Shown piece after piece: positions 1 to 64,000 of a DNA stretch of 64,000 bases. The DNA comes from Litoreibacter albidus (GTDB lineage: Bacteria > Pseudomonadota > Alphaproteobacteria > Rhodobacterales > Rhodobacteraceae). The notes beneath the pieces were generated by a model, which searched no databases, was not told where the DNA came from, and saw only the letters and a list, made by a program, of their open reading frames with translations. Where the stretch lies: positions 62,001 through 126,000 of the forward strand of contig NZ_FNOI01000009.1 in NCBI RefSeq assembly GCF_900107015.1, written 5' to 3'. A program made the translations under genes and the position numbers. The number at the start of each line of letters is the position of its first letter. The stretch's first letter is position 1.

Positions 1-1098
1 CTGTTGAACCCCGAACTTCTGATCGCGGATGAACCGACGACCGCGCTTGATGTGACCACACAAGCCGAGATTTTGGAGCTGATCGAGGAGCTACGCCGCG
101 ATCGCGGAACGGCGGTTTTGTTCATCACCCACGACTTTGGTGTGGTCAGTGATATCGCGGATCGCGTGGTGGTGATGCGCAAAGGCGAAGTTGTGGAATC
201 CGGTGAGGCCGCGCCCTTGCTGCGAAACCCGCAGCACCCCTACACCCGCACACTGCTTGCAGCCGCCACCAGCCGCGCAGCACCCCGTGACGCGGTGGAC
301 AAATCGGCCGTCATGACGGCGCAGAATATCTGCCTCACCTATAAATCCGGCGGACCGTTCAATCGCCGTGAGGTGGAGGCCGTGAAGGATGTCTCCCTCA
401 CGCTGCACAAAGGGCGCACCACGGCCGTTGTCGGGGAGAGTGGCTCCGGCAAGTCATCCTTCGCACGCTGCCTGCTGCGTCTGGAAGATGTGACCAGCGG
501 CACCCTGACGTTTGAAGGCCGCGACATCACCCACCTTGAGGGCGCTGAGATGCAAGCCCTGCGCAAGCGTATCCAAGTGGTGTTGCAAGATCCGTTCGGG
601 GCGCTGAACCCACGCCGCACCATTGGCTCTGCCATCGCGGAAGGTCCGATCATTCACGGCGCAACCCGTGCGGATGCGCGGGCCAAGGCGGAAAACCTGC
701 TGGAAATGGTTGGCCTGACGCCGCAAGCCTATGATCGCCACCCGCACGAATTCTCCGGCGGCCAACGCCAGCGCATTTGCATTGCCCGCGCGCTGGCCCT
801 CGATCCTGACGTGCTGATCGCCGATGAATCCGTCAGTGCGCTCGACGTCTCCATCCAAGCGCAAGTTCTCGCGTTGTTTCGCGACTTACAACAGCGGCTC
901 GGCTTCACCATGCTCTTCATCACCCACGACCTGCGCGTCGCGGCGGCCATCGCAGATGATCTGTTGGTCATGCAAAACGGGCGCGCGGTGGAATACGGGA
1001 ACGCGGCAGAGATTTTCGCCAACCCGTCGCAGGACTACACCAAGGCCCTGCTCGCCGCAGCGCCCGGCCAAGATTTAACGGCGGTATCCGCAGCATGA
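1..1098 (+). CDS. Double-domain ABC transporter ATPase, dipeptide/opine type (5' end missing)
   Basis: The reading frame is open at the left edge, so the true start lies outside the window. The first visible residues are the Walker B of a first nucleotide-binding domain ([13 protein letters not shown]) and its H-loop (FITHDFG). A full second domain follows, with Walker A GESGSGKSS, signature FSGGQRQR and Walker B LIADESVSALDVS. The usual DEP is DES here, but the catalytic Glu is kept. Two domains in one chain are typical of DppD-DppF fusions that power uptake of peptides, opines or similar solutes at the inner membrane. The stop overlaps the next permease start by 4 bases (ATGA), so the genes are translationally coupled. 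The substrate cannot be told because the binding protein is not in view. Confidence 0.93.
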   Translation: MLNPELLIADEPTTALDVTTQAEILELIEELRRDRGTAVLFITHDFGVVSDIADRVVVMRKGEVVESGEAAPLLRNPQHPYTRTLLAAATSRAAPRDAVDKSAVMTAQNICLTYKSGGPFNRREVEAVKDVSLTLHKGRTTAVVGESGSGKSSFARCLLRLEDVTSGTLTFEGRDITHLEGAEMQALRKRIQVVLQDPFGALNPRRTIGSAIAEGPIIHGATRADARAKAENLLEMVGLTPQAYDRHPHEFSGGQRQRICIARALALDPDVLIADESVSALDVSIQAQVLALFRDLQQRLGFTMLFITHDLRVAAAIADDLLVMQNGRAVEYGNAAEIFANPSQDYTKALLAAAPGQDLTAVSAA

Positions 1099-2012
1099 TA
1101 AGCTACATCGGACTTCGACTGATACGCGCAGTGGTGACCTTGCTGATCACCATCACGCTTGTTTTCATTTTTATCCGCTTCTCCGGTGATCCCGCAGCGG
1201 CACTCGCCCCGCCCGACGCGCCGCAAGAGGTAATCGACCAATATCGCGAAGCCTTAGGCCTCGATAAACCGCTATGGTCTCAATACACCGCCTACTTGGG
1301 CCAGTTGCTACAAGGGGACTTCGGCTATTCCGTGCACACAGGATTGCCGTCCGTGCAAGTGTTCCTCGCCCGCCTGCCCTCCACATTGTTTCTGGGCGGC
1401 ACGGCGCTGGCCGTGGCCTTGGCCGCTGGCCTGCCGCTTGGCGCAATCGCGGCGCTGAACCGTGGCAAGCCGATTGACCGACTGGTCATGGGCTTCTCCG
1501 TCTTTGCCTTCGCGCTGCCGAACTTCTTGTTCGGATTGGTGATCATCCTGATCGGGGCGCTGGTGTTTCAGACCTATATCGGCTCCAACCCCGATAGCTT
1601 TCTTGACGTGGTGTTCCCCGCGCTGACCCTTGGCCTTGCGTCGATGGGGGCCTTTGCCCGCTTCGCTCGCTCTTCATTGCTGGAAACGATCAACGCCCCC
1701 TTCATGGTCGCGGCAGAGGCGCGTGGCATCGGGCGCACCCGCCGTTTGCTGCGCCACGCGGTGCCCAACGCATCCATCCCGCTGGTCACCCTGATCGGCC
1801 TTAGTCTTGGCGGCCTCATCGCGGGCTCTATCGTGACGGAGCAGGTGTTTGGCTGGCCCGGTGTCGGGCAACTCTTGGTGCGCTCGGTCGCGACCCGCGA
1901 CATCGCAACCGTGCAATTCATCGTGCTGGCCGTGGCTGTAACAATGATCCTCGCCAACCTGATCGTCGACTTGCTCTACCTCGTTATTGACCCAAGGATC
2001 CGCTCGAAATGA
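1095..2012 (+). CDS. ABC transporter permease, DppB type
   Basis: A 305-residue inner-membrane protein. It has the DppB-family layout: an N-terminal membrane helix (about residues 9-28), a periplasmic stretch with GDFGYSVHTG, then a cluster of helices. The cytoplasmic EAA loop (VAAEARGIGRTRRLLRHAVP, about residues 200-220) docks on the ATPase. It ends with the family-typical VDLLYLVIDPRIR. It overlaps both the ATPase and the next permease by 4 bases. Known family role: one half of the transmembrane channel of a peptide, nickel or opine importer. The substrate is unknown. Confidence 0.93.
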   Translation: MISYIGLRLIRAVVTLLITITLVFIFIRFSGDPAAALAPPDAPQEVIDQYREALGLDKPLWSQYTAYLGQLLQGDFGYSVHTGLPSVQVFLARLPSTLFLGGTALAVALAAGLPLGAIAALNRGKPIDRLVMGFSVFAFALPNFLFGLVIILIGALVFQTYIGSNPDSFLDVVFPALTLGLASMGAFARFARSSLLETINAPFMVAAEARGIGRTRRLLRHAVPNASIPLVTLIGLSLGGLIAGSIVTEQVFGWPGVGQLLVRSVATRDIATVQFIVLAVAVTMILANLIVDLLYLVIDPRIRSK

Positions 2013-2830
2013 AGTTGCAGATACCCTTTGTCGTCAAATGTGCCATGGGTTTTGTGGCGCTCTTCGTGGCCTTCGCGATCTTCGGTCAGTGGCTTAGCCC
2101 CTATGAGTTTCGCGAAACCTCCCTGCTGAACAGGCTGAAGCCGCCGGGAACGGAAGGCTACATATTGGGCACGGATGCCCGTGGCCGCGACGTGCTGGTG
2201 CGATTGGCCGTGGGCGCGCAGATCACGCTGATCGTGGCCATCGTGGGCACCGTTATCGGCGCGATGCTGGGGTCACTGCTCGGCATCATCGCAGCCGCCA
2301 AACGCGGCTGGACCGAGAACGCCATCGTCGCCGCCATCGACGTGCAGGCCAGCCTGCCTATTATCGTTGTCGCGCTGTTTGTGCTGGCCATGTTCGACAA
2401 TTCTTTCACGCTGTTCTTGCTGCTGATCGGCCTGACAGGCTGGGAGGTCTACGCCCGCCTGATGCGCGGCGCGGTCTTATCCGCGAAGGAGCATGGCTAC
2501 GTCACCGCCGTACGCGCCTTGGGTGCATCCCCTGCTCGCATCTATCTGGGTCACATCCTGCCGAACGTTGCCTCCATCGCACTGGTTCAATTCACCATCA
2601 ACTTACCGCTGACGATCCTGCTGGAAACCGCCCTGTCCTTCCTTGGGTTGGGCGTGCAGCCGCCGCTCACATCGCTGGGGCAGATGATGTCCGAGGGCCG
2701 CGACCGCTTGCTCACCGCGTGGTGGCTGACGCTGTTCCCCGGAACCATCATTTTCCTATTGGCCCTCTCCGTCAGCCTGATCGGCGACTGGCTGCGTGAC
2801 CATCTCGACCCCACATTAAAATCCCGCTGA
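2009..2830 (+). CDS. ABC transporter permease, DppC type
   Basis: A 273-residue inner-membrane protein, the DppC partner of the preceding permease. An N-terminal helix (about residues 10-28) is followed by the family-typical LGTDARGRDVLVRL before the helical core. The EAA loop is AVRALGASPARIYLGHILPN, and the C-terminus LIGDWLRDHLDPTLK is characteristic. It starts inside the stop of the DppB-type gene (ATGA overlap). An RraA-like gene follows after 8 bases and is probably on the same transcript. Confidence 0.93.
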   Translation: MKLQIPFVVKCAMGFVALFVAFAIFGQWLSPYEFRETSLLNRLKPPGTEGYILGTDARGRDVLVRLAVGAQITLIVAIVGTVIGAMLGSLLGIIAAAKRGWTENAIVAAIDVQASLPIIVVALFVLAMFDNSFTLFLLLIGLTGWEVYARLMRGAVLSAKEHGYVTAVRALGASPARIYLGHILPNVASIALVQFTINLPLTILLETALSFLGLGVQPPLTSLGQMMSEGRDRLLTAWWLTLFPGTIIFLLALSVSLIGDWLRDHLDPTLKSR

Positions 2831-2838
2831 GGTTCCAC

Positions 2839-3531
2839 ATGAACACCCCCCTGCCCAATATTCCGAAGTATGTCATCGACGAAGACCCCGGCGCGTTCCC
2901 GCAAGATTTGCTGGCGCAGATGAACCAGCTCGACACGCCCATGCTCGGGCATATTCTGTGGTGGGGGCACATGGATACGGGCATCAAGGCCAGCCGTGAT
3001 TTCGGTCCGCGCATCGCGGGACGGGCGCTCACCGTGCAATGTCCGGGGGCCGATAGCACGATGTTACACCACGCCGTTGGGCTGGCGCGGCAAGGGGATA
3101 TCTTGGTGATTGATCGCCTTGGCGATCAGACCTACGCCTGTCTGGGCGACGGGGTCGCCGCCGCCGCAATGCGTGCGGGAATTATCGGGGCAATCATCGA
3201 CGGCCCCTGCACCGATGCCGACGAGATGGTGGAACTTGGCTTTCCCGTGTGGTGTCGCGGCACTTCGCCAGTGACGACGCGGCTGCTTGATAGCGGCGGC
3301 TCGGTACACCGTCCGGTCTCCGTCGGCGGGATCGCTGTTGTACCCGGTGCGGCAATCATCGCGGATGCCAGCGGCGTATTCGCCCTATCACAGCCGGACG
3401 CCCTGCGCGCCACGGAAATCGCATTGACCCGCGCGGCCTTGGTGGAGGAGCGTCGTAAGACGCGCGCCACAGACTTGACGCTTGGTCAACTTTCCGGCGC
3501 AACCGCGATGGTTGAACGCGGAACGGCATAG
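2839..3531 (+). CDS. RraA-like / HMG-aldolase family protein with altered active-site motif
   Basis: A 230-residue protein of the RraA-like fold, which includes RraA (an RNase E inhibitor) and the 4-hydroxy-4-methyl-2-oxoglutarate aldolases. Visible family features are LGDGVAAAAMRAGIIGAIIDG (about residues 102-122) and a following Asp-rich segment. In active aldolases this reads DGxxRD, where Arg binds the pyruvate part and Asp holds the metal. Here it reads DGPCTD (121-126), so the Arg is Thr125 while Asp126 stays. This argues against ordinary aldolase chemistry. It lies 8 bases after a peptide-type permease gene, so it probably acts on the imported solute. The exact reaction is unknown. Confidence 0.8.
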   Translation: MNTPLPNIPKYVIDEDPGAFPQDLLAQMNQLDTPMLGHILWWGHMDTGIKASRDFGPRIAGRALTVQCPGADSTMLHHAVGLARQGDILVIDRLGDQTYACLGDGVAAAAMRAGIIGAIIDGPCTDADEMVELGFPVWCRGTSPVTTRLLDSGGSVHRPVSVGGIAVVPGAAIIADASGVFALSQPDALRATEIALTRAALVEERRKTRATDLTLGQLSGATAMVERGTA

Positions 3532-3693
3532 CACGCGAGCAGCTACTCGGCACCAGCATACCCCGCTAGAAACCCAACCCTGTAAGGGGTTCGCGCTGTC
3601 ACCCAGTCCGGTCTTGCAGCGTGCGTTCTCTCACAGCCAACACACCCCGCAGCCCTCTGCGCGGTGTGTGTCATACTGTCCTGCCTCATCAGT

Positions 3694-3756
3694 TTCGTAG
3701 ACTTTTAGAATTTGTCCTATAATGTTGTGCATTAAGTATGCGTTATGGCATGCGTT
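3694..3756 (+). promoter_or_regulatory. Promoter and candidate autoregulatory operator of the GntR gene
   Basis: A perfect -10 hexamer TATAAT lies at 3718-3723, with only a weak -35 (about TTCGTA). Just downstream is ATGC-N6-GCAT (3738-3751), an inverted repeat, and a direct repeat of ATGCGTT (3738-3744 and 3750-3756). The site sits 26-48 bases before the regulator start. AAGTATGCGTT (3734-3744) recurs with one change upstream of the sugar binding-protein gene at 9951-9961. This suggests one regulator binding both. No binding data exist; this is pattern reading. Confidence 0.5.
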
Positions 3757-3781
3757 GTGAAACTTTCTACGGAGATTACAT

Positions 3782-4459
3782 GTGGTGACTGATGAGAAAC
3801 TTCCCATGTCCAACACCGAATTCGCGGTCGCACGACTGCGCGACATGATATTTTCGGGTGAGTTGGCCGCTGGAAGTGATCATCTGGAAACCGAACTGGC
3901 CGAGAAGCTGAAGCTTTCGCGCACGCCGATCCGCGAGGCGGTTTTGTTGCTTTCATCACAAGGTCTCTTGGCGATCCGCCCGCGTAAAGGCGTGCGCATC
4001 GCGTCGCTTTCGGTCTCCGACATGGAGGAAATCTACCAAGTCCTGACAGAGCTGGAGAGCCTGTCCGCATGGCTCGCTGCGAAGAAGGGCTACAAAGACA
4101 GCGAACTCTCCGCGCTGGCCGACGCGATTGACGCGATGGACCGTGCGCTAGAGCAATCCGACCTCGAGGCTTGGGCCGTCGCGGACGACCAGTTTCACGC
4201 CAGTTTGCTGGAGTTGGGCGGCAACCGCCGTATCATGCGGATCGTCGGCATGATGGCCGACCAGATCAAACGCGCGCGTTCCGTCACCTTGCATATTCGG
4301 CCATTGCCCGTGAAGTCCAACGATGACCACCGCCTTGTTTATGAGGCAATCGCCCGTGGCGACGCGGAAACGGCCAAGCGGCTGCACTACCAGCACCGCC
4401 AATACGCAGGTACGATGCTGGTGTCCTTCCTAGAAAAGATTCAGGTTCCCTACGTCTAG
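3782..4459 (+). CDS. GntR-family transcriptional regulator, FCD (FadR) subfamily
   Basis: A 225-residue regulator. The N-terminal winged helix-turn-helix covers about residues 12-75 (LETELAEKLKLSRTPIREA is the recognition part). The C-terminal FCD helical bundle covers about residues 85-215 and contains metal- or ligand-binding His residues (QFHASLLELGGN, DDHRLVYEAI). The start is a GTG at 3782; an ATG at 3806 is an alternative. It faces the sugar ABC operon that ends at 4516 and lies downstream of the peptide-type operon. A sequence motif shared with the promoter of the sugar binding-protein gene suggests it controls that operon and itself. Confidence 0.9.
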   Translation: MVTDEKLPMSNTEFAVARLRDMIFSGELAAGSDHLETELAEKLKLSRTPIREAVLLLSSQGLLAIRPRKGVRIASLSVSDMEEIYQVLTELESLSAWLAAKKGYKDSELSALADAIDAMDRALEQSDLEAWAVADDQFHASLLELGGNRRIMRIVGMMADQIKRARSVTLHIRPLPVKSNDDHRLVYEAIARGDAETAKRLHYQHRQYAGTMLVSFLEKIQVPYV

Positions 4460-4515
4460 GGCGCGCGTGGACCGGCGACGGGTTGGCAGACCATCCCGCC
4501 GTTGCTCAATATCCG

Positions 4516-5547
4516 CTAGTAGCCTGTAATCTCTTTGGCTTTCTCAAAGAATGCCCGCTTGCGAGGGGATGAAATACCCCAATTCACCGGCACGCTCTGG
4601 TACCCGTCATCCGGCCCTTCGCCGTCAAAACGGTAGTCAAAATATCCCCATGACGCATATTCATCCACCGACGCCACGAAGTTGTTGTCCGGCTTGTCGA
4701 AGTCGAAATGGTCGTCCTCGTTGAACAGAATTGGCTTCGGTGTGTAGCCCTCTACGTTGCGGGTATCGCGGACCATTTTGCGGATAACGTCGGGGTCGTT
4801 CACGTGATTGCCGTGCAGCAGAAGGTAGTCCGACACTTGCGTGACCAACTTACCGGGAATGCGGGCGCCACCGCCATAGCTGACGCCGACAAGCAGCCTG
4901 CGCCCGTCACGGTGATGCGCTTGCGCTTGTTCGATCGCCTCGTGAATGCCCTCGGGAACCAGCAGCGGTTGCAGGTAATGGTGAATATTGCACTCGTTGG
5001 AAATCTCCAAGAGGCAGTTCTCGTAACCGGCATCCAGCAGCCAGTTCACCGCGTTGTCGATGGCGTCGACAACCGCTTGATGATCCTGCAACTCCCGCTC
5101 CTGCCCGAAGTAGAAAAGACCCACAATCGGCACCATGCCCAGATCATCTGCGGCGTCCAAAATCAGCTTCAGCCGGTCCATGTAGGCTTCGCGCAAAGAG
5201 CCGTCAGGCCGGAACGCGGAGTTGATCCAAGGCTGTTCTTTGGAATAGCCATAGGGGCTGCCACCTTGCAGGTTGATCGAGAATCCAAGCACACCGTGAT
5301 CACGCCAAACCGGCATTTGTTCAATGAATTCACGGGTATTGCGGTCAGGATCCCACACGCCCGTGTCCGGATAAGCCCAACGGTCGCGGGTGTCTGGGTT
5401 CACGTCGTCGTAGATGCCCTGCACCATACGCGTGTTCATCAGCAGACCCTCGATCTTGCGCCCGTTCCAGACGCGGCCTTGATAGGTCGGCACACCGTTG
5501 ATCAGGAATCCATCGCCGTCGATGGTCAGTTTTGTCTTTGCTGTCAT
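4516..5547 (-). CDS. Putative cytoplasmic glycoside hydrolase, TIM-barrel (clan GH-A-like)
   Basis: A 343-residue protein without a signal peptide, so it should act on sugar already imported. Two signs point to a retaining TIM-barrel glycosidase of the cellulase type: LEISNECN (Asn184-Glu185), matching the Asn-Glu acid/base pair after strand 4, and ILFNEDDH (Glu277), a plausible nucleophile after strand 7. I cannot place it in a named GH family. It is the last gene of the sugar ABC operon, 47 bases after the ATPase gene. The inferred role is cleavage of an imported oligosaccharide or glycoside. The linkage is unknown. Confidence 0.7.
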   Translation of the reverse strand: MTAKTKLTIDGDGFLINGVPTYQGRVWNGRKIEGLLMNTRMVQGIYDDVNPDTRDRWAYPDTGVWDPDRNTREFIEQMPVWRDHGVLGFSINLQGGSPYGYSKEQPWINSAFRPDGSLREAYMDRLKLILDAADDLGMVPIVGLFYFGQERELQDHQAVVDAIDNAVNWLLDAGYENCLLEISNECNIHHYLQPLLVPEGIHEAIEQAQAHHRDGRRLLVGVSYGGGARIPGKLVTQVSDYLLLHGNHVNDPDVIRKMVRDTRNVEGYTPKPILFNEDDHFDFDKPDNNFVASVDEYASWGYFDYRFDGEGPDDGYQSVPVNWGISSPRKRAFFEKAKEITGY

Positions 5548-5594
5548 GGGTAAAATCTCCGGTAAATGTGGATGGGGCGCGGCACATGAGAAGG

Positions 5595-6677
5595 CTAGAT
5601 ATCCACGCGCGCGCCAGTGTCTGCGTCGAAAAAGAGGATGCGGTCTGGGCTGATATGAAGGTCGATGTCTTGGCCCACGTGCACCGCCACGCGGTCATGT
5701 ATTTCCAAAGTGATCGGCGTCGCGCCGCATTGCGTAACAATAAGTGTGCTGGACCCCGTGGGCTCCACCACGCTCACCGTTGAGGGCAGGCCCAAGGCCC
5801 CGTCGCTCGCTGTCAGGGACACATATTCAGGCCGGAACCCGACATCAATTTGGCGCCCCTTCAGGGCAAATGCCTGCGCCGGAAGCGCGAGCCGTGTGGC
5901 ATCTTCAGTGACAAGCGCCAAACCGGTATCGTCACCCACCACTGTGCCCCGCAGCAGGTTCATCGAGGGGGAGCCCAAGAACTCCGCCACGAACCGATTG
6001 GCGGGGTTGTCGTAAAGTTCCAACGGTGGCCCGACCTGCTCGATCACGCCTGCGTTCATGATGACAATGCGGTCGGCCATGGTCATGGCTTCAACCTGAT
6101 CATGGGTGACATATACGATGGTCGTCTTCAGGCGGGCGTGCAGGGCCTTGATCTCCGTGCGCATCTGAACCCGCAATTTGGCGTCCAGATTTGACAGCGG
6201 TTCGTCGAACAAAAACACCTTCGGGTCACGCACGATAGACCGCCCCATCGCCACCCGCTGGCGCTGTCCGCCAGACAGTTGCTTGGGGTAGCGATCAAGC
6301 AATGCTTCCAGCCCGAGAATGTCGGCGGCAAGCCCTACCCGTCGCTCTATCTCCGCTTTGGAATGCTTCTCCAACTTCAGCGAAAAGCTCATGTTCTGCG
6401 CGACCGTCATATGCGGGTAAAGCGCGTAGGATTGGAACACCATCGCAATGTCGCGCTGACGCGGTGTGAAGTCGTTCACCACCGTGTTGTCGATGGCGAT
6501 GTCCCCGCCGGTGATCGGCTCCAGCCCCGCCAGCATCCGCAACAGCGTGGACTTGCCGCAGCCGGACGGCCCCACCAGAATGACGAACTCACCGTCTTCA
6601 ATATCAAGCGACAGGTCCGGAATGGCCAGAAACCCACCGTATTTTTTCCGCAAGGATCGAATGGAAATATTGGCCAC
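5595..6677 (-). CDS. Sugar ABC transporter ATPase, MalK/UgpC type
   Basis: A 360-residue ATPase. The N-terminal domain has Walker [11 protein letters not shown]-loop [12 protein letters not shown], signature [14 protein letters not shown], Walker [13 protein letters not shown] and H-loop [11 protein letters not shown]. The C-terminal TOBE/OB regulatory region starts at about residue 235. This layout is standard for the homodimeric motor of CUT1 oligosaccharide importers. It lies 41 bases after the MalG-type permease and before the glycosidase gene. All catalytic motifs are intact. Confidence 0.95.
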
Positions 6678-6718
6678 GGTCTATGCTCCGATTTTGGGTT
6701 GAAAGTATGCGCGGCGGC

Positions 6719-7615
6719 TCATTTGACCGACCCCGATGTCAGGCCGGAAACCAGCCAGCGTTGGACGAACAAAAACATGATCAACGCGGGTATGGTCGCG
6801 ACAACACAGGCCGCCATGAAAATGTTGATGTATTGGACACCGCCGCCCTCCCCCGCGAAGTCGCCAATGCCGACTTGGATGGTTTTCATGGCCCCTTGGT
6901 TCAGCAGCAAAGACGCCCACAAGAAGTCGTTCCACGCGTTCAGGAAGGTGAAGATCGTCACCGCCGCCAAGCCGGGCATAGAGACAGGCAGGATGACCCG
7001 CAGAAATGCGCCAAAGTGCGAACATCCATCCACCATCGCGGCCTCCTCCAGATCAGGCGGGCAGTTGTTCTGGAAATAACCACGCAACAACAACACGCTA
7101 AACGGCAGGGAGAACCCGACATAGGCCACGATCAACCCCAGATAGGTGTTCAGCAGGTTGGCCGACTGAATGGTGAAGTAGATCGGAAACGCGCGGGTGA
7201 TCGGCGGGATGATCTGTGTCATCAGGATCATGACCAAGATGATCGACATCCCCGGAAACTTGAAACGCGACAACACGTAAGCGGCCGAGCTGCCAATCGC
7301 CGTGGACAGCACCGCCGCCACCAAAGACACGAAGATGGAGTTATAGATATACCGCCCGATCGGGATCAACTCCCCCAGATCGCGGTAGGCCTGTAGCGAG
7401 AGCTCCTTAGGCAACCATTGCGGCGGCATGGCGCGAATGTCGTTGGCACTTTGGAACGAGCTTTTCAGCATCCAATACACCGGCATCAAGATATACATCA
7501 GCGTCAGCGCGGTGATCACAATGACCGTGATCCGCGTCACCGTGTTGTTCAATCGCGCGGCGGCAAGTGGGCCGTTACGTGGCCGCAGGAAATTGTCTGA
7601 TTGCAGGTCGCTCAT
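6719..7615 (-). CDS. Sugar ABC transporter permease, MalG type
   Basis: A 298-residue inner-membrane protein (CUT1 family) with about six helices. The EAA loop reads EEAAMVDGCSHFGAFLRVILP, and the C-terminus RWLVSGLTSGSVK is typical. I chose the ATG at 7615 (MSDLQSDN) because it overlaps the stop of the MalF-type gene by 4 bases (ATGA). An in-frame ATG at 7660 would give a 15-residue extension buried in the upstream gene. It forms the channel with the MalF-type partner. Confidence 0.93.
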   Translation of the reverse strand: MSDLQSDNFLRPRNGPLAAARLNNTVTRITVIVITALTLMYILMPVYWMLKSSFQSANDIRAMPPQWLPKELSLQAYRDLGELIPIGRYIYNSIFVSLVAAVLSTAIGSSAAYVLSRFKFPGMSIILVMILMTQIIPPITRAFPIYFTIQSANLLNTYLGLIVAYVGFSLPFSVLLLRGYFQNNCPPDLEEAAMVDGCSHFGAFLRVILPVSMPGLAAVTIFTFLNAWNDFLWASLLLNQGAMKTIQVGIGDFAGEGGGVQYINIFMAACVVATIPALIMFLFVQRWLVSGLTSGSVK

Positions 7616-8517
7616 GCGTCGTCCCCGTCTTTGAGTTGCGCGCGGATGTAGAAGAAGCAAATGATGCCGGTGATCACAAAGATCACCCCGCTGGCCGCCG
7701 CCGCGTAATCGAACCGGAACGAGTTGAAGGCTTGCTGATAGGCATAAACCGCCATCACGTTGGTTTGGCCCTGCGGCCCGCCGCCGGTCATGATGTAGTT
7801 GATCTCGAAATGGCCGATGCCGGTGATCAACAGGAGCAGCAACAAGACGCCAAGGATCGGCTTGAGCAGCGGCAGCGTGATAAAACGAAACTGGTTCCAG
7901 ACCGATGCACCATCAATGCTGCCCGCCTCGTAAAGGCTTTTGGGGATCGACTGCAGACCCGCCAGAATGAAGATCACCACGAACGGCAAACCATTCCATA
8001 TGCGCACAGCCGTCACCGACAACAGCGGTATCGAGATGCCCCAAATCGTCTCGGTGTCAGATAAAAAGCGGATGTTAGAGTCGATAATACCCGCGTCCAT
8101 CAGCGCCGCGTTCAACGGGCTTCTGGAGGTGCTGAGCATCCAAGACCAGATCGCCGCAGCCACCACAGGCGGCACGAACCAAGGCGCGCAGATCAGCACG
8201 CGGATGAGCGCACGGCCACGGTATTCGGCGTCCATCACTTGGGCCAGCAAGAGGCCCAAGGCAATCACGATCGCAACCACCAAACCCGTGATGAGAAGCG
8301 TGTTCCACACGCTTTGGATAAAGCGCGCGTCGGTCAAAACAGTGATGTAATTGTCGACACCCACAAACGGCGTGCCAAAGTCGCGCACCCGCAGCAGGTC
8401 GTATTCAAGAAAGCTGATCCCCAAAGATGCCAGCATCGGCAGGATGCCAAGAACCACGGTGAACAGCAGGGACGGCGCCACCATCAGATAGCAAAAAATC
8501 AGCTTCTTACGCTCCAC
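7612..8517 (-). CDS. Sugar ABC transporter permease, MalF type
   Basis: A 301-residue inner-membrane protein. The first helix is at about residues 8-30, and the EAA loop is YEAGSIDGASVWNQFRFITLP. The C-terminus is followed immediately by the overlapping MalG-type start. It is the second gene of the operon, 84 bases after the binding-protein gene. That gap carries a hairpin (8556-8582). Known role: half of the transmembrane pathway of a CUT1 oligosaccharide importer. Confidence 0.93.
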   Translation of the reverse strand: MERKKLIFCYLMVAPSLLFTVVLGILPMLASLGISFLEYDLLRVRDFGTPFVGVDNYITVLTDARFIQSVWNTLLITGLVVAIVIALGLLLAQVMDAEYRGRALIRVLICAPWFVPPVVAAAIWSWMLSTSRSPLNAALMDAGIIDSNIRFLSDTETIWGISIPLLSVTAVRIWNGLPFVVIFILAGLQSIPKSLYEAGSIDGASVWNQFRFITLPLLKPILGVLLLLLLITGIGHFEINYIMTGGGPQGQTNVMAVYAYQQAFNSFRFDYAAAASGVIFVITGIICFFYIRAQLKDGDDA

Positions 8518-8555
8518 GCGTTCGTCCTCATGTTGGGGTATGCTCGGTGGGTGTT

Positions 8556-8582
8556 GATCCCGCCACGCTTGGGGGCGGGATC
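8556..8582 (-). terminator. Intercistronic hairpin after sugar binding-protein gene
   Basis: A perfect 9-base-pair stem (GATCCCGCC / GGCGGGATC) encloses a 9-base loop, 19 bases after the binding-protein stop. There is no T run after it, so it is more likely an mRNA 3'-end stabiliser or partial terminator than a full stop. Confidence 0.65.
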
Positions 8583-8601
8583 AGGGTTGGCTTAGCGCCG
8601 C

Positions 8602-9921
8602 CTATTTGCTTACGCGGTCCAGTTCGGCCTGCATCCGTGCCTGCGCACGTTGCACGACTTCCTTGACGTCCTGCTTCTGGATGATGGCTTCATACATCAT
8701 GTCATAGACAACCGATCCTGGCTCATCGTTGATCAACGCGCTCCAGGCGGGCGACGGGTGCTGGGACGTGTGTTGATGCTCAAGCGTCTCGCCGACGACC
8801 TTCTTCCAATCGGTGTCAGACCAGAAGTCAGACGCCATCACGTCGCGGCGCGGGCTGACGTTGCCGCTGGCTTCGCTCAGCTTTTGCATGTTCTCGGGGC
8901 TGCTCAGGAATTTGATCCAGCCGACGCATTGCTCAACCTTCTCCGTCCCGCGCAAAACGCCGAAGTAGCCGCTTCCTGCGTAGGCGTCACGCCCAGCCGA
9001 TCCGGCGGCAGGCACAGCCAGCGCCCATTTGCCGTCAAGGTCAGGGTTCTCCCGCTGCAACCGGCCCGGCCACGCGCCGGGGGTGCTGCCAACCATCGCC
9101 AAGGTGCCCGCAAGGAACTCGGACTCGGGGTCGTAGCTTTTCTCCATGAATTCGGGGCTTACGACTTCGTGCTCCCAAACCAGATCGCGGATAAAGCTAA
9201 GCGCGGCAATGCTCGCGTCGTTGTCAATCGTGGCGGTCTTACCGTCCTCCGTCATGAACACGCCGCCAGCCTGCCAATAGTAGGGAATATAGGCCTGCGT
9301 CACGATCTCGGACCCCGGCGACATGCCCCAACGGGTCACATTGCCGTTGTCGTCACGTGCGGTCATGGCCTTGGCATAGGTCACCAGATCGTCCCATGTC
9401 TGCGGCGCACCCGACAGCCCCGCTTCTTGCGCAAGGTCGGTGCGGTACATCAGCGGGCGCACGTCGCCCCGCCATGGGATTCCGTAGAAATCGCCACGAT
9501 AATGCGAGTCCTGCAAGCTGCCGCTGTAGAAATTCTTGTCCAGATCAGGCCACTGATCTTTGTATTCGTTGATCGGAAGCGGGCCATATTGATCGCCACC
9601 AATCGCGGAGAACGAGTGCAGCCAATACATATCCGCGCAGTCGGGTGCTGCCCCGCCCTGCGCCACGGTCAGCCACGTGTTAAAGGCCACGGACCAGTTC
9701 AAAACCTCGTAGTTTACCTTGGTGCCGCTCTGTTCCTCATACGCATCGGCAAGCGCGTTCATGCCCCGCTTCCACTCCAACAAATCCCCGTAAGGTTGGG
9801 ACCAGAAGGTGATCTCGTCGGCGTTCACCGGTGCAGCGGCAAGTCCCAAGGTCGAGGTAATGAGAAGCGCGGATGCGACGGTCCGTGCGGGTCTGCGGGG
9901 TAATCTTCCAAATACTGACAT
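8602..9921 (-). CDS. Sugar ABC transporter substrate-binding protein
   Basis: A 439-residue periplasmic protein (family 1 extracellular solute-binding). A basic N-terminus and hydrophobic stretch end in APVNADE, a likely signal-peptidase I site near residue 34. The mature part begins ITFWSQPYGD and contains GIPWRGDVRPLMYRTDL, typical of CUT1 binding proteins. It is the first gene of an operon continuing into two permeases, an ATPase and a glycosidase. The exact sugar is not identifiable; a glycosidase partner suggests an oligosaccharide. A GGGAGGAAG Shine-Dalgarno precedes the ATG. Confidence 0.92.
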   Translation of the reverse strand: MSVFGRLPRRPARTVASALLITSTLGLAAAPVNADEITFWSQPYGDLLEWKRGMNALADAYEEQSGTKVNYEVLNWSVAFNTWLTVAQGGAAPDCADMYWLHSFSAIGGDQYGPLPINEYKDQWPDLDKNFYSGSLQDSHYRGDFYGIPWRGDVRPLMYRTDLAQEAGLSGAPQTWDDLVTYAKAMTARDDNGNVTRWGMSPGSEIVTQAYIPYYWQAGGVFMTEDGKTATIDNDASIAALSFIRDLVWEHEVVSPEFMEKSYDPESEFLAGTLAMVGSTPGAWPGRLQRENPDLDGKWALAVPAAGSAGRDAYAGSGYFGVLRGTEKVEQCVGWIKFLSSPENMQKLSEASGNVSPRRDVMASDFWSDTDWKKVVGETLEHQHTSQHPSPAWSALINDEPGSVVYDMMYEAIIQKQDVKEVVQRAQARMQAELDRVSK

Positions 9922-9950
9922 TTTCTTCCTCCCAAAATAATGTATTTAAC

Positions 9951-9961
9951 AATGCATACTT
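9951..9961 (-). promoter_or_regulatory. Motif shared with the GntR promoter
   Basis: Read on the minus strand this is AAGTATGCATT, 30-40 bases before the binding-protein start. It differs at one base from AAGTATGCGTT at 3734-3744 in front of the GntR gene. It is probably an operator of that regulator. A TTGACA sequence lies about 12 bases further upstream on the same strand. Confidence 0.45.
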
Positions 9962-9994
9962 TATTTCAAGTGTCAAATTCAGCGATAACCCCGT

Positions 9995-10015
9995 GTGTTA
10001 ACGTCTTGTTAACAC
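9995..10015. promoter_or_regulatory. Perfect inverted repeat upstream of the sugar operon
   Basis: GTGTTAAC and GTTAACAC (8 bases each) flank a 5-base centre, followed on the plus strand by TTTTT. The position is 74-94 bases upstream of the binding-protein start. No plus-strand gene precedes it, so an operator or activator site is more likely than a terminator. Confidence 0.45.
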
Positions 10016-10089
10016 TTTTTGCACGAGGAATCAGAAGCTTAAGCTAAAATATCGGTGCACGACGGCGGTTCGCCGCGCACCAATTGTTT

Positions 10090-10518
10090 TTACCTCTTGG
10101 CCATTACCATCTGCACAGCCACCGCGCCGGACGGCTCGTGCAGGGCTTCACTCTCGTAGATGAAGCCGTATCGGGTGTAGAACGGGAGGCCGATTTGGTT
10201 GTCTTTGAACACCTCAACCCGCAAGGGGCCTTTCAACCCGACCGCATGATCCACCAACGCCCGCCCGTAACCTTGGCCTATCGCGTCGGGGTCAACGAAA
10301 AGCCCGCCAATTTCTGCGCCAAGCAGGGCGATGAAACCATTCGGCTGGCCGTCCACGACTGACACCCAAGTTTCGGCGTTCGGCAAGTAGATGTTGCGCA
10401 TGTCCTTCGCGACTTGCGCAACAAAAGCCTCCGGCAAAAACGGATGCGCCACCGCGCCCGCGCGCGCCCAGATGTCGACAAGCTGGTCGGTGTCGCTGTC
10501 TTTGAATTTTCTGATCAT
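10090..10518 (-). CDS. GNAT-family N-acetyltransferase
   Basis: A 142-residue single-domain GNAT protein. The acetyl-CoA binding segment is GLFVDPDAIGQGYGRALVDH (about residues 70-89), with the Q-x-x-G-x-G core as QGYGRA. The C-terminal strand and helix hold GFIYESEA. The substrate is unknown. It lies 3 bases after rsgA on the same strand, so the two are probably co-transcribed. A spontaneous operon pairing rather than a shared pathway is likely. Confidence 0.85.
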   Translation of the reverse strand: MIRKFKDSDTDQLVDIWARAGAVAHPFLPEAFVAQVAKDMRNIYLPNAETWVSVVDGQPNGFIALLGAEIGGLFVDPDAIGQGYGRALVDHAVGLKGPLRVEVFKDNQIGLPFYTRYGFIYESEALHEPSGAVAVQMVMAKR

Positions 10519-10521
10519 TGG

Positions 10522-11595
10522 TTAGTCTCTCTTCTTGCTAGATTTTTGAACGGCGCGGATCATTTTGCCCAAGGCTTTGTCCTTGGACTTGCGCTCCGCG
10601 AGGCTGGCCGAGTTAAAGGCATCCTCCGCTTTGAGCTTGCGCCACCGCGCCAAACGGGACGCATCAATCGCCCCCGCTTCAATCGCCGCACGCACCGCAC
10701 AGCCGGGTTCTGTGTCGTGTTGGCAGTCGCCGAACCGGCACTCTGACGAAAGTGCCACAAGGTCGGCGAACACATCCTCAATGCCAGAGGCCGCGTCCGT
10801 CAGTTGCAACTCCCGCATCCCCGGCGTGTCGAGCACCAAGCAGCCGCTTGGAACCCTGTGCAACTGCCGCCGTGTCGTGGTGTGGCGCCCTTTCGCGTCG
10901 TCGTCGCGTATCGTTTGCGTGTCCACGGAGTCTGTCCCCGACAACGCATTTGTCAGCGTGGACTTCCCAACGCCAGACGACCCGATGAACGCCACAGTTT
11001 GACCGCGCCCACACCACGGCGCGAGTTTCGCCAATGGCTCCTCCCCGCGCGCATCCATCGCCACGACCGGAACCCATGAAGACACCTCAGCCGCTTGCGT
11101 GATATAGGGTTCCGCCATGGGGCTGAGGTCAGATTTTGTCAGCACAATCACCGGCGTGATTTCAGCCTCAAAGGCCAAGGCGACGTAGCGCTCCAGCCGT
11201 GCGACGTTAAAATCCTGATTGCACGACGTCACGATAAACGCCGTGTCGATGTTCGCCGCGATCAGCTGGATCTTGCGCCCCGTGCCCGCAGCGCGGCGTT
11301 TCACAACGCTTTTGCGCGTCAGCACACGGCAGGCATTCGGGCGAGACTGGTCATATAGAACCCAGTCCCCGACCGTCGCATCCGGCAAAGGCGGTATCGT
11401 GATTTCCACCTCATCGCCAATAATGTGTAACCCGTTTCGGTGCACCTCCACCACGCGGGCGGGCGGGGTCGCGGACAAGTCGTCCACGCTGATTTGTTGT
11501 GCAAAGAACGGCTCCCAGCCGTACTGCTTAATCGGGGAAGGTGGTCGTATCGTAGCCGCCTGAGGCGGAAAAAAGTCGGAATAGTCCCGTGTCAT
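10522..11595 (-). CDS. rsgA: Ribosome small-subunit-dependent GTPase A
   Basis: A 357-residue circularly permuted GTPase that helps late maturation of the 30S ribosomal subunit. An N-terminal OB fold (about residues 40-110) is followed by GTPase motifs in permuted order: G4 TKSD (153-156), G1 GSSGVGKS (205-212) and G3 DTPG (256-259). A C-terminal zinc-binding site uses Cys286, Cys291, His293 and Cys299. All hallmark residues are present and length is normal. It is a housekeeping gene amid catabolic operons, followed by a GNAT gene. Confidence 0.95.
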   Translation of the reverse strand: MTRDYSDFFPPQAATIRPPSPIKQYGWEPFFAQQISVDDLSATPPARVVEVHRNGLHIIGDEVEITIPPLPDATVGDWVLYDQSRPNACRVLTRKSVVKRRAAGTGRKIQLIAANIDTAFIVTSCNQDFNVARLERYVALAFEAEITPVIVLTKSDLSPMAEPYITQAAEVSSWVPVVAMDARGEEPLAKLAPWCGRGQTVAFIGSSGVGKSTLTNALSGTDSVDTQTIRDDDAKGRHTTTRRQLHRVPSGCLVLDTPGMRELQLTDAASGIEDVFADLVALSSECRFGDCQHDTEPGCAVRAAIEAGAIDASRLARWRKLKAEDAFNSASLAERKSKDKALGKMIRAVQKSSKKRD

Positions 11596-11922
11596 TAGGG
11601 AGTGCTTTCATGTCATGGCGCAAAGCGCGAAGTGTCAGGATATACTGAGGCCGCAATTCTCACGTCGCGCCGGAATGCATACCGACCGCGTTAGTACAGT
11701 GTAGAATTTGCGTCGGGAGGGCTGTTGCCTCCCCACTTTAACGGGACATGAAATCTCCATCCAAAGAACCCTTGGATATTCGCTCCCTACGGTGGCCGTG
11801 TCAATCGGCAGCAACTAGCATACTAGACTATCAATAGTCGGCTTAACTGGTATGCTAGTTACGCAAATGATTCGACAAAGATCTAATTCGGCACACCACA
11901 CGCATCCAACTCGGAGGAACCA
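11596..11922. other. 327-base divergent spacer between rsgA and kdgF
   Basis: It contains the promoters of rsgA (minus strand) and kdgF (plus strand). I see a small GC hairpin (GGGAGG/CCTCCC, 11715-11733), the operator cluster at 11813-11860, and an ACTCGGAGGAACC Shine-Dalgarno just before kdgF. No plausible small gene was found. Confidence 0.6.
11813..11860 (+). promoter_or_regulatory. Twin inverted operators upstream of kdgF, GntR/UxuR-like
   Basis: AACTAGCATAC (11813-11823) and its exact reverse complement (11850-11860) flank a third palindrome, GACTAT-CA-ATAGTC (11826-11839). The right-hand copy in context reads CTGGTATGCTAGTT. It resembles the known UxuR/ExuR uronate operator, which centres on TTGGTATACCAA. 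The two outer sites are 37 bases apart from start to start. They lie 63-110 bases before kdgF. A uronate-responsive GntR repressor is the natural reading, but no such gene is adjacent. Confidence 0.6.
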
Positions 11923-12255
11923 ATGCCTGTTCAAAACCTCTTTTCCGGCGATGCGACCAAGCCAGAGACCGTGGCCCCCGGCCTCTCACGCAAAGTCGGC
12001 GCGCACAGTGACAACGTCATGGTCGTCGAGGTCCACTTCGAGGCGGGCACAACCGCCCCGCTCCACCATCACATTCATGAACAAATCACCTACGTGATGT
12101 CCGGCAAGTTCGAATTCACCGTCGGCGACAAAACCTACATCGTTGGCGCGGGCGACAGCCTCTATAAGCAACCCAACATCGAACACGGCGCAACCTGCCT
12201 CGAGGCGGGTACGCTCTTGGATGTCTTCACCCCGCAGCGCGAAGACTTCTTGTGA
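11923..12255 (+). CDS. kdgF: KdgF-type cupin, unsaturated uronate linearisation
   Basis: A 110-residue single cupin. Characterised KdgF proteins convert the 4,5-unsaturated uronate released by pectate or alginate lyases into its linear ketone. Metal ligands are visible as H48, H50, Q54 (HHHIHEQ) and H88. The C-terminal LLDVFTPQREDFL keeps the Asp100, Phe102 and Arg106 trio that is conserved in KdgF. There is no signal peptide, so it is cytoplasmic. It starts at an ATG behind GGAGG and is followed after 31 bases by a dehydrogenase that could take the next step. Confidence 0.82.
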   Translation: MPVQNLFSGDATKPETVAPGLSRKVGAHSDNVMVVEVHFEAGTTAPLHHHIHEQITYVMSGKFEFTVGDKTYIVGAGDSLYKQPNIEHGATCLEAGTLLDVFTPQREDFL

Positions 12256-12286
12256 TCCCCACATTCAATCCACCGGAGACAATAAC

Positions 12287-13168
12287 ATGACAAAACCCGT
12301 AATCGGATTCATCGGCCTCGGCCTCATGGGCAGCAATATGGTCGAGAACCTCCAGACAAGGGGCTTTGAAGTGGTGGTGATGGGCCGCAAACGTGCCGCC
12401 CTCGATGCTGTCCTGAACCGCGGCAACGCCCGAGAGGCGGCGACCCCCAAAGAGCTCGCCGCCGCCAGCGACATCGTGATGCTCTGCGTGACAACATCCG
12501 AGGTTGTTGAAAGCTTGGTCTACGGTGACGACGGCATCCTTGCAGGCATCAAAGACGGCACGGTGCTAATCGACTTCGGCACCTCTATCCCAGAGTCGAC
12601 CCGCAAAATAGGCGCGGATCTGGCCGCGAAGGGCGCGGGCATGGTCGACGCACCATTGGGCCGCACTCCGGCGCACGCCAAGGACGGGCTGCTCAACATC
12701 ATGGCAGCGGGGGACGAGACCACATTCGCAAAGGTCAAACCAGTGCTCGAAGAGCAGGGCGAAAACGTCTTCTACATCGGCGCGTTGGGCGCGGGCCATG
12801 TCACCAAATTGATCAACAACTTCATGGGCATGACCACGGTTTGCGCAATGAGCCAAGCCTTCGCAGTCGCGGATCGCGCGGGCATCGACCGCCAGCAGTT
12901 GTTCGACATCATGTCGACCGGACCGTCTAATTCACCCTTCATGGGGTTCTGTAAAAAATATGCGGTCGACGGCGTCAGCGATCTGGGTTTCTCCATCAAC
13001 AATGCCAACAAGGATTTAGCCTACTTCGTGCAGATGGCCGCCGACATGGGCACACGCGCGCAGATTGCCGAGGGCACATCCGCCAACCTAACCGCCGCTG
13101 TGGAGGCTGGGTTGGGCGACGGAAACGTGCCCGAAATCTTCGACTACTACCTCAAACTCAGCCGCTAA
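12287..13168 (+). CDS. Beta-hydroxyacid dehydrogenase family oxidoreductase (possible uronate ketone reductase)
   Basis: A 293-residue NAD(P)-dependent enzyme. The Rossmann motif is GFIGLGLMGSNM (about residues 6-17), and the catalytic Lys lies in GHVTKLINNF (about residues 165-174). These are the hallmarks of the 3-hydroxyisobutyrate / tartronate-semialdehyde reductase family. I chose the ATG at 12287 after CCGGAGAC because an upstream in-frame ATG (12143) lies inside kdgF. From memory, some members of this family reduce the alginate monomer ketone (DEH) to KDG. Following kdgF directly, that is the best guess; the usual 3-hydroxyisobutyrate or tartronate roles remain possible. Confidence 0.75.
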   Translation: MTKPVIGFIGLGLMGSNMVENLQTRGFEVVVMGRKRAALDAVLNRGNAREAATPKELAAASDIVMLCVTTSEVVESLVYGDDGILAGIKDGTVLIDFGTSIPESTRKIGADLAAKGAGMVDAPLGRTPAHAKDGLLNIMAAGDETTFAKVKPVLEEQGENVFYIGALGAGHVTKLINNFMGMTTVCAMSQAFAVADRAGIDRQQLFDIMSTGPSNSPFMGFCKKYAVDGVSDLGFSINNANKDLAYFVQMAADMGTRAQIAEGTSANLTAAVEAGLGDGNVPEIFDYYLKLSR

Positions 13169-13298
13169 ACGGAGCCAACCGCTCTGTTTCAACGCCGCGC
13201 CGGTCTCCCCACTGGTGCGGCCTAAATCCTCATATTTAACCTTGCGTAAACTTAGGAACAAAAATAGAACGACGCTGACCACTTTTAAGGACATCGTC

Positions 13299-14486
13299 AT
13301 GACCATGTTTCGCGCCGCGCTGATCTTAGGCCTGCTCTCTGCTGTCGGCCCCTTCGCAATCGACATGTATCTGCCGGCAATGCCAGCAATCGCTCTTGAT
13401 CTGGGCGCGGATGTCACAGCGGTTCAACTGACGCTAACGGCCTACTTCGTGGCCTTCGGTGTCGCGCAGCTTTTCTACGGCCCGTGGGCCGATCAATCGG
13501 GCCGCAAACTGCCGCTTTACTTCGGGGTTTGCGTCTTTGCGCTGGCCACGATCGGCTGCGCATTGGCCCCGACTATCGGCTGGCTCGTGGCGTTTCGCGC
13601 ACTGCAAGGGTTGGGCGGCGCGGTGCTCATGGTCGTGCCCCGCGCGGTGATCCGCGACATGCACACCGGCACCGAGGCCACGAAACTGATGGCGATGGTG
13701 ATGCTGGTTATTTCCGTGTCTCCGATGCTCGCGCCGCTGGCGGGTAGCGGCCTTATCGTCATTGGCGACTGGCGCTTGATCTTCTGGGCGCTGGCCCTCG
13801 CGGCCGTGCTGAGCCTGATTTTAACCGCCACCGCCCTGCCGGAAACGCTTGAGCCGTCCAAGCGCGTCGCAATCAATTTCCGCAACCTCTGGAAGGGCGG
13901 GCGCACGCTGTTTCGCGATCCCATCTTCATGGGTTTGACTTTCATCGGCGGCTTCGGTTTCGCCAGCTTTATGGTCTTCGTGGCCAGCGCCGCCTTCGTC
14001 TATTCGGGCCAGTTCGGCCTTAGCCCCACGGGCTTCAGTCTGGCATTCGCGGTCAACGCAATCGGGTTCTTTTCCGCGTCGCAAGCCGCCGGACCACTGG
14101 GCGCGAAATACGGTATCCCCAAGGTGATTTACTGGGCCGCAATCGGCTTCGCCGCTTTCTCCATCGGGCTTTACGCCGTGGGGCTTTTGGGCTTCGCCAC
14201 GCTGCCCGTCATCATCGCGGGGCTGTTTTTGGCCAACGCCTGCTTGGGCCTTATCATCCCTACAACCATGGTCATGGCCTTGGACCCCCACGGCGAGATC
14301 GCGGGGCTGGCGTCATCCTTGGGCGGCACGTTGCAGATGGTCACGGGCGGCGTGATGATCGCCGTGACAGGCGTGTTCTTCGATGGCACCGCGCTGCCGA
14401 TGATCGCGATGATTGCCATGTGCGCCGTCTTTTCCTTGGCGCTGACCTTGATGACGCTGCGGGCCATGACACGGTTACAGGGGTAG
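13299..14486 (+). CDS. MFS drug-resistance type transporter, Bcr/CflA family
   Basis: A 395-residue inner-membrane protein with about 12 helices. The N-terminal GPFAIDMYLPAMPAI and the loop YGPWADQSGRKLPLYFG are typical of Bcr/CflA drug:proton antiporters. The ATG at 13299 follows AAGGA by 8 bases; a 28-residue upstream extension is not hydrophobic and is unlikely. It is a single-gene unit, and its 3' end overlaps the convergent beta-propeller gene by 12 bases. The exported substrate is unknown. Confidence 0.9.
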   Translation: MTMFRAALILGLLSAVGPFAIDMYLPAMPAIALDLGADVTAVQLTLTAYFVAFGVAQLFYGPWADQSGRKLPLYFGVCVFALATIGCALAPTIGWLVAFRALQGLGGAVLMVVPRAVIRDMHTGTEATKLMAMVMLVISVSPMLAPLAGSGLIVIGDWRLIFWALALAAVLSLILTATALPETLEPSKRVAINFRNLWKGGRTLFRDPIFMGLTFIGGFGFASFMVFVASAAFVYSGQFGLSPTGFSLAFAVNAIGFFSASQAAGPLGAKYGIPKVIYWAAIGFAAFSIGLYAVGLLGFATLPVIIAGLFLANACLGLIIPTTMVMALDPHGEIAGLASSLGGTLQMVTGGVMIAVTGVFFDGTALPMIAMIAMCAVFSLALTLMTLRAMTRLQG

Positions 14487-15308
14487 CGGCTCCAGCTTGG
14501 TTAACCCGTCAGGGCCCATGTTGGCGATAAAGATGCTCCCGTCCTCAGCCACGGCACCGCCGTGCCCATAGGTCGCAAACGTGCGGCACCGCCCGATCAG
14601 CACCCCGTCCCTGTCATAGATCGACAGGCGCGGGGTCTGATCCGTCACCAATAACTTGTCCCCCATGACTTCCAGCGCCATGGGTTTGTGCAGCCCCGTA
14701 ATGCTGCTCAGATAATCGCCATTTGCGCCGAAAATCTGCACGCGGTTGTTCTCTCGGTCAGCCACCGCGATACGCCCGTCGTGAAGCACCGCAACCGCGT
14801 GGGGCGTGGTGAACTGCCCCTCGCCCGCCCCCGCACCGCCGATAGAATGGCTATGCGTAAAGTCCGGATTGAAGACATGTAGCTGCGAATTCCCGTAGCC
14901 GTCGGTAACAAATATTCGCCCGTGTTCATCCCGCGCACAGTCGGTCGGGTGGTTGAACGGCCGCCCCAACGCAGGCCGGTTGCCGCAATGCAGACGGTGG
15001 CATTCGTTGAACTCCGCATCCAGCAACAGCACTTGGTGCCCGTCCACATCCGTCACCGCCATAAGGTCCGCACCAAGCGCGCGAATGCCATGCCCCAACA
15101 CCACGTCACGCAGCGAAATCTTGCGCACCAACGCACCATTCGGCGACAGAACCAACAGCTCCGGCGACCTGCGCAGCAGGGCCACCACCGCGCCATTGAA
15201 CACCGTCACGTCAGATATACCGCTGAAGTCGATCCCCTGCGCCCAGTCCCGCTGGCTTTCCATGACGCGGTAGAACCGCGCCCCCAGTCCAACGATCTGG
15301 TCAGGCAT
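14475..15308 (-). CDS. NHL-repeat / six-bladed beta-propeller protein
   Basis: A 277-residue protein without a signal peptide. Repeated blades are visible, for example NHPTDCARDEHGRIFVTDGY, FTTPHAVAVLHDGRIAVADR and KPMALEVMGDKLLVTDQ, each with the NHL-like pattern of a turn, G-rich strand and D/N end. I chose the ATG at 15308 since it overlaps the amidase stop by one base (TGATG). It is the last gene of the TRAP-amidase operon. Propellers of this type may be lyases, lactonases or binding scaffolds; which one is unclear here. Confidence 0.75.
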   Translation of the reverse strand: MPDQIVGLGARFYRVMESQRDWAQGIDFSGISDVTVFNGAVVALLRRSPELLVLSPNGALVRKISLRDVVLGHGIRALGADLMAVTDVDGHQVLLLDAEFNECHRLHCGNRPALGRPFNHPTDCARDEHGRIFVTDGYGNSQLHVFNPDFTHSHSIGGAGAGEGQFTTPHAVAVLHDGRIAVADRENNRVQIFGANGDYLSSITGLHKPMALEVMGDKLLVTDQTPRLSIYDRDGVLIGRCRTFATYGHGGAVAEDGSIFIANMGPDGLTKLEPLPL

Positions 15309-16483
15309 CAGCGCTTCAACAGCGGCTCGATCTTGGCCGCCGCGTCCAGAATTGCATGGTCGCGCCACGCGGGGGCCGTCAGCATCAAACCCGCGCCCGG
15401 CGTGCCTGCAATCGGCAAGGAGATGGAGCACCCGTCGATGACATTGCCCAAAGTTGTGTTGCGCAACGCCAGCAGGTTGATCCGGTCAAACGCCGCGTCC
15501 TCCTCCAGCGCTGAGAGTTGCGGCGGCAAGATCGCGACGCTTGGCAACAGGACGCCCGACAGTCCCAGCTCCGCCTGCGCCGCCTCGACAATCCGCGCGC
15601 GCAGGGCAAGGGTCTTGGCATACTCAACCGCCGACGCCTGATCCGCACGCGCCATGCGCAGCTTGACTTTGGGGTCGATCAATTCGGGCGTCTGCTCATA
15701 CTGCACCGCGTGGTGCACACGGCTTTCCACAGCGGAAAAGTGCCAGATCGGCAGCTGGGCATAGATGTCCAAGAAATCGAGCTTGCGGCGCTCCACTATA
15801 AAGCCCGCAGCTTCCAACAATGGGATAGCCGCGTCGAACGCCGTAGCCACACCGTCGTCCAATTCGGTCATGCCGAAGTTTTCCGGCACGATCAGATGGG
15901 TCAACGCGCCGCTTTGCTGGTTGGCAGGTGCCGACAACACGTCATAAGCGCGGCGCACGGTTTCAAGGTCCCGCGCCATCGGCCCCACGCTGTCGAGCGT
16001 GTGAGACAACGCCACCGCGCCCTTGGACGAGATAGAAGCCGCCGTAGGCTTCAGCCCCACCACGCCGCAAAATGCCGCCGGAATCCGAAGGGAGCCGCCG
16101 GTGTCCGTCCCCAACGCCACGTCGATGATCCCCTGCGCCAACGCTGACGCCCCGCCGGAGGTAGAGCCGCCCGCGATTGCGCCCTCCACCAAGGGCGTCA
16201 TGGCGGTGCCGTAATGCGGGTTCAGCCCAAGGCCGGAATAGGCAAATTCCGTCATGTTGTTATGCCCGACCAGCGTGGCCCCCGCCGCGCGCAGCAACGC
16301 CACTGCATCGGCGTCCTCACGCGCCGCAGGCAAGACCTCGCGCGCCTTGGACCCTGCTTTGGTTACATAGCCCTTCACGTCGAACAGGTCTTTGACGCCA
16401 ACGCGCACCCCCGAAAGCGGCCCCTCCGGCGTATCTTCGGGCGCGAAGCTTTGGGTAAATTCAGGAGAAGTTATCTGCGACAT
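15308..16483 (-). CDS. Amidase-signature family hydrolase
   Basis: A 391-residue enzyme of the amidase-signature family, which hydrolyses C-N amide bonds. The Ser-cisSer-Lys triad is visible: Lys31 (VGVKDLFDV), the cis-Ser in GGSTSGG (107-109) and the nucleophile Ser131 in TDTGGSLRIP. The chain is shorter than the usual 450-500 residues. It lies 11 bases after the TRAP large permease gene, which implies that the imported solute contains an amide. No signal peptide, so it acts in the cytoplasm. Confidence 0.9.
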   Translation of the reverse strand: MSQITSPEFTQSFAPEDTPEGPLSGVRVGVKDLFDVKGYVTKAGSKAREVLPAAREDADAVALLRAAGATLVGHNNMTEFAYSGLGLNPHYGTAMTPLVEGAIAGGSTSGGASALAQGIIDVALGTDTGGSLRIPAAFCGVVGLKPTAASISSKGAVALSHTLDSVGPMARDLETVRRAYDVLSAPANQQSGALTHLIVPENFGMTELDDGVATAFDAAIPLLEAAGFIVERRKLDFLDIYAQLPIWHFSAVESRVHHAVQYEQTPELIDPKVKLRMARADQASAVEYAKTLALRARIVEAAQAELGLSGVLLPSVAILPPQLSALEEDAAFDRINLLALRNTTLGNVIDGCSISLPIAGTPGAGLMLTAPAWRDHAILDAAAKIEPLLKR

Positions 16484-16494
16484 TGTCCGTCCTA

Positions 16495-17793
16495 TCAGTA
16501 GCTTAGGTCAACCAGCCCCGTCGCGATGGACGGGAACAGCGTGAGTAACACTACCGCCATAACAAGCAGCAGGAAATACGGCACGACCATGCGCGTGATC
16601 TCGAAGATGCTGCGGTTGGTCAGCCCTTGGATCACAAACAGGTTGAACCCCAGCGGCGGCGTAATCTGCGCCATCTCCACCACGATAATCAGGTAGATGC
16701 CGAACCAGATCGGGTCAATCCCCGCCGCAATGACCGACGGCAGCACCACCGATGTGGTCAGAACCACAATGGAAATCCCGTCCAGAAAACAGCCCAGCAG
16801 GATGAAGAACAGCGTCAACACCGCAATCAGCCCATAGGTGCTCAACCCGCTGGAGGAGATGACCTGCGCCAGATCGGATGGCAGTCCGGAAAAGCTCATC
16901 GCGGAGGTCAGGAACGCCGCGCCCAGCAGGATAAACCCGATCATGGCGGAGGTCCGCGTCGCGCCGACAAGCGCCTCAATGAAAGCCGATTTGGTCAGGG
17001 ACCGCCCCAAAGCCGCAATGATAAGCGACCCCATCACGCCCAAGGCAGCGGCTTCCGTCGCGGTGGCAACACCTGCGTAAATCGAACCGATCACGCAGAA
17101 AATCAGGCCAACAACGGGGATCAGAAGCTTCATGCCACGAAGCCGTTCCAACATGGGAACACGGGCCTCGCGCGGGGGCATTTTGCCTTTGTTCAGCAGC
17201 GACCAGATCACGATATAGCTGGAAAACATCGCCATCAGCATCAGGCCAGGCACAACACCGGCGATGAACAAACGGTTGATGGAGACCTGCGCGGCGACGC
17301 CGTAGACGATCATCACAACCGACGGCGGAATAAGCAGCCCAAGGGTGCCCGATCCTGCCAGTGACCCGATGGTCAGCCGGTCGTCATAGCCGCGCTTTGA
17401 CAGCTCCGGCAGGGAGATTTTGCCGATGGTGGCCGTCGTCGCAGCGGAAGAGCCGGACACCGCCGCGAAGATGCCGCAGCCCACCACGTTCACATGCGCA
17501 AGACCACCCGGAAGGCGACCAAGCCACGGGGCAAGACCGGAAAACAAGTCCTCCGCCAAGCGGGTGCGGTACAGGATTTCGCCCATCCAGATAAACAGCG
17601 GCAGCGCTGTCAGCGTCCAGTTCGCGGAGGCCGACCACATCGTCGTTGCGAAAATGGCGTCCGCCGGTGTCGGCGTGAACACCATGAACACAACCAGCCC
17701 CGAAATGAGCAGCGATACCCCGACCCAGACCCCAAGGCCCAGCAGCAAGAACAGGACGAAAAGAAGCGTGACAACTTGTATGAGACTGTCCAT
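16495..17793 (-). CDS. TRAP transporter large permease, DctM type
   Basis: A 432-residue membrane protein with about 12 helices. It contains ALPLFIWMGEIL, NVVGCGIFAAVSGSSAATTATIG and TPPLGFNLFVIQG, all typical of DctM subunits. DctM uses the sodium gradient to drive solute uptake. It starts immediately after the DctQ stop (TAAATG) and is followed by the amidase. Confidence 0.95.
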   Translation of the reverse strand: MDSLIQVVTLLFVLFLLLGLGVWVGVSLLISGLVVFMVFTPTPADAIFATTMWSASANWTLTALPLFIWMGEILYRTRLAEDLFSGLAPWLGRLPGGLAHVNVVGCGIFAAVSGSSAATTATIGKISLPELSKRGYDDRLTIGSLAGSGTLGLLIPPSVVMIVYGVAAQVSINRLFIAGVVPGLMLMAMFSSYIVIWSLLNKGKMPPREARVPMLERLRGMKLLIPVVGLIFCVIGSIYAGVATATEAAALGVMGSLIIAALGRSLTKSAFIEALVGATRTSAMIGFILLGAAFLTSAMSFSGLPSDLAQVISSSGLSTYGLIAVLTLFFILLGCFLDGISIVVLTTSVVLPSVIAAGIDPIWFGIYLIIVVEMAQITPPLGFNLFVIQGLTNRSIFEITRMVVPYFLLLVMAVVLLTLFPSIATGLVDLSY

Positions 17794-18303
17794 TTAGACC
17801 TCTGTGCTTTCGGTGGATGCGGTGGTGATTTCAACCGGAAGGCCAAGGAACAGCCGGATCGCGCGCTCTGCCATGGCAGCCGTGAACAACACGCTCCCCA
17901 AGACCATTGCAATTTGCGGAATCCACAGCGGGACGGCGATCAAGCCGTGGCTGACGTCGTTGTAGCGATAGCTGTCCCACACGAAATCGATCAGGGCGAC
18001 GGTGCCCCATGCCAGCATCGCCAGCGCAATCAGGCTGGCGGCGATGTCCATGTAGCGGCCAAAGGGATCACGGATCAGCCCGCGCAGCGACGTCACACGG
18101 ATGTGGCTGCCGTGGATCAACGCGGACGGCAGCGCCAGAAAGATCGAGGCGCTCAACGCCCAAGCGGCGAAGTCATCAGCGGACGGTATCTGGTGCCCAA
18201 TGGCGCGCAGAAAGATTTGAAGAATGATCAAAACCGCGATGAAGCACAGCATGGCCGCAGCCAGCCCCCCACACCCTTTGTAGATCCAACGAGAAAAGGC
18301 CAT
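17794..18303 (-). CDS. TRAP transporter small permease, DctQ type
   Basis: A 169-residue protein with four predicted helices (about residues 12-33, 49-68, 88-108 and 130-152). It fits the DctQ family, with the helix-2 region DDFAAWALSASIFLALPSALIHGSHIRV. DctQ scaffolds DctM. It lies directly before DctM with no gap, and 77 bases after the binding-protein gene, where an intrinsic terminator sits. Confidence 0.93.
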   Translation of the reverse strand: MAFSRWIYKGCGGLAAAMLCFIAVLIILQIFLRAIGHQIPSADDFAAWALSASIFLALPSALIHGSHIRVTSLRGLIRDPFGRYMDIAASLIALAMLAWGTVALIDFVWDSYRYNDVSHGLIAVPLWIPQIAMVLGSVLFTAAMAERAIRLFLGLPVEITTASTESTEV

Positions 18304-18327
18304 CGCACTATGTCCTGATTTTGCTCT

Positions 18328-18358
18328 AAAAAAGGTGCCGCATCGCCTGCGGCACCTT
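18328..18358 (-). terminator. Intrinsic terminator/attenuator between DctP and DctQ
   Basis: A perfect 11-base-pair stem (AAGGTGCCGCA / TGCGGCACCTT) has a 5-base loop and is followed on the minus strand by six Ts. This is a textbook intrinsic terminator, 22 bases after the binding-protein stop. It probably lets only part of transcription reach the membrane subunits. Confidence 0.8.
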
Positions 18359-18380
18359 AGGTTTCAAACGTGAAGCGCTG

Positions 18381-19349
18381 TTATTTGGACAGCGCGTCGA
18401 TCACGGCCTGACCTTCTTCGCCAGTCTCCGCAGCCCATTCCGCACTCATCGTTTTGGCGATGGTGTCGAAGTCGGCGCGCAGACCCTCAGGTGTCTCGAT
18501 AACCTGCATTCCGTTCTCGGCCAGCGTGTCGGTGGCGGATTTGGTCGCCGCAACCGCTGCTTCCCAGCCGCGTGCTTCTGCCAAGTCGGATGCTTCCTGA
18601 ACGGCCGCCGCAACGTCGGCAGGCAGCGCGTCATAGGCGTCTTTGTTTACCAGAATGACGTTCTTCGGGATGAACGCTTTAACGTCGTAGTAATACGGCA
18701 CGTAGTCCCAAGCTTGGCTGTCAACGCCCGTGGTTGGCGATGTGATCATGCCGGAAATGACGCCTGTAGAGAACGCTTGCGAAATCTCGGAGGTGGCGAT
18801 CGTTGCCGGAACCGCGCCCATCAGCTCTGCCAAACGGGCGGTCGCTGGGTTGTAGGCGCGGAACTTCACGCCCTCAAACGACGACGCATCTTTGACTTCG
18901 GTTTGCATGTAGATGCCTTGTGGCGGCCACGGTGCGGAATACAGCATCACCAAACCGTCTTCGGCGAATTTCTCTTGGTAGATAGGCTTGGTCGCATCCC
19001 AGAGCTTCTTTGCGTCCTCGAATGTGGTCGCCAGCAATGGAACCGCATCGGCAGAGTAAATCGCATCTTCGTTGCCCAACGCGGACACGAGGACTTCGCC
19101 GATTGGCACGATACCGCGCTGCACGCCGCGCTTCAGGTCCGCACGCTTCAGCAGCACGGAGTTGGACACAACGTCGATCTTCAACGCGCCATCGGTCAGG
19201 CGCTCTACGTCTTCGGCAAAGCTGCGCGCGGTCTGGGTCAGGTAGTTGCCATCTGGGGCGTGGGCGGACATTTTCCATGTCTCGGCAGACGCCGCGACCG
19301 GCATGGCAAGCAGTGCAAACGCGCTAGCGGAAAAAAGAAGTGGTTTCAT
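18381..19349 (-). CDS. TRAP transporter substrate-binding protein, DctP type
   Basis: A 322-residue periplasmic protein. The signal peptide MKPLLFSASAFALLAMPVAASAE is cleaved after residue 22 or so. FEGVKFRAYNPATARLAELMGAVP holds the conserved Arg that binds a ligand carboxylate in DctP proteins. Thus the solute is likely an organic acid. The amidase downstream suggests that it also carries an amide. It is followed by a terminator-like hairpin before DctQ. Confidence 0.93.
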   Translation of the reverse strand: MKPLLFSASAFALLAMPVAASAETWKMSAHAPDGNYLTQTARSFAEDVERLTDGALKIDVVSNSVLLKRADLKRGVQRGIVPIGEVLVSALGNEDAIYSADAVPLLATTFEDAKKLWDATKPIYQEKFAEDGLVMLYSAPWPPQGIYMQTEVKDASSFEGVKFRAYNPATARLAELMGAVPATIATSEISQAFSTGVISGMITSPTTGVDSQAWDYVPYYYDVKAFIPKNVILVNKDAYDALPADVAAAVQEASDLAEARGWEAAVAATKSATDTLAENGMQVIETPEGLRADFDTIAKTMSAEWAAETGEEGQAVIDALSK

Positions 19350-19427
19350 GTTGGTTTCCCTTGAGGTTGGTTAATTCGAAATGGCCGCCGTCTTGCGCGG
19401 CGTTGCCATGGGTTACGTGTTACGGGG

Positions 19428-20099
19428 TCAGGCCGGAAACTCGCGCTGATCAAGCGACCAGAGCAGCGAGAAGGTTTGCGCATCTTCGACAGCGACTTCC
19501 AAGCTTTCGCGCATCTGATGCAGCGCGGCTTCTGCGGCGGGCTCTGTGGTGGTGTCGATCACGATAGCCGGTGCCAACACGCGGCCTTGTGTCTTCTCGG
19601 ACGGCAGCGGTGTGGACAGGGTCTCGTCCGGCACAAGATACTGGCAGTGCAAGACGCCATCAATCTGCGCGATATCGTTCAGCAATTGGTGAATGCGCTC
19701 AGCGTCGATGCCGTGCGCGCCCTCTGGCTTGTTCAGCACAACCATGGCGACATTGCCGCCCGCGCCAAACCCGACTTCCATCGCCACAGACATCACCCGA
19801 CGCCGTGTGTTCGACATCCGCGAGAAGTTGAGGTTCGACCAGCTCGTCTGCTGCGTGAACGCCTTGCGGTAGGCGTCCGTGGTGAAGCAACCAAGGTTGT
19901 CCGCACGGTAAAGCGCCAGATAGCGACGCGCCGAGCCGGACACCGCGCGGTAGCGACGTGCACCCGTGAAGCCCGGAATGCGCACGCGCTCTTCCATGTG
20001 CTCGCGGTCGTACCACAGGTTGAAATCCGCTTCGTGGTCGGGATCGACATCGCTCCAAACGTACAGTTGCGCTGGTTTTGATGTGTCGTGCTCTGTCAT
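19428..20099 (-). CDS. Unknown protein, dimeric alpha/beta-barrel type (two repeats)
   Basis: A 223-residue protein without signal peptide. The N-terminal half (about residues 10-75) reads DFNLWYDREHMEERVRIPGF...ARRYRAVSG...YLALYRA. This pattern is common in EthD/antibiotic-monooxygenase-like dimeric alpha/beta-barrel proteins. The C-terminal half may be a second copy. I chose the ATG at 20099 (MTEHDTSK). It lies between the LysR gene and DctP, so it is probably the first gene of the TRAP operon. Whether it is an enzyme is unknown. Confidence 0.65.
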   Translation of the reverse strand: MTEHDTSKPAQLYVWSDVDPDHEADFNLWYDREHMEERVRIPGFTGARRYRAVSGSARRYLALYRADNLGCFTTDAYRKAFTQQTSWSNLNFSRMSNTRRRVMSVAMEVGFGAGGNVAMVVLNKPEGAHGIDAERIHQLLNDIAQIDGVLHCQYLVPDETLSTPLPSEKTQGRVLAPAIVIDTTTEPAAEAALHQMRESLEVAVEDAQTFSLLWSLDQREFPA

Positions 20100-20136
20100 G
20101 TCGGGTCTTTCGTTGATGTGTCGGCGTGGCCCAGAC

Positions 20137-20152
20137 ACGCCCCGTGGGGCGT
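20137..20152 (-). promoter_or_regulatory. GC-rich hairpin in leader of the TRAP operon
   Basis: ACGCCCC / GGGGCGT pair around a 2-base loop, extended after a short bulge by CCAG/CTGG. It lies 38-53 bases before the start of the alpha/beta-barrel gene and could fold in the leader RNA. Confidence 0.35.
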
Positions 20153-20291
20153 TCTGGCCCCAACGCCGTGCAGACGATCAGGGAGGTTTTGAGGAACATT
20201 GTCCGGCGCTCGCGAAACCGCAAACGGAATAAATTGAACGGCAATGATCAGGTTTATTGAACGCCCCTTCAGCGGCGCTCATCGGGCGCAG

Positions 20292-21188
20292 CTACAACGC
20301 CGTCGCTACCCCATGCGCCTTGGCGCAGGCCACGGCAAGCTCCGATATCGCGCGGTATAGCTCCGCGTCGGAGGTCTGATGCCACGTGCAATAGAGTGGC
20401 AAATCAGGCAGTTGCGCCTCAAGGTTCAGGCGCACCAATGTGCGCGATTCCAGATCGGACCCACAGGGCAGCGTGGCCACGCCCAAACCGCGCTCCGTCA
20501 GCCGCACGATCGCGGCGAGCGAGGTCACGCAGTGTAAAACCGGCGGGCGCAAATGGTGCGCGTTAAACAGCTCCAGCGTGGATAAATACGGTCGCGATTT
20601 GCGGGTGAAGGTGATCAACGGCAGGTCGGCAATGTCGGGAATCGTCAGCACGCCACTGGGCAAACTTGCGGCCAATGCCTCGCTGGTGAACCACGCCAGT
20701 TGCAACGGTGGCAGCGGCATGGTCGAGACCATTTCCGCCTGCGTCTCATCTGTGGTGATCAACAGGTCCAGCGCGCCGCGCTCGAACTGGCTGGCGAGGC
20801 TGTTGGTCGGCTCCACCGTTAACTCCAACTCCAGCTTCGGGAAGGCTGTGGCAATCTCGGAGATTAGCTCCCCCAGCCAAGTGTGCACGACTGAGCTCAC
20901 CAGCCCCAACCGCACACGGCCCGCGCCCACCGTCACAATGCTCATGGTTTCGCGCAGCGACGCCTCCGCCGCGATCACGCGCTGCGCTTTTTCCAGCATC
21001 AAGGTGCCCGCCGCCGTCAGGCGGACTTCGTGATGCTCGCGGTCGAACAGCTGCGCGCTGAACTCGGTCTCTAACGATGATATCCGGCTGGACACCGTGG
21101 CTTGCGACACATTCAACTGCTGGGCCGCAGCCCGAAAGCTGCCCAAAGAGGCGACGCGCAAAAACGTCTCTAGAAATCGGGTGTTCAC
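20292..21188 (-). CDS. LysR-family transcriptional regulator
   Basis: A 298-residue regulator. The helix-turn-helix occupies about residues 3-60 (LGSFRAAAQQLNVSQATVSSRISSLE), followed by the effector-binding domain from about residue 88. It is on the same strand as the TRAP operon, which starts 192 bases downstream, so it may activate that operon in response to the imported compound. LysR genes usually lie divergent from their targets, so the arrangement is slightly unusual. Confidence 0.93.
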   Translation of the reverse strand: MNTRFLETFLRVASLGSFRAAAQQLNVSQATVSSRISSLETEFSAQLFDREHHEVRLTAAGTLMLEKAQRVIAAEASLRETMSIVTVGAGRVRLGLVSSVVHTWLGELISEIATAFPKLELELTVEPTNSLASQFERGALDLLITTDETQAEMVSTMPLPPLQLAWFTSEALAASLPSGVLTIPDIADLPLITFTRKSRPYLSTLELFNAHHLRPPVLHCVTSLAAIVRLTERGLGVATLPCGSDLESRTLVRLNLEAQLPDLPLYCTWHQTSDAELYRAISELAVACAKAHGVATAL

Positions 21189-21205
21189 GGCGCGTCCCTC
21201 TTGGC

Positions 21206-21280
21206 GGTAGTGGCAGGGCTTCTTGATGCGTTTGGTGTCAGGTTACAACCGAAACACATGCCCCCATCAAGGACACTACC
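21206..21280. promoter_or_regulatory. Nested inverted repeats between the ABC operon end and the LysR gene
   Basis: GGTAGTG (21206-21212) and CTTGATG (21222-21228) are matched by CATCAAG (21265-21271) and CACTACC (21274-21280). The spacing differs on the two sides. This may be a LysR-type autoregulatory site or a loose terminator for the ABC operon. The region is only 125 bases long. Confidence 0.35.
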
Positions 21281-21313
21281 ACAGCGGGTCGCGCTGCGCC
21301 CGCCAAATTGACG

Positions 21314-22990
21314 CTACAAGCTGGGCATCAAGCTGATCAACTCACGGGTGTAGGGATCGCGGGGGGCTTCGAACAAAGCCTCCGTCTCGGCCAGTTCGCA
21401 CAGCTGCCCGTTGCGCATGACCGCCACGCGGTCGCACATCTGGCGCACGACGGGCAGGTCGTGGCTGATGAACAGGATCGTCAGATCAAGCGCGTCGCGC
21501 AGGTCTTTCAGAAGGTTCAAAATCTGCGCCTGAATGGACACATCCAGCGCCGAGGTCGGCTCGTCACAAATCAGAAATCTGGGCCGTGTGGCAAGGGCGC
21601 GGGCGATGGAGATACGCTGGCGCTGACCGCCGGAGAACTCATGCGGAAACTTAGCCCCCGCCGCCGCGCCAAGCCCGACAACCTCCAGCAAGTCACCGAC
21701 AATTCTGCTGGTCTCGCTGGCCGTCTCGCTTAGGCGGTTGTGGTGGATTGGCTCCGCCACGATATCGCGCACCCGCATCCTTGGGTTCAATGATGAATAC
21801 GGATCTTGAAAGATCATCTGGATCTGACGTCGCAGCGCTTGGCGCTCATGCGACGACGCGATTTTCGCCATGTCCTGACCGTCAAAGGTGATGCTGCCTG
21901 TGTCTGGCGCGTGAATGCCCGCGATCATCCGCGCGACGGTGGATTTGCCGCTGCCGGACTCTCCCACCAGCCCCAAAACCTCGCCGCGGTTGATGTCGAA
22001 ATTTAGATCCTTAACCGCATCAATATAGCTGCGGTTCTTTGGCAGGATGGCGTTGCGGGTCAGGAACCGCATGCCCAATCCGCGCACCTGAACCAGCGGT
22101 CCGGTGCCCTGATTTTCGTCTTTTCCCTTGGAGCGCAGCCAGTCATCCGTCAGCGTCATTTCCTGCGGTGCAGGGGCACCATCGGGCTGGTAGGTGAGGC
22201 TGGGGAAGCGGTCCAACTTGCGTTCCCCGCGGGGAACCGCCGCCAAAAGGCTTTGTGTATAAGGGTGTTGCGGGTCGTGGATGATCTGCGCGGTCTTGCC
22301 TTCCTCGACCAAGGCCCCGTGATACATGACCGCCACGCGGTCAGCGGTTTGCGCGATCACCCCCATATCATGGGTCACCAAGATGACCCCCACACCGCGA
22401 CTGACGGCGAGGTCACGGATGAGGTCAAGGATTTGCGCCTGCACCGAGACATCTAGCGCCGTGGTGGGTTCATCCGCGATGATCAGATCGGGCTGCGAGC
22501 ACAGCGCCAGCGCGATCACCACCCGTTGCCGCATCCCGCCGGAAAACTGGTGCGGGTACTGGGTAATGCGTGTTTCCGCATCGGCAATCCCGACCTGATC
22601 CAACAGGGAGACCGCCTCGTCGTGGGCCTCGGCTCTGGTCATGCGGCGGTGGGTGCGGATGGTTTCCGTCAACTGCTGCGCCACAGTGTAGAGCGGGTTC
22701 AGGCTGGTAAGCGGGTCTTGAAAGATCATCGACACCCGCGCCCCGCGCAGGTTGGCAATGCTGCGGGCGTCCTGCCCGTCGATCAGGATTTCACCCCCAG
22801 CCACGCGACCGGGGGCATCGAGCAGCCCCATGACCGCCGTGCCGATGGTGGATTTTCCGGCGCCGGATTCCCCGACCAGCCCAAGGATTTCGCCCCGCTC
22901 CACCGACAGTGTGACGTCGCGCACTGCGGTGAAGGTGGACTTGCGGGACGGGTATTCGACCGTCAGATTTTTGATAGCGAGAAGGGACAT
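21314..22990 (-). CDS. Double-domain ABC transporter ATPase, dipeptide/opine type
   Basis: A 558-residue protein with two complete ATPase domains. Domain 1: Walker A GESGAGKST (about residues 39-47), signature FSGGMRQRV, Walker [13 protein letters not shown]. Domain 2: Walker A GESGSGKST, signature FSGGQRQRI, Walker B FLICDEPTSALD. The oligopeptide-type C-terminal motif is present after each. It is the last gene of the operon, 15 bases after the DppC-type permease. It fuels uptake of peptides or similar solutes. Confidence 0.95.
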   Translation of the reverse strand: MSLLAIKNLTVEYPSRKSTFTAVRDVTLSVERGEILGLVGESGAGKSTIGTAVMGLLDAPGRVAGGEILIDGQDARSIANLRGARVSMIFQDPLTSLNPLYTVAQQLTETIRTHRRMTRAEAHDEAVSLLDQVGIADAETRITQYPHQFSGGMRQRVVIALALCSQPDLIIADEPTTALDVSVQAQILDLIRDLAVSRGVGVILVTHDMGVIAQTADRVAVMYHGALVEEGKTAQIIHDPQHPYTQSLLAAVPRGERKLDRFPSLTYQPDGAPAPQEMTLTDDWLRSKGKDENQGTGPLVQVRGLGMRFLTRNAILPKNRSYIDAVKDLNFDINRGEVLGLVGESGSGKSTVARMIAGIHAPDTGSITFDGQDMAKIASSHERQALRRQIQMIFQDPYSSLNPRMRVRDIVAEPIHHNRLSETASETSRIVGDLLEVVGLGAAAGAKFPHEFSGGQRQRISIARALATRPRFLICDEPTSALDVSIQAQILNLLKDLRDALDLTILFISHDLPVVRQMCDRVAVMRNGQLCELAETEALFEAPRDPYTRELISLMPSL

Positions 22991-23005
22991 GTGCTGGACC
23001 TCTAC

Positions 23006-23944
23006 TTAGCGCGATTTCGGGTCAAGCACGTCGCGCAGCCAGTCCCCCAGAAGGTTCACCGACAGCACCAACAACGCCAGCGTCAGCCCCGGATAGATCA
23101 GCATCCAGCGCTCTCCGGAAAAGATGAAGTCATTCCCGATACGAATGAGCGTGCCCAGCGATGGCTCCCCTGCGGGGATACCCAGACCGAGGAAGCTTAG
23201 CGTTGCTTCCCCAAGGATGGCGACACCCAGATTGATCGTCGCAATCACCAGCACCGGACCCATGACATTGGGCAGAATGTGGCGTGCCATAATCAGCCAT
23301 GGGCCGCGCCCGATCACCTGCGCCGCCATCACGTATTCGCGGCTTTTCTCAACCATCGCGGAGGCGCGCACGGTGCGCGCGACCTGCGGCCAGATCGAGA
23401 GGGCCATGGCCAGAATGATCACGAAGACGGCCAGTTCATCATGCTGATCGCGCGACAGAAAACTGCGCGTCACCCCGTCAATCAACAAGGCGACCATGAT
23501 CGCCGGAAAGGTCATCTGGATATCAACGATCCGCATGATAATCGCGTCCACCAAGCCGCCGAAATACCCCGCCAGAAGCCCCAGAAACAGCCCTGCCACC
23601 ACAGCGAGGCTCACCGACACCGCGCCCACGAACACAGAGGTGCGGGTGCCGTAAAGGATCGTCGAGAACAGGTCGCGCCCTTGGTTGTCCGTGCCCAGCA
23701 AAAAGGCGGGATCGCCGCCACTGTTCCACGCGGGCGGGAGCAGGGAATTCATCAGGTCGATGGAGCCTTTGTCGAACGGGTCGAAAGGGGCAATCACAGG
23801 GGCCAGAAGCGCCGCGCCGATCATCAGCACGAAGACCAGACCGGCGACCACCGTCACCGGAGAGCTGCGGAATTTATAACCCGCGTCGCTGTCGAGCAGG
23901 CGCATGATGAGGTTGGGGGATCGCTCTGGGTTCATTTGCGTCAC
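23006..23944 (-). CDS. ABC transporter permease, DppC type
   Basis: A 312-residue membrane protein. The motif LGTDNQGRDLFSTILYGTRTS before the helical core and the EAA loop AAQVIGRGPWLIMARHILPN are typical. The C-terminus is LLGDWLRDVLDPKSR. It starts inside the stop of the DppB-type gene (4-base overlap). Confidence 0.94.
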   Translation of the reverse strand: MTQMNPERSPNLIMRLLDSDAGYKFRSSPVTVVAGLVFVLMIGAALLAPVIAPFDPFDKGSIDLMNSLLPPAWNSGGDPAFLLGTDNQGRDLFSTILYGTRTSVFVGAVSVSLAVVAGLFLGLLAGYFGGLVDAIIMRIVDIQMTFPAIMVALLIDGVTRSFLSRDQHDELAVFVIILAMALSIWPQVARTVRASAMVEKSREYVMAAQVIGRGPWLIMARHILPNVMGPVLVIATINLGVAILGEATLSFLGLGIPAGEPSLGTLIRIGNDFIFSGERWMLIYPGLTLALLVLSVNLLGDWLRDVLDPKSR

Positions 23945-24912
23945 CGTGACCGGACCCGCAGGCGCGGATCGACAAGAAGATAAAGTAAGTCAACGATCAG
24001 ATTGATCGAAACGAAGATCAGCGCGACCAGCAGCAGATAGGTGGACATCACCGGAATATCGACGGTGGAGATCGCCTGAATGAACAGCAACCCAATGCCC
24101 GGCCACTGGAAAACGCTTTCCGTCACGATGCCGAAAGCGATGATAGAGCCAAGCTGCAACCCCGCGATGGTCAGCACCGGAACCAGCGTGTTTTTCAGCG
24201 CGTGGCCATAGTTGATGCGCCCCTTCGCGATGCCACGGGCACGGGCGAACTTGATGTAATCGGTGCGCATGACGTCTAGAATTTCAGCGCGCACCAGCCG
24301 CATGATGAAGGTCATCTGAAACAGCCCCAACGTGCAGGCGGGCAAGATGATGGAGTGCCAGCCCGACCCCGTCAGAAGCCCTGTGGTCCACCAGCCCAGA
24401 TCGACGGTTTCACCGCGCCCGAAGGTCGGGAACAGGTTTAGCTCCACCCCGAAGATCAGGATCAACATGATGCCGATGAAGAATGTCGGCAGCGATATGC
24501 CCGCCAACGACAGGATCAAGAACGCCCGCGACAGCCAGCTTTCGGGGTAGAGCCCCGAATAGACGCCCATGGGGATGCCGACGATTAACGCGATACCGAA
24601 GGCGACCAAGCTGAGCTCTATCGAGGCGGGGAGACGCTCCGCCAGTAGCGTCGCCACGGGTTGCCCCATCTGGTAGGACAGGCCGAAGTCGCCTTGCACC
24701 GCGCGCAGCACGAATTGGCCGAATTGGACCGGCAAAGAATTGTTGAGCCCCATTGCCTCGCGCAGGGCGGCGCGGTCTTCTGCGGTCGTGTCCAAGCTGA
24801 CCATCTGCGCCACCGGATCACCGGCGAAGCGGAACATCACGAAGGCCAGAAGCGCCACGACGATCAGCACCACGGCGGCTTGGAACAGACGCTCTATTAG
24901 AAAACGGATCAT
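23941..24912 (-). CDS. ABC transporter permease, DppB type
   Basis: A 323-residue membrane protein. Family marks are GDFGLSYQMGQPV, the EAA loop FARARGIAKGRINYGHALKN and the C-terminal DLLYLLVDPRLRVRSR. I chose ATG 24912 (MIRFLIERLF) because GGAGAA sits 5 bases before it. An upstream ATG at 24933 has no such site. It follows the binding-protein gene after a hairpin. Confidence 0.93.
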   Translation of the reverse strand: MIRFLIERLFQAAVVLIVVALLAFVMFRFAGDPVAQMVSLDTTAEDRAALREAMGLNNSLPVQFGQFVLRAVQGDFGLSYQMGQPVATLLAERLPASIELSLVAFGIALIVGIPMGVYSGLYPESWLSRAFLILSLAGISLPTFFIGIMLILIFGVELNLFPTFGRGETVDLGWWTTGLLTGSGWHSIILPACTLGLFQMTFIMRLVRAEILDVMRTDYIKFARARGIAKGRINYGHALKNTLVPVLTIAGLQLGSIIAFGIVTESVFQWPGIGLLFIQAISTVDIPVMSTYLLLVALIFVSINLIVDLLYLLVDPRLRVRSR

Positions 24913-24938
24913 GTCATTCTCCGGCGGGGGCAAGGCAT

Positions 24939-24965
24939 AAGCGGCCCCAAGGTGCGGGGCCGCTT
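24939..24965 (-). terminator. Intercistronic hairpin after peptide binding-protein gene
   Basis: A perfect 10-base-pair stem (AAGCGGCCCC / GGGGCCGCTT) has a 7-base loop, 11 bases after the binding-protein stop. No T run follows. It is likely an RNA stabiliser or weak attenuator. Confidence 0.7.
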
Positions 24966-24976
24966 CGGGCTAGGGT

Positions 24977-26605
24977 CTACTCAGCCACTGTCACGTAGCG
25001 CCAGTCGAAAATGTTGTCGGCACGAACTTCCACGCCCACGCCTTCGCGCACGCCCCATGCGCCCCATGATTGGTGCAGCGGGATGTAGGCCACATCATCG
25101 GTGGTGATGGTCCATGCCTCGTTGATGAGGGCGTTGCGCTTGTCCTCGTCGGTTTCGATCAGGATTTCATTGGCAAGGCGGTCGATTTCCGGATTGCAGT
25201 AGCCCGCGAAGTTCGACTTACCGGCAACTATTTTCGCCAGATCATCTGGCGCCCAAACTGCGCTGTTCTCATCGGCGCGGGGGCACATGTGCAGGGAATA
25301 CAGCGCAATATGGCTATCAAGGCTGGCCGGTGTGGTCCCCAGCATTGCAAGGCCGAAGTCCATGTTGGGCGACAGGATCGCCTCTAGGTACTGGGCCTTC
25401 GCCTGCACGTTCGCCTTGGCGTCGATCCCGACTTTGGCCAGCATGTTGGACACCGCGAGGCAGATCGCCTCGTCGTTGACGTACATGTTGTTGGAACATT
25501 GGAAGGTAAAGGTGAAGCCGTCGGGGTAGCCTGCCTCCGCCAGTAATTCCTTGGAGCGGTCTGGGTCATACTCGTAGCGTTTGAAGCTGTCGGAATAGCC
25601 GTTCACCCCAGGGGCGACCATCAGGGCTGCGGGCGTTGCGCGACCGCGCAGGATGCGGGCGTGAATGGTTTCCAAATCAATCGCGCGGTACATGGCCTCA
25701 CGGACGCGGCGGTCTTTGAGGGGGTTTTTGCCCTCAAGGCCGGACCCTGGCAGGGTGTCGCGCCATTGGTTCATCGTCAGATACATGGTGCGGACCTCTG
25801 GGCCTGCCTCGATCTTGCCGCTTGGGGCGGCTTCAACGCGGGCGATGTCTTGCACCGGCACGGGGAACACAACGTCAAGCTGACCGGACAACAGCGCCGC
25901 GACGCGGGTCGCCGCGTTGGGGACGGGGGTGTATTCAACCTCCGTCACATTGGTCGGCACGCTGCCTTCGCCCCACCAGCCGTCGTAACGCGACAGCGTT
26001 GTTTTTACGCCGGGCGCACGCGACACAAGCTGGAACGGGCCAGTGCCATTTTCGTGGAGGGTCGCGTAGCTTTCCTCCGACGCGGCTTTGTCGGCGTCAC
26101 CGACGCCGTTCGCCTCGGCCCAATCGCGGTTCATGATGTACCAGTTGGCCCATGTGTAGTGCAAAATCGGGTTGGGTTCTGTGGTGATGAAATCAACGGT
26201 GTAATCGTCAACGGCGACGACCTTGGCGTCGCTGGGAAGGCGGTTCTTGAAGTCCGACGCCCCTGCCCGCACGCGGTCCGCGCTGTATATCACATCATCC
26301 GCGTTGAAGGGCGTGCCGTCGTGGAATGTCACGTCCTTGCGCAGATGGAAGCGCCAGTGTGTGGGCGACAGCAACTCCCAGCTTTCCGCCAGTGCGGGCT
26401 GGATTGACAGGTCCGGCGCGCGGCGCACGAGGCCCTCATAGATGTTGCCAAGGAAGCCGGAGGTGAACACCTCCTCCACCACATAGGGGTCCATGCTGCC
26501 AATGTCGCCCTGCGAGGCAAAGCGCAGCGTTTCCGCGCCGCTGGCGGCCGGTGACAGCGCAAGCGCCGAGGCTAGAAAGACCGAGGAAAGGCGTATGTTA
26601 GGCAT
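24977..26605 (-). CDS. Peptide/opine-type ABC transporter substrate-binding protein
   Basis: A 542-residue periplasmic protein (family 5 extracellular solute-binding). The signal peptide ends at about residue 23 (SPAASGAE). FHDGTPFNADDVIYSADRV (about residues 92-110) is the family signature region. Members bind peptides, opines, glutathione or sugars. The neighbouring formylglutamate-amidohydrolase-like and RpiR genes suggest an acyl-amino-acid or peptide, but this is a guess. It is first in its operon and divergent from the RpiR gene. Confidence 0.94.
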   Translation of the reverse strand: MPNIRLSSVFLASALALSPAASGAETLRFASQGDIGSMDPYVVEEVFTSGFLGNIYEGLVRRAPDLSIQPALAESWELLSPTHWRFHLRKDVTFHDGTPFNADDVIYSADRVRAGASDFKNRLPSDAKVVAVDDYTVDFITTEPNPILHYTWANWYIMNRDWAEANGVGDADKAASEESYATLHENGTGPFQLVSRAPGVKTTLSRYDGWWGEGSVPTNVTEVEYTPVPNAATRVAALLSGQLDVVFPVPVQDIARVEAAPSGKIEAGPEVRTMYLTMNQWRDTLPGSGLEGKNPLKDRRVREAMYRAIDLETIHARILRGRATPAALMVAPGVNGYSDSFKRYEYDPDRSKELLAEAGYPDGFTFTFQCSNNMYVNDEAICLAVSNMLAKVGIDAKANVQAKAQYLEAILSPNMDFGLAMLGTTPASLDSHIALYSLHMCPRADENSAVWAPDDLAKIVAGKSNFAGYCNPEIDRLANEILIETDEDKRNALINEAWTITTDDVAYIPLHQSWGAWGVREGVGVEVRADNIFDWRYVTVAE

Positions 26606-26769
26606 GTAAAAACTCCCTTTGGCGAGGTTTGGACGTGTTCATCCGCATTGATGTATATCGGCACACAACTAGAATACAGTCAACTTAAAATGAATAATTC
26701 AGTAAATAGTGGCGCTTGAATAATTGTTTTGATATGAATTTGATCATTAATCATTGCTAGGAAACTTCA
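26606..26769. promoter_or_regulatory. AT-rich divergent promoter region with repeated motif
   Basis: The 164 bases between the peptide binding-protein gene and the RpiR gene are AT-rich compared with their surroundings. TGAATAATTCA (26691-26701) is an 11-base palindrome. TGAATAATT recurs at 26717-26725, 26 bases downstream. These are candidate sites for the RpiR regulator, placed to act on both directions. Confidence 0.45.
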
Positions 26770-27624
26770 ATGCTCAAAGATCGCCTATCCGGACCGGACC
26801 TTGACCTGACCGCCAAGGAAGAAAAGATACGCCGCACGTTGCTGACCAACTACCCTGTGGCAGGGCTGTCGACGGTGGCCGATCTGGCAACTGCGGCGGG
26901 GGTCAGCGTGCCGACGGTGCTGCGCTTTGTCACCAAACTGGGGTTCCAAGGTTACGCCTCTTTCCAGAAAGACCTGATCGACGAGCTGGGGGACACGCTG
27001 AATTCGCCGCTGTCGCTGTTCACGCCGGCGGATGCGACCGACGGCAATTCGACCTTTCAACGCACGATCCGCTCCATGCGCGCCGCGTTAGAGCGGTTGG
27101 AGGCGGACTACGACGACAGCACCTTCGAGAGCGTGGTGGATTTGATCGCGGACGAGCGGTCCGAGATACATTGCATTGGCGGGCGCTTCAGCACTGTTCT
27201 GGCCGAGCGGCTTGCCTTGCATCTGGCACAGGTGCGCCCGCGGGTGCGCCTGCTGAGCTGTGGCTCCAAACAACTGGCGGACGGGTTGGTGGATTACGAC
27301 AGCCAAGTCACGTTGGTGGTGTTCGATTTCCGGCGCTATCAGGTGGAGACGGAGCAATACGCCCGCATGGCGCATGAGCGGCGGGCGCGGATTGTTTTGT
27401 TTACCGACCGCTGGCAGTCGCCGATTGCCTCCTTCGCAAGCAAGGTTCTGACGTCGCCGGTAGAGAGCGGCGGCATGTTCGACAGCTGGGTGCCCGCCAT
27501 CGCCCAGACCGAAGCGCTCGTCGCCGCCGTGGCGGAGCGCCATCCCGACAGAATCCGCGAACGCCTGTCAGCGATTGAAGCGATGCGCGACAGGTTCACC
27601 CAACTGCCCGAGCCGAACACATGA
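26770..27624 (+). CDS. RpiR/MurR-family transcriptional regulator
   Basis: A 284-residue regulator. The N-terminal helix-turn-helix is about residues 35-75 (TVADLATAAGVSVPTVLRFVTKLGF). A C-terminal SIS domain that binds sugar phosphates occupies about residues 125-250 (EIHCIGGRFSTVLAERLA). It is divergent from the peptide ABC operon and overlaps the next gene by 4 bases. The SIS domain implies a phosphorylated sugar or amino-sugar effector. Confidence 0.93.
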   Translation: MLKDRLSGPDLDLTAKEEKIRRTLLTNYPVAGLSTVADLATAAGVSVPTVLRFVTKLGFQGYASFQKDLIDELGDTLNSPLSLFTPADATDGNSTFQRTIRSMRAALERLEADYDDSTFESVVDLIADERSEIHCIGGRFSTVLAERLALHLAQVRPRVRLLSCGSKQLADGLVDYDSQVTLVVFDFRRYQVETEQYARMAHERRARIVLFTDRWQSPIASFASKVLTSPVESGGMFDSWVPAIAQTEALVAAVAERHPDRIRERLSAIEAMRDRFTQLPEPNT

Positions 27625-28394
27625 CCTATATGCACGCGGCCATGCCGCCCCAAATCCACATCACCGAAGCAGTTGAGATTTGTAACCCGAACGGCACCTT
27701 CCCCGCGCTGTTGGTGTGCGACCATGCCAGCCCCACCCTGCCGCCCGAGGTCGGCGACCTGCGGCTTGATCCTGCGCATTTGCGCGACCACATCGGCGTG
27801 GATATCGGCATTGCCCCCGTGGTGCGTGCCCTGTCGATGCTGTTGGATGCCCCTGCGGTACTGACGCGCCATTCAAGGCTGATGATTGATTGCAACCGCT
27901 GGATCAAAGACCCTACCTCCATCCCAGAGGAGAGCGACGGGGTGCCAATTGCGGGCAACGTCGGGCTGGATTTTGATGCCCGTGCGGAGCGGTGGCACCG
28001 CTATTTCTGGCCCTACCACCGCACGGTGCACCGGATGACCACCGAGCTGCGCGCGCGCCATAGCGCCCCGCTGTTTGTTGCGCTTCACAGCTGCAACCGG
28101 CAGTTCGGCGATGAGCACCGCGACATAGACGCGGGCACCTTTTGGAACTACGACCGCCGCCTGTCCGACGCACTGCTGACGGGGCTTGGCCGCGAGAAAG
28201 ACCTGAAGCTGGCGTGCAACTCCCCCTATTCGGGGTTTCGCGGCACGTCGTTCACGTTGGACTACCACACGTGGGGCAGCGACCTGCGGGCCTGCGGCGT
28301 CGAGATCGTGAACGATCTGATCACCACCCCCGGCAGTCAGGCCAAATGGTCCGCACGGCTGGCGGATGTTTTGGCGGACATCGCGCAGGGCTAG
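27621..28394 (+). CDS. N-formylglutamate amidohydrolase-family protein
   Basis: A 257-residue protein of the HutG-like family. Motifs are LLVCDHASP (about residues 31-39), HSRLMIDCNR (about 86-95) and FVALHSCNR (about 152-160). These carry the metal-binding and substrate-binding residues expected for this zinc hydrolase. Family members cleave N-formyl-L-glutamate or similar N-acylated amino acids. No other histidine-degradation gene is near. It overlaps the RpiR gene by 4 bases and shares its stop bases with the convergent Lrp gene (CTAG). Confidence 0.85.
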   Translation: MTYMHAAMPPQIHITEAVEICNPNGTFPALLVCDHASPTLPPEVGDLRLDPAHLRDHIGVDIGIAPVVRALSMLLDAPAVLTRHSRLMIDCNRWIKDPTSIPEESDGVPIAGNVGLDFDARAERWHRYFWPYHRTVHRMTTELRARHSAPLFVALHSCNRQFGDEHRDIDAGTFWNYDRRLSDALLTGLGREKDLKLACNSPYSGFRGTSFTLDYHTWGSDLRACGVEIVNDLITTPGSQAKWSARLADVLADIAQG

Positions 28395-28870
28395 ATCGGC
28401 AAGTCCTTCTGGTCGGCGATTGCCTCCATCGTGATGTAGGAGGTGACGGCGTCCAGATCGACCTTCGCGATGATCAGCTGATAGACGCGATCGAAGTCGT
28501 TCATGTCCTTGGCCATGACCTTGAACATGTAGTCGTATTCCCCCGCGATCCGGTAGAAGTCGATCACATTAGGGATGGCGGATATTTTCTGGCGAAACAG
28601 GCGCAGCCAATCGCTGGAGTGATGCTTGGTGCGCACCATCACGAAGACCGTCAGCCCCAGCCCCACCCGCTGCGGATTGATGCGAATGGTTTGCCCGTTG
28701 ATCACGCCGCTGTCGCGCAAAGCTTTCAGCCGCCGCCAACAGGCACTTTGGGACATGCCGACCTTATCGGCCAAATCACGTTGGGACAGGGATGCATCCA
28801 ATTGCAACGCCCGCAGGATTTTGCGGTCCATTTGATCGACGGGGTGGTTTGTTTCTACCATTTTTGACAC
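28391..28870 (-). CDS. Lrp/AsnC-family transcriptional regulator
   Basis: A 159-residue protein. The helix-turn-helix at about residues 17-55 (LSQRDLADKVGMSQSACWRRLKAL) is followed by the RAM ligand-binding domain from about residue 75. A GTG start at 28870 has AGGAG seven bases upstream; the alternative is an ATG nine bases later. It is divergent from the class V aminotransferase gene (94-base spacer), so it probably regulates it in response to an amino acid. Confidence 0.92.
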   Translation of the reverse strand: MSKMVETNHPVDQMDRKILRALQLDASLSQRDLADKVGMSQSACWRRLKALRDSGVINGQTIRINPQRVGLGLTVFVMVRTKHHSSDWLRLFRQKISAIPNVIDFYRIAGEYDYMFKVMAKDMNDFDRVYQLIIAKVDLDAVTSYITMEAIADQKDLPI

Positions 28871-28964
28871 CCAAACTCCTGTGATATTCGCTCATTTGAT
28901 GTTTCTTGATCTGAGATAACGCCCGTATGATCGAAAAGTCAAAAATATTTAGGTAAGATGATCC

Positions 28965-30428
28965 ATGACCCCCGCCTCCGCGCCACTCGCCCGATTTGCC
29001 CGCTCCCTTGAACGCCCCGATCTGATCGACTGGCTTCGGGCCGGTCTGGTTGGCAATGGCGCCGTCGTGCCGGGGCCGTTTGGAACCAACCCGCTGCTGT
29101 ACGCGGATTACGTGGCCTCTGGCCGCGCGCTGGAGGTGGTGGAGCGGTTCGTGATGACCGAGATCCTGCCGTATTATGCCAACAGCCACACCGAGGCGTC
29201 TTTTTGTGGCATGACCATGACCCGCATGCGCCGCGACGCCCGCGCCACTATCGCGCGGCTGACGCAGTCAACCGATGCCCATGCGGTGATCTTTGGCGGG
29301 TCCGGTGCGACATCTGGCATCAACCGGCTTGTGGAGTTGTTCGGCGTGCCGAAAACGCTGGCCAGCGGCGGGCGCGTGGTGGTGTTTATCGGGCCGTATG
29401 AGCACCACTCCAACATCCTGCCATGGCGCGAATCCGGCGCGGAAGTGATCGAGATAAACGAGGCAGCCGACGGCGGGCCGGATATGGTCGAGCTGGAAGC
29501 CGCACTGGACGCCACCGCTGACGCGGCGCTGCGCATCGGTACGTTCTCTGCCGCCTCCAACGTGACGGGCATTGTGACCGACACCGACGCGGTTACCCGC
29601 CTGCTGAAGGCGCATAACGCACTGAGCATTTGGGACTACGCGGGCGGCGGCCCCTACCTGAGCATCGACATGCAAGACGGAACGGCCTGCGCCAAGGATG
29701 CGGTCGTGGTCTCGCCGCACAAGTTTCTGGGCGGGCCTGCGGCGACGGGGGTTCTGATCGTGCGCAAGGATGCCGTGACCCGCGACACCCCCGTTTTTCC
29801 AGGCGGTGGGACGGTCAGCTTTGTGTCGCGCAGTGGGCAAGACTATGTGGACGACCTTGCCACCCGCGAAGAGGGCGGCACGCCCAACGTGATTGGCGAC
29901 ATCCGTGCGGCGCTGGCCTTTTTGGTGAAGGACGCGATCGGGCAAGCCGTCATGGACGCGCGCCATGCCGCCTTTGATGCCCGCGCCCGCGCGGTTTGGG
30001 ACGCGAACCCGAACCTCGAAATCTTCGGGCTGGATAAGGGCGCACGCTTGCCGATCTTCTCGTTTCGCGTGAAGGACGATCAGGGCGGCTATCTGCACCA
30101 CCAGTTGTTTACCCGAATGCTAAGCGATTGCTACGGCATTCAAGTGCGCGGCGGCTGCGCTTGCGCGGGGCCATATGCGCACCGTCTGCTGGGGATTGAC
30201 GACGACGCCTCCCTTGCCCTGCGCCGCGATATCGACAACGGCGATGAGTTGGCGAAACCAGGTTGGGTCAGGCTGAACTTCAGCGTTCTGCTGGACGACG
30301 AGAAGGCCGACCGCATCATTTCCGCCGTGGATGAGTTGGCGCGGCAACCGCACCCGATGCTGGCCTATTACACCGCCGACCCGTCCACCGCGCGGTTCAG
30401 CCCCGTGCCACGTCAGCTGTCGGCTTAA
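28965..30428 (+). CDS. Class V aminotransferase-fold PLP enzyme
   Basis: A 487-residue pyridoxal-phosphate enzyme related to cysteine desulfurases. Asp224 (SIWDYAG) and the PLP-binding Lys253 (VVSPHKFLGG) are in place. LYADYVASGR near residue 46 and RGGCACAGPY near residue 394 are also typical; the latter holds a Cys like that of desulfurases. The chain is longer than SufS (about 405). It is divergent from a Lrp gene and sits one base before a class II amidotransferase gene. Possible activities include desulfurase, C-S lyase or transaminase; the sequence does not decide. Confidence 0.85.
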   Translation: MTPASAPLARFARSLERPDLIDWLRAGLVGNGAVVPGPFGTNPLLYADYVASGRALEVVERFVMTEILPYYANSHTEASFCGMTMTRMRRDARATIARLTQSTDAHAVIFGGSGATSGINRLVELFGVPKTLASGGRVVVFIGPYEHHSNILPWRESGAEVIEINEAADGGPDMVELEAALDATADAALRIGTFSAASNVTGIVTDTDAVTRLLKAHNALSIWDYAGGGPYLSIDMQDGTACAKDAVVVSPHKFLGGPAATGVLIVRKDAVTRDTPVFPGGGTVSFVSRSGQDYVDDLATREEGGTPNVIGDIRAALAFLVKDAIGQAVMDARHAAFDARARAVWDANPNLEIFGLDKGARLPIFSFRVKDDQGGYLHHQLFTRMLSDCYGIQVRGGCACAGPYAHRLLGIDDDASLALRRDIDNGDELAKPGWVRLNFSVLLDDEKADRIISAVDELARQPHPMLAYYTADPSTARFSPVPRQLSA

Positions 30429-30429
30429 T

Positions 30430-31245
30430 ATGTGTCGTTGGGCTGCGTGGATCGGCACACCGATCTTTCTGGAAAAACTGATCAGCGAACCTGAGCATTC
30501 GCTGATTGATCAAAGCCGCAACGCACTGTCGTGCAAGGTGGCCATCAATGCCGACGGCGTGGGTGTAGCGTGGTACGGGGACCGCCCCGAGCCGGGGTTA
30601 TACAAGAACGTGCACCCCGCGTGGTCGGACCCGAACCTGTTGCAACTGGCGCGGCAAGTACGCGCGCCGCTGTTTCTGGCACATGTGCGCGCGTCGACGG
30701 GCAGTGCGACGAGCTACAACAACTGCCACCCGTTCACGCTGGATAAGTGGTCGTTCATGCACAACGGCATGGTGGGCGGCTTTGACCAGTTGCGCAAGCG
30801 GCTGGAGCACGGGATTGACGACGCGCTGTACCTGAAACGGCGCGGTGCGACGGACAGTGAAGTGTTGTTCCTGACCGCGATGGGTTTCGGGCTGGCGCAG
30901 GCCCCGATTGCAGCAATGGCGAAGGCGGTTCAGACCGTTGAGCGCCATTCGCGCGATGTAGGCGTGACCCCGCATATGCGGTTCACGGGCTGTTGGTCCG
31001 ACGGGGAGACGCTTTACGCCGCGCGTTACGCGTCCGATGATTTCGCGCCAAGCTTGTTTTACCATCGGTCCGAGGCTGGCACCTTGGTGGTGTCCGAACC
31101 GCTGGAGAAGAACCGGAGTGACTGGATCGAGGTGCCGCCGAATTCGGTGCTGACGGTGTCGCACACATCCCTGTCCGTCACGCCGTTCATTGAGGGCGCA
31201 CGCGAGGACAACAGCCCCCGCGTGGACGATCTGATAGACGCCTAG
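30430..31245 (+). CDS. Class II glutamine amidotransferase-like protein, YafJ/EgtC type
   Basis: A 271-residue N-terminal-nucleophile hydrolase. I chose the ATG at 30430 because it puts Cys at position 2 (MCRWAAWIG), which becomes the nucleophile after Met removal. An upstream in-frame ATG would bury it. FLAHVRASTGSATSYNNCHPF (about residues 78-98) binds glutamine in the family, and FMHNGMV is also typical. It lies one base after the aminotransferase gene, so they are co-transcribed. EgtC in ergothioneine synthesis is a relative, but EgtB and EgtD are absent here. Confidence 0.85.
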   Translation: MCRWAAWIGTPIFLEKLISEPEHSLIDQSRNALSCKVAINADGVGVAWYGDRPEPGLYKNVHPAWSDPNLLQLARQVRAPLFLAHVRASTGSATSYNNCHPFTLDKWSFMHNGMVGGFDQLRKRLEHGIDDALYLKRRGATDSEVLFLTAMGFGLAQAPIAAMAKAVQTVERHSRDVGVTPHMRFTGCWSDGETLYAARYASDDFAPSLFYHRSEAGTLVVSEPLEKNRSDWIEVPPNSVLTVSHTSLSVTPFIEGAREDNSPRVDDLIDA

Positions 31246-32213
31246 GTTTTGTGGTAGCTGACCAACCGCTCCACCTCGCTGCGCGAGCCTAGGATGACAG
31301 GCACGCGCTGGTGCGGGCCTGTGGGGTCAATGTCCATGATCGGCGTGAGCCCCGTGGAGGCAGCACCGCCTGCAAGCTCGATGATCATCGCCATGGGGTT
31401 GGCTTCATACATCAAGCGCAGTTTGCCGCCCGCGTCCCTGTTGTTGCTGTCCGCCGGATAGAGGAACACACCGCCACGGGTCAGGATGCGGTGGATTTCC
31501 GCGACCATGGACGCGGTCCAGCGCATGTTGAAGGGGCGCGCGCGCACGCCGTCCTCGCCCGCGATGCATTCGTCGATGTAGCGGCGAACGGGTTCGTCCC
31601 AGTATTTGTAGCGCGAGGCGTTGATGGCGAATTCAGACGTCTCCGCAGGCACCATCATATCGGGATGGGTCAGGCGGAAGTCACCCGTGCCATGCTGGCA
31701 GGTGAAGCCCTCAACCTTGTCGCCGACGGTCAACACAAACATGGTGGAGGGGCCGTAGAGCGCGTAGCCCGCGCAGATTTGGTTGCGGCCGTTGCGCAGC
31801 ACGTTGCGGTCGCCGTCCTCTTCCACCTGCATCACCGCGAAGATGGAGCCGACAGAGAGGTTCACATCAAGGTTGGAGGAGCCGTCCAAAGGATCGAAGT
31901 ATAACAGGTAGTCACCGGCTTCCGGCTCTTTGAGCCACGTGACCTCCTCCACCTCCTCAGACACAAGTGCTGCGAGGCGCGGGCTGTTGGAGCAGATCCG
32001 TTCAAATTCGTCGTTGGCCAGAATATCGAGGGTTTTCTGCGCCTCCCCCTGCACGTTGGTGGCACCTGCCGCCCCGAGGTTCCCCTCGAATGCGCCGTTG
32101 CGCACGCTGTTGGCAATCACGCGGCAAGAGCTTGCGATATCCTCGATCAGAAAGATCAGGTTCGGGTCCAATACGCTTTGCGTGAGATAGCGTCGCAGCG
32201 TTGTGTCGGTCAT
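31242..32213 (-). CDS. fbp: Fructose-1,6-bisphosphatase, class I
   Basis: A 323-residue enzyme of gluconeogenesis that hydrolyses fructose-1,6-bisphosphate to fructose-6-phosphate. Motifs include LVSEEVEEV (metal-site Glu residues) and LLYFDPLDGSSNLDVNLSVGSIF (about residues 102-125), the family signature. It follows glpK after 9 bases, so it is likely the last gene of the glycerol operon. This fits, because glycerol feeds triose phosphate that must be built up to hexose phosphate. Its stop shares bases CTAG with the convergent amidotransferase gene. Confidence 0.95.
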   Translation of the reverse strand: MTDTTLRRYLTQSVLDPNLIFLIEDIASSCRVIANSVRNGAFEGNLGAAGATNVQGEAQKTLDILANDEFERICSNSPRLAALVSEEVEEVTWLKEPEAGDYLLYFDPLDGSSNLDVNLSVGSIFAVMQVEEDGDRNVLRNGRNQICAGYALYGPSTMFVLTVGDKVEGFTCQHGTGDFRLTHPDMMVPAETSEFAINASRYKYWDEPVRRYIDECIAGEDGVRARPFNMRWTASMVAEIHRILTRGGVFLYPADSNNRDAGGKLRLMYEANPMAMIIELAGGAASTGLTPIMDIDPTGPHQRVPVILGSRSEVERLVSYHKT

Positions 32214-32222
32214 TTTACGTCC

Positions 32223-33710
32223 TCAAAAATTCATGGTGGCCTGGACCGCCTTCTTCCAAGACGCATATTTGTCCTGACGCGCGGCGTCAGCCATATTCGG
32301 TACGAACTCTGTCTCGCAAGCCCATTGTGCGGCGAATGCCGCCTGATCAGGGTAGATGCCTGCGTGCATGCCCGCAAGCCAAGCCGCGCCAAGCGCGGTG
32401 GTTTCGCGAATTTCGGGCCGATCAACCGGCGCGCCGATGATGTCCGCGAGGAATTGCATGGCCCAGTTGCTTTCCGACATGCCGCCGTCGACACGCAAGG
32501 TGGGCTGCACGCCGCTGGCTTGCCAGTCGGCAGACATAGCGTCGAGCAGATCGCGGGTTTGGTAGCCGACACTTTCAAGCGCGGCTTTTGCCAACTCCGC
32601 CGGACCAGTGCTGCGGGTCAACCCGAAGGCCGCGCCGCGACATTCCGCGTTCCAGTAAGGCGCCCCGAGGCCAACAAAGGCGGGGACGAGGACCACGTTT
32701 TGGTTGGGATCGGCCTGCAGGGCGAGCGCTTGGGTTTCGGCGGCGTCCCCGATCACTTGCAGCCCGTCGCGCAGCCATTGCACCACGGCCCCCGCCACAA
32801 ATATTGACCCTTCAAGCGCAAATGTCGGCTTGCCGTCCAGCTGATAGGCGATGGTTGTGAGCAAGCGGTTCTCGGATGTCACGGGCGTGTCGCCGGTGTT
32901 GAGCAGCGCGAAGCAGCCCGTGCCATAGGTCGATTTCATCATGCCCGGTTTAAAACAAGCCTGCCCCACGGTTGCGGCTTGCTGGTCGCCCGCCACGCCG
33001 CAGATGGGGATGGGCGCGCCGAAATGTTCTGCCTGCGTTTGGCCGAAGTCGGCGGCGCAGTCCTTGACCTCTGGCAGCATTTGCATGGGGATGGTGAGCA
33101 GGTCGCAGATGGTCTTGCTCCAGCGGCCCTTGCGGATGTCATAGAGCATGGTGCGCGCAGCGTTTGTGGCGTCAGTCGCATGCACCGCGCCGCCGGTGAG
33201 TTTCCAGATCAGGTAGCTGTCGACGGTGCCGAACAGCAACTCGCCATTGGCGGCGCGGGCGCGGGCGCCGTCCACGTGGTCCAAAATCCAGCTGAGCTTG
33301 GTGCTGGAGAAATAGGGGTCAATGCGCAGGCCGGTGCGCTCCGTGATCATCTGCTCATGGCCCGCGTCGCGCAGGTCGCGGCATAGGTCAGCGGTGCGCC
33401 TGTCTTGCCAGACAATCGCGTTATAGATGGGCTCACCCGTCGCCTTGTCCCAGACGACGGTGGTTTCGCGTTGGTTGGTGATGCCGATTGCGGTGATGTC
33501 CGCCGCCGTGACGCCCGCGCGTTTCATCGCGCCGCGACAGGTGGCGAGGGTCGTGTCCCATAGGTCCTTGGGGTTGTGTTCGACCCAGCCCGACTGCGGA
33601 AAATGCTGCGCGAACTCTTGCTGGTCACTGGCTACGATTGCCATCGCGCTATCAAAAATCATGCACCGTGTTGACGTCGTGCCCTGATCAATTGCGAGGA
33701 TGTAGCCCAT
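32223..33710 (-). CDS. glpK: Glycerol kinase
   Basis: A 495-residue enzyme that phosphorylates glycerol to glycerol-3-phosphate. The N-terminal phosphate loop [10 protein letters not shown] (about residues 5-14) and the FGGY-family signature around residues 360-380 ([10 protein letters not shown]) are present. I chose the ATG at 33710 (MGYILAID); an ATG 14 codons upstream would add a non-conserved tail. It lies between glpV and fbp, inside the glycerol operon. Length is normal. Confidence 0.96.
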
Positions 33711-33802
33711 CTGTAGCCCCAATGCGTAGGTTGCAGAAATTCCGCCATCCACGGTGCGTGGCAGCGAAATATCCGGTCATATTATGTGTGAAACATGCGG
33801 GT

Positions 33803-33829
33803 ATCCGGGGCCGACGCGCGGCCCCGGAT
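33803..33829 (-). terminator. Intercistronic hairpin after glpV
   Basis: A perfect 10-base-pair stem (ATCCGGGGCC / GGCCCCGGAT) with a 7-base loop lies 7 bases after the glpV stop. No T run follows. It probably stabilises the glpV message or attenuates glpK expression. Confidence 0.7.
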
Positions 33830-33836
33830 GGTTAGC

Positions 33837-35558
33837 TTACTGCCAAGATTTGATCAGCTCGTCATACGCGATGGTGACAGGCTTTTCGTTCTCGTCAGCG
33901 AGTTTCGGCTTTGGCGAACCGGGCTGGTCGAGCCAGTAGGACGGATCGCTTTCTTCGTTCATAACCGGACCAAGTTCGCCCTGAACGCCTGCGCGCTCCA
34001 GACGGATCATGACTTTTTCTTGGTCTTCGCACAGAGCATCAAGCGCTTCTTGTGGGGTTTTGGCACCCGACATTGCGTCGCCGATGTTCTGCCACCACAA
34101 CTGAGCCAGCTTCGGGTAGTCAGGAACGTTCGTGCCGGTTGGGGACCACTGAACGCGCGCTGGCGAACGGTAGAATTCAACCAGACCGCCCAATTTAGGC
34201 GCACGCTCGGTGAAGCTTTCGTGCTGGATGGTGGATTCACGAATGAACGTCAGACCAACATGGCTTTTCTTCACGTCGACAGTCTTGGATGTCACGAACT
34301 GCGCGTAAAGCCACGCGGCTTGTGCGCGGTCCACAGGTGTCGATTCCATCAGCGTCCATGCACCGGCGTCTTGGTAGCCGATCTTGGTGCCTTCGGTCCA
34401 ATATGCACCGTGTGGCGAAGGCGCCATACGCCATTTTGGCGTGCCGTCTTCGTTCATCACTGGCAGGTCAGGCTCTACGGACGCTGCGGTGAACGCAGTG
34501 TACCAGAACATTTGCTGTGCAACGTTGCCCTGCGCAGGAATTGGACCCGCTTCGGAGAACGTCATACCCGCTGCAGCTGGGGGAGAGTACTTCTCCAGCC
34601 ACTCGATGGACTTGGTGACAGCATAGACGGCAGCCGGGCCGTTTGTGGCACCGCCACGCGCGACGCAGGAGCCAACAGGCTGCGACTTTTCGTTGACGCG
34701 GATGCCCCATTCGTCAACTGGCAGGCCGTTCGGCTCACCCTTGTCGCCGGCACCAGCCATGGACAGCCACGCATCAGTGTAGCGCCAACCCAAGGACGGG
34801 TCTTTCTTGCCGTAGTCCATGTTGCCGTAAACGTCGCCTTCAACGCCAAGGCGCGACAGGTCGCGACCGGTGAAGAACTTTGCGATGTCCTCATAGGCGG
34901 ACCAGTTTACAGGCACACCCAGATCGTAACCGTATTCCGCAAGGAAGTCGGCTTTGTTCTGCTCGTCGTCGAACCAGTCAGCGCGGAACCAGTAGAGGTT
35001 TGCGAACTGTTGGTCAGGCAACTGGTACACTTTGCCGTCTGGGCCAGTGGTGAAGTCGATGCCGATGAAGTCTTCCAGATCGAGGTTCGGGTTCGTGACG
35101 CTTGCGCCGTCGCCTGTCATCCAGTCTGTCAGGTTGCGCGCTTGCTTGTAGCGCCAGTGCGTGCCGATCAGGTCGGAGTCGTTGATATAGGCGTCATAGA
35201 TGTTCTCGCCGGACTGCATTTGCGTTTGCAGCTTCTCAACAACGTCGCCTTCGCCGATCAGGTCGTGCGTGACTTTGATGCCGGTGATGGCTTCAAACGC
35301 AGGGGCCAGAACGGTGGATTCATACGTGTGCGTGCCGATGGTCTCGGACACAACGTTGATCGACATGCCAGCGTAGGGTGCTGCGGCGTCGACGAAGAAC
35401 TGAAGTTCAGCTTCTTGGTCCGCACGCGACAGAGATGACAGATCGCCGATCTCTGAATCGAGGAAGGCCTTGGCGGCCTCCATGTCAGCGAACGCAGGCG
35501 CGGCCAGCATGCATGCAGCAAGCCCGAGCGCAGTCGTTCCTTTAAGTCGCAAGTTCAT
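33837..35558 (-). CDS. glpV: Glycerol ABC transporter substrate-binding protein
   Basis: A 573-residue periplasmic protein. I chose ATG 35558, behind GGGAGGAAC, because it gives the signal peptide MNLRLKGTTALGLAACMLAAPAFAD. It is long for a binding protein, as is known for the glycerol-specific GlpV type. MDYGKKDPSLGWRYTDAWLSMAGAGD lies in the middle. It is placed after the permease and DUF2160 genes and before glpK, matching the rhizobial glycerol transporter operon (glpSTPQUV). Function is inferred from that context and overall length. Confidence 0.88.
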   Translation of the reverse strand: MNLRLKGTTALGLAACMLAAPAFADMEAAKAFLDSEIGDLSSLSRADQEAELQFFVDAAAPYAGMSINVVSETIGTHTYESTVLAPAFEAITGIKVTHDLIGEGDVVEKLQTQMQSGENIYDAYINDSDLIGTHWRYKQARNLTDWMTGDGASVTNPNLDLEDFIGIDFTTGPDGKVYQLPDQQFANLYWFRADWFDDEQNKADFLAEYGYDLGVPVNWSAYEDIAKFFTGRDLSRLGVEGDVYGNMDYGKKDPSLGWRYTDAWLSMAGAGDKGEPNGLPVDEWGIRVNEKSQPVGSCVARGGATNGPAAVYAVTKSIEWLEKYSPPAAAGMTFSEAGPIPAQGNVAQQMFWYTAFTAASVEPDLPVMNEDGTPKWRMAPSPHGAYWTEGTKIGYQDAGAWTLMESTPVDRAQAAWLYAQFVTSKTVDVKKSHVGLTFIRESTIQHESFTERAPKLGGLVEFYRSPARVQWSPTGTNVPDYPKLAQLWWQNIGDAMSGAKTPQEALDALCEDQEKVMIRLERAGVQGELGPVMNEESDPSYWLDQPGSPKPKLADENEKPVTIAYDELIKSWQ

Positions 35559-35631
35559 TTTGTTCCTCCCTAAAATAGAACATTCAAGATGGCCGCATTC
35601 TTGCAAAACTGACCATCCATACTGCCATCCT

Positions 35632-35904
35632 CTACACCCAGCGGAAAACCGCGATGGCATAAAAGAGACATACGATCAGAGCCCCCCATTGGGGCGCGCT
35701 GAGCATTCCAAGCCAAGCCAGATTGATAAAGGCAGAGCCAAGCAGCGTGATGAACAAGCGGTCACCGCGCGTTGTTTCGATCCCCAAGATGCCGTTGCGC
35801 GGCACCTCGGGGTATTTGATTGCCAAGATCGTGAAGGTGATCAGGGTCAACGCGATCACACCGAAGAAAGCGGCGGTCGGCCAAGTCCATGCCATCCAGT
35901 CCAT
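35632..35904 (-). CDS. glpU: DUF2160 small membrane subunit of the glycerol ABC transporter
   Basis: A 90-residue protein with three hydrophobic segments (about residues 6-26, 48-66 and 70-88). I chose ATG 35904 (MDWMAWTW). It belongs to the DUF2160 family, known as GlpU in the rhizobial glycerol importer. Its role is unknown; it may help assemble the permease. It lies between glpQ and glpV. Confidence 0.82.
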   Translation of the reverse strand: MDWMAWTWPTAAFFGVIALTLITFTILAIKYPEVPRNGILGIETTRGDRLFITLLGSAFINLAWLGMLSAPQWGALIVCLFYAIAVFRWV

Positions 35905-35926
35905 AGTGTTACTCCTTCTTCTTTTC

Positions 35927-36775
35927 TTACACGCGGCCCAGGGCAAAGCCCTTGGCGATGTAGTTGCGAACAAAATAGATCACCAAAGCACCCGGAATGA
36001 TGGTCAGAACCCCCGCCGCAGCAAGAACCCCCCAGTCAATCCCGGCAGCGCCCACGGTGCGTGTCATCGTGGCGGCAATCGGCTTGGCGTTCACACTGGT
36101 CAGCGTGCGGCTGAGCAGCAGCTCCACCCATGAGAACATGAACAAAAAGAACGCCGTGACGCCGATGCCCGATGCCACCAGCGGGGTGAAAATACGGATG
36201 AAGAACCGCGAGAATGAATAGCCGTCGATATAGGCCGTCTCGTCGATTTCCTTCGGCACGCCGCGCATGAAGCCTTCCAAAATCCAAACCGCCAGCGGCA
36301 CGTTGAACAAGCAATGCGCCAAGGCCACTGCGATATGTGTGTCGAACAAGCCCACCGAGCTATAGAGCTGGAAGAATGGCAGCGCGAAAACGGCAGGCGG
36401 CGCCATCCGGTTGGTCAACAGCCAGAAGAACAGGTGCTTGTCGCCCAAGAAGGTGTAGCGGCTGAACGCGTAGGCGGCAGGCAGGGCGACGAGCAGGGAA
36501 ATAACCATGTTCATCAGCACGTAGGCCATCGAGTTCAGGTAGCCCGTGTACCATGACGGATCGGTGAGGATCGTCACGTAGTTGGCGAAGGTCAAATCGC
36601 GCGGCCACAGGGTGAAGCTGTTCAGAATTTCCGTGTTGGTCTTCAAGCTCATGTTCAAGAGCCAGTAGATCGGCAAAAGCAGGAACAGCAGGTAAAGCCC
36701 CATGACGACCGCGTTGCCCTTGATCTTGGGCAGCGCGAAGCCACGCTTGGCGGGGGTGTTGGTGAGATCAGACAT
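35927..36775 (-). CDS. glpQ: Glycerol ABC transporter permease
   Basis: A 282-residue membrane protein of the MalG type with six helices. The EAA loop is DETAYIDGYSFSRFFIRIFTP and the C-terminus is RNYIAKGFALGRV. Its ATG overlaps the glpP stop by one base (TGATG). It works with GlpP as the channel for glycerol. The assignment rests on its position between glpP and glpU. Confidence 0.9.
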   Translation of the reverse strand: MSDLTNTPAKRGFALPKIKGNAVVMGLYLLFLLLPIYWLLNMSLKTNTEILNSFTLWPRDLTFANYVTILTDPSWYTGYLNSMAYVLMNMVISLLVALPAAYAFSRYTFLGDKHLFFWLLTNRMAPPAVFALPFFQLYSSVGLFDTHIAVALAHCLFNVPLAVWILEGFMRGVPKEIDETAYIDGYSFSRFFIRIFTPLVASGIGVTAFFLFMFSWVELLLSRTLTSVNAKPIAATMTRTVGAAGIDWGVLAAAGVLTIIPGALVIYFVRNYIAKGFALGRV

Positions 36776-37647
36776 CAGTGGCCATCCCTTTTGTCGAGGT
36801 TCGTCATCACGGTGTAGAACACGTAAGACACCAGCAAAATCACGAGGTAATACATGATCGAGAACGCGGCGGCGGGGCCTAGGTCAAACTGGCCGAGGGC
36901 CATTTTCACCAAGTCGATCGACAGGAAGGTTGTCGAGTTGCCCGGTCCACCACCTGTGACCACGAACGGCTCTGTGTAGATCATGAAGCTGTCCATAAAG
37001 CGCAGCAAAATCGCGATCATCAGCACGCCCATGATCTTGGGTAGCTCAATGAAACGGAACACTTTCCAGCGGCTCGCTTGGTCGATTTTCGCGGCTTGGT
37101 AATAGGCGTCGGGGATGGATTGCAGGCCAGCGTAGGCCAGCAGCGCCACCAGCGACGTCCAGTGCCAGACGTCCATCACGATGACGGTTGCCCATGCGGC
37201 GTAGAAGTCTTGGGTGTAGTTATAGTCGATGCCCAAGGCGGCCAGCGTGTAGCCCAGAAGGCCGATGTCGACGCGCCCGAAGATTTGCCAGATGGTGCCA
37301 ACCACGTTCCACGGGATCAGCAATGGCAGGGACATAAGCACCAGACAGACGGACGCCCAGAACCCTTTCTTCGGCATGTTCAGCGCCACAAAAATACCCA
37401 AAGGAATTTCGATCGCCAGAATGATGCCCGAGAACGCAATTTGGCGACCCAAGGCATCCCACATACGCTCCGACGCCATCATTTCGCGGAACCAATCGAG
37501 GCCCGCCCAGAAGAACTGGTTTTGCCCGAAGGTGTCTTGGACCGAGTAATTTACCACTGTCATCAACGGAATAACCGCCGAGAACGCGACGAGCAGCAGC
37601 ACTGGCAGAATTAGAAACCAGGCCTTTTGGTTGACTGTCTTATTCAT
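36775..37647 (-). CDS. glpP: Glycerol ABC transporter permease
   Basis: A 290-residue membrane protein of the MalF type. The first helix is about residues 10-30, and the EAA loop is YQAAKIDQASRWKVFRFIELP. It lies 49 bases after glpT. No signal peptide. It is the partner of GlpQ. Confidence 0.9.
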   Translation of the reverse strand: MNKTVNQKAWFLILPVLLLVAFSAVIPLMTVVNYSVQDTFGQNQFFWAGLDWFREMMASERMWDALGRQIAFSGIILAIEIPLGIFVALNMPKKGFWASVCLVLMSLPLLIPWNVVGTIWQIFGRVDIGLLGYTLAALGIDYNYTQDFYAAWATVIVMDVWHWTSLVALLAYAGLQSIPDAYYQAAKIDQASRWKVFRFIELPKIMGVLMIAILLRFMDSFMIYTEPFVVTGGGPGNSTTFLSIDLVKMALGQFDLGPAAAFSIMYYLVILLVSYVFYTVMTNLDKRDGH

Positions 37648-37696
37648 GACGCGTTCCTTTTAAAGAGCAGTGGGCGGGGTTGGGATTTCTGCGCCA

Positions 37697-38776
37697 TTAC
37701 GCCACCTCTGGCGTGACGCGCCAGCTGTTGGAGTAGACGTTGACCCCTGCCGTATCGAACACAACGCGGTTCATGTCGGGGGAGATTGTCTCGCCCTCGC
37801 CCGCCAGAATGTTGATCTCTGCGCCTTGAAAATCCGCGCGCACGATCTTGTGGCGGCCCACGTCTTCGACCCGTTTGATTGTGACTGGCAAGCCCGCGTC
37901 GCCAGTGGCGAGGGACGCGAATTCCGGCCGTACGCCGACTTCGACCTGCCCTTGCGGCGCGCCAAACCCCTTGCCCAGTGATATCTGCGTCCCGCCGATG
38001 ACGGCCTTGTCGCCCTGCACGTCGGCCGCCAGAACGTTCATGCCGGGCGAGCCGATGAAGTAGCCCACGAAGGTGTGCTCCGGCGTCTCGAACAGCTCCC
38101 TTGGGGTGCCCATTTGCACAACGCGCCCGTCATACATGACCACGACTTTATCCGCGAAGGTCAGGGCCTCCGTTTGGTCGTGGGTCACGTAGATCATCGT
38201 ATGGCCGAACTCTTGGTGCAGCGATTTTAGCTGCGTGCGCAGCTCCCACTTCATGTGCGGGTCGATCACGGTCAGCGGCTCGTCGAACAGCAGCGCGTTC
38301 ACGTCCTCGCGGACCATGCCGCGCCCGAGCGAGATTTTCTGTTTGGCGTCAGCAGTTAGGCCGCGCGCCTTGTGATCCAGCGTCGCTTCCATGCCGATCA
38401 TTGCGGCGATCTGCTGCACGCGGTCTTTGATGTAGCTGGGATCAGCGCCGCGGTTGCGCAGCGGGAACGCCAGATTGTCGCGCACAGTCATCGTGTCGTA
38501 GACAACCGGAAACTGGAAAACCTGCGCGATGTTGCGCTGCGTTGTCGGTGCGTTCGTGACGTCCTTGTCGTTGAACAAAATGCGCCCCTGACTGGGGTGC
38601 AGCAAACCGGAGATGATGTTGAGCAACGTTGACTTGCCGCACCCCGAAGAGCCAAGCAGAGCGTAAGCCTCGCCGTCCACCCAATCGTGGTTCAGTTCTT
38701 TCAGCGCATAATCGTCTTCATGCTTGGGGTTTGGCAGGTAGGAATGCGCCAGATTTTCGAGGGTAATTTTAGCCAT
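37697..38776 (-). CDS. glpT: Glycerol ABC transporter ATPase with degenerate signature motif
   Basis: A 359-residue ATPase with a C-terminal TOBE region. Walker A GSSGCGKST (42-50), Walker B LLFDEP (162-167) and H-loop His199 (YVTHDQ) are intact. The ABC signature, however, reads LTADA (140-144) in place of LSGGQ, and the D-loop is VID. GlpS has the opposite defect. In a GlpS/GlpT pair, GlpT's Walker motifs and H-loop would face the intact GlpS signature, giving one good ATP site. The gene lies 12 bases after glpS. It is not the E. coli GlpT antiporter, which is a different protein. Confidence 0.9.
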   Translation of the reverse strand: MAKITLENLAHSYLPNPKHEDDYALKELNHDWVDGEAYALLGSSGCGKSTLLNIISGLLHPSQGRILFNDKDVTNAPTTQRNIAQVFQFPVVYDTMTVRDNLAFPLRNRGADPSYIKDRVQQIAAMIGMEATLDHKARGLTADAKQKISLGRGMVREDVNALLFDEPLTVIDPHMKWELRTQLKSLHQEFGHTMIYVTHDQTEALTFADKVVVMYDGRVVQMGTPRELFETPEHTFVGYFIGSPGMNVLAADVQGDKAVIGGTQISLGKGFGAPQGQVEVGVRPEFASLATGDAGLPVTIKRVEDVGRHKIVRADFQGAEINILAGEGETISPDMNRVVFDTAGVNVYSNSWRVTPEVA

Positions 38777-38788
38777 TGGTTCGTTCCC

Positions 38789-39880
38789 TCAAGCTGCAGC
38801 TGCGTAAGACGCCGGAGCGACAGAAGTGCCGTCTTGCGCAAAGATGTAAACATGTGCCTGGTCCAGATAGACGTTGAGTTCCGCGCCGGTTTGCAGCGCT
38901 TTAACGCCGTGCACCAAGCCGACCCAGTTTTCGCCGTGGTGCTTCAGATGGATGAATGTCTCCGAGCCTGTGATCTCTGTCACCGACAGGTCGCCGGTGA
39001 ATTCTAGCGCGTCGGGCGCCTCTTTCTCCAGCTTCAGGTGGTTCGGGCGGAAGCCCGCAACATAGCTGCCATCGGCAAGACCAACGAAGGCGCCGGAGGT
39101 CGCCGCGCCGATTTTGCCGTCGCCAAAGCGCAGCTGGTCGCCGGATTTCTCGAACTCCAGAAAGTTCATGGGCGGGTCGGAGAAGACGCGTGCCGTCGTC
39201 GCATTGACCGGCTGGCGGTAGACGATCGGTGTCTTATCAAACTGGGTGATGCGGCCTTCCCAGATCGTCGCCGTGTTGCCGCCAAGAAGCAGCGCCTCTT
39301 CCGGCTCTGTCGTGGCGTAGACGAAGATGGAGCCTGCCTCTTCAAAGATCTTCGGGATTTCCGCGCGCAGTTCTTCACGGAGTTTGTAGTCGAGGTTGGC
39401 CAAAGGCTCGTCCAGCAGAACCAGCCCCGCGCCTTTCACAAGCGCGCGCGCAAGGGCGCAGCGCTGTTGTTGGCCGCCGGACAGTTCCAGCGGCTTGCGG
39501 TCCAGAAACGGGGTGAGCTTCATCAGCTCTGCCGCGTTTTTCACTGCCGCGTCAATCTGCTCTGCGGATTGTTTCAAGAGGCGCATCGGGCTGGCGATGT
39601 TCTCATAGACTGTCATCGAGGGGTAGTTGATGAACTGCTGGTACACCATCGCCACGCCGCGATCCTGCACGCGCAGGCCGGTGACGTCCTTGCCCCCCCA
39701 GAATACCTTACCCGTGTTCGGCACATCCAGCCCCGCCATCAGGCGCATCAGCGATGTTTTGCCCGACGAGGTTGGCCCAAGCAGCACGTTCATTGTGCCC
39801 GATTGCAGCTCTAGATCGGTGGGGTAAATATGCGTCTGGCCGTTCACGACCTTCGACACGCCCTCTAAAACAAGTGACAT
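38789..39880 (-). CDS. glpS: Glycerol ABC transporter ATPase lacking the H-loop His
   Basis: A 363-residue ATPase with a C-terminal TOBE region. Walker A is GPTSSGKT (35-42), the signature LSGGQ (133-137) is intact, and Walker B is LVLLDEP (153-159). At the H-loop, where MalK-type proteins have THD, it reads ATTEPEE (189-195), so the switch His is Thr191. It is the first transporter gene after glpD (22-base gap). Together with GlpT it would make a motor with one competent and one degenerate site. Confidence 0.9.
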   Translation of the reverse strand: MSLVLEGVSKVVNGQTHIYPTDLELQSGTMNVLLGPTSSGKTSLMRLMAGLDVPNTGKVFWGGKDVTGLRVQDRGVAMVYQQFINYPSMTVYENIASPMRLLKQSAEQIDAAVKNAAELMKLTPFLDRKPLELSGGQQQRCALARALVKGAGLVLLDEPLANLDYKLREELRAEIPKIFEEAGSIFVYATTEPEEALLLGGNTATIWEGRITQFDKTPIVYRQPVNATTARVFSDPPMNFLEFEKSGDQLRFGDGKIGAATSGAFVGLADGSYVAGFRPNHLKLEKEAPDALEFTGDLSVTEITGSETFIHLKHHGENWVGLVHGVKALQTGAELNVYLDQAHVYIFAQDGTSVAPASYAAAA

Positions 39881-39902
39881 TTCGTTCTCCCCTTAGCGCT
39901 TT

Positions 39903-41507
39903 TCACACGGTGTGCTGCGTTGCCGTTGTCAGCCACGCGTCAAGCGCGTCAATTTCTTCTGTCGTCAGGCGAAGGCCCAGTTTCGATCGCCGCCAAACGA
40001 TGTCCTCTGCGGTCTGCGCGAATTCGTGATCTACCAGCCAGCGCACTTCGCGCTCTGTCAGGTTGAAGCCGAAAGACTGGCCCAGATCGGCAATGGATGC
40101 CGCATCGCCAAGCAGGTCAAACGCGTCCAAACCGTACGCTTTGATCAGCCGCGCCGCCCAAGCATCATCCAAAAACGGGAATTGCGCAGACAGCCGCTGT
40201 TTCAGCGCACCGACCCCGTCGACCGGAAAATCACCGCCCGGCAGTGGCACGCCCGCCGTCCACGGTTTACCCGTATCCGGCAAGACGCCTGCGATCTTTT
40301 CCAACGCGGATTCAGCCAGTTTGCGGTAGGTGGTGATCTTGCCGCCAAACACGTTCAGGATCGGCGCGCCCGACGACTTATCTACCTTTAGCACATAATC
40401 GCGCGTTGCAGCAGTCGCGGAGCTGGCACCGTCATTATAGAGCGGGCGCACGCCGGAATATGTCCAGACAACGTCGTCATCCGAGATGTCTTCTTTCAGG
40501 TATTTTGAGGCGAAGTTGAGCAGATATGTCTGCTCCTCCGGCGTACAAACAGGCTTTTGGGAGACGTCCTCGTGATCCGCATCGGTGGTGCCGATCAGGG
40601 TGAAATCAGTCTCGTAAGGGATCGTGAAGATGATCCGGCCGTCTTCGCCTTGAAAGAAATAGCATTTGTCGTGATCATAAAGCTTGCGGGTCACGATGTG
40701 GCTGCCACGAACCAGCCGAACGCCGTCAGTGGAGTTGCTGCGCACCGTGTTGCGAATGACGTTTTCCACCCACGGGCCGCCCGCGTTGATCAGCATCCGC
40801 GCCTGCACAACGCGCTGGCTACCGTCTTGCTGCTCCAGCGTCACGTTCCAGATGCCGTCCGACTGCTCCGCCGACACAACCTTGGTGCGCACGTTAATCT
40901 TGGCACCGCGCGCCTGCGCGTCGCGGGCGTTCAGAACCACCAAACGGCTGTCTTCGATCCAGCAGTCGGAGTATTCAAACGCCTTCTCGAAGCGGTCTTC
41001 CAGCGGCGCGCCTTCTGGCGTTCCCGACAGACTCAAGGACGTTGTGCCCTTCAGGATATTCCGACCACCGAGGTTATCGTAAAGGAACAGGCCAAAGCGG
41101 ATGAGCCACGCGGGGCGGCGGCCCTTCATCCACGGCATGAAAATGTTCAAAACTTTGGAGGTTGGCGTATCGCCATCAAAGCGCATATCGGGGTGATAAG
41201 GCAGCACAAAGCGCATCGGCCAAGAGATATGCGGCATGGCGCGCAGAAGCGTTTCGCGCTCGATCAAAGCCTCGCGGACAAGGCGGACTTCCCAGTATTC
41301 CAGATAGCGCAATCCGCCGTGGAAAAGCTTGGTAGAGGCGGAAGATGTTGCCGAGGCGAGGTCGTTCATTTCGGCCAGTTCGACACGAAGCCCACGGCCC
41401 ACCGCGTCACGGGCAATGCCGCACCCATTGATGCCACCACCGATGACAAACAGATCGACTATGTCGTGAGTTTCACGTTGCTCCACTGAAGCCTCCCCCT
41501 CAGTCAT
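39903..41507 (-). CDS. glpD: Glycerol-3-phosphate dehydrogenase, FAD-dependent
   Basis: A 534-residue enzyme that oxidises glycerol-3-phosphate to dihydroxyacetone phosphate at the inner membrane. The FAD motif DLFVIGGGINGCGIARDAVGRG lies near the N-terminus, and TKLFHGGLRYLEY is a further family mark. The ATG at 41507 is used; a GTG at 41486 has a better Shine-Dalgarno (GGGGGAGG, 5 bases before) and would remove seven residues. It is the first gene of the glycerol operon, divergent from glpR with GlpR-like operators in between. Confidence 0.95.
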   Translation of the reverse strand: MTEGEASVEQRETHDIVDLFVIGGGINGCGIARDAVGRGLRVELAEMNDLASATSSASTKLFHGGLRYLEYWEVRLVREALIERETLLRAMPHISWPMRFVLPYHPDMRFDGDTPTSKVLNIFMPWMKGRRPAWLIRFGLFLYDNLGGRNILKGTTSLSLSGTPEGAPLEDRFEKAFEYSDCWIEDSRLVVLNARDAQARGAKINVRTKVVSAEQSDGIWNVTLEQQDGSQRVVQARMLINAGGPWVENVIRNTVRSNSTDGVRLVRGSHIVTRKLYDHDKCYFFQGEDGRIIFTIPYETDFTLIGTTDADHEDVSQKPVCTPEEQTYLLNFASKYLKEDISDDDVVWTYSGVRPLYNDGASSATAATRDYVLKVDKSSGAPILNVFGGKITTYRKLAESALEKIAGVLPDTGKPWTAGVPLPGGDFPVDGVGALKQRLSAQFPFLDDAWAARLIKAYGLDAFDLLGDAASIADLGQSFGFNLTEREVRWLVDHEFAQTAEDIVWRRSKLGLRLTTEEIDALDAWLTTATQHTV

Positions 41508-41573
41508 ACCGCGCCAAAGCCTCCCAGCTTTTAGCGTCACATCAATCAACACTGAGTCAAATTTTAAGTCAAT

Positions 41574-41600
41574 AACGAATGTTCGTTTATGTTCGTTTAG
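41574..41600. promoter_or_regulatory. Candidate GlpR operator between glpD and glpR
   Basis: AACGAA-TG-TTCGTT (41574-41587) is a perfect inverted repeat, and GTTCGTTTA recurs at 41581-41589 and 41591-41599. TTCG-centred repeats are known for DeoR-type GlpR operators. A GCGAACATATG segment at 41640-41650 may be a further half-site. The cluster can control both directions. Confidence 0.65.
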
Positions 41601-41771
41601 GCATATGCCTCTGAAAATCATGCGCTTTATTATCGCAATGCGAACATATGTGTCCCATTCGAGCATGAAGATTCGAATCGAGTCTTGACGCTGGGGCAGG
41701 ACTATTGATTGTTTATACGACTAAACACGCCCCAGAAATGCGGCGTGAAGGAGGTGACCAAAGGGGGAGCG

Positions 41772-42530
41772 ATGGTCTCGAACTTCAGGCAAAAAGAGAT
41801 ACTCGAGCTGGCACGAAAAGACGGCAAGGTGACAGTCGACGGCCTTGCAGAGCTATACGATGTGACCGTGCAAACCATTCGCCGCGACCTGTCGGAACTG
41901 GCCGACAGCGGCCGCCTTCAACGCGTCCACGGCGGGGCGGTTGTCCCCTCCGGCGTAGTCAATATTCAGTACGAGGAGCGGCGCAGGCTGAACGAAGACG
42001 GCAAGAAATCGATTGCGGTAAGATGTGCCCAAGAGATCCCGAACGGGGCGTCCGTCTTCATGAATATCGGCACGACGACAGAGGCCGTTGCGCATGAATT
42101 GCTTGATCATGAAAACCTGCTGGTCGTCACCAACAACCTGAACATTGCCAATATTCTTGCCGCCAATCACAGCTGCGAAATTATCCTAGCTGGCGGCGTT
42201 CTGCGCCGCGCTGACGGAGGGATTGTCGGCGGGCTGACCGTGGAGATGGTCAAGCAGTTCAAGTTTGATTACTCGGTTCTGGGCTGCTCCGCCATTGATG
42301 CGGACGGCGATTTGCTGGACTTTGACGGGCAGGAAATCATCGTCAGTAGCACCGCGATAAAACGGTCCCGAAAGGTGATGGTCGTGGCCGATCAGAACAA
42401 GTTTGAGCGCAAGGCACCGCTGACGATCTGCTCCTTAAGTGACGTTACTATGCTTTTCACCGACGCTAATCTGTCGAAGCAGCTTGTCGCTGATTGTACC
42501 GCTTGGGGGACGGAAGTCGTGGTTGCGTGA
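41772..42530 (+). CDS. glpR: DeoR-family glycerol-3-phosphate regulator
   Basis: A 252-residue repressor. The helix-turn-helix is at about residues 6-55 ([36 protein letters not shown]). The C-terminal sugar-phosphate-binding domain includes [15 protein letters not shown] and AIDADGDL. I chose ATG 41772 (MVSNFRQK), though the Shine-Dalgarno at GGGGGAG sits very close. It is divergent from glpD, so its role as glycerol repressor is context-supported. Its 3' end overlaps convergent rfbA by 96 bases. Confidence 0.88.
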
Positions 42531-43442
42531 TTTTGCGTGCAGTTCGGTGTCGCAAGGCTCCGCCTGAAGCAGGCTTTCCAGATAATCCCCGTACTCGTTT
42601 TTGGCGAAGAGCGTCGCCCGCCGTCGCAGACACGCAGCGTTGATCCAGCCTTGGGTAAAGGCAATCTCATCTGGGCTTCCGGTCTGCAGTCCTTGGCGGG
42701 TTTCCAGCGTTCGCACGAAATTCCCCGCATCAAGCAAGCTTGCGTGCGTGCCGGTATCGAGCCACGCATAACCGCGCCCCATGCGTTGCACGTTAAGCAA
42801 GCCGTCATGGAGGTACATTTCCAAAAGCGCGGTTATTTCCAGCTCCCCACGGGCCGAGGGTGTGACCGATTTCGCCCGCTCCGGCGCGGTGCCATCCAGA
42901 AAATAAAGCCCCGTAACAGCGTAGTTGGAGGGGGGCACGCGCGGCTTTTCAATGATCTGCTGCGCCCGACCGTTATCGTCAAAATCCACCACACCGTAGC
43001 GTTCCGGATCAGACACGCGGTAGCCGAACACCGTCCCGCCCCACGCCTGCGCATTCGCCCGCGCAAGGATATCGGGCAAGCCGTGGCCGAAGAAAATATT
43101 GTCCCCAAGCACCATGGCGGACGCGGCACCATTCAAGAAATCCTCCGCCAATACATAGGCTTGCGCCAAGCCGTCCGGCGCGGGTTGGGTGACGTAAGAC
43201 AGCGATACGCCCCATTGGCTGCCGTCGCCCAATGCGCGCTTGAACTGATCGGCGTCTTGCGGCGTGGTGATGATCAGGATGTCGCGGATCCCCGCCAGCA
43301 TCAGCACCGACAACGGGTAGTAAATCATCGGCTTGTTATAGACCGGTAGCAGTTGTTTCGACACGCTGACGGTAATCGGATAGAGCCGCGTGCCGGAGCC
43401 ACCGGCGAGGATGATACCTTTGCGTTTGGGTGTTCGCGTCAT
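42435..43442 (-). CDS. rfbA: Glucose-1-phosphate thymidylyltransferase
   Basis: A 335-residue enzyme that makes dTDP-glucose from glucose-1-phosphate and dTTP. The nucleotide-binding motif [17 protein letters not shown] and [15 protein letters not shown] are present. I chose ATG 43442; upstream in-frame codons run into rfbD. It is longer than usual (about 290): the last 45 or so residues are read from the antisense side of the glpR 3' end. The stop is therefore 96 bases inside the convergent gene. It is the last gene of the rhamnose cluster. Confidence 0.92.
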
Positions 43443-44326
43443 GCCGAGATTACCTCGTTTTTGTCGTTCAGTTGGTCGATAATGCCCGCGACACTGACCC
43501 GCCAATCAGCTTGGGAGATCCCGAAGGCCGCCCGTGTCGTGGTGCAATCGAGCCGTGAATTCAGGGGGCGGGCGGCTGCGGTCGGGTAATCGCGGGTTGG
43601 GATGTCTTGCACGTCGCATGTGATGCTCGCATGGCTGAAAACCATGCGGGCGACGTCTGCCCAAGTCGTGTGCGGGGTGCCGGATAGATGATATATCCCC
43701 GATTTTTCAGGCTCTGACACAAGCGTTTTTGCAATAGTCACACATGCCTGCGCGATGTTCGCCGCGGCGGTGGGTGCGCCGATCTGGTCCGACACAACCG
43801 CCAGTGCATCGCGCGATGCCCCAAGGGTCACCATCGTTGTGATAAAGTTTCGCCCGTGCGCCGACACCACCCAAGACGTTCGCAAGATGGCATAACGCCC
43901 GCCCGCTGATGCGACCGCGACCTCCCCCTCGCGCTTGGTACGCCCGTAGGTGTTTTGTGGGTCCGGCAGGTCGGTTGGCGTCCACGGCTTTGTACCTTTG
44001 CCGGAGAACACATAATCCGTTGAGATGGTGACGAAGGGAATACCCTGCGCGGCGCAAAACCTTGCCATGGCCGCCGGCGCCGCCGCGTTGATCACACGCG
44101 CGGTGTCGCGATCCGTTTCGGCGGCATCAACCGACGTGTAGGCGGCGGCGTTGATGACCGCGTCGGGGTGGTGCGTTTTGATTGCGGCTATGCAGGCTGA
44201 CGGATTGATCAGGTCAGCCTCTGCACGGCCAAGCGCGGTGATCTGTGCGCCGCACCCGTCTAAGGCGCTAAGTGCGCTGCCAACTTGGCCCGTGCGCCCG
44301 AACACAAGGATACGCGCGGGGCTCAC
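43439..44326 (-). CDS. rfbD: dTDP-4-dehydrorhamnose reductase
   Basis: A 295-residue short-chain dehydrogenase/reductase that makes dTDP-L-rhamnose. The NADPH motif [14 protein letters not shown] and the catalytic YGRTKREGE (Tyr and Lys) are visible. I chose a GTG start at 44326 because it overlaps the rfbB stop by 4 bases (GTGA). A longer ATG frame would intrude into rfbB with unrelated residues. Confidence 0.92.
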
Positions 44327-45360
44327 GCGGCGCCCAGACGCATGCCAACACCTTGGCGGGTTTGCAGCGCCTGCCACCACGCGGGATTGTCCAGATACCA
44401 ATCCACAGTTCGCGCAAGTCCGCTCTCTATCGTCGTTGAGGGGGACCACCCTAACTCCGTCCGGATACGGGACGGATCGATCGCGTAACGAAGATCATGA
44501 CCGGGGCGATCAGCCGTAAAAGTGATCAAGCGAGCATGGGGCGCTTGCGTTGGGCGGCGCGCGTCCAGCAAGGCGCAGATCACCTTGACCAGCGCCAGAT
44601 TGCTGACCTCATTCTCGCCGCCAATGGCGTAGCTTCGCCCTACCGCACCTGATTGGAGTGCGCATAGTAACGCCTCCGCATGATCCTCCACGAATAGCCA
44701 ATCGCGCACGTGGCTGCCGTCGCCGTAGATCGGGATCGGCTGCCCAGAAAGCGCCTTGAGGATAACCACGGGCACCAGCTTTTCAGGGAAGTGAAACGGG
44801 CCGTAATTGTTCGAGCAATTGGTAATGATGAACGGCAAGCCATAGGTCTGCCCCCAAGCCCGCACCAGATGATCGCTGGCCGCCTTGGATGCCGCATAGG
44901 GGCTTTGCGGATCATAAGGCGTGTCTTCGGTGAATTGGCCCGTTGGGCCTAAGGTGCCGAATACCTCATCCGTGGAGACGTGGTGGAAGCGGAAATTGCG
45001 CGGTTTTCCCGCGCTTTGCCAATAATTCCGCGCGGCCTCCAACAAGGTAGAGGTGCCGGTGATGTTGGTTTGGACGAAGACCTCAGGCCCATCAATAGAG
45101 CGATCCACGTGGGTTTCGGCCGCCAAATGCATCACCGCGTCCGGTTGGTACGCCGCGAACATCCGGTCTAGCGCCGCGCGGTCACAAATATCCGCGTGTT
45201 CGAACCTGTAGCGCGGGTTGGAGGCCACGCTGGCGACGTTCTCCAGACAGGCCGCGTAGGTTAACGCGTCGAGGTTCACGACGGTATGACCCCGCGCGAT
45301 CGCCAAACGGACCACCGCAGACCCGATGAACCCTGCCCCGCCTGTGACCAACAGCTTCAT
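44323..45360 (-). CDS. rfbB: dTDP-glucose 4,6-dehydratase
   Basis: A 345-residue enzyme converting dTDP-glucose to dTDP-4-keto-6-deoxyglucose. Rossmann [23 protein letters not shown] and [15 protein letters not shown] (catalytic Tyr-x-x-x-Lys) are typical. It abuts rfbC (0-base gap) and overlaps rfbD by 4 bases. Confidence 0.96.
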
Positions 45361-45930
45361 CTATGCCCCCTCATATTCAAACGGGCTCCGCAGATCGGCG
45401 AGCAGCGGCGCTTGCGCGTCTTTGTCTGACAAGATTGGTATACGCCCCGCCAAGCCCCACTTGATGCCGACATCGCGGTCGTTCCAGGCCAATGCGCCTT
45501 CCGAGGTGGGTGCGTAGTGGTCGGAGCATTTATAAATGATTTCCGTGTCCGGCTGCCGCGTCACAAAACCGTGGGCAAAGCCCGCTGGAACCAGCAGCTG
45601 TTTGCCGTTCTCGAAACTCAGCTCCGCCCCGAACCATGCACCATAGGTGGAGGAGTTTCGGCGGATATCGACGGCCACGTCAAACAACGCCCCGCGCCCG
45701 CAGCGCACCAGCTTGTCCTGCGCGTGGGGCGGGGCCTGAAAATGCAGACCGCGAATGGTGCCCGCCGCCTTTGAAAAAGAGTGATTGTCTTGCACAAATC
45801 GGGTGCTGACACCGTGCGCGGCCAGTGCTTTCTGGCTGTAAGACTCGGAAAAGAACCCCCGCCCGTCGCCATGCCGCGACGGGGTGATGACGATGACCCC
45901 AGCAAGGGGCGTCTGCTCAATTTGCACCAT
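45361..45930 (-). CDS. rfbC: dTDP-4-dehydrorhamnose 3,5-epimerase
   Basis: A 189-residue cupin-type epimerase. RGLHFQAPPHAQDKLVRC includes the catalytic His, and YAPTSEGALAWNDRDVGIKW is the conserved C-terminal segment. It is the first gene of the cluster, so rhamnose synthesis is read rfbC-rfbB-rfbD-rfbA. Rhamnose genes in roseobacters are often linked to surface polysaccharide and attachment, but no polymerase or transferase gene is beside them here. Confidence 0.95.
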   Translation of the reverse strand: MVQIEQTPLAGVIVITPSRHGDGRGFFSESYSQKALAAHGVSTRFVQDNHSFSKAAGTIRGLHFQAPPHAQDKLVRCGRGALFDVAVDIRRNSSTYGAWFGAELSFENGKQLLVPAGFAHGFVTRQPDTEIIYKCSDHYAPTSEGALAWNDRDVGIKWGLAGRIPILSDKDAQAPLLADLRSPFEYEGA

Positions 45931-46042
45931 AAGTTAACCCTTCGTATCCCCTACGATTACGTCGAATTGGTTAACGAATTAGATGCAACTTCCCGATTAT
46001 TTGCCTTAACTGTTGCTGGCCTATCTTGCGCGCGCCTATTGG

Positions 46043-46076
46043 ACGCCACTGGCGTTTGTATCAAATCTTTACAAAC
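46043..46076. promoter_or_regulatory. Inverted repeats in the rfbC-gtsA spacer
   Basis: GTTTGTA (46054-46060) and TACAAAC (46070-46076) form a perfect inverted repeat with a 9-base centre, 121-143 bases before gtsA. A second small repeat, ACGCC-ACT-GGCGT (46043-46055), overlaps its left edge. GTTAAC also occurs twice at 45933 and 45970, nearer rfbC. The 266-base spacer holds no gene. Confidence 0.45.
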
Positions 46077-46196
46077 CTGAGACCAAGTTTCGTGTGCATC
46101 TCACACCGACTTCGGAAACTATGATTTCAAGTCATGCCAGTGTTTGAGGAGGCGCGGGCATGTACTGAGTGAGATCATTTCCAGGGAGGATATGCC

Positions 46197-47459
46197 ATGA
46201 AAACGAAAGCTATTAGAAACGTCTCGGGGGCCGCTATGATGTCGGCGGTTTTGGCAGGCGGCGCGCACGCGGAACCGACGTTGGAGGTGCTGCATTACTG
46301 GACCTCGGGCGGCGAGTCGCTCGCGATTAACGTCTTTGCCGACGCACTGAACAACGCAGGCGGCAAATGGGTCGACCAACCAGTTGCCGGTGGCGGCGGG
46401 GACGCGATGAACACCGTTTTGCGCACCCGCGTCATTGCAGGCGATCCGCCCGGCATGACGATCCTGAAGGGGCCGGTTGTGACTGAATGGGCTAACGCGG
46501 GGGCCTTGGCTGACCTCGAAAACGTGGCGGCTGCCGAGAAATGGGACGACATCCTCCCGCCGCTTCTGTCGGACATCGTGAAAGTGGACGGCAAATACGC
46601 GGCGGTTCCACTGGACGTGCACCGCGTGGATTGGATGTGGGTGAACCCCGAAGTGCTGGCGAGTGTCGACGGCGCCGTGCCGACCACATGGGACGAATTC
46701 AACACCCTTGCCGACAAGCTGCTTGAAGCCGGCATCACGCCGTTGGCGCATGGTGGCCAGCCTTGGCAAGACGCCACGATGTTCGAGGTCGTGGCCTTGG
46801 GGCTTGGCGGCCCTGACTTTTTCCGTGAAGCGCTGGTCGACGTGAACCCAGACGCGCTGCGCAGTGACACTATGATCGCTGTTTTCGACCAGATGCGCCG
46901 CATGCGCGGCTACGTGGACGACAACTTTTCGGGACGCGACTGGAACCTTGCCACGACCATGGTGATGAACGGCGACGCTGCCATGCAAATCATGGGCGAT
47001 TGGGCCAAGGGGGAGTTTCTGGCGGCCAACAAAACCCCCGGAGAAGACTTCATCTGTGCGCCAGCGCCGAACAAGGGCGGCTACATTCTGAACTCCAACA
47101 GCTTTGCCTTCTTTGACGATCCGAATGCATCCGACGATGCGGTCGCCGGTCGTGAATTGATGGCGTCGCTATTGTTGTCCGAAGAAGCGCAGATCGAGTT
47201 CACGCTGAACAAGGGCTCCGTACCTGCCCGTCTTGGCGTATCGAGAGAGCCTTATGACATCTGCGGTGTGCGCTCCATGGATGATATTGAGGCCACTTTG
47301 GCGTCCGGCACTCTTGTCCCAAGTATGGCGCATGAGATGGCAACATCCAGCGCCAATCGCGGGGCATTTCTGGAAATCATAACCGAGCATTTCAACTCGG
47401 ACATGTCCTCCCAAGAAGCGGTTGAACTGCTGGTCGAGGCGATTGAACTCGCCCAGTAA
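46197..47459 (+). CDS. gtsA: Glucose-type ABC transporter substrate-binding protein (GtsA-like)
   Basis: A 420-residue periplasmic protein. A signal peptide ends at about residue 25 (GGAHAE). Several stretches recall the Pseudomonas glucose/mannose binding protein: LEVLHYWTSGGE, VHRVDWMWVNPEV, PLAHGGQPWQDAT and MQIMGDWAKGEF. The start has a strong GGGAGGA site. It is the first gene of an importer operon that ends near glk. The sugar is inferred to be glucose or another aldohexose. Confidence 0.8.
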   Translation: MKTKAIRNVSGAAMMSAVLAGGAHAEPTLEVLHYWTSGGESLAINVFADALNNAGGKWVDQPVAGGGGDAMNTVLRTRVIAGDPPGMTILKGPVVTEWANAGALADLENVAAAEKWDDILPPLLSDIVKVDGKYAAVPLDVHRVDWMWVNPEVLASVDGAVPTTWDEFNTLADKLLEAGITPLAHGGQPWQDATMFEVVALGLGGPDFFREALVDVNPDALRSDTMIAVFDQMRRMRGYVDDNFSGRDWNLATTMVMNGDAAMQIMGDWAKGEFLAANKTPGEDFICAPAPNKGGYILNSNSFAFFDDPNASDDAVAGRELMASLLLSEEAQIEFTLNKGSVPARLGVSREPYDICGVRSMDDIEATLASGTLVPSMAHEMATSSANRGAFLEIITEHFNSDMSSQEAVELLVEAIELAQ

Positions 47460-47475
47460 GCCCAACCCCTTCAAG

Positions 47476-47505
47476 AATGCCGCTGCCCCATCCGGCAGCG
47501 GCATT
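47476..47505 (+). terminator. Hairpin after the gtsA-like gene
   Basis: A perfect 12-base-pair stem (AATGCCGCTGCC / GGCAGCGGCATT) with a 6-base loop lies 16 bases after the stop, followed by TAATT. It resembles a leaky terminator or RNA stabiliser between gtsA and gtsB. Confidence 0.75.
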
Positions 47506-47556
47506 TAATTCAACACCAACTGCGCACCGTCGCAGTTTCACCCATGAGGTGGACAC

Positions 47557-48492
47557 ATGTCCCAGACCAAAGAGTCCGGCGAAAGCCCGGACAGGTCAAA
47601 GGGTGGCCAAGGTAACTTTGTCTTTTGGCTACAGACCCGCATCTCGCAATTTGTCGTCGCGCCGTCATTCCTCGCGATACTGGTTGTGGTTTACGGTTTC
47701 ATCCTTTGGACCGGCTATATTTCCCTTTCAGACTCCCGCATGCTGCCCAGCTACAACTTTGCGGGCCTAGAGCAATACGACCGCCTTTGGTCCATGTCGC
47801 GGTGGTATACGGCCCTGAACAACATGCTGGTGTTTGGCGGGCTCTACATCTTCATAAGCCTGCTGATCGGCATCACGCTGGCCATATTACTGGACCAACG
47901 CATCCGCATGGAAGGCGCGTTGCGCACGATATTCCTGTATCCGATGGCGCTGTCCTTCATTGTGACGGGGACGGCGTGGAAGTGGATTTTGAACCCCGGG
48001 TTAGGCGTGCAGCAATTCGTGCGCGACCTCGGGTTCGAGACCTTCACCTTCGACTGGATTGCGGACCGTGATATGGTGGTCTACACGCTGGTTATTGCCG
48101 CCGTCTGGCAGGCCTCGGGCTTTGTGATGGCCCTGTTTCTGGCCGCACTTCGCGGGGTTGATCAGGACATTATCAAAGCGGCCTATCTTGACGGCGCCAG
48201 CCTGCCGCGGATTTATACAACGATCATCATCCCCTCCATCAAGCCAGTGTTTCTGAGCGCGGTGGTGATCCTGTCGCATCTTGCAATCAAGAGCTTCGAT
48301 CTGGTGGTGGCAATGACCGCAGGCGGCCCTGGTGTGGCGTCCGACCTACCTGCCACATTCATGTTCGCGATGTCATTCCAGCGCAACCAGTTGGGCGTCG
48401 GCGCGGCGAGCGCGATGATGATGCTGGCGACGGTCATGGCGATCATGGTGCCTTACTTCTACTCCCAACTCAGGGGGGAGCGTCATGCTTGA
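47557..48492 (+). CDS. gtsB: Glucose-type ABC transporter permease (GtsB-like)
   Basis: A 311-residue inner-membrane protein of the MalF type. The EAA loop is IKAAYLDGASLPRIYTTIIIP. About six helices follow a short cytoplasmic N-terminus (LAILVVVYGFILWTGYISL is the first). It overlaps the next permease gene by 8 bases. Confidence 0.87.
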   Translation: MSQTKESGESPDRSKGGQGNFVFWLQTRISQFVVAPSFLAILVVVYGFILWTGYISLSDSRMLPSYNFAGLEQYDRLWSMSRWYTALNNMLVFGGLYIFISLLIGITLAILLDQRIRMEGALRTIFLYPMALSFIVTGTAWKWILNPGLGVQQFVRDLGFETFTFDWIADRDMVVYTLVIAAVWQASGFVMALFLAALRGVDQDIIKAAYLDGASLPRIYTTIIIPSIKPVFLSAVVILSHLAIKSFDLVVAMTAGGPGVASDLPATFMFAMSFQRNQLGVGAASAMMMLATVMAIMVPYFYSQLRGERHA

Positions 48493-49372
48493 TACAAGCG
48501 CACTTCCCGGACGACGCTCCATCGGACAAATCATCGGGCGCATCACCATTTACGCGATGCTGCTGATCTTCGCGACGTACTACCTGATGCCCCTGTTTGT
48601 GATGCTGTCCACGTCCTTGCGACCGTTAGCGGAGATCAAAAGCGGCTCCATCATCGCCTTGCCACGAGAGATCACGTTTGACGCGTGGGTGAAGGCATGG
48701 GGGCAGGCTTGCATCGGTACAAAGTGCGACGGCCTGAGCCCGCACTTCTGGCTCACGCTAAAGGTCGTGGTGCCGTCGGTGATCGTCTCCACGGTACTGG
48801 GCATGATCAACGGCTATGCGCTGACCAAGTGGCGCTTTAAAGGGGCCAATTTGGTATTCGGCCTGATGCTGTTCGGCTGCTTCGTCCCCTATCAGGCGAT
48901 CCTGCTGCCGATGGCGCAAACCCTTGGGACGCTTGGCATATCCAATACCCCTCTCGGGCTGGGCTTGGTGTTCACGCTCTACGGCATCCCGTTCACGACG
49001 CTGTTTTTCCGAAACTACTACGTGAGCATCCCTGACGATTTGATCAAAGCCGCCACCATCGACGGCGCGGGCTTCTTCGCGACCCTGTGGTACATCATCG
49101 TGCCGCTGTCCCCGCCGATCATCGTGGTGACCGTCATCTGGCAGTTTACCGGCATGTGGAACGACTTTCTATTTGGGGCGGCGTTCTCTTCTGGGGCGGG
49201 TCAACCGGTCATCGTCGCGCTCAACAATCTGGTCAACACCACCACTGGCGTCAAAGAATACAACGTAGATTTCGCCGCCTCCATCATCGCGGCCATTCCG
49301 ACGGTCTTCGTCTATGTCGTCGCCGGAAAATACTTCATTCGCGGTCTGACCGCGGGTTCTGTGAAAGGATAG
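48485..49372 (+). CDS. gtsC: Glucose-type ABC transporter permease (GtsC-like)
   Basis: A 295-residue inner-membrane protein of the MalG type. The EAA loop is IKAATIDGAGFFATLWYIIVP, and the C-terminus KYFIRGLTAGSVKG is typical. It overlaps gtsB by 8 bases, and the ATPase gene follows after 4 bases. Confidence 0.87.
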   Translation: MLDTSALPGRRSIGQIIGRITIYAMLLIFATYYLMPLFVMLSTSLRPLAEIKSGSIIALPREITFDAWVKAWGQACIGTKCDGLSPHFWLTLKVVVPSVIVSTVLGMINGYALTKWRFKGANLVFGLMLFGCFVPYQAILLPMAQTLGTLGISNTPLGLGLVFTLYGIPFTTLFFRNYYVSIPDDLIKAATIDGAGFFATLWYIIVPLSPPIIVVTVIWQFTGMWNDFLFGAAFSSGAGQPVIVALNNLVNTTTGVKEYNVDFAASIIAAIPTVFVYVVAGKYFIRGLTAGSVKG

Positions 49373-49376
49373 AACA

Positions 49377-50501
49377 TTGGCAACCCTCAGAATTTCCGAC
49401 ATCCGGAAGAAGCTTGGCGGGAATGACATTCTCAACGGGATCAATGTTGATCTGGAGGACGGCGATTTCCTTGTGCTGCTTGGTCCTTCGGGCTGCGGGA
49501 AATCCACCCTCCTGAACATGATTGCAGGGCTGGAAACCATCGACAGTGGCGAAGTTCGCATCGGTGACCGCGTTGTGAACAACGTCCACCCCCGCGACCG
49601 TGACATCGCGATGGTGTTTCAATCCTACGCTTTGTACCCCAGCATGACCGTGGCGAAGAATATCACCTTCGGGCTGCAACGGCGCGGGGCCAGCAAGGCG
49701 GAGCAGGCAGCGGCACTGGACCATGTGGCGGGACTGTTGCAGATCAAGCCGCTGTTGAACCGGCGTCCGGCGCAACTGTCCGGCGGTCAACGCCAGCGCG
49801 TCGCGATGGGCCGCGCGTTGGTGCGTGATCCCAAGCTGTTTTTATTCGACGAGCCGCTCTCAAACCTTGACGCGAAGCTGCGCGGTGAAATGCGCACCGA
49901 GATCAAGCGCCTGCACCAACGGTTAGGCTCCACGATTGTTTACGTCACCCATGATCAGGTGGAGGCGATGACGTTGGCGAGCCACGTCGCGGTGATGAAA
50001 AACGGAGCAATTCAGCAGTACGGCGAGCCGCAGCAAATTTACGAGCGCCCTGCCAATATGTTCGTGGCTGGCTTCATCGGCGCGCCTGCTATGAATTTTG
50101 TGCCGTGCGTCTTGACCCAAAACGAAAGCGGACAGTACTGCGCGACCATCACGCAACCGGACGACCTGCGCACGAAAATTGAACTGGTGCTACCCACCGG
50201 CAACACCGACCTATCCGCGCGACTGGGAACGGACCTGATACTTGGCATCCGGCCCGAAGGGATCACCCGCGCGCCATCCGGCGCGGACGACACTGGGTCT
50301 TTCGATCTGGTCGTGGATGTGGTCGAACCCACGGGGGCGGACACCATGGTTGTGTTCAACCTAGGGAGCAAAGAAGTCACCGCGCGCCTGTCGCCGAAGG
50401 ATGTTGTCCCCGCCGGACAATCCATGCGGTTTCAATTCAAAATGAACGAGGTCAGTCTGTTTGACCCTGACACAACCAACCGTATCGAAATGGGAGAATG
50501 A
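49377..50501 (+). CDS. gtsD: Glucose-type ABC transporter ATPase (GtsD-like)
   Basis: A 374-residue MalK-type ATPase. Walker [11 protein letters not shown]-loop [12 protein letters not shown], signature [14 protein letters not shown], Walker [13 protein letters not shown] and H-loop [11 protein letters not shown] are all intact. A TOBE domain follows from about residue 235. It starts with TTG (49377) behind AAAGGA; no ATG fits. A Gfo/Idh-type gene follows after one base. Confidence 0.9.
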   Translation: MATLRISDIRKKLGGNDILNGINVDLEDGDFLVLLGPSGCGKSTLLNMIAGLETIDSGEVRIGDRVVNNVHPRDRDIAMVFQSYALYPSMTVAKNITFGLQRRGASKAEQAAALDHVAGLLQIKPLLNRRPAQLSGGQRQRVAMGRALVRDPKLFLFDEPLSNLDAKLRGEMRTEIKRLHQRLGSTIVYVTHDQVEAMTLASHVAVMKNGAIQQYGEPQQIYERPANMFVAGFIGAPAMNFVPCVLTQNESGQYCATITQPDDLRTKIELVLPTGNTDLSARLGTDLILGIRPEGITRAPSGADDTGSFDLVVDVVEPTGADTMVVFNLGSKEVTARLSPKDVVPAGQSMRFQFKMNEVSLFDPDTTNRIEMGE

Positions 50502-50502
50502 G

Positions 50503-51531
50503 ATGTCGAAAGTAAAAGTTGGCCTATTGGGATACGGGCTTGCCGGATCGGTGTTTCACGCGCCGTTGATCCAGTCCTGCCCCGACATGGAATTGACTGC
50601 GATCGGCAGCCGCAGCTTTGAGGGCAAGGACACGCCGGACGGGGTCGAGACGGGATCGTTCGACGACGTTATCAACAACGACGCCATAGATTTGATCGTG
50701 ATCGCCACGCCGAACACCAGCCATTTTCCGCTTGGCTTGCAGGCAATTTCGGCAGGCAAACACGTGGTCATCGACAAGCCTATGGCCGTGCGCCTGTCCG
50801 AGGTGGAAACCCTTATCGCGCGCGCTGCTGACAAGGACCGCCTGCTGTCCGTCTTCCAAAATCGCCGTTGGGATGGTGGCTTGCGCACCGCAAAATCTGT
50901 AGTTGATGGCGGGGAGTTGGGCGATATTTCATACGCGGAATTCCGGTACGACCGTTTTGTTCCAACGGTAAAGAAGCGCTGGCGCGAGGAACCGGCCCCC
51001 GGCGCGGGGGTTCTGTTTGATCTGGGCGCACATCTGATCGACCAAGCATATTATCTGCTGGGCATGCCGACGGCCGTCACGGCCTCCGTGACTGCGCAAC
51101 GCGAGGGGGCGGTGGTCGATGACTTCTTCCATATCGTTCTGGACTACCCGACCGCCCGCGTGGTGCTGAACGCAAGCTCGCTCCTCTATGACCACGGGCC
51201 GCGCATAGCGCTCTACGGTGACAAGGCGGGATTCCAACACTACGGGTTGGACGGTCAGGAAGATGACTTGAAAGCGGGCAAACGCCCCGGCGATGCTGGG
51301 TGGGGTCACATGGACAACGCGCAGGCGGTCATGCTGGCCGCCGACGGCAGTTCGCGCAGGGAAATCCCCTCTCTGAACGGCGCGTATGAGACGTATTATA
51401 ACGGCGTCGCCAAGGCGATCCTGACTGGTGCCCCCCTGCCCGTGACGCCCGAAGACGCCCGCAACACCTTTGCAATCTTGCAAGCCGCCGTAACAAGCGG
51501 CATCGAGAAACGCACGGTGGCTTTGGTATGA
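50503..51531 (+). CDS. Gfo/Idh/MocA-family oxidoreductase
   Basis: A 342-residue NAD(P)-dependent oxidoreductase. The Rossmann motif GLLGYGLAGSVFHAP and the catalytic HVVIDKPMAV are present, and DLGAHLIDQA is the second-domain mark. Members act on sugars, inositols or sugar acids. It lies inside the importer operon (one base after the ATPase gene, 4-base overlap with the next gene), so it likely acts on the imported sugar. The ATG at 50503 was chosen over a frame start within the ATPase gene. Confidence 0.9.
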   Translation: MSKVKVGLLGYGLAGSVFHAPLIQSCPDMELTAIGSRSFEGKDTPDGVETGSFDDVINNDAIDLIVIATPNTSHFPLGLQAISAGKHVVIDKPMAVRLSEVETLIARAADKDRLLSVFQNRRWDGGLRTAKSVVDGGELGDISYAEFRYDRFVPTVKKRWREEPAPGAGVLFDLGAHLIDQAYYLLGMPTAVTASVTAQREGAVVDDFFHIVLDYPTARVVLNASSLLYDHGPRIALYGDKAGFQHYGLDGQEDDLKAGKRPGDAGWGHMDNAQAVMLAADGSSRREIPSLNGAYETYYNGVAKAILTGAPLPVTPEDARNTFAILQAAVTSGIEKRTVALV

Positions 51532-52004
51532 CCCCTCACGAGATGCCTGACGAAGATCTTCTGCGGCACATCGCGGATCAAGAGGCGCGCATCGTGTTTC
51601 GCGACTTCAGCATGGCGCGCGCGTTGGAGGTTGGTCAGGCCTTGGTCGCCAAGGCTCAAGCCGCGAATGCGCCTGTCGTTGTCGACATCACCCGCACTGG
51701 ACAAGTGTTGTTTCACTGCGCCTTAGAAGGTGCAACGCCCGACAATGCCCAGTGGGTCATCCGCAAAAACCGCGTGGTCGACAGGTTCCGGCACAGCTCT
51801 CTCTATATGGGAGCATTTTGTAGAATTGCGGGCGTCACGTTGGAGCAAAAGTACATGCTGCCCGCGAACAGATACGCGGCACATGGCGGGGCATTTCCGA
51901 TCATCGTGGAGGGCGCGGGTGTGATTGGCACGGTGACCGTGTCGGGCCTGCCGCAGATTGAAGATCACGAATTGGTTGTCTCGGTCCTGTCGGAATTTGT
52001 CTGA
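51528..52004 (+). CDS. UPF0303 / HbpS-like domain protein
   Basis: A 158-residue protein of the UPF0303 (DUF336-like) family. FCRIAGVTLEQKYMLPANRYAAHGGAFPIIVEGAGVIGTVTVSGLPQIEDHE is the conserved core in pieces (about residues 96-148). Function is uncertain; some relatives bind haem or a small ligand. It overlaps the oxidoreductase gene by 4 bases and ends 6 bases from the convergent histidine-kinase gene. Confidence 0.8.
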   Translation: MTPHEMPDEDLLRHIADQEARIVFRDFSMARALEVGQALVAKAQAANAPVVVDITRTGQVLFHCALEGATPDNAQWVIRKNRVVDRFRHSSLYMGAFCRIAGVTLEQKYMLPANRYAAHGGAFPIIVEGAGVIGTVTVSGLPQIEDHELVVSVLSEFV

Positions 52005-52010
52005 CCTTGC

Positions 52011-53459
52011 TTAGGAATTGCGCGGCAAGCTTACGCGCAATTCCAGCCCGTTGGTGTGATGGTTGAACAGTTGTATCTCGCCGTTGTGGTCTTCGATGAT
52101 TGACTTTGCCACGGACAATCCAAGCCCAACGCCCCCCGTCGCCCGACTGCGCGACCCTTCGATGCGGTAAAACGGCTCAAACACCAGTGCAGTTTGGTCG
52201 GTCGCGATGCCGTCACCACCGTCGATCACGCGAACCACGATCTCCTGCGCGTTTGCCTCGATATCAACGCGCGCCCACCCGCCGTATTTTAACGCGTTAT
52301 CAATGATATTATTGAACGCACGACGCAGGCGACAGGCTTGGCAGATCAAGGTGATCTGACGGTCCATATCGACGTCAAAACTGTTGCGACGCGGATCAAA
52401 GACCGTGCCTGAGGCTGAAACAGTCAGGGGCTCCGGCAAGTTCAGAACCACGTTTTTGCCAACATCCACATAGTCGTCGCAGATGCTTTGCATTAACGTA
52501 ACGAACAGGATTTTATCTGCCTTTTCCTGATGAAGACCGTCTTTCAAGAAGTCGACAGCGGCATTCACCATTTGTGAAATCTCGGCCAGATCCGACAAGA
52601 GTTTGTTGCGAAGGGCATCGTCGTCGATCATCTCTGCCCTGAGTTGCATTCGCGTGGCGGGCGTCCTCAGGTCGTGCGAGATCGCGGCTAGAAAGCGCGT
52701 GCGCTCCGTAATCTGGCGACCAATGTCTTTGTTGATCGCGTTCAATGCCGTTGCCAATTCACGCAGCTCCGTCGGGCCGGCAAGCGCAATTTCATTCGGT
52801 TTTCGCTGACCCAATAGCAGATACGCGTAGTCGACCAGGAACTTGAATTTACGCTTCAAATAGCCTGACAGCACGGAATTCAGACCCAGAAAGCTCGCGA
52901 TTCCTAAACACCAGATAAGCCCTATTTGTACGTTGGTAATCCGCCCGCGCCAGTGGGAGGGGCTGCTGAATTCCACCCACCGCCCATCAATCAACTGTAA
53001 CCGAAGAACGGCATCCGTGCGCAGGGCCGCAATGCGCGAGGACAGGACCGACAGTTGCGCCGCCAAAGACTTGCCCGACGGTATCTCATTGGAATCAAGC
53101 GCCGTGGCCTTCAGGCTTGCCCGCGCCAGCCGCGCCCGATCAGGTGTCTCTGGCAGGCGGAAAACAGTCTCCGTCCAGCCGCGCCTTGTCGCAGCGGAGA
53201 ACGTGTTGCCTGTCTGAAGTTGCCAACGCAATCCGTCCGTCGTACCGCGCAGCGCGGCGGATCTGCCATCTTCAAGCTGTGCAAGAACGCCGACCATCTG
53301 CGTACCAAATCCTGCCGCGACTGCTTCGCTCACAGCAGCGGCTTGCAGCGACTTATGCGTCCCATATCCAAGCGCGCCAATCGTGATCGCGACCATCGTG
53401 CTTGAGGCGAACATGACCTGTGACAGCGACAGGGCGACGCGACCTTGAGGGCGGCTCAT
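52011..53459 (-). CDS. Sensor histidine kinase
   Basis: A 482-residue membrane kinase. Two membrane helices (about residues 12-34 and 175-197) flank a periplasmic sensor of about 140 residues. HAMP-like and dimerisation parts follow, with phospho-accepting His262 in FLAAISHDLRTPATR. The ATPase domain shows FNNIIDNALKYGG (N-box), DGGDGI (G1), FEPFYR (F-box) and GGVGLGLSVAKSI (G2). It overlaps the response-regulator gene by 4 bases. Its neighbours (gtsABCD and glk) suggest it senses a sugar or sugar acid; Pseudomonas GtrS is the parallel. Confidence 0.92.
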   Translation of the reverse strand: MSRPQGRVALSLSQVMFASSTMVAITIGALGYGTHKSLQAAAVSEAVAAGFGTQMVGVLAQLEDGRSAALRGTTDGLRWQLQTGNTFSAATRRGWTETVFRLPETPDRARLARASLKATALDSNEIPSGKSLAAQLSVLSSRIAALRTDAVLRLQLIDGRWVEFSSPSHWRGRITNVQIGLIWCLGIASFLGLNSVLSGYLKRKFKFLVDYAYLLLGQRKPNEIALAGPTELRELATALNAINKDIGRQITERTRFLAAISHDLRTPATRMQLRAEMIDDDALRNKLLSDLAEISQMVNAAVDFLKDGLHQEKADKILFVTLMQSICDDYVDVGKNVVLNLPEPLTVSASGTVFDPRRNSFDVDMDRQITLICQACRLRRAFNNIIDNALKYGGWARVDIEANAQEIVVRVIDGGDGIATDQTALVFEPFYRIEGSRSRATGGVGLGLSVAKSIIEDHNGEIQLFNHHTNGLELRVSLPRNS

Positions 53460-54169
53460 TTCAGAACGTCGACATCAAGCGTGAACATATACCCTGTCCC
53501 ACGGATCGTTCTGATGAAGTCTTCGACACCCAAAAGCGGCGCAAGCTTCGTACGAAGGCGGCTCACGTGAAGGTCCACGCTCCGGTCAAACGCCCCCAGT
53601 TCATGGCCACGCAGATGTTCGGAAATGTCGTTTCGATCAATCGCCTCATGCGATCGCTTTACGAACAACCGCAAGAGGTCGAATTCCGTACGGCTCAAGT
53701 GGATCACCACGTCGTTCGGGGCACGGAGTTCGTGTTTGGTCACATCGAAGCGGAACTGCTCGAAGGTGAAAACCTTCGGCTCGTTTTGGACCCCATTCCG
53801 CGACCCCAAGGCGGCGCGACGAAATATGGCCCGTATGCGCGCCAATAGCTCTCGCGGGCTGAACGGTTTCACCAGATAATCATCGGCCCCGACCTCCAGC
53901 CCGACGATACGGTCGGTTTCCTCATCAAGGGCCGTCAATATGACGATGGGCACGTCGGATTTCGCGCGCAATTCGCGGCACAAGGTCAACCCGTCAACGC
54001 CGGGCAGTAGCACATCAAGGATCACCAGATCGTAGCAATTGTCCTCAAGTGCGGCCCATAGATCATCACCGGACGCACCCGTTGAAACCTGCAAGCCTTG
54101 CCGTTGGAGGAACTGCTGTAGAAGCTCCAAAATCTCAGGATCGTCGTCGATTACCAAAATATGGTCCAT
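53456..54169 (-). CDS. OmpR-family response regulator
   Basis: A 237-residue regulator. The receiver domain has Asp52 (VILDVLLPG), acidic residues DDD (8-10) and Lys in DYLVKPF. The winged-helix DNA-binding part starts at about residue 130 (RSVDLHVSRLRTKL). It is first in the pair, upstream of its kinase. Likely target operons are gtsABCD and/or glk. Pseudomonas GltR is the closest functional parallel. Confidence 0.93.
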   Translation of the reverse strand: MDHILVIDDDPEILELLQQFLQRQGLQVSTGASGDDLWAALEDNCYDLVILDVLLPGVDGLTLCRELRAKSDVPIVILTALDEETDRIVGLEVGADDYLVKPFSPRELLARIRAIFRRAALGSRNGVQNEPKVFTFEQFRFDVTKHELRAPNDVVIHLSRTEFDLLRLFVKRSHEAIDRNDISEHLRGHELGAFDRSVDLHVSRLRTKLAPLLGVEDFIRTIRGTGYMFTLDVDVLK

Positions 54170-54295
54170 GAAACCCTATCTAGCATAAATCCCTAAGAAA
54201 TAGAGGATAATTTGACATCTCATCGCGATTTATCTGCATCCTTCGCGCGCGTTTCGCGTAGGGTTTGCCAAAATGGCCAGAACGGGAGAATGTTG

Positions 54296-54697
54296 ATGGT
54301 TCACCTACGCGCGATCCACCATGTCGCCATCATTTGCAGCGACTACACCACGTCCAAACAGTTTTATTGCGAAACCTTGGGGCTGAAGGTTCTGGCGGAA
54401 AATTACCGTGCCGACCGGCAGTCGTGGAAACTGGATCTAGCCTTACCAGATGGCGGGCAACTAGAGCTGTTTTCCTTCCCCGATGCACCGCAGAGACCGT
54501 CGTTTCCAGAGGCCCAAGGCCTGCGCCACCTTGCTTTCACCGTCGGCGACATAGATGCCGCGATCCGAGGATTGCAACAATCAGGTGTCGCACCAGAAGA
54601 AGTCCGAGTTGACGAATTTACCGGCGCAAGATTTGCGTTCTTCGCGGACCCCGACGGCTTGCCCATTGAGCTTTATGAAGTCACCCGGCCGACATAA
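54296..54697 (+). CDS. VOC-family (glyoxalase/bleomycin-resistance-like) protein
   Basis: A 133-residue protein with the two beta-alpha-beta-beta-beta modules of the VOC fold (IHHVAIICSDYTTSKQFYCETLGLKVL and RHLAFTVGDIDAAIRGLQ). The conserved metal ligands His8 or so and Glu near the C-terminus (PIELYE) are in place. ATG 54296 has GGGAGA six bases before it. It may be a lyase, epimerase or dioxygenase of unknown substrate. It overlaps convergent glk by 17 bases. Confidence 0.85.
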   Translation: MVHLRAIHHVAIICSDYTTSKQFYCETLGLKVLAENYRADRQSWKLDLALPDGGQLELFSFPDAPQRPSFPEAQGLRHLAFTVGDIDAAIRGLQQSGVAPEEVRVDEFTGARFAFFADPDGLPIELYEVTRPT

Positions 54698-55664
54698 GCG
54701 CGTTGCGCGCTCCGACGAGGCCGAAATCTGTGCTTTTCATCAAATAGAGTGGGAAACCTGACCGCAACGCACTGAACCTGCCGCCGTCACGAAACGCGCC
54801 AATAAAGGTTTCATCAAACAACCACGGGTTCTTAACCGCCACCCCACCCGCGATAAATACGCCGCCACGAGACATGGTCGTCAGTGCCAAATCTGCACAA
54901 ATTTGGCCAAGATGCGTGCGGAATATCTCGCGTGTTTTGACAATCGCCGGGCACGTCACCTTCGGGTTTGCAAGCAGGTCTTGGGGCGTCAGGTCTGGGG
55001 TCGTCATTCCAAGAGTTTGACTGACGGCCTGATGCAGGTGCGGAAGGCCACGGCCACTTAAAAATGCTTCGGCCTCAACGCAGAGACGTTGGCCGAAGAA
55101 CACATCCGGCCAGACGGTGCGGAAGGCTTTGAAAACCTCTACCTCAAAGTCCGTTTGCGGAGAGATGCCGATGTGGCCACCCTCCCCGGGCACGGCCATA
55201 GGGCCATATGGCGTTTGCACCAAGATACCCACGCCAAGCCCCGTGCCCGGCCCGAGGATCACGCGGTTGCCGTAGGGGATCCGTGTCGGGCCGGAAAGGT
55301 GGTCGACATCGTCGCTCTCAACTGTCGACAACGCCCATGCTGCAGCCTCGAAGTCATTGATAAATCTCGCAGATTGGTCGCATGTCAAAGGCTCTATATC
55401 GGCGACATCGAAGTTGCTTTGTGCGTTTGTCATCTGCACAGCCCCCTTCGATATAGGGGCTGCTACCGCAATTACCGCACGGTTCGGCAGCACGGGAAAC
55501 CGAGATACGTAGTCGGACACGAGTTCGGGAATACTGCGAGCGTTTTGCGTTGAAAACGTCTCCACGTCGCCAATCTCGCCATCCAAAACGCGGGCCAAAC
55601 GGGTGCTGCTTCCCCCAATGTCGGAGATCAGACTCCAGCTTTGGACAGCCCGTGAATGAAGCAT
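54681..55664 (-). CDS. glk: Glucokinase
   Basis: A 327-residue enzyme that phosphorylates glucose to glucose-6-phosphate. SLISDIGGSSTRLARV is the ATP-binding start, FINDFEAAA holds the catalytic Asp, ILGPGTGLGVG is the second phosphate motif, and AVPGEGGHIG is typical of bacterial glucokinases. It is on its own on the minus strand, next to the two-component system and near the gts operon. This closes a glucose uptake and activation set. Confidence 0.9.
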   Translation of the reverse strand: MLHSRAVQSWSLISDIGGSSTRLARVLDGEIGDVETFSTQNARSIPELVSDYVSRFPVLPNRAVIAVAAPISKGAVQMTNAQSNFDVADIEPLTCDQSARFINDFEAAAWALSTVESDDVDHLSGPTRIPYGNRVILGPGTGLGVGILVQTPYGPMAVPGEGGHIGISPQTDFEVEVFKAFRTVWPDVFFGQRLCVEAEAFLSGRGLPHLHQAVSQTLGMTTPDLTPQDLLANPKVTCPAIVKTREIFRTHLGQICADLALTTMSRGGVFIAGGVAVKNPWLFDETFIGAFRDGGRFSALRSGFPLYLMKSTDFGLVGARNALMSAG

Positions 55665-55804
55665 ATTTATCCCCCCGAATACCGTCGACCTATCGGCGGC
55701 TTTCTGTTGCCACCTATCAGGTTACAACAGGGTAAGTTTGGCAATTTTCTGGAATATTTTCAGCAAAAACCTTGTCGCGATTGTGTATCAAGACAGCGCG
55801 TCAC

Positions 55805-55829
55805 GGGGCCGCTTTCGCTAAGCGGCCCC
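55805..55829 (-). terminator. Hairpin at the end of the TRAP-rpiB-rbsK operon
   Basis: A perfect 10-base-pair stem (GGGGCCGCTT / AAGCGGCCCC) with a 5-base loop overlaps the rbsK stop. No long T run is seen. It probably ends or protects the operon transcript. Confidence 0.65.
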
Positions 55830-56717
55830 CATCATGTCCAAATCTTCTTCGCGGGGCATTCCAGACTGCGCGCCCAAGGCGCGGCAGGCCATTGAGGCGG
55901 CGCGCGTTGCATGGTTGAGGGCTGCGGCGGGGGGCTGGCCTTTGGCCAGCATCGCCGCGTAAACGCCCACGAACGTATCGCCCGCACCTGTTGTATCAAC
56001 CACCTCCACCGCCGTGGCCGTGCTGCGGGTCACGGTGCCGTCTGGCGACGTCATCTCGGCGCCGTCACCGCCGCGGGTGACGATGACGGCAGTGTCGAAT
56101 GTACGCGCGAGATCGGCGGAATCCTCGACCTGCATAAGCTGTTGAAGCGCCGCCCATTCCAGCTCGTTCACCACCAAATGGGCGGTGTGGAGCAAGCAGT
56201 CCACGACCTCTTCCACACTGGCGTCTTGCGGCATCGGGGCCATGTTCAAAACGGTCACCGCCCCTTGGGCGTGGAACTCGCGCAGCTTTGGGGCGACGCG
56301 TGGCAAGCCCAGCTCCATCTGGCTGACAAACACGTCGCACGGTTGGGCTGCCTTTGCGTCAAACTGATCGTTCGCACCTGGCAGCACGATGATGGCGTTT
56401 TCCCCGTCGGCTGCGATTTGTATCCAAGCCTGACCGCTGGCGCAGGGCATCTTTTGCACCAAATCCGTGGCCACGCCGTTTTGCTGCAAATTCGCAAGCA
56501 TGGCCGCACCGTGATCGTCGTCGCCAACGGCGCCGATCATCCCGACGGACGCGCCCATTCGCGCAGCCGCGACGGCTTGGTTACCACCCTTGCCGCCAAA
56601 GAAAACCTGCGGCTCCGCCGCCATGATCGTTTCACCAGGGGCCACGATATGCGGAAGGTGGCACACCAGATCAGCGTTCAGCGCACCCAACACCAAAATG
56701 CGCGGTGACTGGGTCAT
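55818..56717 (-). CDS. rbsK: Ribokinase-like sugar kinase (PfkB family)
   Basis: A 299-residue carbohydrate kinase. GGKGGNQAVAAARMG near the N-terminus and DTTGAGDTFVGVYAA near the C-terminus (the catalytic Asp in GAGD) are the two PfkB signatures. ATG 56717 overlaps the rpiB stop by 4 bases. Its order after rpiB and a TRAP importer suggests phosphorylation of a pentose or related sugar. True ribose specificity is likely but not proven. Confidence 0.85.
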   Translation of the reverse strand: MTQSPRILVLGALNADLVCHLPHIVAPGETIMAAEPQVFFGGKGGNQAVAAARMGASVGMIGAVGDDDHGAAMLANLQQNGVATDLVQKMPCASGQAWIQIAADGENAIIVLPGANDQFDAKAAQPCDVFVSQMELGLPRVAPKLREFHAQGAVTVLNMAPMPQDASVEEVVDCLLHTAHLVVNELEWAALQQLMQVEDSADLARTFDTAVIVTRGGDGAEMTSPDGTVTRSTATAVEVVDTTGAGDTFVGVYAAMLAKGQPPAAALNHATRAASMACRALGAQSGMPREEDLDMMGAA

Positions 56718-57163
56718 TTGAATGCCCTTTCCATTTCGTGCAGTTTTTCCACGCGACGGCGGCAATCGGGATCGGTGGAGAATTCGGCCGACAGGTAGGA
56801 CGCAACCAAATCATCCGCCAACCACGGGCCGACAATCTGCGCGCCGATGCACATGACGTTTACGTCGTCGTGCTCCACACATTGGTGGGCGGAGTGGATG
56901 TCGTGACAAACCGAGGCGCGGATACCCGGTACTTTGTTGGCCGCAATCACCGCGCCCACGCCTGTGCCGCAAACCAGCACACCGCGCGTTGCTTCACCGT
57001 TGCGGATTTTTTCGCAGAGCGCTTTGGCGATGTCAGGGAAGTCGACCGGAGCCTCGTCAAAGGAGCCCACGTCGGTCACCTCATAGCCCAATTCGGTGAT
57101 TTTCTTCACGACACTGGCTTTCATCGGAAAGCCTGCGTGGTCCGACCCTATTACGATTTTCAT
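56714..57163 (-). CDS. rpiB: Ribose-5-phosphate isomerase B
   Basis: A 149-residue isomerase of the RpiB/LacAB family. MKIVIGSDHAGFPMK is the family start, and VLVCGTGVGAVIAANKVPGIRAS contains the active-site Cys and GTG loop. ATG 57163 has a GGAGA site. RpiB interconverts ribose-5-phosphate and ribulose-5-phosphate. Some relatives act on allose or tetrose phosphates. It is followed directly by a ribokinase-like gene. Confidence 0.9.
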   Translation of the reverse strand: MKIVIGSDHAGFPMKASVVKKITELGYEVTDVGSFDEAPVDFPDIAKALCEKIRNGEATRGVLVCGTGVGAVIAANKVPGIRASVCHDIHSAHQCVEHDDVNVMCIGAQIVGPWLADDLVASYLSAEFSTDPDCRRRVEKLHEMERAFK

Positions 57164-57195
57164 TGAAGTCTCCATAGTCAGATAAGGTGTTGAAT

Positions 57196-58470
57196 TCAGC
57201 GCATCATGCGCGGCAGCCAAAGCACGAGGTCTTCGGCAAATGTGATGATCCCGAGGCACAGCAGAAGCGGCACGTAGAAAGGCAGCAAGGCGACCAAAAG
57301 CTGACGCAGGCTGATCTTCGCAATCGTCGAGACAAGGAACAGTGACAGCCCCATTGGCGGCGTCAGCAAGCCCAGCATCAGGTTAAAGATCACGATGATA
57401 CCAAGGTGCACAGGGTCGATGCCTGCGGCGACCAACGGGGGCGCAATGATCGGCACTACCAGCAGCGTCGCGGTGGTCGAGTCGAGAAACATGCCAGCGA
57501 TAAAGAAGATCAAGTTCGCGATGATCAGAAGCACGATCGGGCTTTGGGCGAACTGCAAAATGAACTTGGCGAAGTCCTGTGGGATTTGCTCCACGGCCAA
57601 GATCCAGCCGAACATCGACGCCGCCGCAACGATCACCAGAATGGCGCTGGTTGACAGGGCCGTGTTCAATGTGGCTTGCCACATATGGCGCCATGTCAGC
57701 TCTCTGTAGACGACGGTTGCGATGAACAACACGTAAACCGCTGTCACGGATGCTGCTTCAGTCGGGGTAAAGAAACCCAGCATCATCCCCGCGATCATCA
57801 GCACGGGCGCCAGCAACGCTGGAAGTGCTGGCAGCAGGCTCAACGCCACTTCCTTGACGGTCGGGCGACGTTCCGCCCGCGGCATCTTGGTGACGATTGC
57901 GATGATGGCGGCGGTGATCATAAGCAGCAGAATGCAGATCAACGCAGGCACGATCCCTGCCACCAAAAGCTGCACGATGGAAACGCTCGTGACCGACCCG
58001 TAAACGATCAGCGGGATGCTTGGTGGAAAGATAGGGCCAACAACAGCGGATGACGCGGTAACTGCCGCCGAGAATGGCGCGGAGAAGCCGCGCTTCTTCA
58101 TGGCCTCAATCTCGATCCGGCCAAGCCCGCCGATGTCCGCCAAAGCAGCCCCCGACATGCCAGAGAAGATCAGGCTGGAGAAAATGTTGACCTGCGCCAA
58201 ACCGCCCGGAATGCGGCCAACCAAAGTGTCGGCGAATTTGAAAATCCGCTCGGTTACGCCGGACAGGTTCATCAGGTTGCCCACGAAAATGAACACCGGC
58301 ACCGCGACCAGCGGAAAGCTGTCGAGCGCATAGGTCACACGCTGCGCCAGCATGCCGGGTGGCAATCCCTCCAGCAGGACATAGAGGATTGAGGGCAGCA
58401 AAATGGCGTAAACCACGCGCACGCCCAGCATGAAGAGTGCCAGGAACAAAATTATTAGTGCGATACCCAT
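57196..58470 (-). CDS. TRAP transporter large permease, DctM type
   Basis: A 424-residue membrane protein with about 12 helices. AVPVFIFVGNLM, NIFSSLIFSGMSGAALADIGG and TPPMGLSLFLVSTI are the DctM marks. It follows DctQ after one base and is followed by rpiB. It would import a sugar-related anion with sodium. Confidence 0.94.
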   Translation of the reverse strand: MGIALIILFLALFMLGVRVVYAILLPSILYVLLEGLPPGMLAQRVTYALDSFPLVAVPVFIFVGNLMNLSGVTERIFKFADTLVGRIPGGLAQVNIFSSLIFSGMSGAALADIGGLGRIEIEAMKKRGFSAPFSAAVTASSAVVGPIFPPSIPLIVYGSVTSVSIVQLLVAGIVPALICILLLMITAAIIAIVTKMPRAERRPTVKEVALSLLPALPALLAPVLMIAGMMLGFFTPTEAASVTAVYVLFIATVVYRELTWRHMWQATLNTALSTSAILVIVAAASMFGWILAVEQIPQDFAKFILQFAQSPIVLLIIANLIFFIAGMFLDSTTATLLVVPIIAPPLVAAGIDPVHLGIIVIFNLMLGLLTPPMGLSLFLVSTIAKISLRQLLVALLPFYVPLLLCLGIITFAEDLVLWLPRMMR

Positions 58471-58471
58471 C

Positions 58472-58921
58472 TCAACGCCCCCCGTCAGTGATCTGCGCCA
58501 TCAGGCGCAATGTGTGAAACACCGCGGCACCGGCAAAACCGACAGCCGCAGCGCCAAGAAATACCCAAAACGGGATGCCCAACGTGGGCGTGGCATTGTT
58601 CATATTGCCGGAAATATTGGTGGCCGTGATCACCGCCATCGCGAGGGAGATGATCAGCCCGCACAGCGTGTTCATGACCGAAAGATACTTAGGCGCCCGC
58701 CCCGGCAGAGCGTTGCGAATTTCGGACATGCCGATGTTTTCACGCGCACCAACCACCAGCGGGTAGGCCACGAACACGGACGCGATGAGCAAAACGCGGG
58801 TCAGCTCCTCCGCGCCGATGATCGCGCTGCCAACCACGTTGCGCATAACGACTTGGACAAAGGGGACCGTAACAAGTGCCGCGATAAGCAGAACACATAT
58901 GGCTTGGAGAAGGCGGTGCAT
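58472..58921 (-). CDS. TRAP transporter small permease, DctQ type
   Basis: A 149-residue protein with four predicted helices. FVQVVMRNVVGSAIIGAEELTRVLLIASVFVAYPLVVG is the DctQ-like core in pieces. ATG 58921 has AGGAAC seven bases upstream; an ATG seven codons earlier lacks one. It sits after a terminator-like hairpin. Confidence 0.9.
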   Translation of the reverse strand: MHRLLQAICVLLIAALVTVPFVQVVMRNVVGSAIIGAEELTRVLLIASVFVAYPLVVGARENIGMSEIRNALPGRAPKYLSVMNTLCGLIISLAMAVITATNISGNMNNATPTLGIPFWVFLGAAAVGFAGAAVFHTLRLMAQITDGGR

Positions 58922-58940
58922 GACAAGTTCCTGAAACGTC

Positions 58941-58972
58941 AAAAATGGGCCGACAGCATTGCCGCCGGCCCA
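58941..58972 (-). terminator. Intrinsic terminator/attenuator between DctP and DctQ
   Basis: On the minus strand, a 12-base-pair stem with two G-T wobbles and a 3-base loop (TGGGCCG outer arm, CGGCCCA return arm) is followed by five Ts. It is 11 bases after the binding-protein stop. Confidence 0.75.
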
Positions 58973-58983
58973 GTTGGGGGGAG

Positions 58984-59973
58984 TTATTTTACCGCAAGAA
59001 TTTGCGCGATGTAGTCTTCGTACTCCGGGAAGTCCGTCTTGATCTGTGGCAACACGCTGTTGCGGAATGCATCCATATCAAGGCCGTTTTCTTCCGTCGC
59101 GAAGGTCATGCCTTTGCCTTCCAGCTCTGCAATCAAGGTTGCTTCGGACTCTTGCGCCCACTGCAAAGACTGCTGCGCTTTGTCATCAAGCACTTTGACG
59201 ATGGTGGCTTGTTGGTCTTCAGGCAGCTTCTGCCATGCTTTTTCGTTCACGAAAATCGCCAGCACGGATTGCATGTGACCCGTCATCGCAACGTGGCTTT
59301 GGACCTCGTGCAGGTTGTTTGCGGTGATCATCGTCAGTGGGTTTTCTTGCCCCACAACCAAGCCTGTCATCAGGGCTGTTGGCAGCTCTGCAACTTCGAC
59401 AGGTGTTGGCGTGGCACCCATGCCTTTGATCATGGAAATCCACAGATCCAGCGGAACCGCGCGGAATGGCTTGCCTGCCATGTCGGTAGGCGACTTGATC
59501 TCGAAGTTGGACGAGATGTGGCGCGCCCCACGGTAGATGCGGCCAATAACGCGCACGCCGCCCTCTTCGATCAGACGTTCATTCAACGCCTGTAGCGCGG
59601 GGGAGCTGGCAGGGTTGGTTGCGGCCAGCGCATGCGCCCCGTCGCGGTAGATAAACGGCGCGTTGAACACAGCGATTTCCGGCACGATGCGCGCCAATGA
59701 TGCGAAGTCGTGGTGGCCCATGTGGATGGAGCCCAGCTTCACACCGTCAACCATTTCGGCAACGTTGCCCAACTGGCTGCTGGGGAAGACTTGCACGGTG
59801 ACTTCACCGTCAGTCGCGGTGCCGATTTCGGCTGCGGCTTCAGCGGCAAAGCGGGTTTGGAAGTCGCCTTCCGACCCAACATGCGCATAGCGCAGGTCGG
59901 CTGCGTGCGCTTGGGCTGCGAACAGGCCGATGGCTGCGGCAGTTACAAACTGCCGTGTAGAATTGATAAACAT
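58984..59973 (-). CDS. TRAP transporter substrate-binding protein, DctP type
   Basis: A 329-residue periplasmic protein. The signal peptide ends at about residue 24 (AAQAHAAD). GKPFRAVPLDLWISMIKGMGATP carries the Arg that holds a ligand carboxylate in most DctP proteins. This fits a sugar acid or keto-sugar anion better than a neutral pentose. It follows its GntR regulator gene by 20 bases. Confidence 0.93.
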   Translation of the reverse strand: MFINSTRQFVTAAAIGLFAAQAHAADLRYAHVGSEGDFQTRFAAEAAAEIGTATDGEVTVQVFPSSQLGNVAEMVDGVKLGSIHMGHHDFASLARIVPEIAVFNAPFIYRDGAHALAATNPASSPALQALNERLIEEGGVRVIGRIYRGARHISSNFEIKSPTDMAGKPFRAVPLDLWISMIKGMGATPTPVEVAELPTALMTGLVVGQENPLTMITANNLHEVQSHVAMTGHMQSVLAIFVNEKAWQKLPEDQQATIVKVLDDKAQQSLQWAQESEATLIAELEGKGMTFATEENGLDMDAFRNSVLPQIKTDFPEYEDYIAQILAVK

Positions 59974-59993
59974 AGTTTCCTCCGTTGGTTGTC

Positions 59994-60743
59994 TTATGAA
60001 GCCTGTCGGTCTTTTCGCTCAAAGATCGAAATCAGGCTCTGGCGGCGTAACTCGTCGCCAATGGCAAAATGCTCCCTAAGCCGTCGGTCGGCTTTCTCAG
60101 GGTCTTTCGCCGCAATTGACAGAAACACTTCCCTGTGTGCTTCCACCAAATCCTTCATGATGGGGCCGCTTTGATAGGTCTTGCGCCGCTCCACATGGCT
60201 TTGTTTCAACAGGTCCGACAGCGCGCCATGCAGCACAATTAGCGACCGGCTGTGGCTGGCTGCGACGACCGCCTGATGGAACATGAAATCCGCGTGACCG
60301 CCTTTTTCAGAGTCGTCCAATGTTTGCAACAGCACATTCAACCACTGGCTGATGCGTGACAGATCGCGGTCGTTGGCACGGTCGCAGGCCAGCCGGATCG
60401 CCTGACATTCAATCGCCACCCGCGCTTGCAAAACATCGTCGAGTACGTCCTGCTCTTGCGACAAACAAAACGTGAAGAAGTCTGACATAAGGCCGATGTC
60501 GACCTTGCCGATATAGGTGCCGCTGCCGTGGCGGATATCCAAAACACCCAGCATGGACAGGGAGCGCATAACTTCACGCAGCAGGGGCCGCCCGACGCCC
60601 AGTTCCCTCGCCAACTCCCGCTCCGGCGCGACTTTGTCACCGAGGGTCAGCTCTCCATGGCGCAGCTTGGCCATAAAATACGCCACGATTCGATCCGCGC
60701 CCTTCTCGGCCTTCTCGTCCGTATGCCCAACCTCTAGATGCAT
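59994..60743 (-). CDS. GntR-family transcriptional regulator, FCD (FadR) subfamily
   Basis: A 249-residue regulator. The helix-turn-helix lies at about residues 28-72 (VAPERELARELGVGRPLLREVMRSLSMLGVLDIRHGSGTYIG in parts), and the FCD effector domain at about residues 95-225. ATG 60743 has AGGAGGA five bases upstream, so the longer upstream frame is unlikely. It is the first gene of the TRAP-rpiB-rbsK operon and probably autoregulates through TGGT-N3-ACCA at 60915. Confidence 0.92.
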   Translation of the reverse strand: MHLEVGHTDEKAEKGADRIVAYFMAKLRHGELTLGDKVAPERELARELGVGRPLLREVMRSLSMLGVLDIRHGSGTYIGKVDIGLMSDFFTFCLSQEQDVLDDVLQARVAIECQAIRLACDRANDRDLSRISQWLNVLLQTLDDSEKGGHADFMFHQAVVAASHSRSLIVLHGALSDLLKQSHVERRKTYQSGPIMKDLVEAHREVFLSIAAKDPEKADRRLREHFAIGDELRRQSLISIFERKDRQAS

Positions 60744-60914
60744 GACTGTCCTCCTGTGGCCAAGGTGGGAAAAGACAGGGACCATTAGCAAGACATTTCT
60801 TGGATGGTGGTTTTTCGGACGCCTACCGACGGTGCCGCCCAGTCCCAAACTTTTACATTTACCAGTTATTTATGGCGATTTTTGGCATCCTCTTCGTTTT
60901 GAGAGGCACACTCA

Positions 60915-60925
60915 ATTGGTAAGAC
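60915..60925. promoter_or_regulatory. Candidate FadR-subfamily operator TGGT-N3-ACCA
   Basis: TGGTAAGACCA is a perfect palindrome in the context AATTGGTAAGACCAC. It matches the TGGTnnnACCA core of FadR- and PdhR-type operators. It is 172 bases upstream of the FadR-subfamily gene at 60743. Confidence 0.6.
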
Positions 60926-61092
60926 CACTACTTTTGAATCTGACGTGGACTCGCGTATCACCGCGTTTGAAGCTTTCCCGACAAGTTCTCTGCATCGCCG
61001 CAATCGAGTCATTCGCGCCACCAGAAACGCCTCTCTTTTAGGCGATGACCGCCGTTTAACAGAAGTCATATGAACGACTCGCGACAATCGTA

Positions 61093-61122
61093 TTGACAGC
61101 ACGGCGACTGCATACTCATATT
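61093..61122 (+). promoter_or_regulatory. Sigma-70-like promoter of the third peptide ABC operon
   Basis: A perfect -35 TTGACA (61093-61098) and a -10-like CATATT (61117-61122) are separated by 18 bases. Transcription would begin about 15 bases before the ATG at 61144. Confidence 0.55.
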
Positions 61123-61144
61123 AAACCAATTCCAAAGTGGTTTA
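61122..61144 (+). promoter_or_regulatory. Inverted repeat overlapping the start codon of the DppD-type gene
   Basis: TAAACCA (61122-61128) and TGGTTTA (61138-61144) flank a 9-base centre. The right arm ends on the A of the ATG. It may be an operator or a hairpin that hides the start. No clear Shine-Dalgarno is present. Confidence 0.45.
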
Positions 61145-62166
61145 TGCAGAGGTTGAAATTGGTACACTCGGATAGCTCACCTAACGATGTGCTGCTGGAA
61201 GTTTCGGACTTCAGCCTCCGCTTTAAGGGCGCGCAGAAGGATTTGATCAGCCATGTCAGCTTTTCGGTCAAAGCGGGCCAGACTGTTTGTATCGTCGGCG
61301 AGTCGGGATGCGGGAAAAGTGTCACCTCTCTTGCTATGATGGGCCTCCTGCCAGAAGGTGCCGCGGAGATCCATGGCGGCGGTATCACGTTTGACGGACG
61401 CCACTACGACCTAAAGGATCAGAAGGCGCTGCGCGAATTTCGCGGCAGTCGCATGACGATGATCTTCCAAGAGCCGATGACATCGCTGAACCCGTCGTTT
61501 CGCATCGGGGACCAGATCGCGGAGGCCGTCCAATGCCACGGTGCGCACACCGCAGAAGAAGCCCGCGCCCGCGCCTTGGCGATGCTCGTTCGCGTTGGCA
61601 TCCCCGCACCTGAAAAGCGGATGCGCGAGTACCCGCACCAGCTGTCCGGCGGCATGCGCCAGCGGGTGATGATCGCGATGGCCTTGGTGAACGACCCTGC
61701 CCTGCTGATCGCGGATGAGCCGACGACGGCGCTAGACGTGACCATTCAAGCGCAAATTCTGGATCTGATCCGCGACCTGCAAGCCGAGACAAATATGGGC
61801 ACGATCATGATCACCCATGATTTAGGTGTCGTGGCGGAGATCGCGGACACCGTGGCCGTGATGTACGCGGGCACCGTAGTGGAAGCAGGCCCCGCCGAGC
61901 AGATCTTCAACGACCCGCAGCACCCCTACACAATCGGTCTGATGTCCTCGATCCCGAAGCTGACCGGCCCGCGCGGACGTTTGGCCACCGTGCCCGGCAT
62001 GGTGCCAACCGCCGAGAACATGCCCGATGGCTGCCGGTTCGCCACGCGTTGCCCCTTCGCCCAAGATATCTGCAAAACAGACCCCAAGCCGCAATCCTTT
62101 GGCAACGGCCACGTCGCGGCGTGTCATTTTGCGCCGCTCGATACCCATTTTGAGGCCTGCGCATGA
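61144..62166 (+). CDS. ABC transporter ATPase, DppD/OppD type
   Basis: A 340-residue ATPase. Walker A GESGCGKS (about residues 54-61), signature LSGGMRQRV, Walker [14 protein letters not shown] and H-loop MITHDLG are intact. The C-terminal oligopeptide motif includes Cys residues in [18 protein letters not shown] 61144 is used; the actual start could be slightly further on because no clear ribosome site is seen. It overlaps the next ATPase gene by 4 bases. Confidence 0.93.
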
Positions 62167-63269
62167 CCCAAGATCTGATCCTGCAAGCGACCGCACTCAA
62201 GAAATATTTCGAGACCGGGAGCAGCTTCACCGGCAAGTCCTCCGTTCGGGCCGTCGATGACGTCTCGCTGGATATCGCACGCGGCGAAACCTTCGCGATT
62301 GTGGGTGAATCCGGTTGTGGCAAATCCACCATGGCACGGCTGTTGATGCGGCTGCTGTCGCCCACGGACGGACAAGTCACGTTTGATGGGCAGGACGTCA
62401 GCAACCTGAAAGGCAAAGAGCTGAAGGCGCTGCGCCGTGACATGCAGTTTATTTTCCAAGATCCGTTCTCCTCGCTGAACCCGCGCATGGCTGTGGGCAG
62501 TCTGGTGGGCGAACCTCTGGAGACGCATTTTCCCGAGATGAGCAAACAACAGCGGCGCACCAAGGTTGCGGAGTTGCTGGGCCTTGTGGGGCTGCGCGCG
62601 GAGCATGCGGAACGCTATCCGCACGAGTTTTCCGGCGGGCAACGCCAACGCATCGGCATCGCGCGGGCCCTCGCGTCGTCGCCCAAACTGATCATCGGTG
62701 ACGAACCCGTCTCCGCGCTGGACGTGTCGGTGCAGGCGCAAGTGATCAACTTGCTGAGCGATCTGCGCGACGACTTGGGCCTGACGCTGATCGTCATCGC
62801 CCACGATCTGGCCGTCATCCGCCATATGAGCGACCGCGTCGCGGTGATGTATCTGGGTAAAATCGTGGAGCAGGGTCCGGTCGACACGATCTTCAGCCAG
62901 CCCCGCCATCCCTATACCCGCGCTTTGCTGTCGGCGATCCCAGTGGCCGAACACGGGCGCGACCGCGACCGGATCACACTCGACGGGGACATGCCCAGCC
63001 CTGCCAACCCGCCATCGGGGTGCAGCTTCCACACGCGCTGCCCCTTTGCGCAAGACAAATGCAAGACCGACGTTCCCGCCTTGCGCGATACCGCCACCGT
63101 CGCAGGCCACACTGCCGCCTGCCATTTCTTTGATGACATCGCCGCAGCCCATCCGGATGCAGTGGTAGCCGACAGCCGCCCCGCCACGGAGGCGGCGCAA
63201 TCCCGCTTTGACCTTTACCAAGACGCCATGCGCAACGGGGTCACCCCCAAGGTGCGCCAACAGCAATAA
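62163..63269 (+). CDS. ABC transporter ATPase, DppF/OppF type
   Basis: A 368-residue ATPase. Walker [10 protein letters not shown], signature [14 protein letters not shown], Walker [14 protein letters not shown] and H-loop VIAHDLAV are intact. The C-terminal Cys motif [15 protein letters not shown] is typical. It overlaps the DppD-type gene by 4 bases. The binding-protein gene follows after 37 bases. Confidence 0.95.
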
Positions 63270-63306
63270 AAATGAACAATAAACCGGACAACAAGGAGTA
63301 CATTAA

Positions 63307-64000
63307 ATGTCTTTTAATAAACTAACACTGGCCGCCGTCCTGATGGGCGCAACGGCAATGGGCGCGCAAGCCGCCGATCTGCGCATTGCGCTGCAATCCG
63401 ACGCGGACGTACTGGACCCAGATCAGTCGCGCACATTCGTTGGCCGCATTGTCTACACGTCCATGTGTGACAAGCTCGTCGACATCACGCCTGACCTTGA
63501 GTTCACACCGCAGCTGGCAACCGAATGGACCTTCTCCGAGGACGGCAAACAGCTGACATTGAAACTGCGCGAAGATGTGGTGTTCCATGACGGCACGCCG
63601 TTTGATGCCGAAGCCGTAGCCGCCAACATCGACCGCAGCCAGAACATGGAAGCCTCCCGCCGCAAGTCGGAGCTGTCTTCGATTGTGGGCACCGAAGTTT
63701 TGGGCAGCCATGAAATCCGCTTTGATCTGGCCAGCGCCGACGCGACGCTTCTGGCGCAACTCGCTGACCGCGCGGGTATGATGGTCTCCCCCACTGCTGC
63801 CGCTGAAGCAGGCGCAGACTTCGGGCTAAACCCAGTCTGCTCCGGCCCCTACAAATTCAAAGAGCGTGTGGCGCAGGACCGCATCGTTCTAGAGAAATTC
63901 GCCGACTACTATAACGCGGATGAATTCAACTTCGACACAGTCACCTACCTGCCAATTCCGGACACCACCGTGCGCCTTGCCAACCTGCAATCGGGCGATA
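63307..64000 (+). CDS. Peptide-type ABC substrate-binding protein (3' end missing)
   Basis: The first 231 residues of a periplasmic protein of extracellular solute-binding family 5; the frame is open to the right edge. The signal peptide ends near residue 23 (MGAQAAD). FHDGTPFDAEAVAANIDRS (about residues 96-114) is the family signature. AAGGAG lies 9 bases before the ATG. The operon order is ATPase, ATPase, binding protein; permeases are probably beyond the edge. Confidence 0.9.
   Translation, partial: MSFNKLTLAAVLMGATAMGAQAADLRIALQSDADVLDPDQSRTFVGRIVYTSMCDKLVDITPDLEFTPQLATEWTFSEDGKQLTLKLREDVVFHDGTPFDAEAVAANIDRSQNMEASRRKSELSSIVGTEVLGSHEIRFDLASADATLLAQLADRAGMMVSPTAAAEAGADFGLNPVCSGPYKFKERVAQDRIVLEKFADYYNADEFNFDTVTYLPIPDTTVRLANLQSGD

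What the first reader, a model, noticed from the sequence alone, without database searches (positions are those of the whole stretch)
14475..20099. TRAP operon with amidase, beta-propeller and alpha/beta-barrel protein
A DctPQM importer is encoded with an amidase-signature enzyme, an NHL-type propeller and a possible two-repeat EthD-like protein. The DctP Arg suggests a carboxylate and the amidase suggests an amide. I do not know a characterised pathway with this set, so it may be an undescribed catabolic route.
Basis: inference. Interest (0 to 1): 0.5.

Follow-up and report, generated by a model that had tools for sequence, protein, structure and literature searches.

The report
Pyroglutamate-type uptake operon with uncharacterised enzymes
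A bacterium related to marine roseobacters carries a conserved gene set that probably imports pyroglutamate (a cyclic, amide-containing relative of glutamate) or a close analogue; the importer type is known, but three proteins encoded with it are uncharacterised and suggest an untested way to break such rings open.

Summary
The set is real: LysR, a two-repeat alpha/beta-barrel (EthD-like) protein, DctP-DctQ-DctM, an amidase-signature enzyme and an NHL propeller, minus strand, 21188-14475. It recurs in other Rhodobacterales and partly in Burkholderiaceae. DctP's closest solved relatives are 2pfy and 2pfz, the Bordetella pertussis pyroglutamate (5-oxoproline) binders. In relatives the set often lies beside a 5-oxoprolinase: EthD is within 10 kb of an OPLAH-type gene in 10 of 42 Burkholderiaceae genomes that have both (0.15 expected), and beside PxpABC elsewhere. 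So the ligand is probably 5-oxoproline or a close lactam acid, and the transport half is not new. The propeller resembles peptidyl-alpha-hydroxyglycine amidating lyase (PAL): an Arg/His/Tyr/His/His set matching PAL's active site is present in all 18 TRAP-linked members examined; the Arg is kept in 2 of 14 unlinked ones. PAL-plus-amidase chemistry would fit ring opening and deamination of 2-hydroxy-5-oxoproline (cyclic alpha-ketoglutaramate) to 2-oxoglutarate. That, and the role of EthD, are inference; fold comparison ranks non-enzymatic TRIM NHL domains as high as PAL. No biochemistry was available.

The parts
20292..21188 (-). LysR-family regulator, first gene of the conserved set
   Evidence: PF03466/PF00126; LysR precedes EthD in all 12 loci L018-L029
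19428..20099 (-). EthD-like two-repeat alpha/beta-barrel protein, 223 aa, function unknown
   Evidence: No Pfam family above cut-off; 48 invariant columns in 22 aligned sequences, including FNxWYDREHMxER and LSTPLP; model pLDDT 87.5, Foldseek best 2pgc, then 5f9p
18381..19349 (-). DctP, TRAP substrate-binding protein of the pyroglutamate-binding subfamily
   Evidence: PF03480; best solved relatives 2pfy E 6.7e-105 and 2pfz E 1.1e-72; R164 invariant in 15 of 15
18304..18380 (-). stem-loop with a U tract between dctP and dctQ (possible attenuator)
   Evidence: fold of 18304-18384: z-score -3.26; not reported by the terminator scan
17794..18303 (-). DctQ, small TRAP membrane subunit
   Evidence: PF04290 E 3.4e-18
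16495..17793 (-). DctM, large TRAP membrane subunit
   Evidence: PF06808 E 4.7e-93; TIGR00786 above cut-off
15308..16483 (-). amidase-signature hydrolase, 391 aa
   Evidence: PF01425 E 4.4e-62; Lys, cis-Ser and Ser motif positions K31, S107, S131 kept in all 27 alignment rows listed, a few loci twice
14475..15308 (-). NHL six-bladed propeller, PAL-like, 277 aa; no signal peptide seen by eye
   Evidence: PF01436; alignment to PAL; 3fvz TM 0.84, Z 31.6; R-H-Y-H-H set

Best explanation
This is a catabolic operon for 5-oxoproline (pyroglutamate) or a very close five-membered lactam acid. Shown here by comparison: DctP belongs with the pyroglutamate-binding DctP proteins, and the EthD/DctPQM set lies beside 5-oxoprolinase genes in a part of its relatives. 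Inferred: DctP binds the lactam acid through R164 and DctQM import it. Imported 5-oxoproline can go to glutamate through PxpABC, which this genome encodes on another contig beside a second DctPQM. The enzymes made here act on the lactam or on its alpha-hydroxylated form: the PAL-like propeller opens a carbinolamide (2-hydroxy-5-oxoproline, the ring form of alpha-ketoglutaramate), and the amidase removes the amide to give 2-oxoglutarate and ammonia. The EthD-like protein does an unknown step on the lactam (hydroxylation, or D/L isomerisation). LysR senses the substrate or a product. The confidence given is for the substrate class; for the propeller-amidase mechanism alone I would say about 0.3.
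For: DctP: 2pfy E 6.7e-105 and 2pfz E 1.1e-72, then 1e-60 for the third hit and 6.4e-24 for the fourth; the two B. pertussis receptors bind pyroglutamate (passages in PMC5812351; PMC12344293; PMC13274462). Positional linkage: of 58 EthD loci tabulated, 15 have OPLAH or PxpABC genes within 10 kb, in several arrangements (L028, L031, L035, L038, L157, L188). In a fixed set of 268 genomes of the family of Paenalcaligenes, 10 of the 42 that have EthD (E <= 1e-60) and fused OPLAH have them within 10 kb; 0.15 expected. In Accumulibacter loci EthD lies with PxpABC, D-glutamate cyclase and an Nramp-type transporter; the 5-oxoproline importer PxpT is most like that family. Own genome: PxpABC plus a DctPQM whose DctP is 45% identical to this one. 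Propeller: PAL H585 and Y654 align with H and Y of this protein (5wm0 numbering); H690 and H786 fit by end offsets if no gap lies between; R-H-Y-H-H in 18 of 18 TRAP-linked members, Arg in 2 of 14 others. Cyclic ketoglutaramate differs from pyroglutamate only by OH for H at C2 (PMC9806585 passage), is 99.7% of the pool and opens slowly at about pH 7.2 (PMC10452834 passage).
Against: No ligand or activity was measured. No 5-oxoprolinase lies beside this operon; PxpABC is on another contig. Genome-level co-occurrence is not informative: PxpA is in 201 of 290 genomes of the window's family and in 61 of 80 genomes that lack both EthD and OPLAH. 43 of 58 EthD loci showed no 5-oxoprolinase within 10 kb, some with short flanks, and 32 of the 42 genomes with both EthD and OPLAH have them far apart or on separate contigs. 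Amidase and propeller are not always together: L019 has an amidase and no propeller; L031, L164 and L165 have a propeller and no operon amidase; L034 has neither. TRIM-type NHL domains, which are not enzymes, match the propeller as well as or better than PAL. Sneathiella (L036) has EthD beside lyase- and dehydratase-like genes instead.
Confidence: 0.72

Rival explanations
1. The operon imports plain 5-oxoproline only, as a second copy of the PxpABC-linked system; amidase and propeller are minor helpers or act on other amides.
For: DctP subfamily; the genome's other DctPQM lies beside PxpABC; several relatives have OPLAH or PxpABC and no amidase hit.
Against: The amidase follows DctM in 10 of the 12 loci L018-L029; the PAL-type residues are invariant in the TRAP-linked propellers.
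Confidence: 0.35
2. The substrate is a different lactam or imide acid, or a linear amide acid, that fits a pyroglutamate-like pocket; the amidase hydrolyses it directly and the propeller is a structural or regulatory protein.
For: Amidase-signature relatives with solved structures include biuret hydrolase and malonamidase E2; a 48% identical amidase sits in a neighbouring TRAP/DUF2848/M24 module in L020, L021 and L033; TRIM NHL scaffolds match the propeller well.
Against: DctP is far closer to pyroglutamate binders than to any other solved TRAP protein whose ligand I know (the ligand of the third hit, 6wgm, I did not look up); the propeller keeps PAL's active-site set.
Confidence: 0.2
3. The EthD-like protein is a 5-oxoproline racemase or isomerase that lets L-specific 5-oxoprolinases use the D form. 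(This is a reading of one part and can hold together with the others.)
For: It accompanies two unrelated 5-oxoprolinase types and several transporter types and, in Accumulibacter loci, D-glutamate cyclase.
Against: No racemase with this fold is known to me; the listed fold neighbours are mostly oxygenases, chlorite dismutase-like proteins and coproheme decarboxylases, with one isomerase.
Confidence: 0.2

Closest known systems
DctP6/DctP7 (BP1887/BP1891) pyroglutamate TRAP receptors of Bordetella pertussis
   Same: Nearest solved relatives of this DctP (2pfy, 2pfz; that these entries are DctP7 and DctP6 is recalled); TRAP context; a gene for a eukaryotic-type 5-oxoprolinase is reported nearby (passage).
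   Different: No 5-oxoprolinase beside the window operon; amidase, PAL-like propeller and EthD-like protein are not mentioned in the passages I read.
pxpTABC operon of Corynebacterium glutamicum
   Same: Transporter plus enzymes for 5-oxoproline (abstract and passages of PMC13274462).
   Different: Nramp-like transporter, GntR regulator and PxpABC there; TRAP, LysR, amidase, EthD-like protein and propeller here.
Peptidyl-alpha-hydroxyglycine alpha-amidating lyase (PAL; 3fvz, 5wm0)
   Same: Six-bladed propeller; matching Arg, three His and Tyr.
   Different: No PHM domain and no signal peptide seen; lies in an import operon; about 24% identity.
omega-amidase (glutaminase II) pathway
   Same: Would give 2-oxoglutarate and ammonia from ketoglutaramate (passage).
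   Different: Known omega-amidases are of the nitrilase (Nit2) family (recalled); the enzyme here is of the amidase-signature family.

Membership tests
Pyroglutamate-binding DctP subfamily | Closest solved relatives are 2pfy/2pfz | tested here: met
   E 6.7e-105 and 1.1e-72
Pyroglutamate-binding DctP subfamily | Conserved carboxylate-binding Arg | tested here: met
   R164 invariant in 15 of 15 rows; role of the Arg from PMC4646407 passages
Pyroglutamate-binding DctP subfamily | Binds pyroglutamate | not testable with these tools
   Needs purified protein
5-oxoproline catabolic operon (Pxp or OPLAH type) | 5-oxoprolinase gene in the cluster | tested here: not met
   PxpA is on contig C4, the window on C8; no full-length fused OPLAH in the genome, only split HyuA/HyuB-like genes at 34% and 29% identity. 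Met in a part of the relatives
PAL | Active-site Arg, three His and Tyr | tested here: met
   H585 and Y654 aligned residue by residue; H690, H786 by end offsets; Arg by position only; numbers and roles of the PAL residues are recalled
PAL | Partner hydroxylase PHM or secreted location | tested here: not met
   No PHM among the operon proteins; N-terminus MPDQIVGLG, by eye no signal peptide
PAL | Cleaves an alpha-hydroxyglycine (carbinolamide) | not testable with these tools
   Needs enzyme assay
Amidase-signature family | Ser-cisSer-Lys triad | tested here: met
   K31, S107, S131; kept in the 27 rows listed; residue roles recalled
EthD (Pfam PF07110, accession recalled) | Match to the family model | tested here: not met
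   No Pfam hit at E <= 0.001; at E <= 10 only DUF4286, below its cut-off
Dimeric alpha+beta barrel fold | Repeated ferredoxin-like halves | tested here: met
   Model secondary structure and Foldseek matches, TM about 0.46-0.65 on the query

The most novel reading that the evidence does not exclude
A 5-oxoproline route that needs no ATP: the EthD-like barrel hydroxylates C2 of imported 5-oxoproline, or 2-hydroxy-5-oxoproline is imported as such; the cytoplasmic PAL-like propeller opens the carbinolamide ring to alpha-ketoglutaramate; the amidase releases ammonia and 2-oxoglutarate. It would be the first ring-opening enzyme for cyclic ketoglutaramate and the first use of PAL chemistry in small-molecule catabolism that I know of.
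Probability: 0.15. Interest if true: 0.8.

Novelty: new variant of a known kind. Interest (0 to 1): 0.5.

Why it matters
5-Oxoproline forms on its own from glutamine and glutamate (abstract) and should be common. The conserved set names three uncharacterised proteins that travel with its transporter type and gives each a testable role. If the propeller opens cyclic ketoglutaramate, it would show how cells can deal with a lactam that is called enzymatically inert and opens slowly at physiological pH, and would place PAL-type enzymes in catabolism.

Tried and rejected
Genome-level co-occurrence as evidence: rejected. PxpA is in 17 of 22 genome handles with EthD loci (G023 and G310 look like one genome counted twice) but also in 201 of 290 genomes of the window's family. 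In the 268-genome set, 24 of 25 tested genomes with EthD and without OPLAH have PxpA, but so do 61 of 80 that lack both EthD and OPLAH (80 of the 97 such genomes were tested; nine of the 19 misses are under 1 Mb).

Amidase as a simple replacement of 5-oxoprolinase: not supported. Of the 11 amidase-operon genomes tested (the window's own and those of L018, L019, L022-L029), 10 also have PxpA; the exception, L023, is a MAG.

Propeller as plain NHL scaffold: not excluded. TRIM-type NHL domains rank above PAL in whole-protein sequence and fold comparison; PAL is the first hit only with the N-terminal half as query. I prefer PAL because the invariant residues coincide with PAL's active site.

NHL relatives outside the operon: 15 loci fetched, chosen by hand from the list, show no EthD, OPLAH, PxpA or PxpBC hit; one (L199) has this TRAP type and a PF04199 cyclase-family gene.

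Promoter and terminator scans gave no more than chance. Rfam found nothing and no tRNA was found in the window. Solved-structure search with EthD gave one hit at E 1.3, taken as chance. The fused HyuA/HyuB protein was called OPLAH-type from its domains and fused length; NCBIfam's nearest model is caprolactamase, far below its cut-off, so its own substrate is inferred. The split HyuA/HyuB-like genes beside EthD in L182 and near it in L183 (30-32% identity) were not counted as 5-oxoprolinase.
Full report
What is there. On the minus strand, from 21188 down to 14475, lie LysR, an EthD-like gene, dctP, dctQ, dctM, an amidase-signature gene and an NHL-propeller gene. dctQ and dctM abut, dctM and the amidase are 11 bases apart, and the propeller's likely ATG (15308) overlaps the amidase stop. 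A Bcr/CflA-type MFS gene at 13215-14486 is convergent and ends the unit. A stem-loop with a U tract sits between dctP and dctQ.

Conservation. One scan of the genome collection with the EthD-like protein gave 27 loci; the nearest, 84% identical, is from Sulfitobacter undariae. In the 12 loci L018-L029 (eleven Rhodobacterales records, two of one species, and one Marinobacterium) the order LysR-EthD-DctP-DctQ-DctM is kept in all 12. Amidase and propeller both follow in 9 of the 12; L019 has no propeller hit, and L020 and L021 have the propeller but carry an amidase in an adjacent TRAP/DUF2848/M24 module. Of two further Rhodobacterales loci, L033 has the propeller and L034 neither. The set is patchy: of 295 genomes drawn from the window's family, 12 have a match at E <= 1e-5, the own genome included, and only one other (G023) is above 50% identity. 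In 268 genomes of the family of Paenalcaligenes (Burkholderiaceae, name recalled), 92 have an EthD-like match at E <= 1e-20.

Substrate. Against all solved structures, DctP's best hits are 2pfy (E 6.7e-105) and 2pfz (1.1e-72), then 6wgm (1e-60; ligand not looked up), then a drop to 6.4e-24. I recall that 2pfy and 2pfz are the B. pertussis receptors DctP7 and DctP6; the call lists them as 'putative exported protein'. Passages in a review (PMC5812351), a 2025 paper (PMC12344293) and a 2026 paper (PMC13274462) say that both receptors bind pyroglutamate, the last with a KD of 0.3 uM for DctP7 and a eukaryotic-type 5-oxoprolinase gene nearby. The original paper (Rucktooa 2007) I have not seen. R164 is invariant in the 15 sequences aligned.

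Neighbourhood evidence. Of the EthD loci fetched, 58 were tabulated; duplicates (L021, L189, L194), the remnant L044 and stretches fetched for other genes were left out. The loci were picked by hand across the score range. 15 of 58 have OPLAH-type or PxpABC genes within 10 kb; 28 of 58 have a DctP of this kind within 3 kb; 11 have both. Arrangements differ: PxpABC divergent (L028, L035), PxpABC upstream and co-directional (L188; Accumulibacter loci L038, L039, L041, L042), OPLAH downstream (L031, L032), OPLAH divergent (L157, L159-L162, L172). As a test without picking, in the fixed set of 268 genomes 73 have EthD at E <= 1e-60, 42 of these have a fused OPLAH, and 10 of the 42 have the two within 10 kb, against 0.15 expected for random placement in 5.5 Mb; these genomes are related, so the ten are not independent events. 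The other 32 have them far apart or on separate contigs. A control of 15 loci around other NHL genes showed none of the 5-oxoprolinase genes. In three Accumulibacter loci EthD is with a D-glutamate-cyclase gene, an asparaginase-like gene and an Nramp-type transporter (L038, L039, L041; families read on the relatives L033 and L040); C. glutamicum PxpT, required for growth on 5-oxoproline, is most like the Nramp family. In another group (L173-L176) EthD is beside an MFS transporter. So EthD pairs with different transporters and, where a hydrolase is near, often with a 5-oxoprolinase.

Own genome. PxpABC is on contig C4, beside a second DctPQM whose DctP is 45% identical to this one. Full-length fused OPLAH was not found; split HyuA/HyuB-like genes are present at 34% and 29% identity. 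So the genome can probably already turn 5-oxoproline into glutamate, and the window operon may serve a related lactam.

The propeller. With the N-terminal half as query, PAL (3fvz) is the first hit among solved structures, with H and Y under PAL H585 and Y654 (5wm0 is numbered as the full-length protein). The alignment end puts the next His under 690, and the alignment end puts the last His under 786, if no gap lies between; the Arg is matched by position only. In the family these residues are R44, H71, Y136, H168 and H247 (numbering of alignment A3; add 2 for the 277-aa protein). All five are invariant in the 13 aligned. In one search, 31 relatives were scored, after leaving out L067, which duplicates L031. 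With the window, all 18 with this TRAP type in the fetched stretch have R-H-Y-H-H (L020 and L021 are one species); of 14 without it, 2 have the Arg (L198, L210), and the rest have Gln, Asn or Ala. H-Y-H is kept in all 31; the last His in all 26 where the alignment reached it. These 31 were found by similarity and are related, so the contrast is suggestive only. By fold, PAL is among the best matches (Foldseek rank 10, TM 0.84; VIA rank 7, Z 31.6 over 265 residues, the highest identity in the 50 rows shown at 24%), but TRIM-type NHL domains rank above it.

Chemistry. PAL splits an N-acyl alpha-hydroxyglycine into amide and glyoxylate (passage in PMC12636437). 2-Hydroxy-5-oxoproline has the same bond in a ring; it differs from pyroglutamate only by OH for H at C2 (PMC9806585 passage), makes up 99.7% of ketoglutaramate and opens slowly at about pH 7.2 (PMC10452834 passage). 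A propeller of PAL type would give the open amide, and an amidase would finish. The operon has both. This is inference; no assay exists. Repeated pairing supports a link: in L178 the set DctPQM-NHL-EthD-amidase occurs in another order with a more distant EthD and amidase (31% and 32% identity), and in L199 the same TRAP type lies with an Arg-type propeller and a PF04199 hydrolase-family gene. Against it, propeller and amidase also occur one without the other.

The EthD-like protein. 223 aa, strongly conserved, two-half barrel; nearest solved folds are an unknown marine protein (2pgc), an anthrone-oxidase-like protein (5f9p), chlorite dismutase-like proteins, coproheme decarboxylases, sulfur oxygenase reductase and putative monooxygenases, and lower down a chalcone isomerase, at modest TM-scores. 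This allows an oxygenase or an isomerase and decides nothing.

Literature. Searches gave no paper that describes this gene set; only open-licence PubMed Central papers are held, and I judged from listings. Of the papers cited I saw abstracts or passages only.

Verdict. The uptake part is a new member of a known 5-oxoproline TRAP type. The enzyme part is uncharacterised, conserved and gives sharp tests; I call the whole a new variant of a known kind.

Noticed in passing
window 18304-18380 (-): Stem-loop with U tract between dctP and dctQ. Folding the same gap in 11 of the loci L018-L029 (all but L021) gave stems in each, with a run of five T in four (L018, L020, L023, L025); no shuffle control was made for these. 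Possibly limits membrane-subunit expression relative to DctP.
   Followed up: partly
L020, L021, L033, L162, L188 (and in part L159): Near the EthD set lies a DUF2848 gene with an amidase-signature gene and, except in L159 (cut), another DctM; in L020, L021 and L033 also an M24-type gene; in L033, L159, L162 and L188 a D-glutamate-cyclase-like gene. Substrate unknown.
   Followed up: no
L190 (own genome, contig C4): PxpABC divergent from a second DctPQM of the same subfamily, with a winged-helix (HTH_27/MarR-like) gene nearby whose relatives also occur near OPLAH in other loci.
   Followed up: partly
L160 about 9652-15804: Both DctM genes match in two pieces each and EthD was not called as a gene of its own; this may be decay of the system in that genome.
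   Followed up: no
L044 10001-10120: Sulfitobacter dubius matched only about 40 residues of EthD (85% identity) and no other gene of the set: a possible remnant of a lost operon.
   Followed up: no
L036, L043: Sneathiella has EthD after an isocitrate-lyase-family-like gene and LeuC/LeuD-like genes in L036, and after LeuD-like pieces in L043 (family names by eye): a different context for the same family.
   Followed up: no
window 21314-26605 (-): By eye a peptide-type ABC transporter gene set lies next to the operon; among L018-L029 only L022 and L026 showed a like set in the fetched flank, at lower identity, so it is not part of the conserved set.
   Followed up: no
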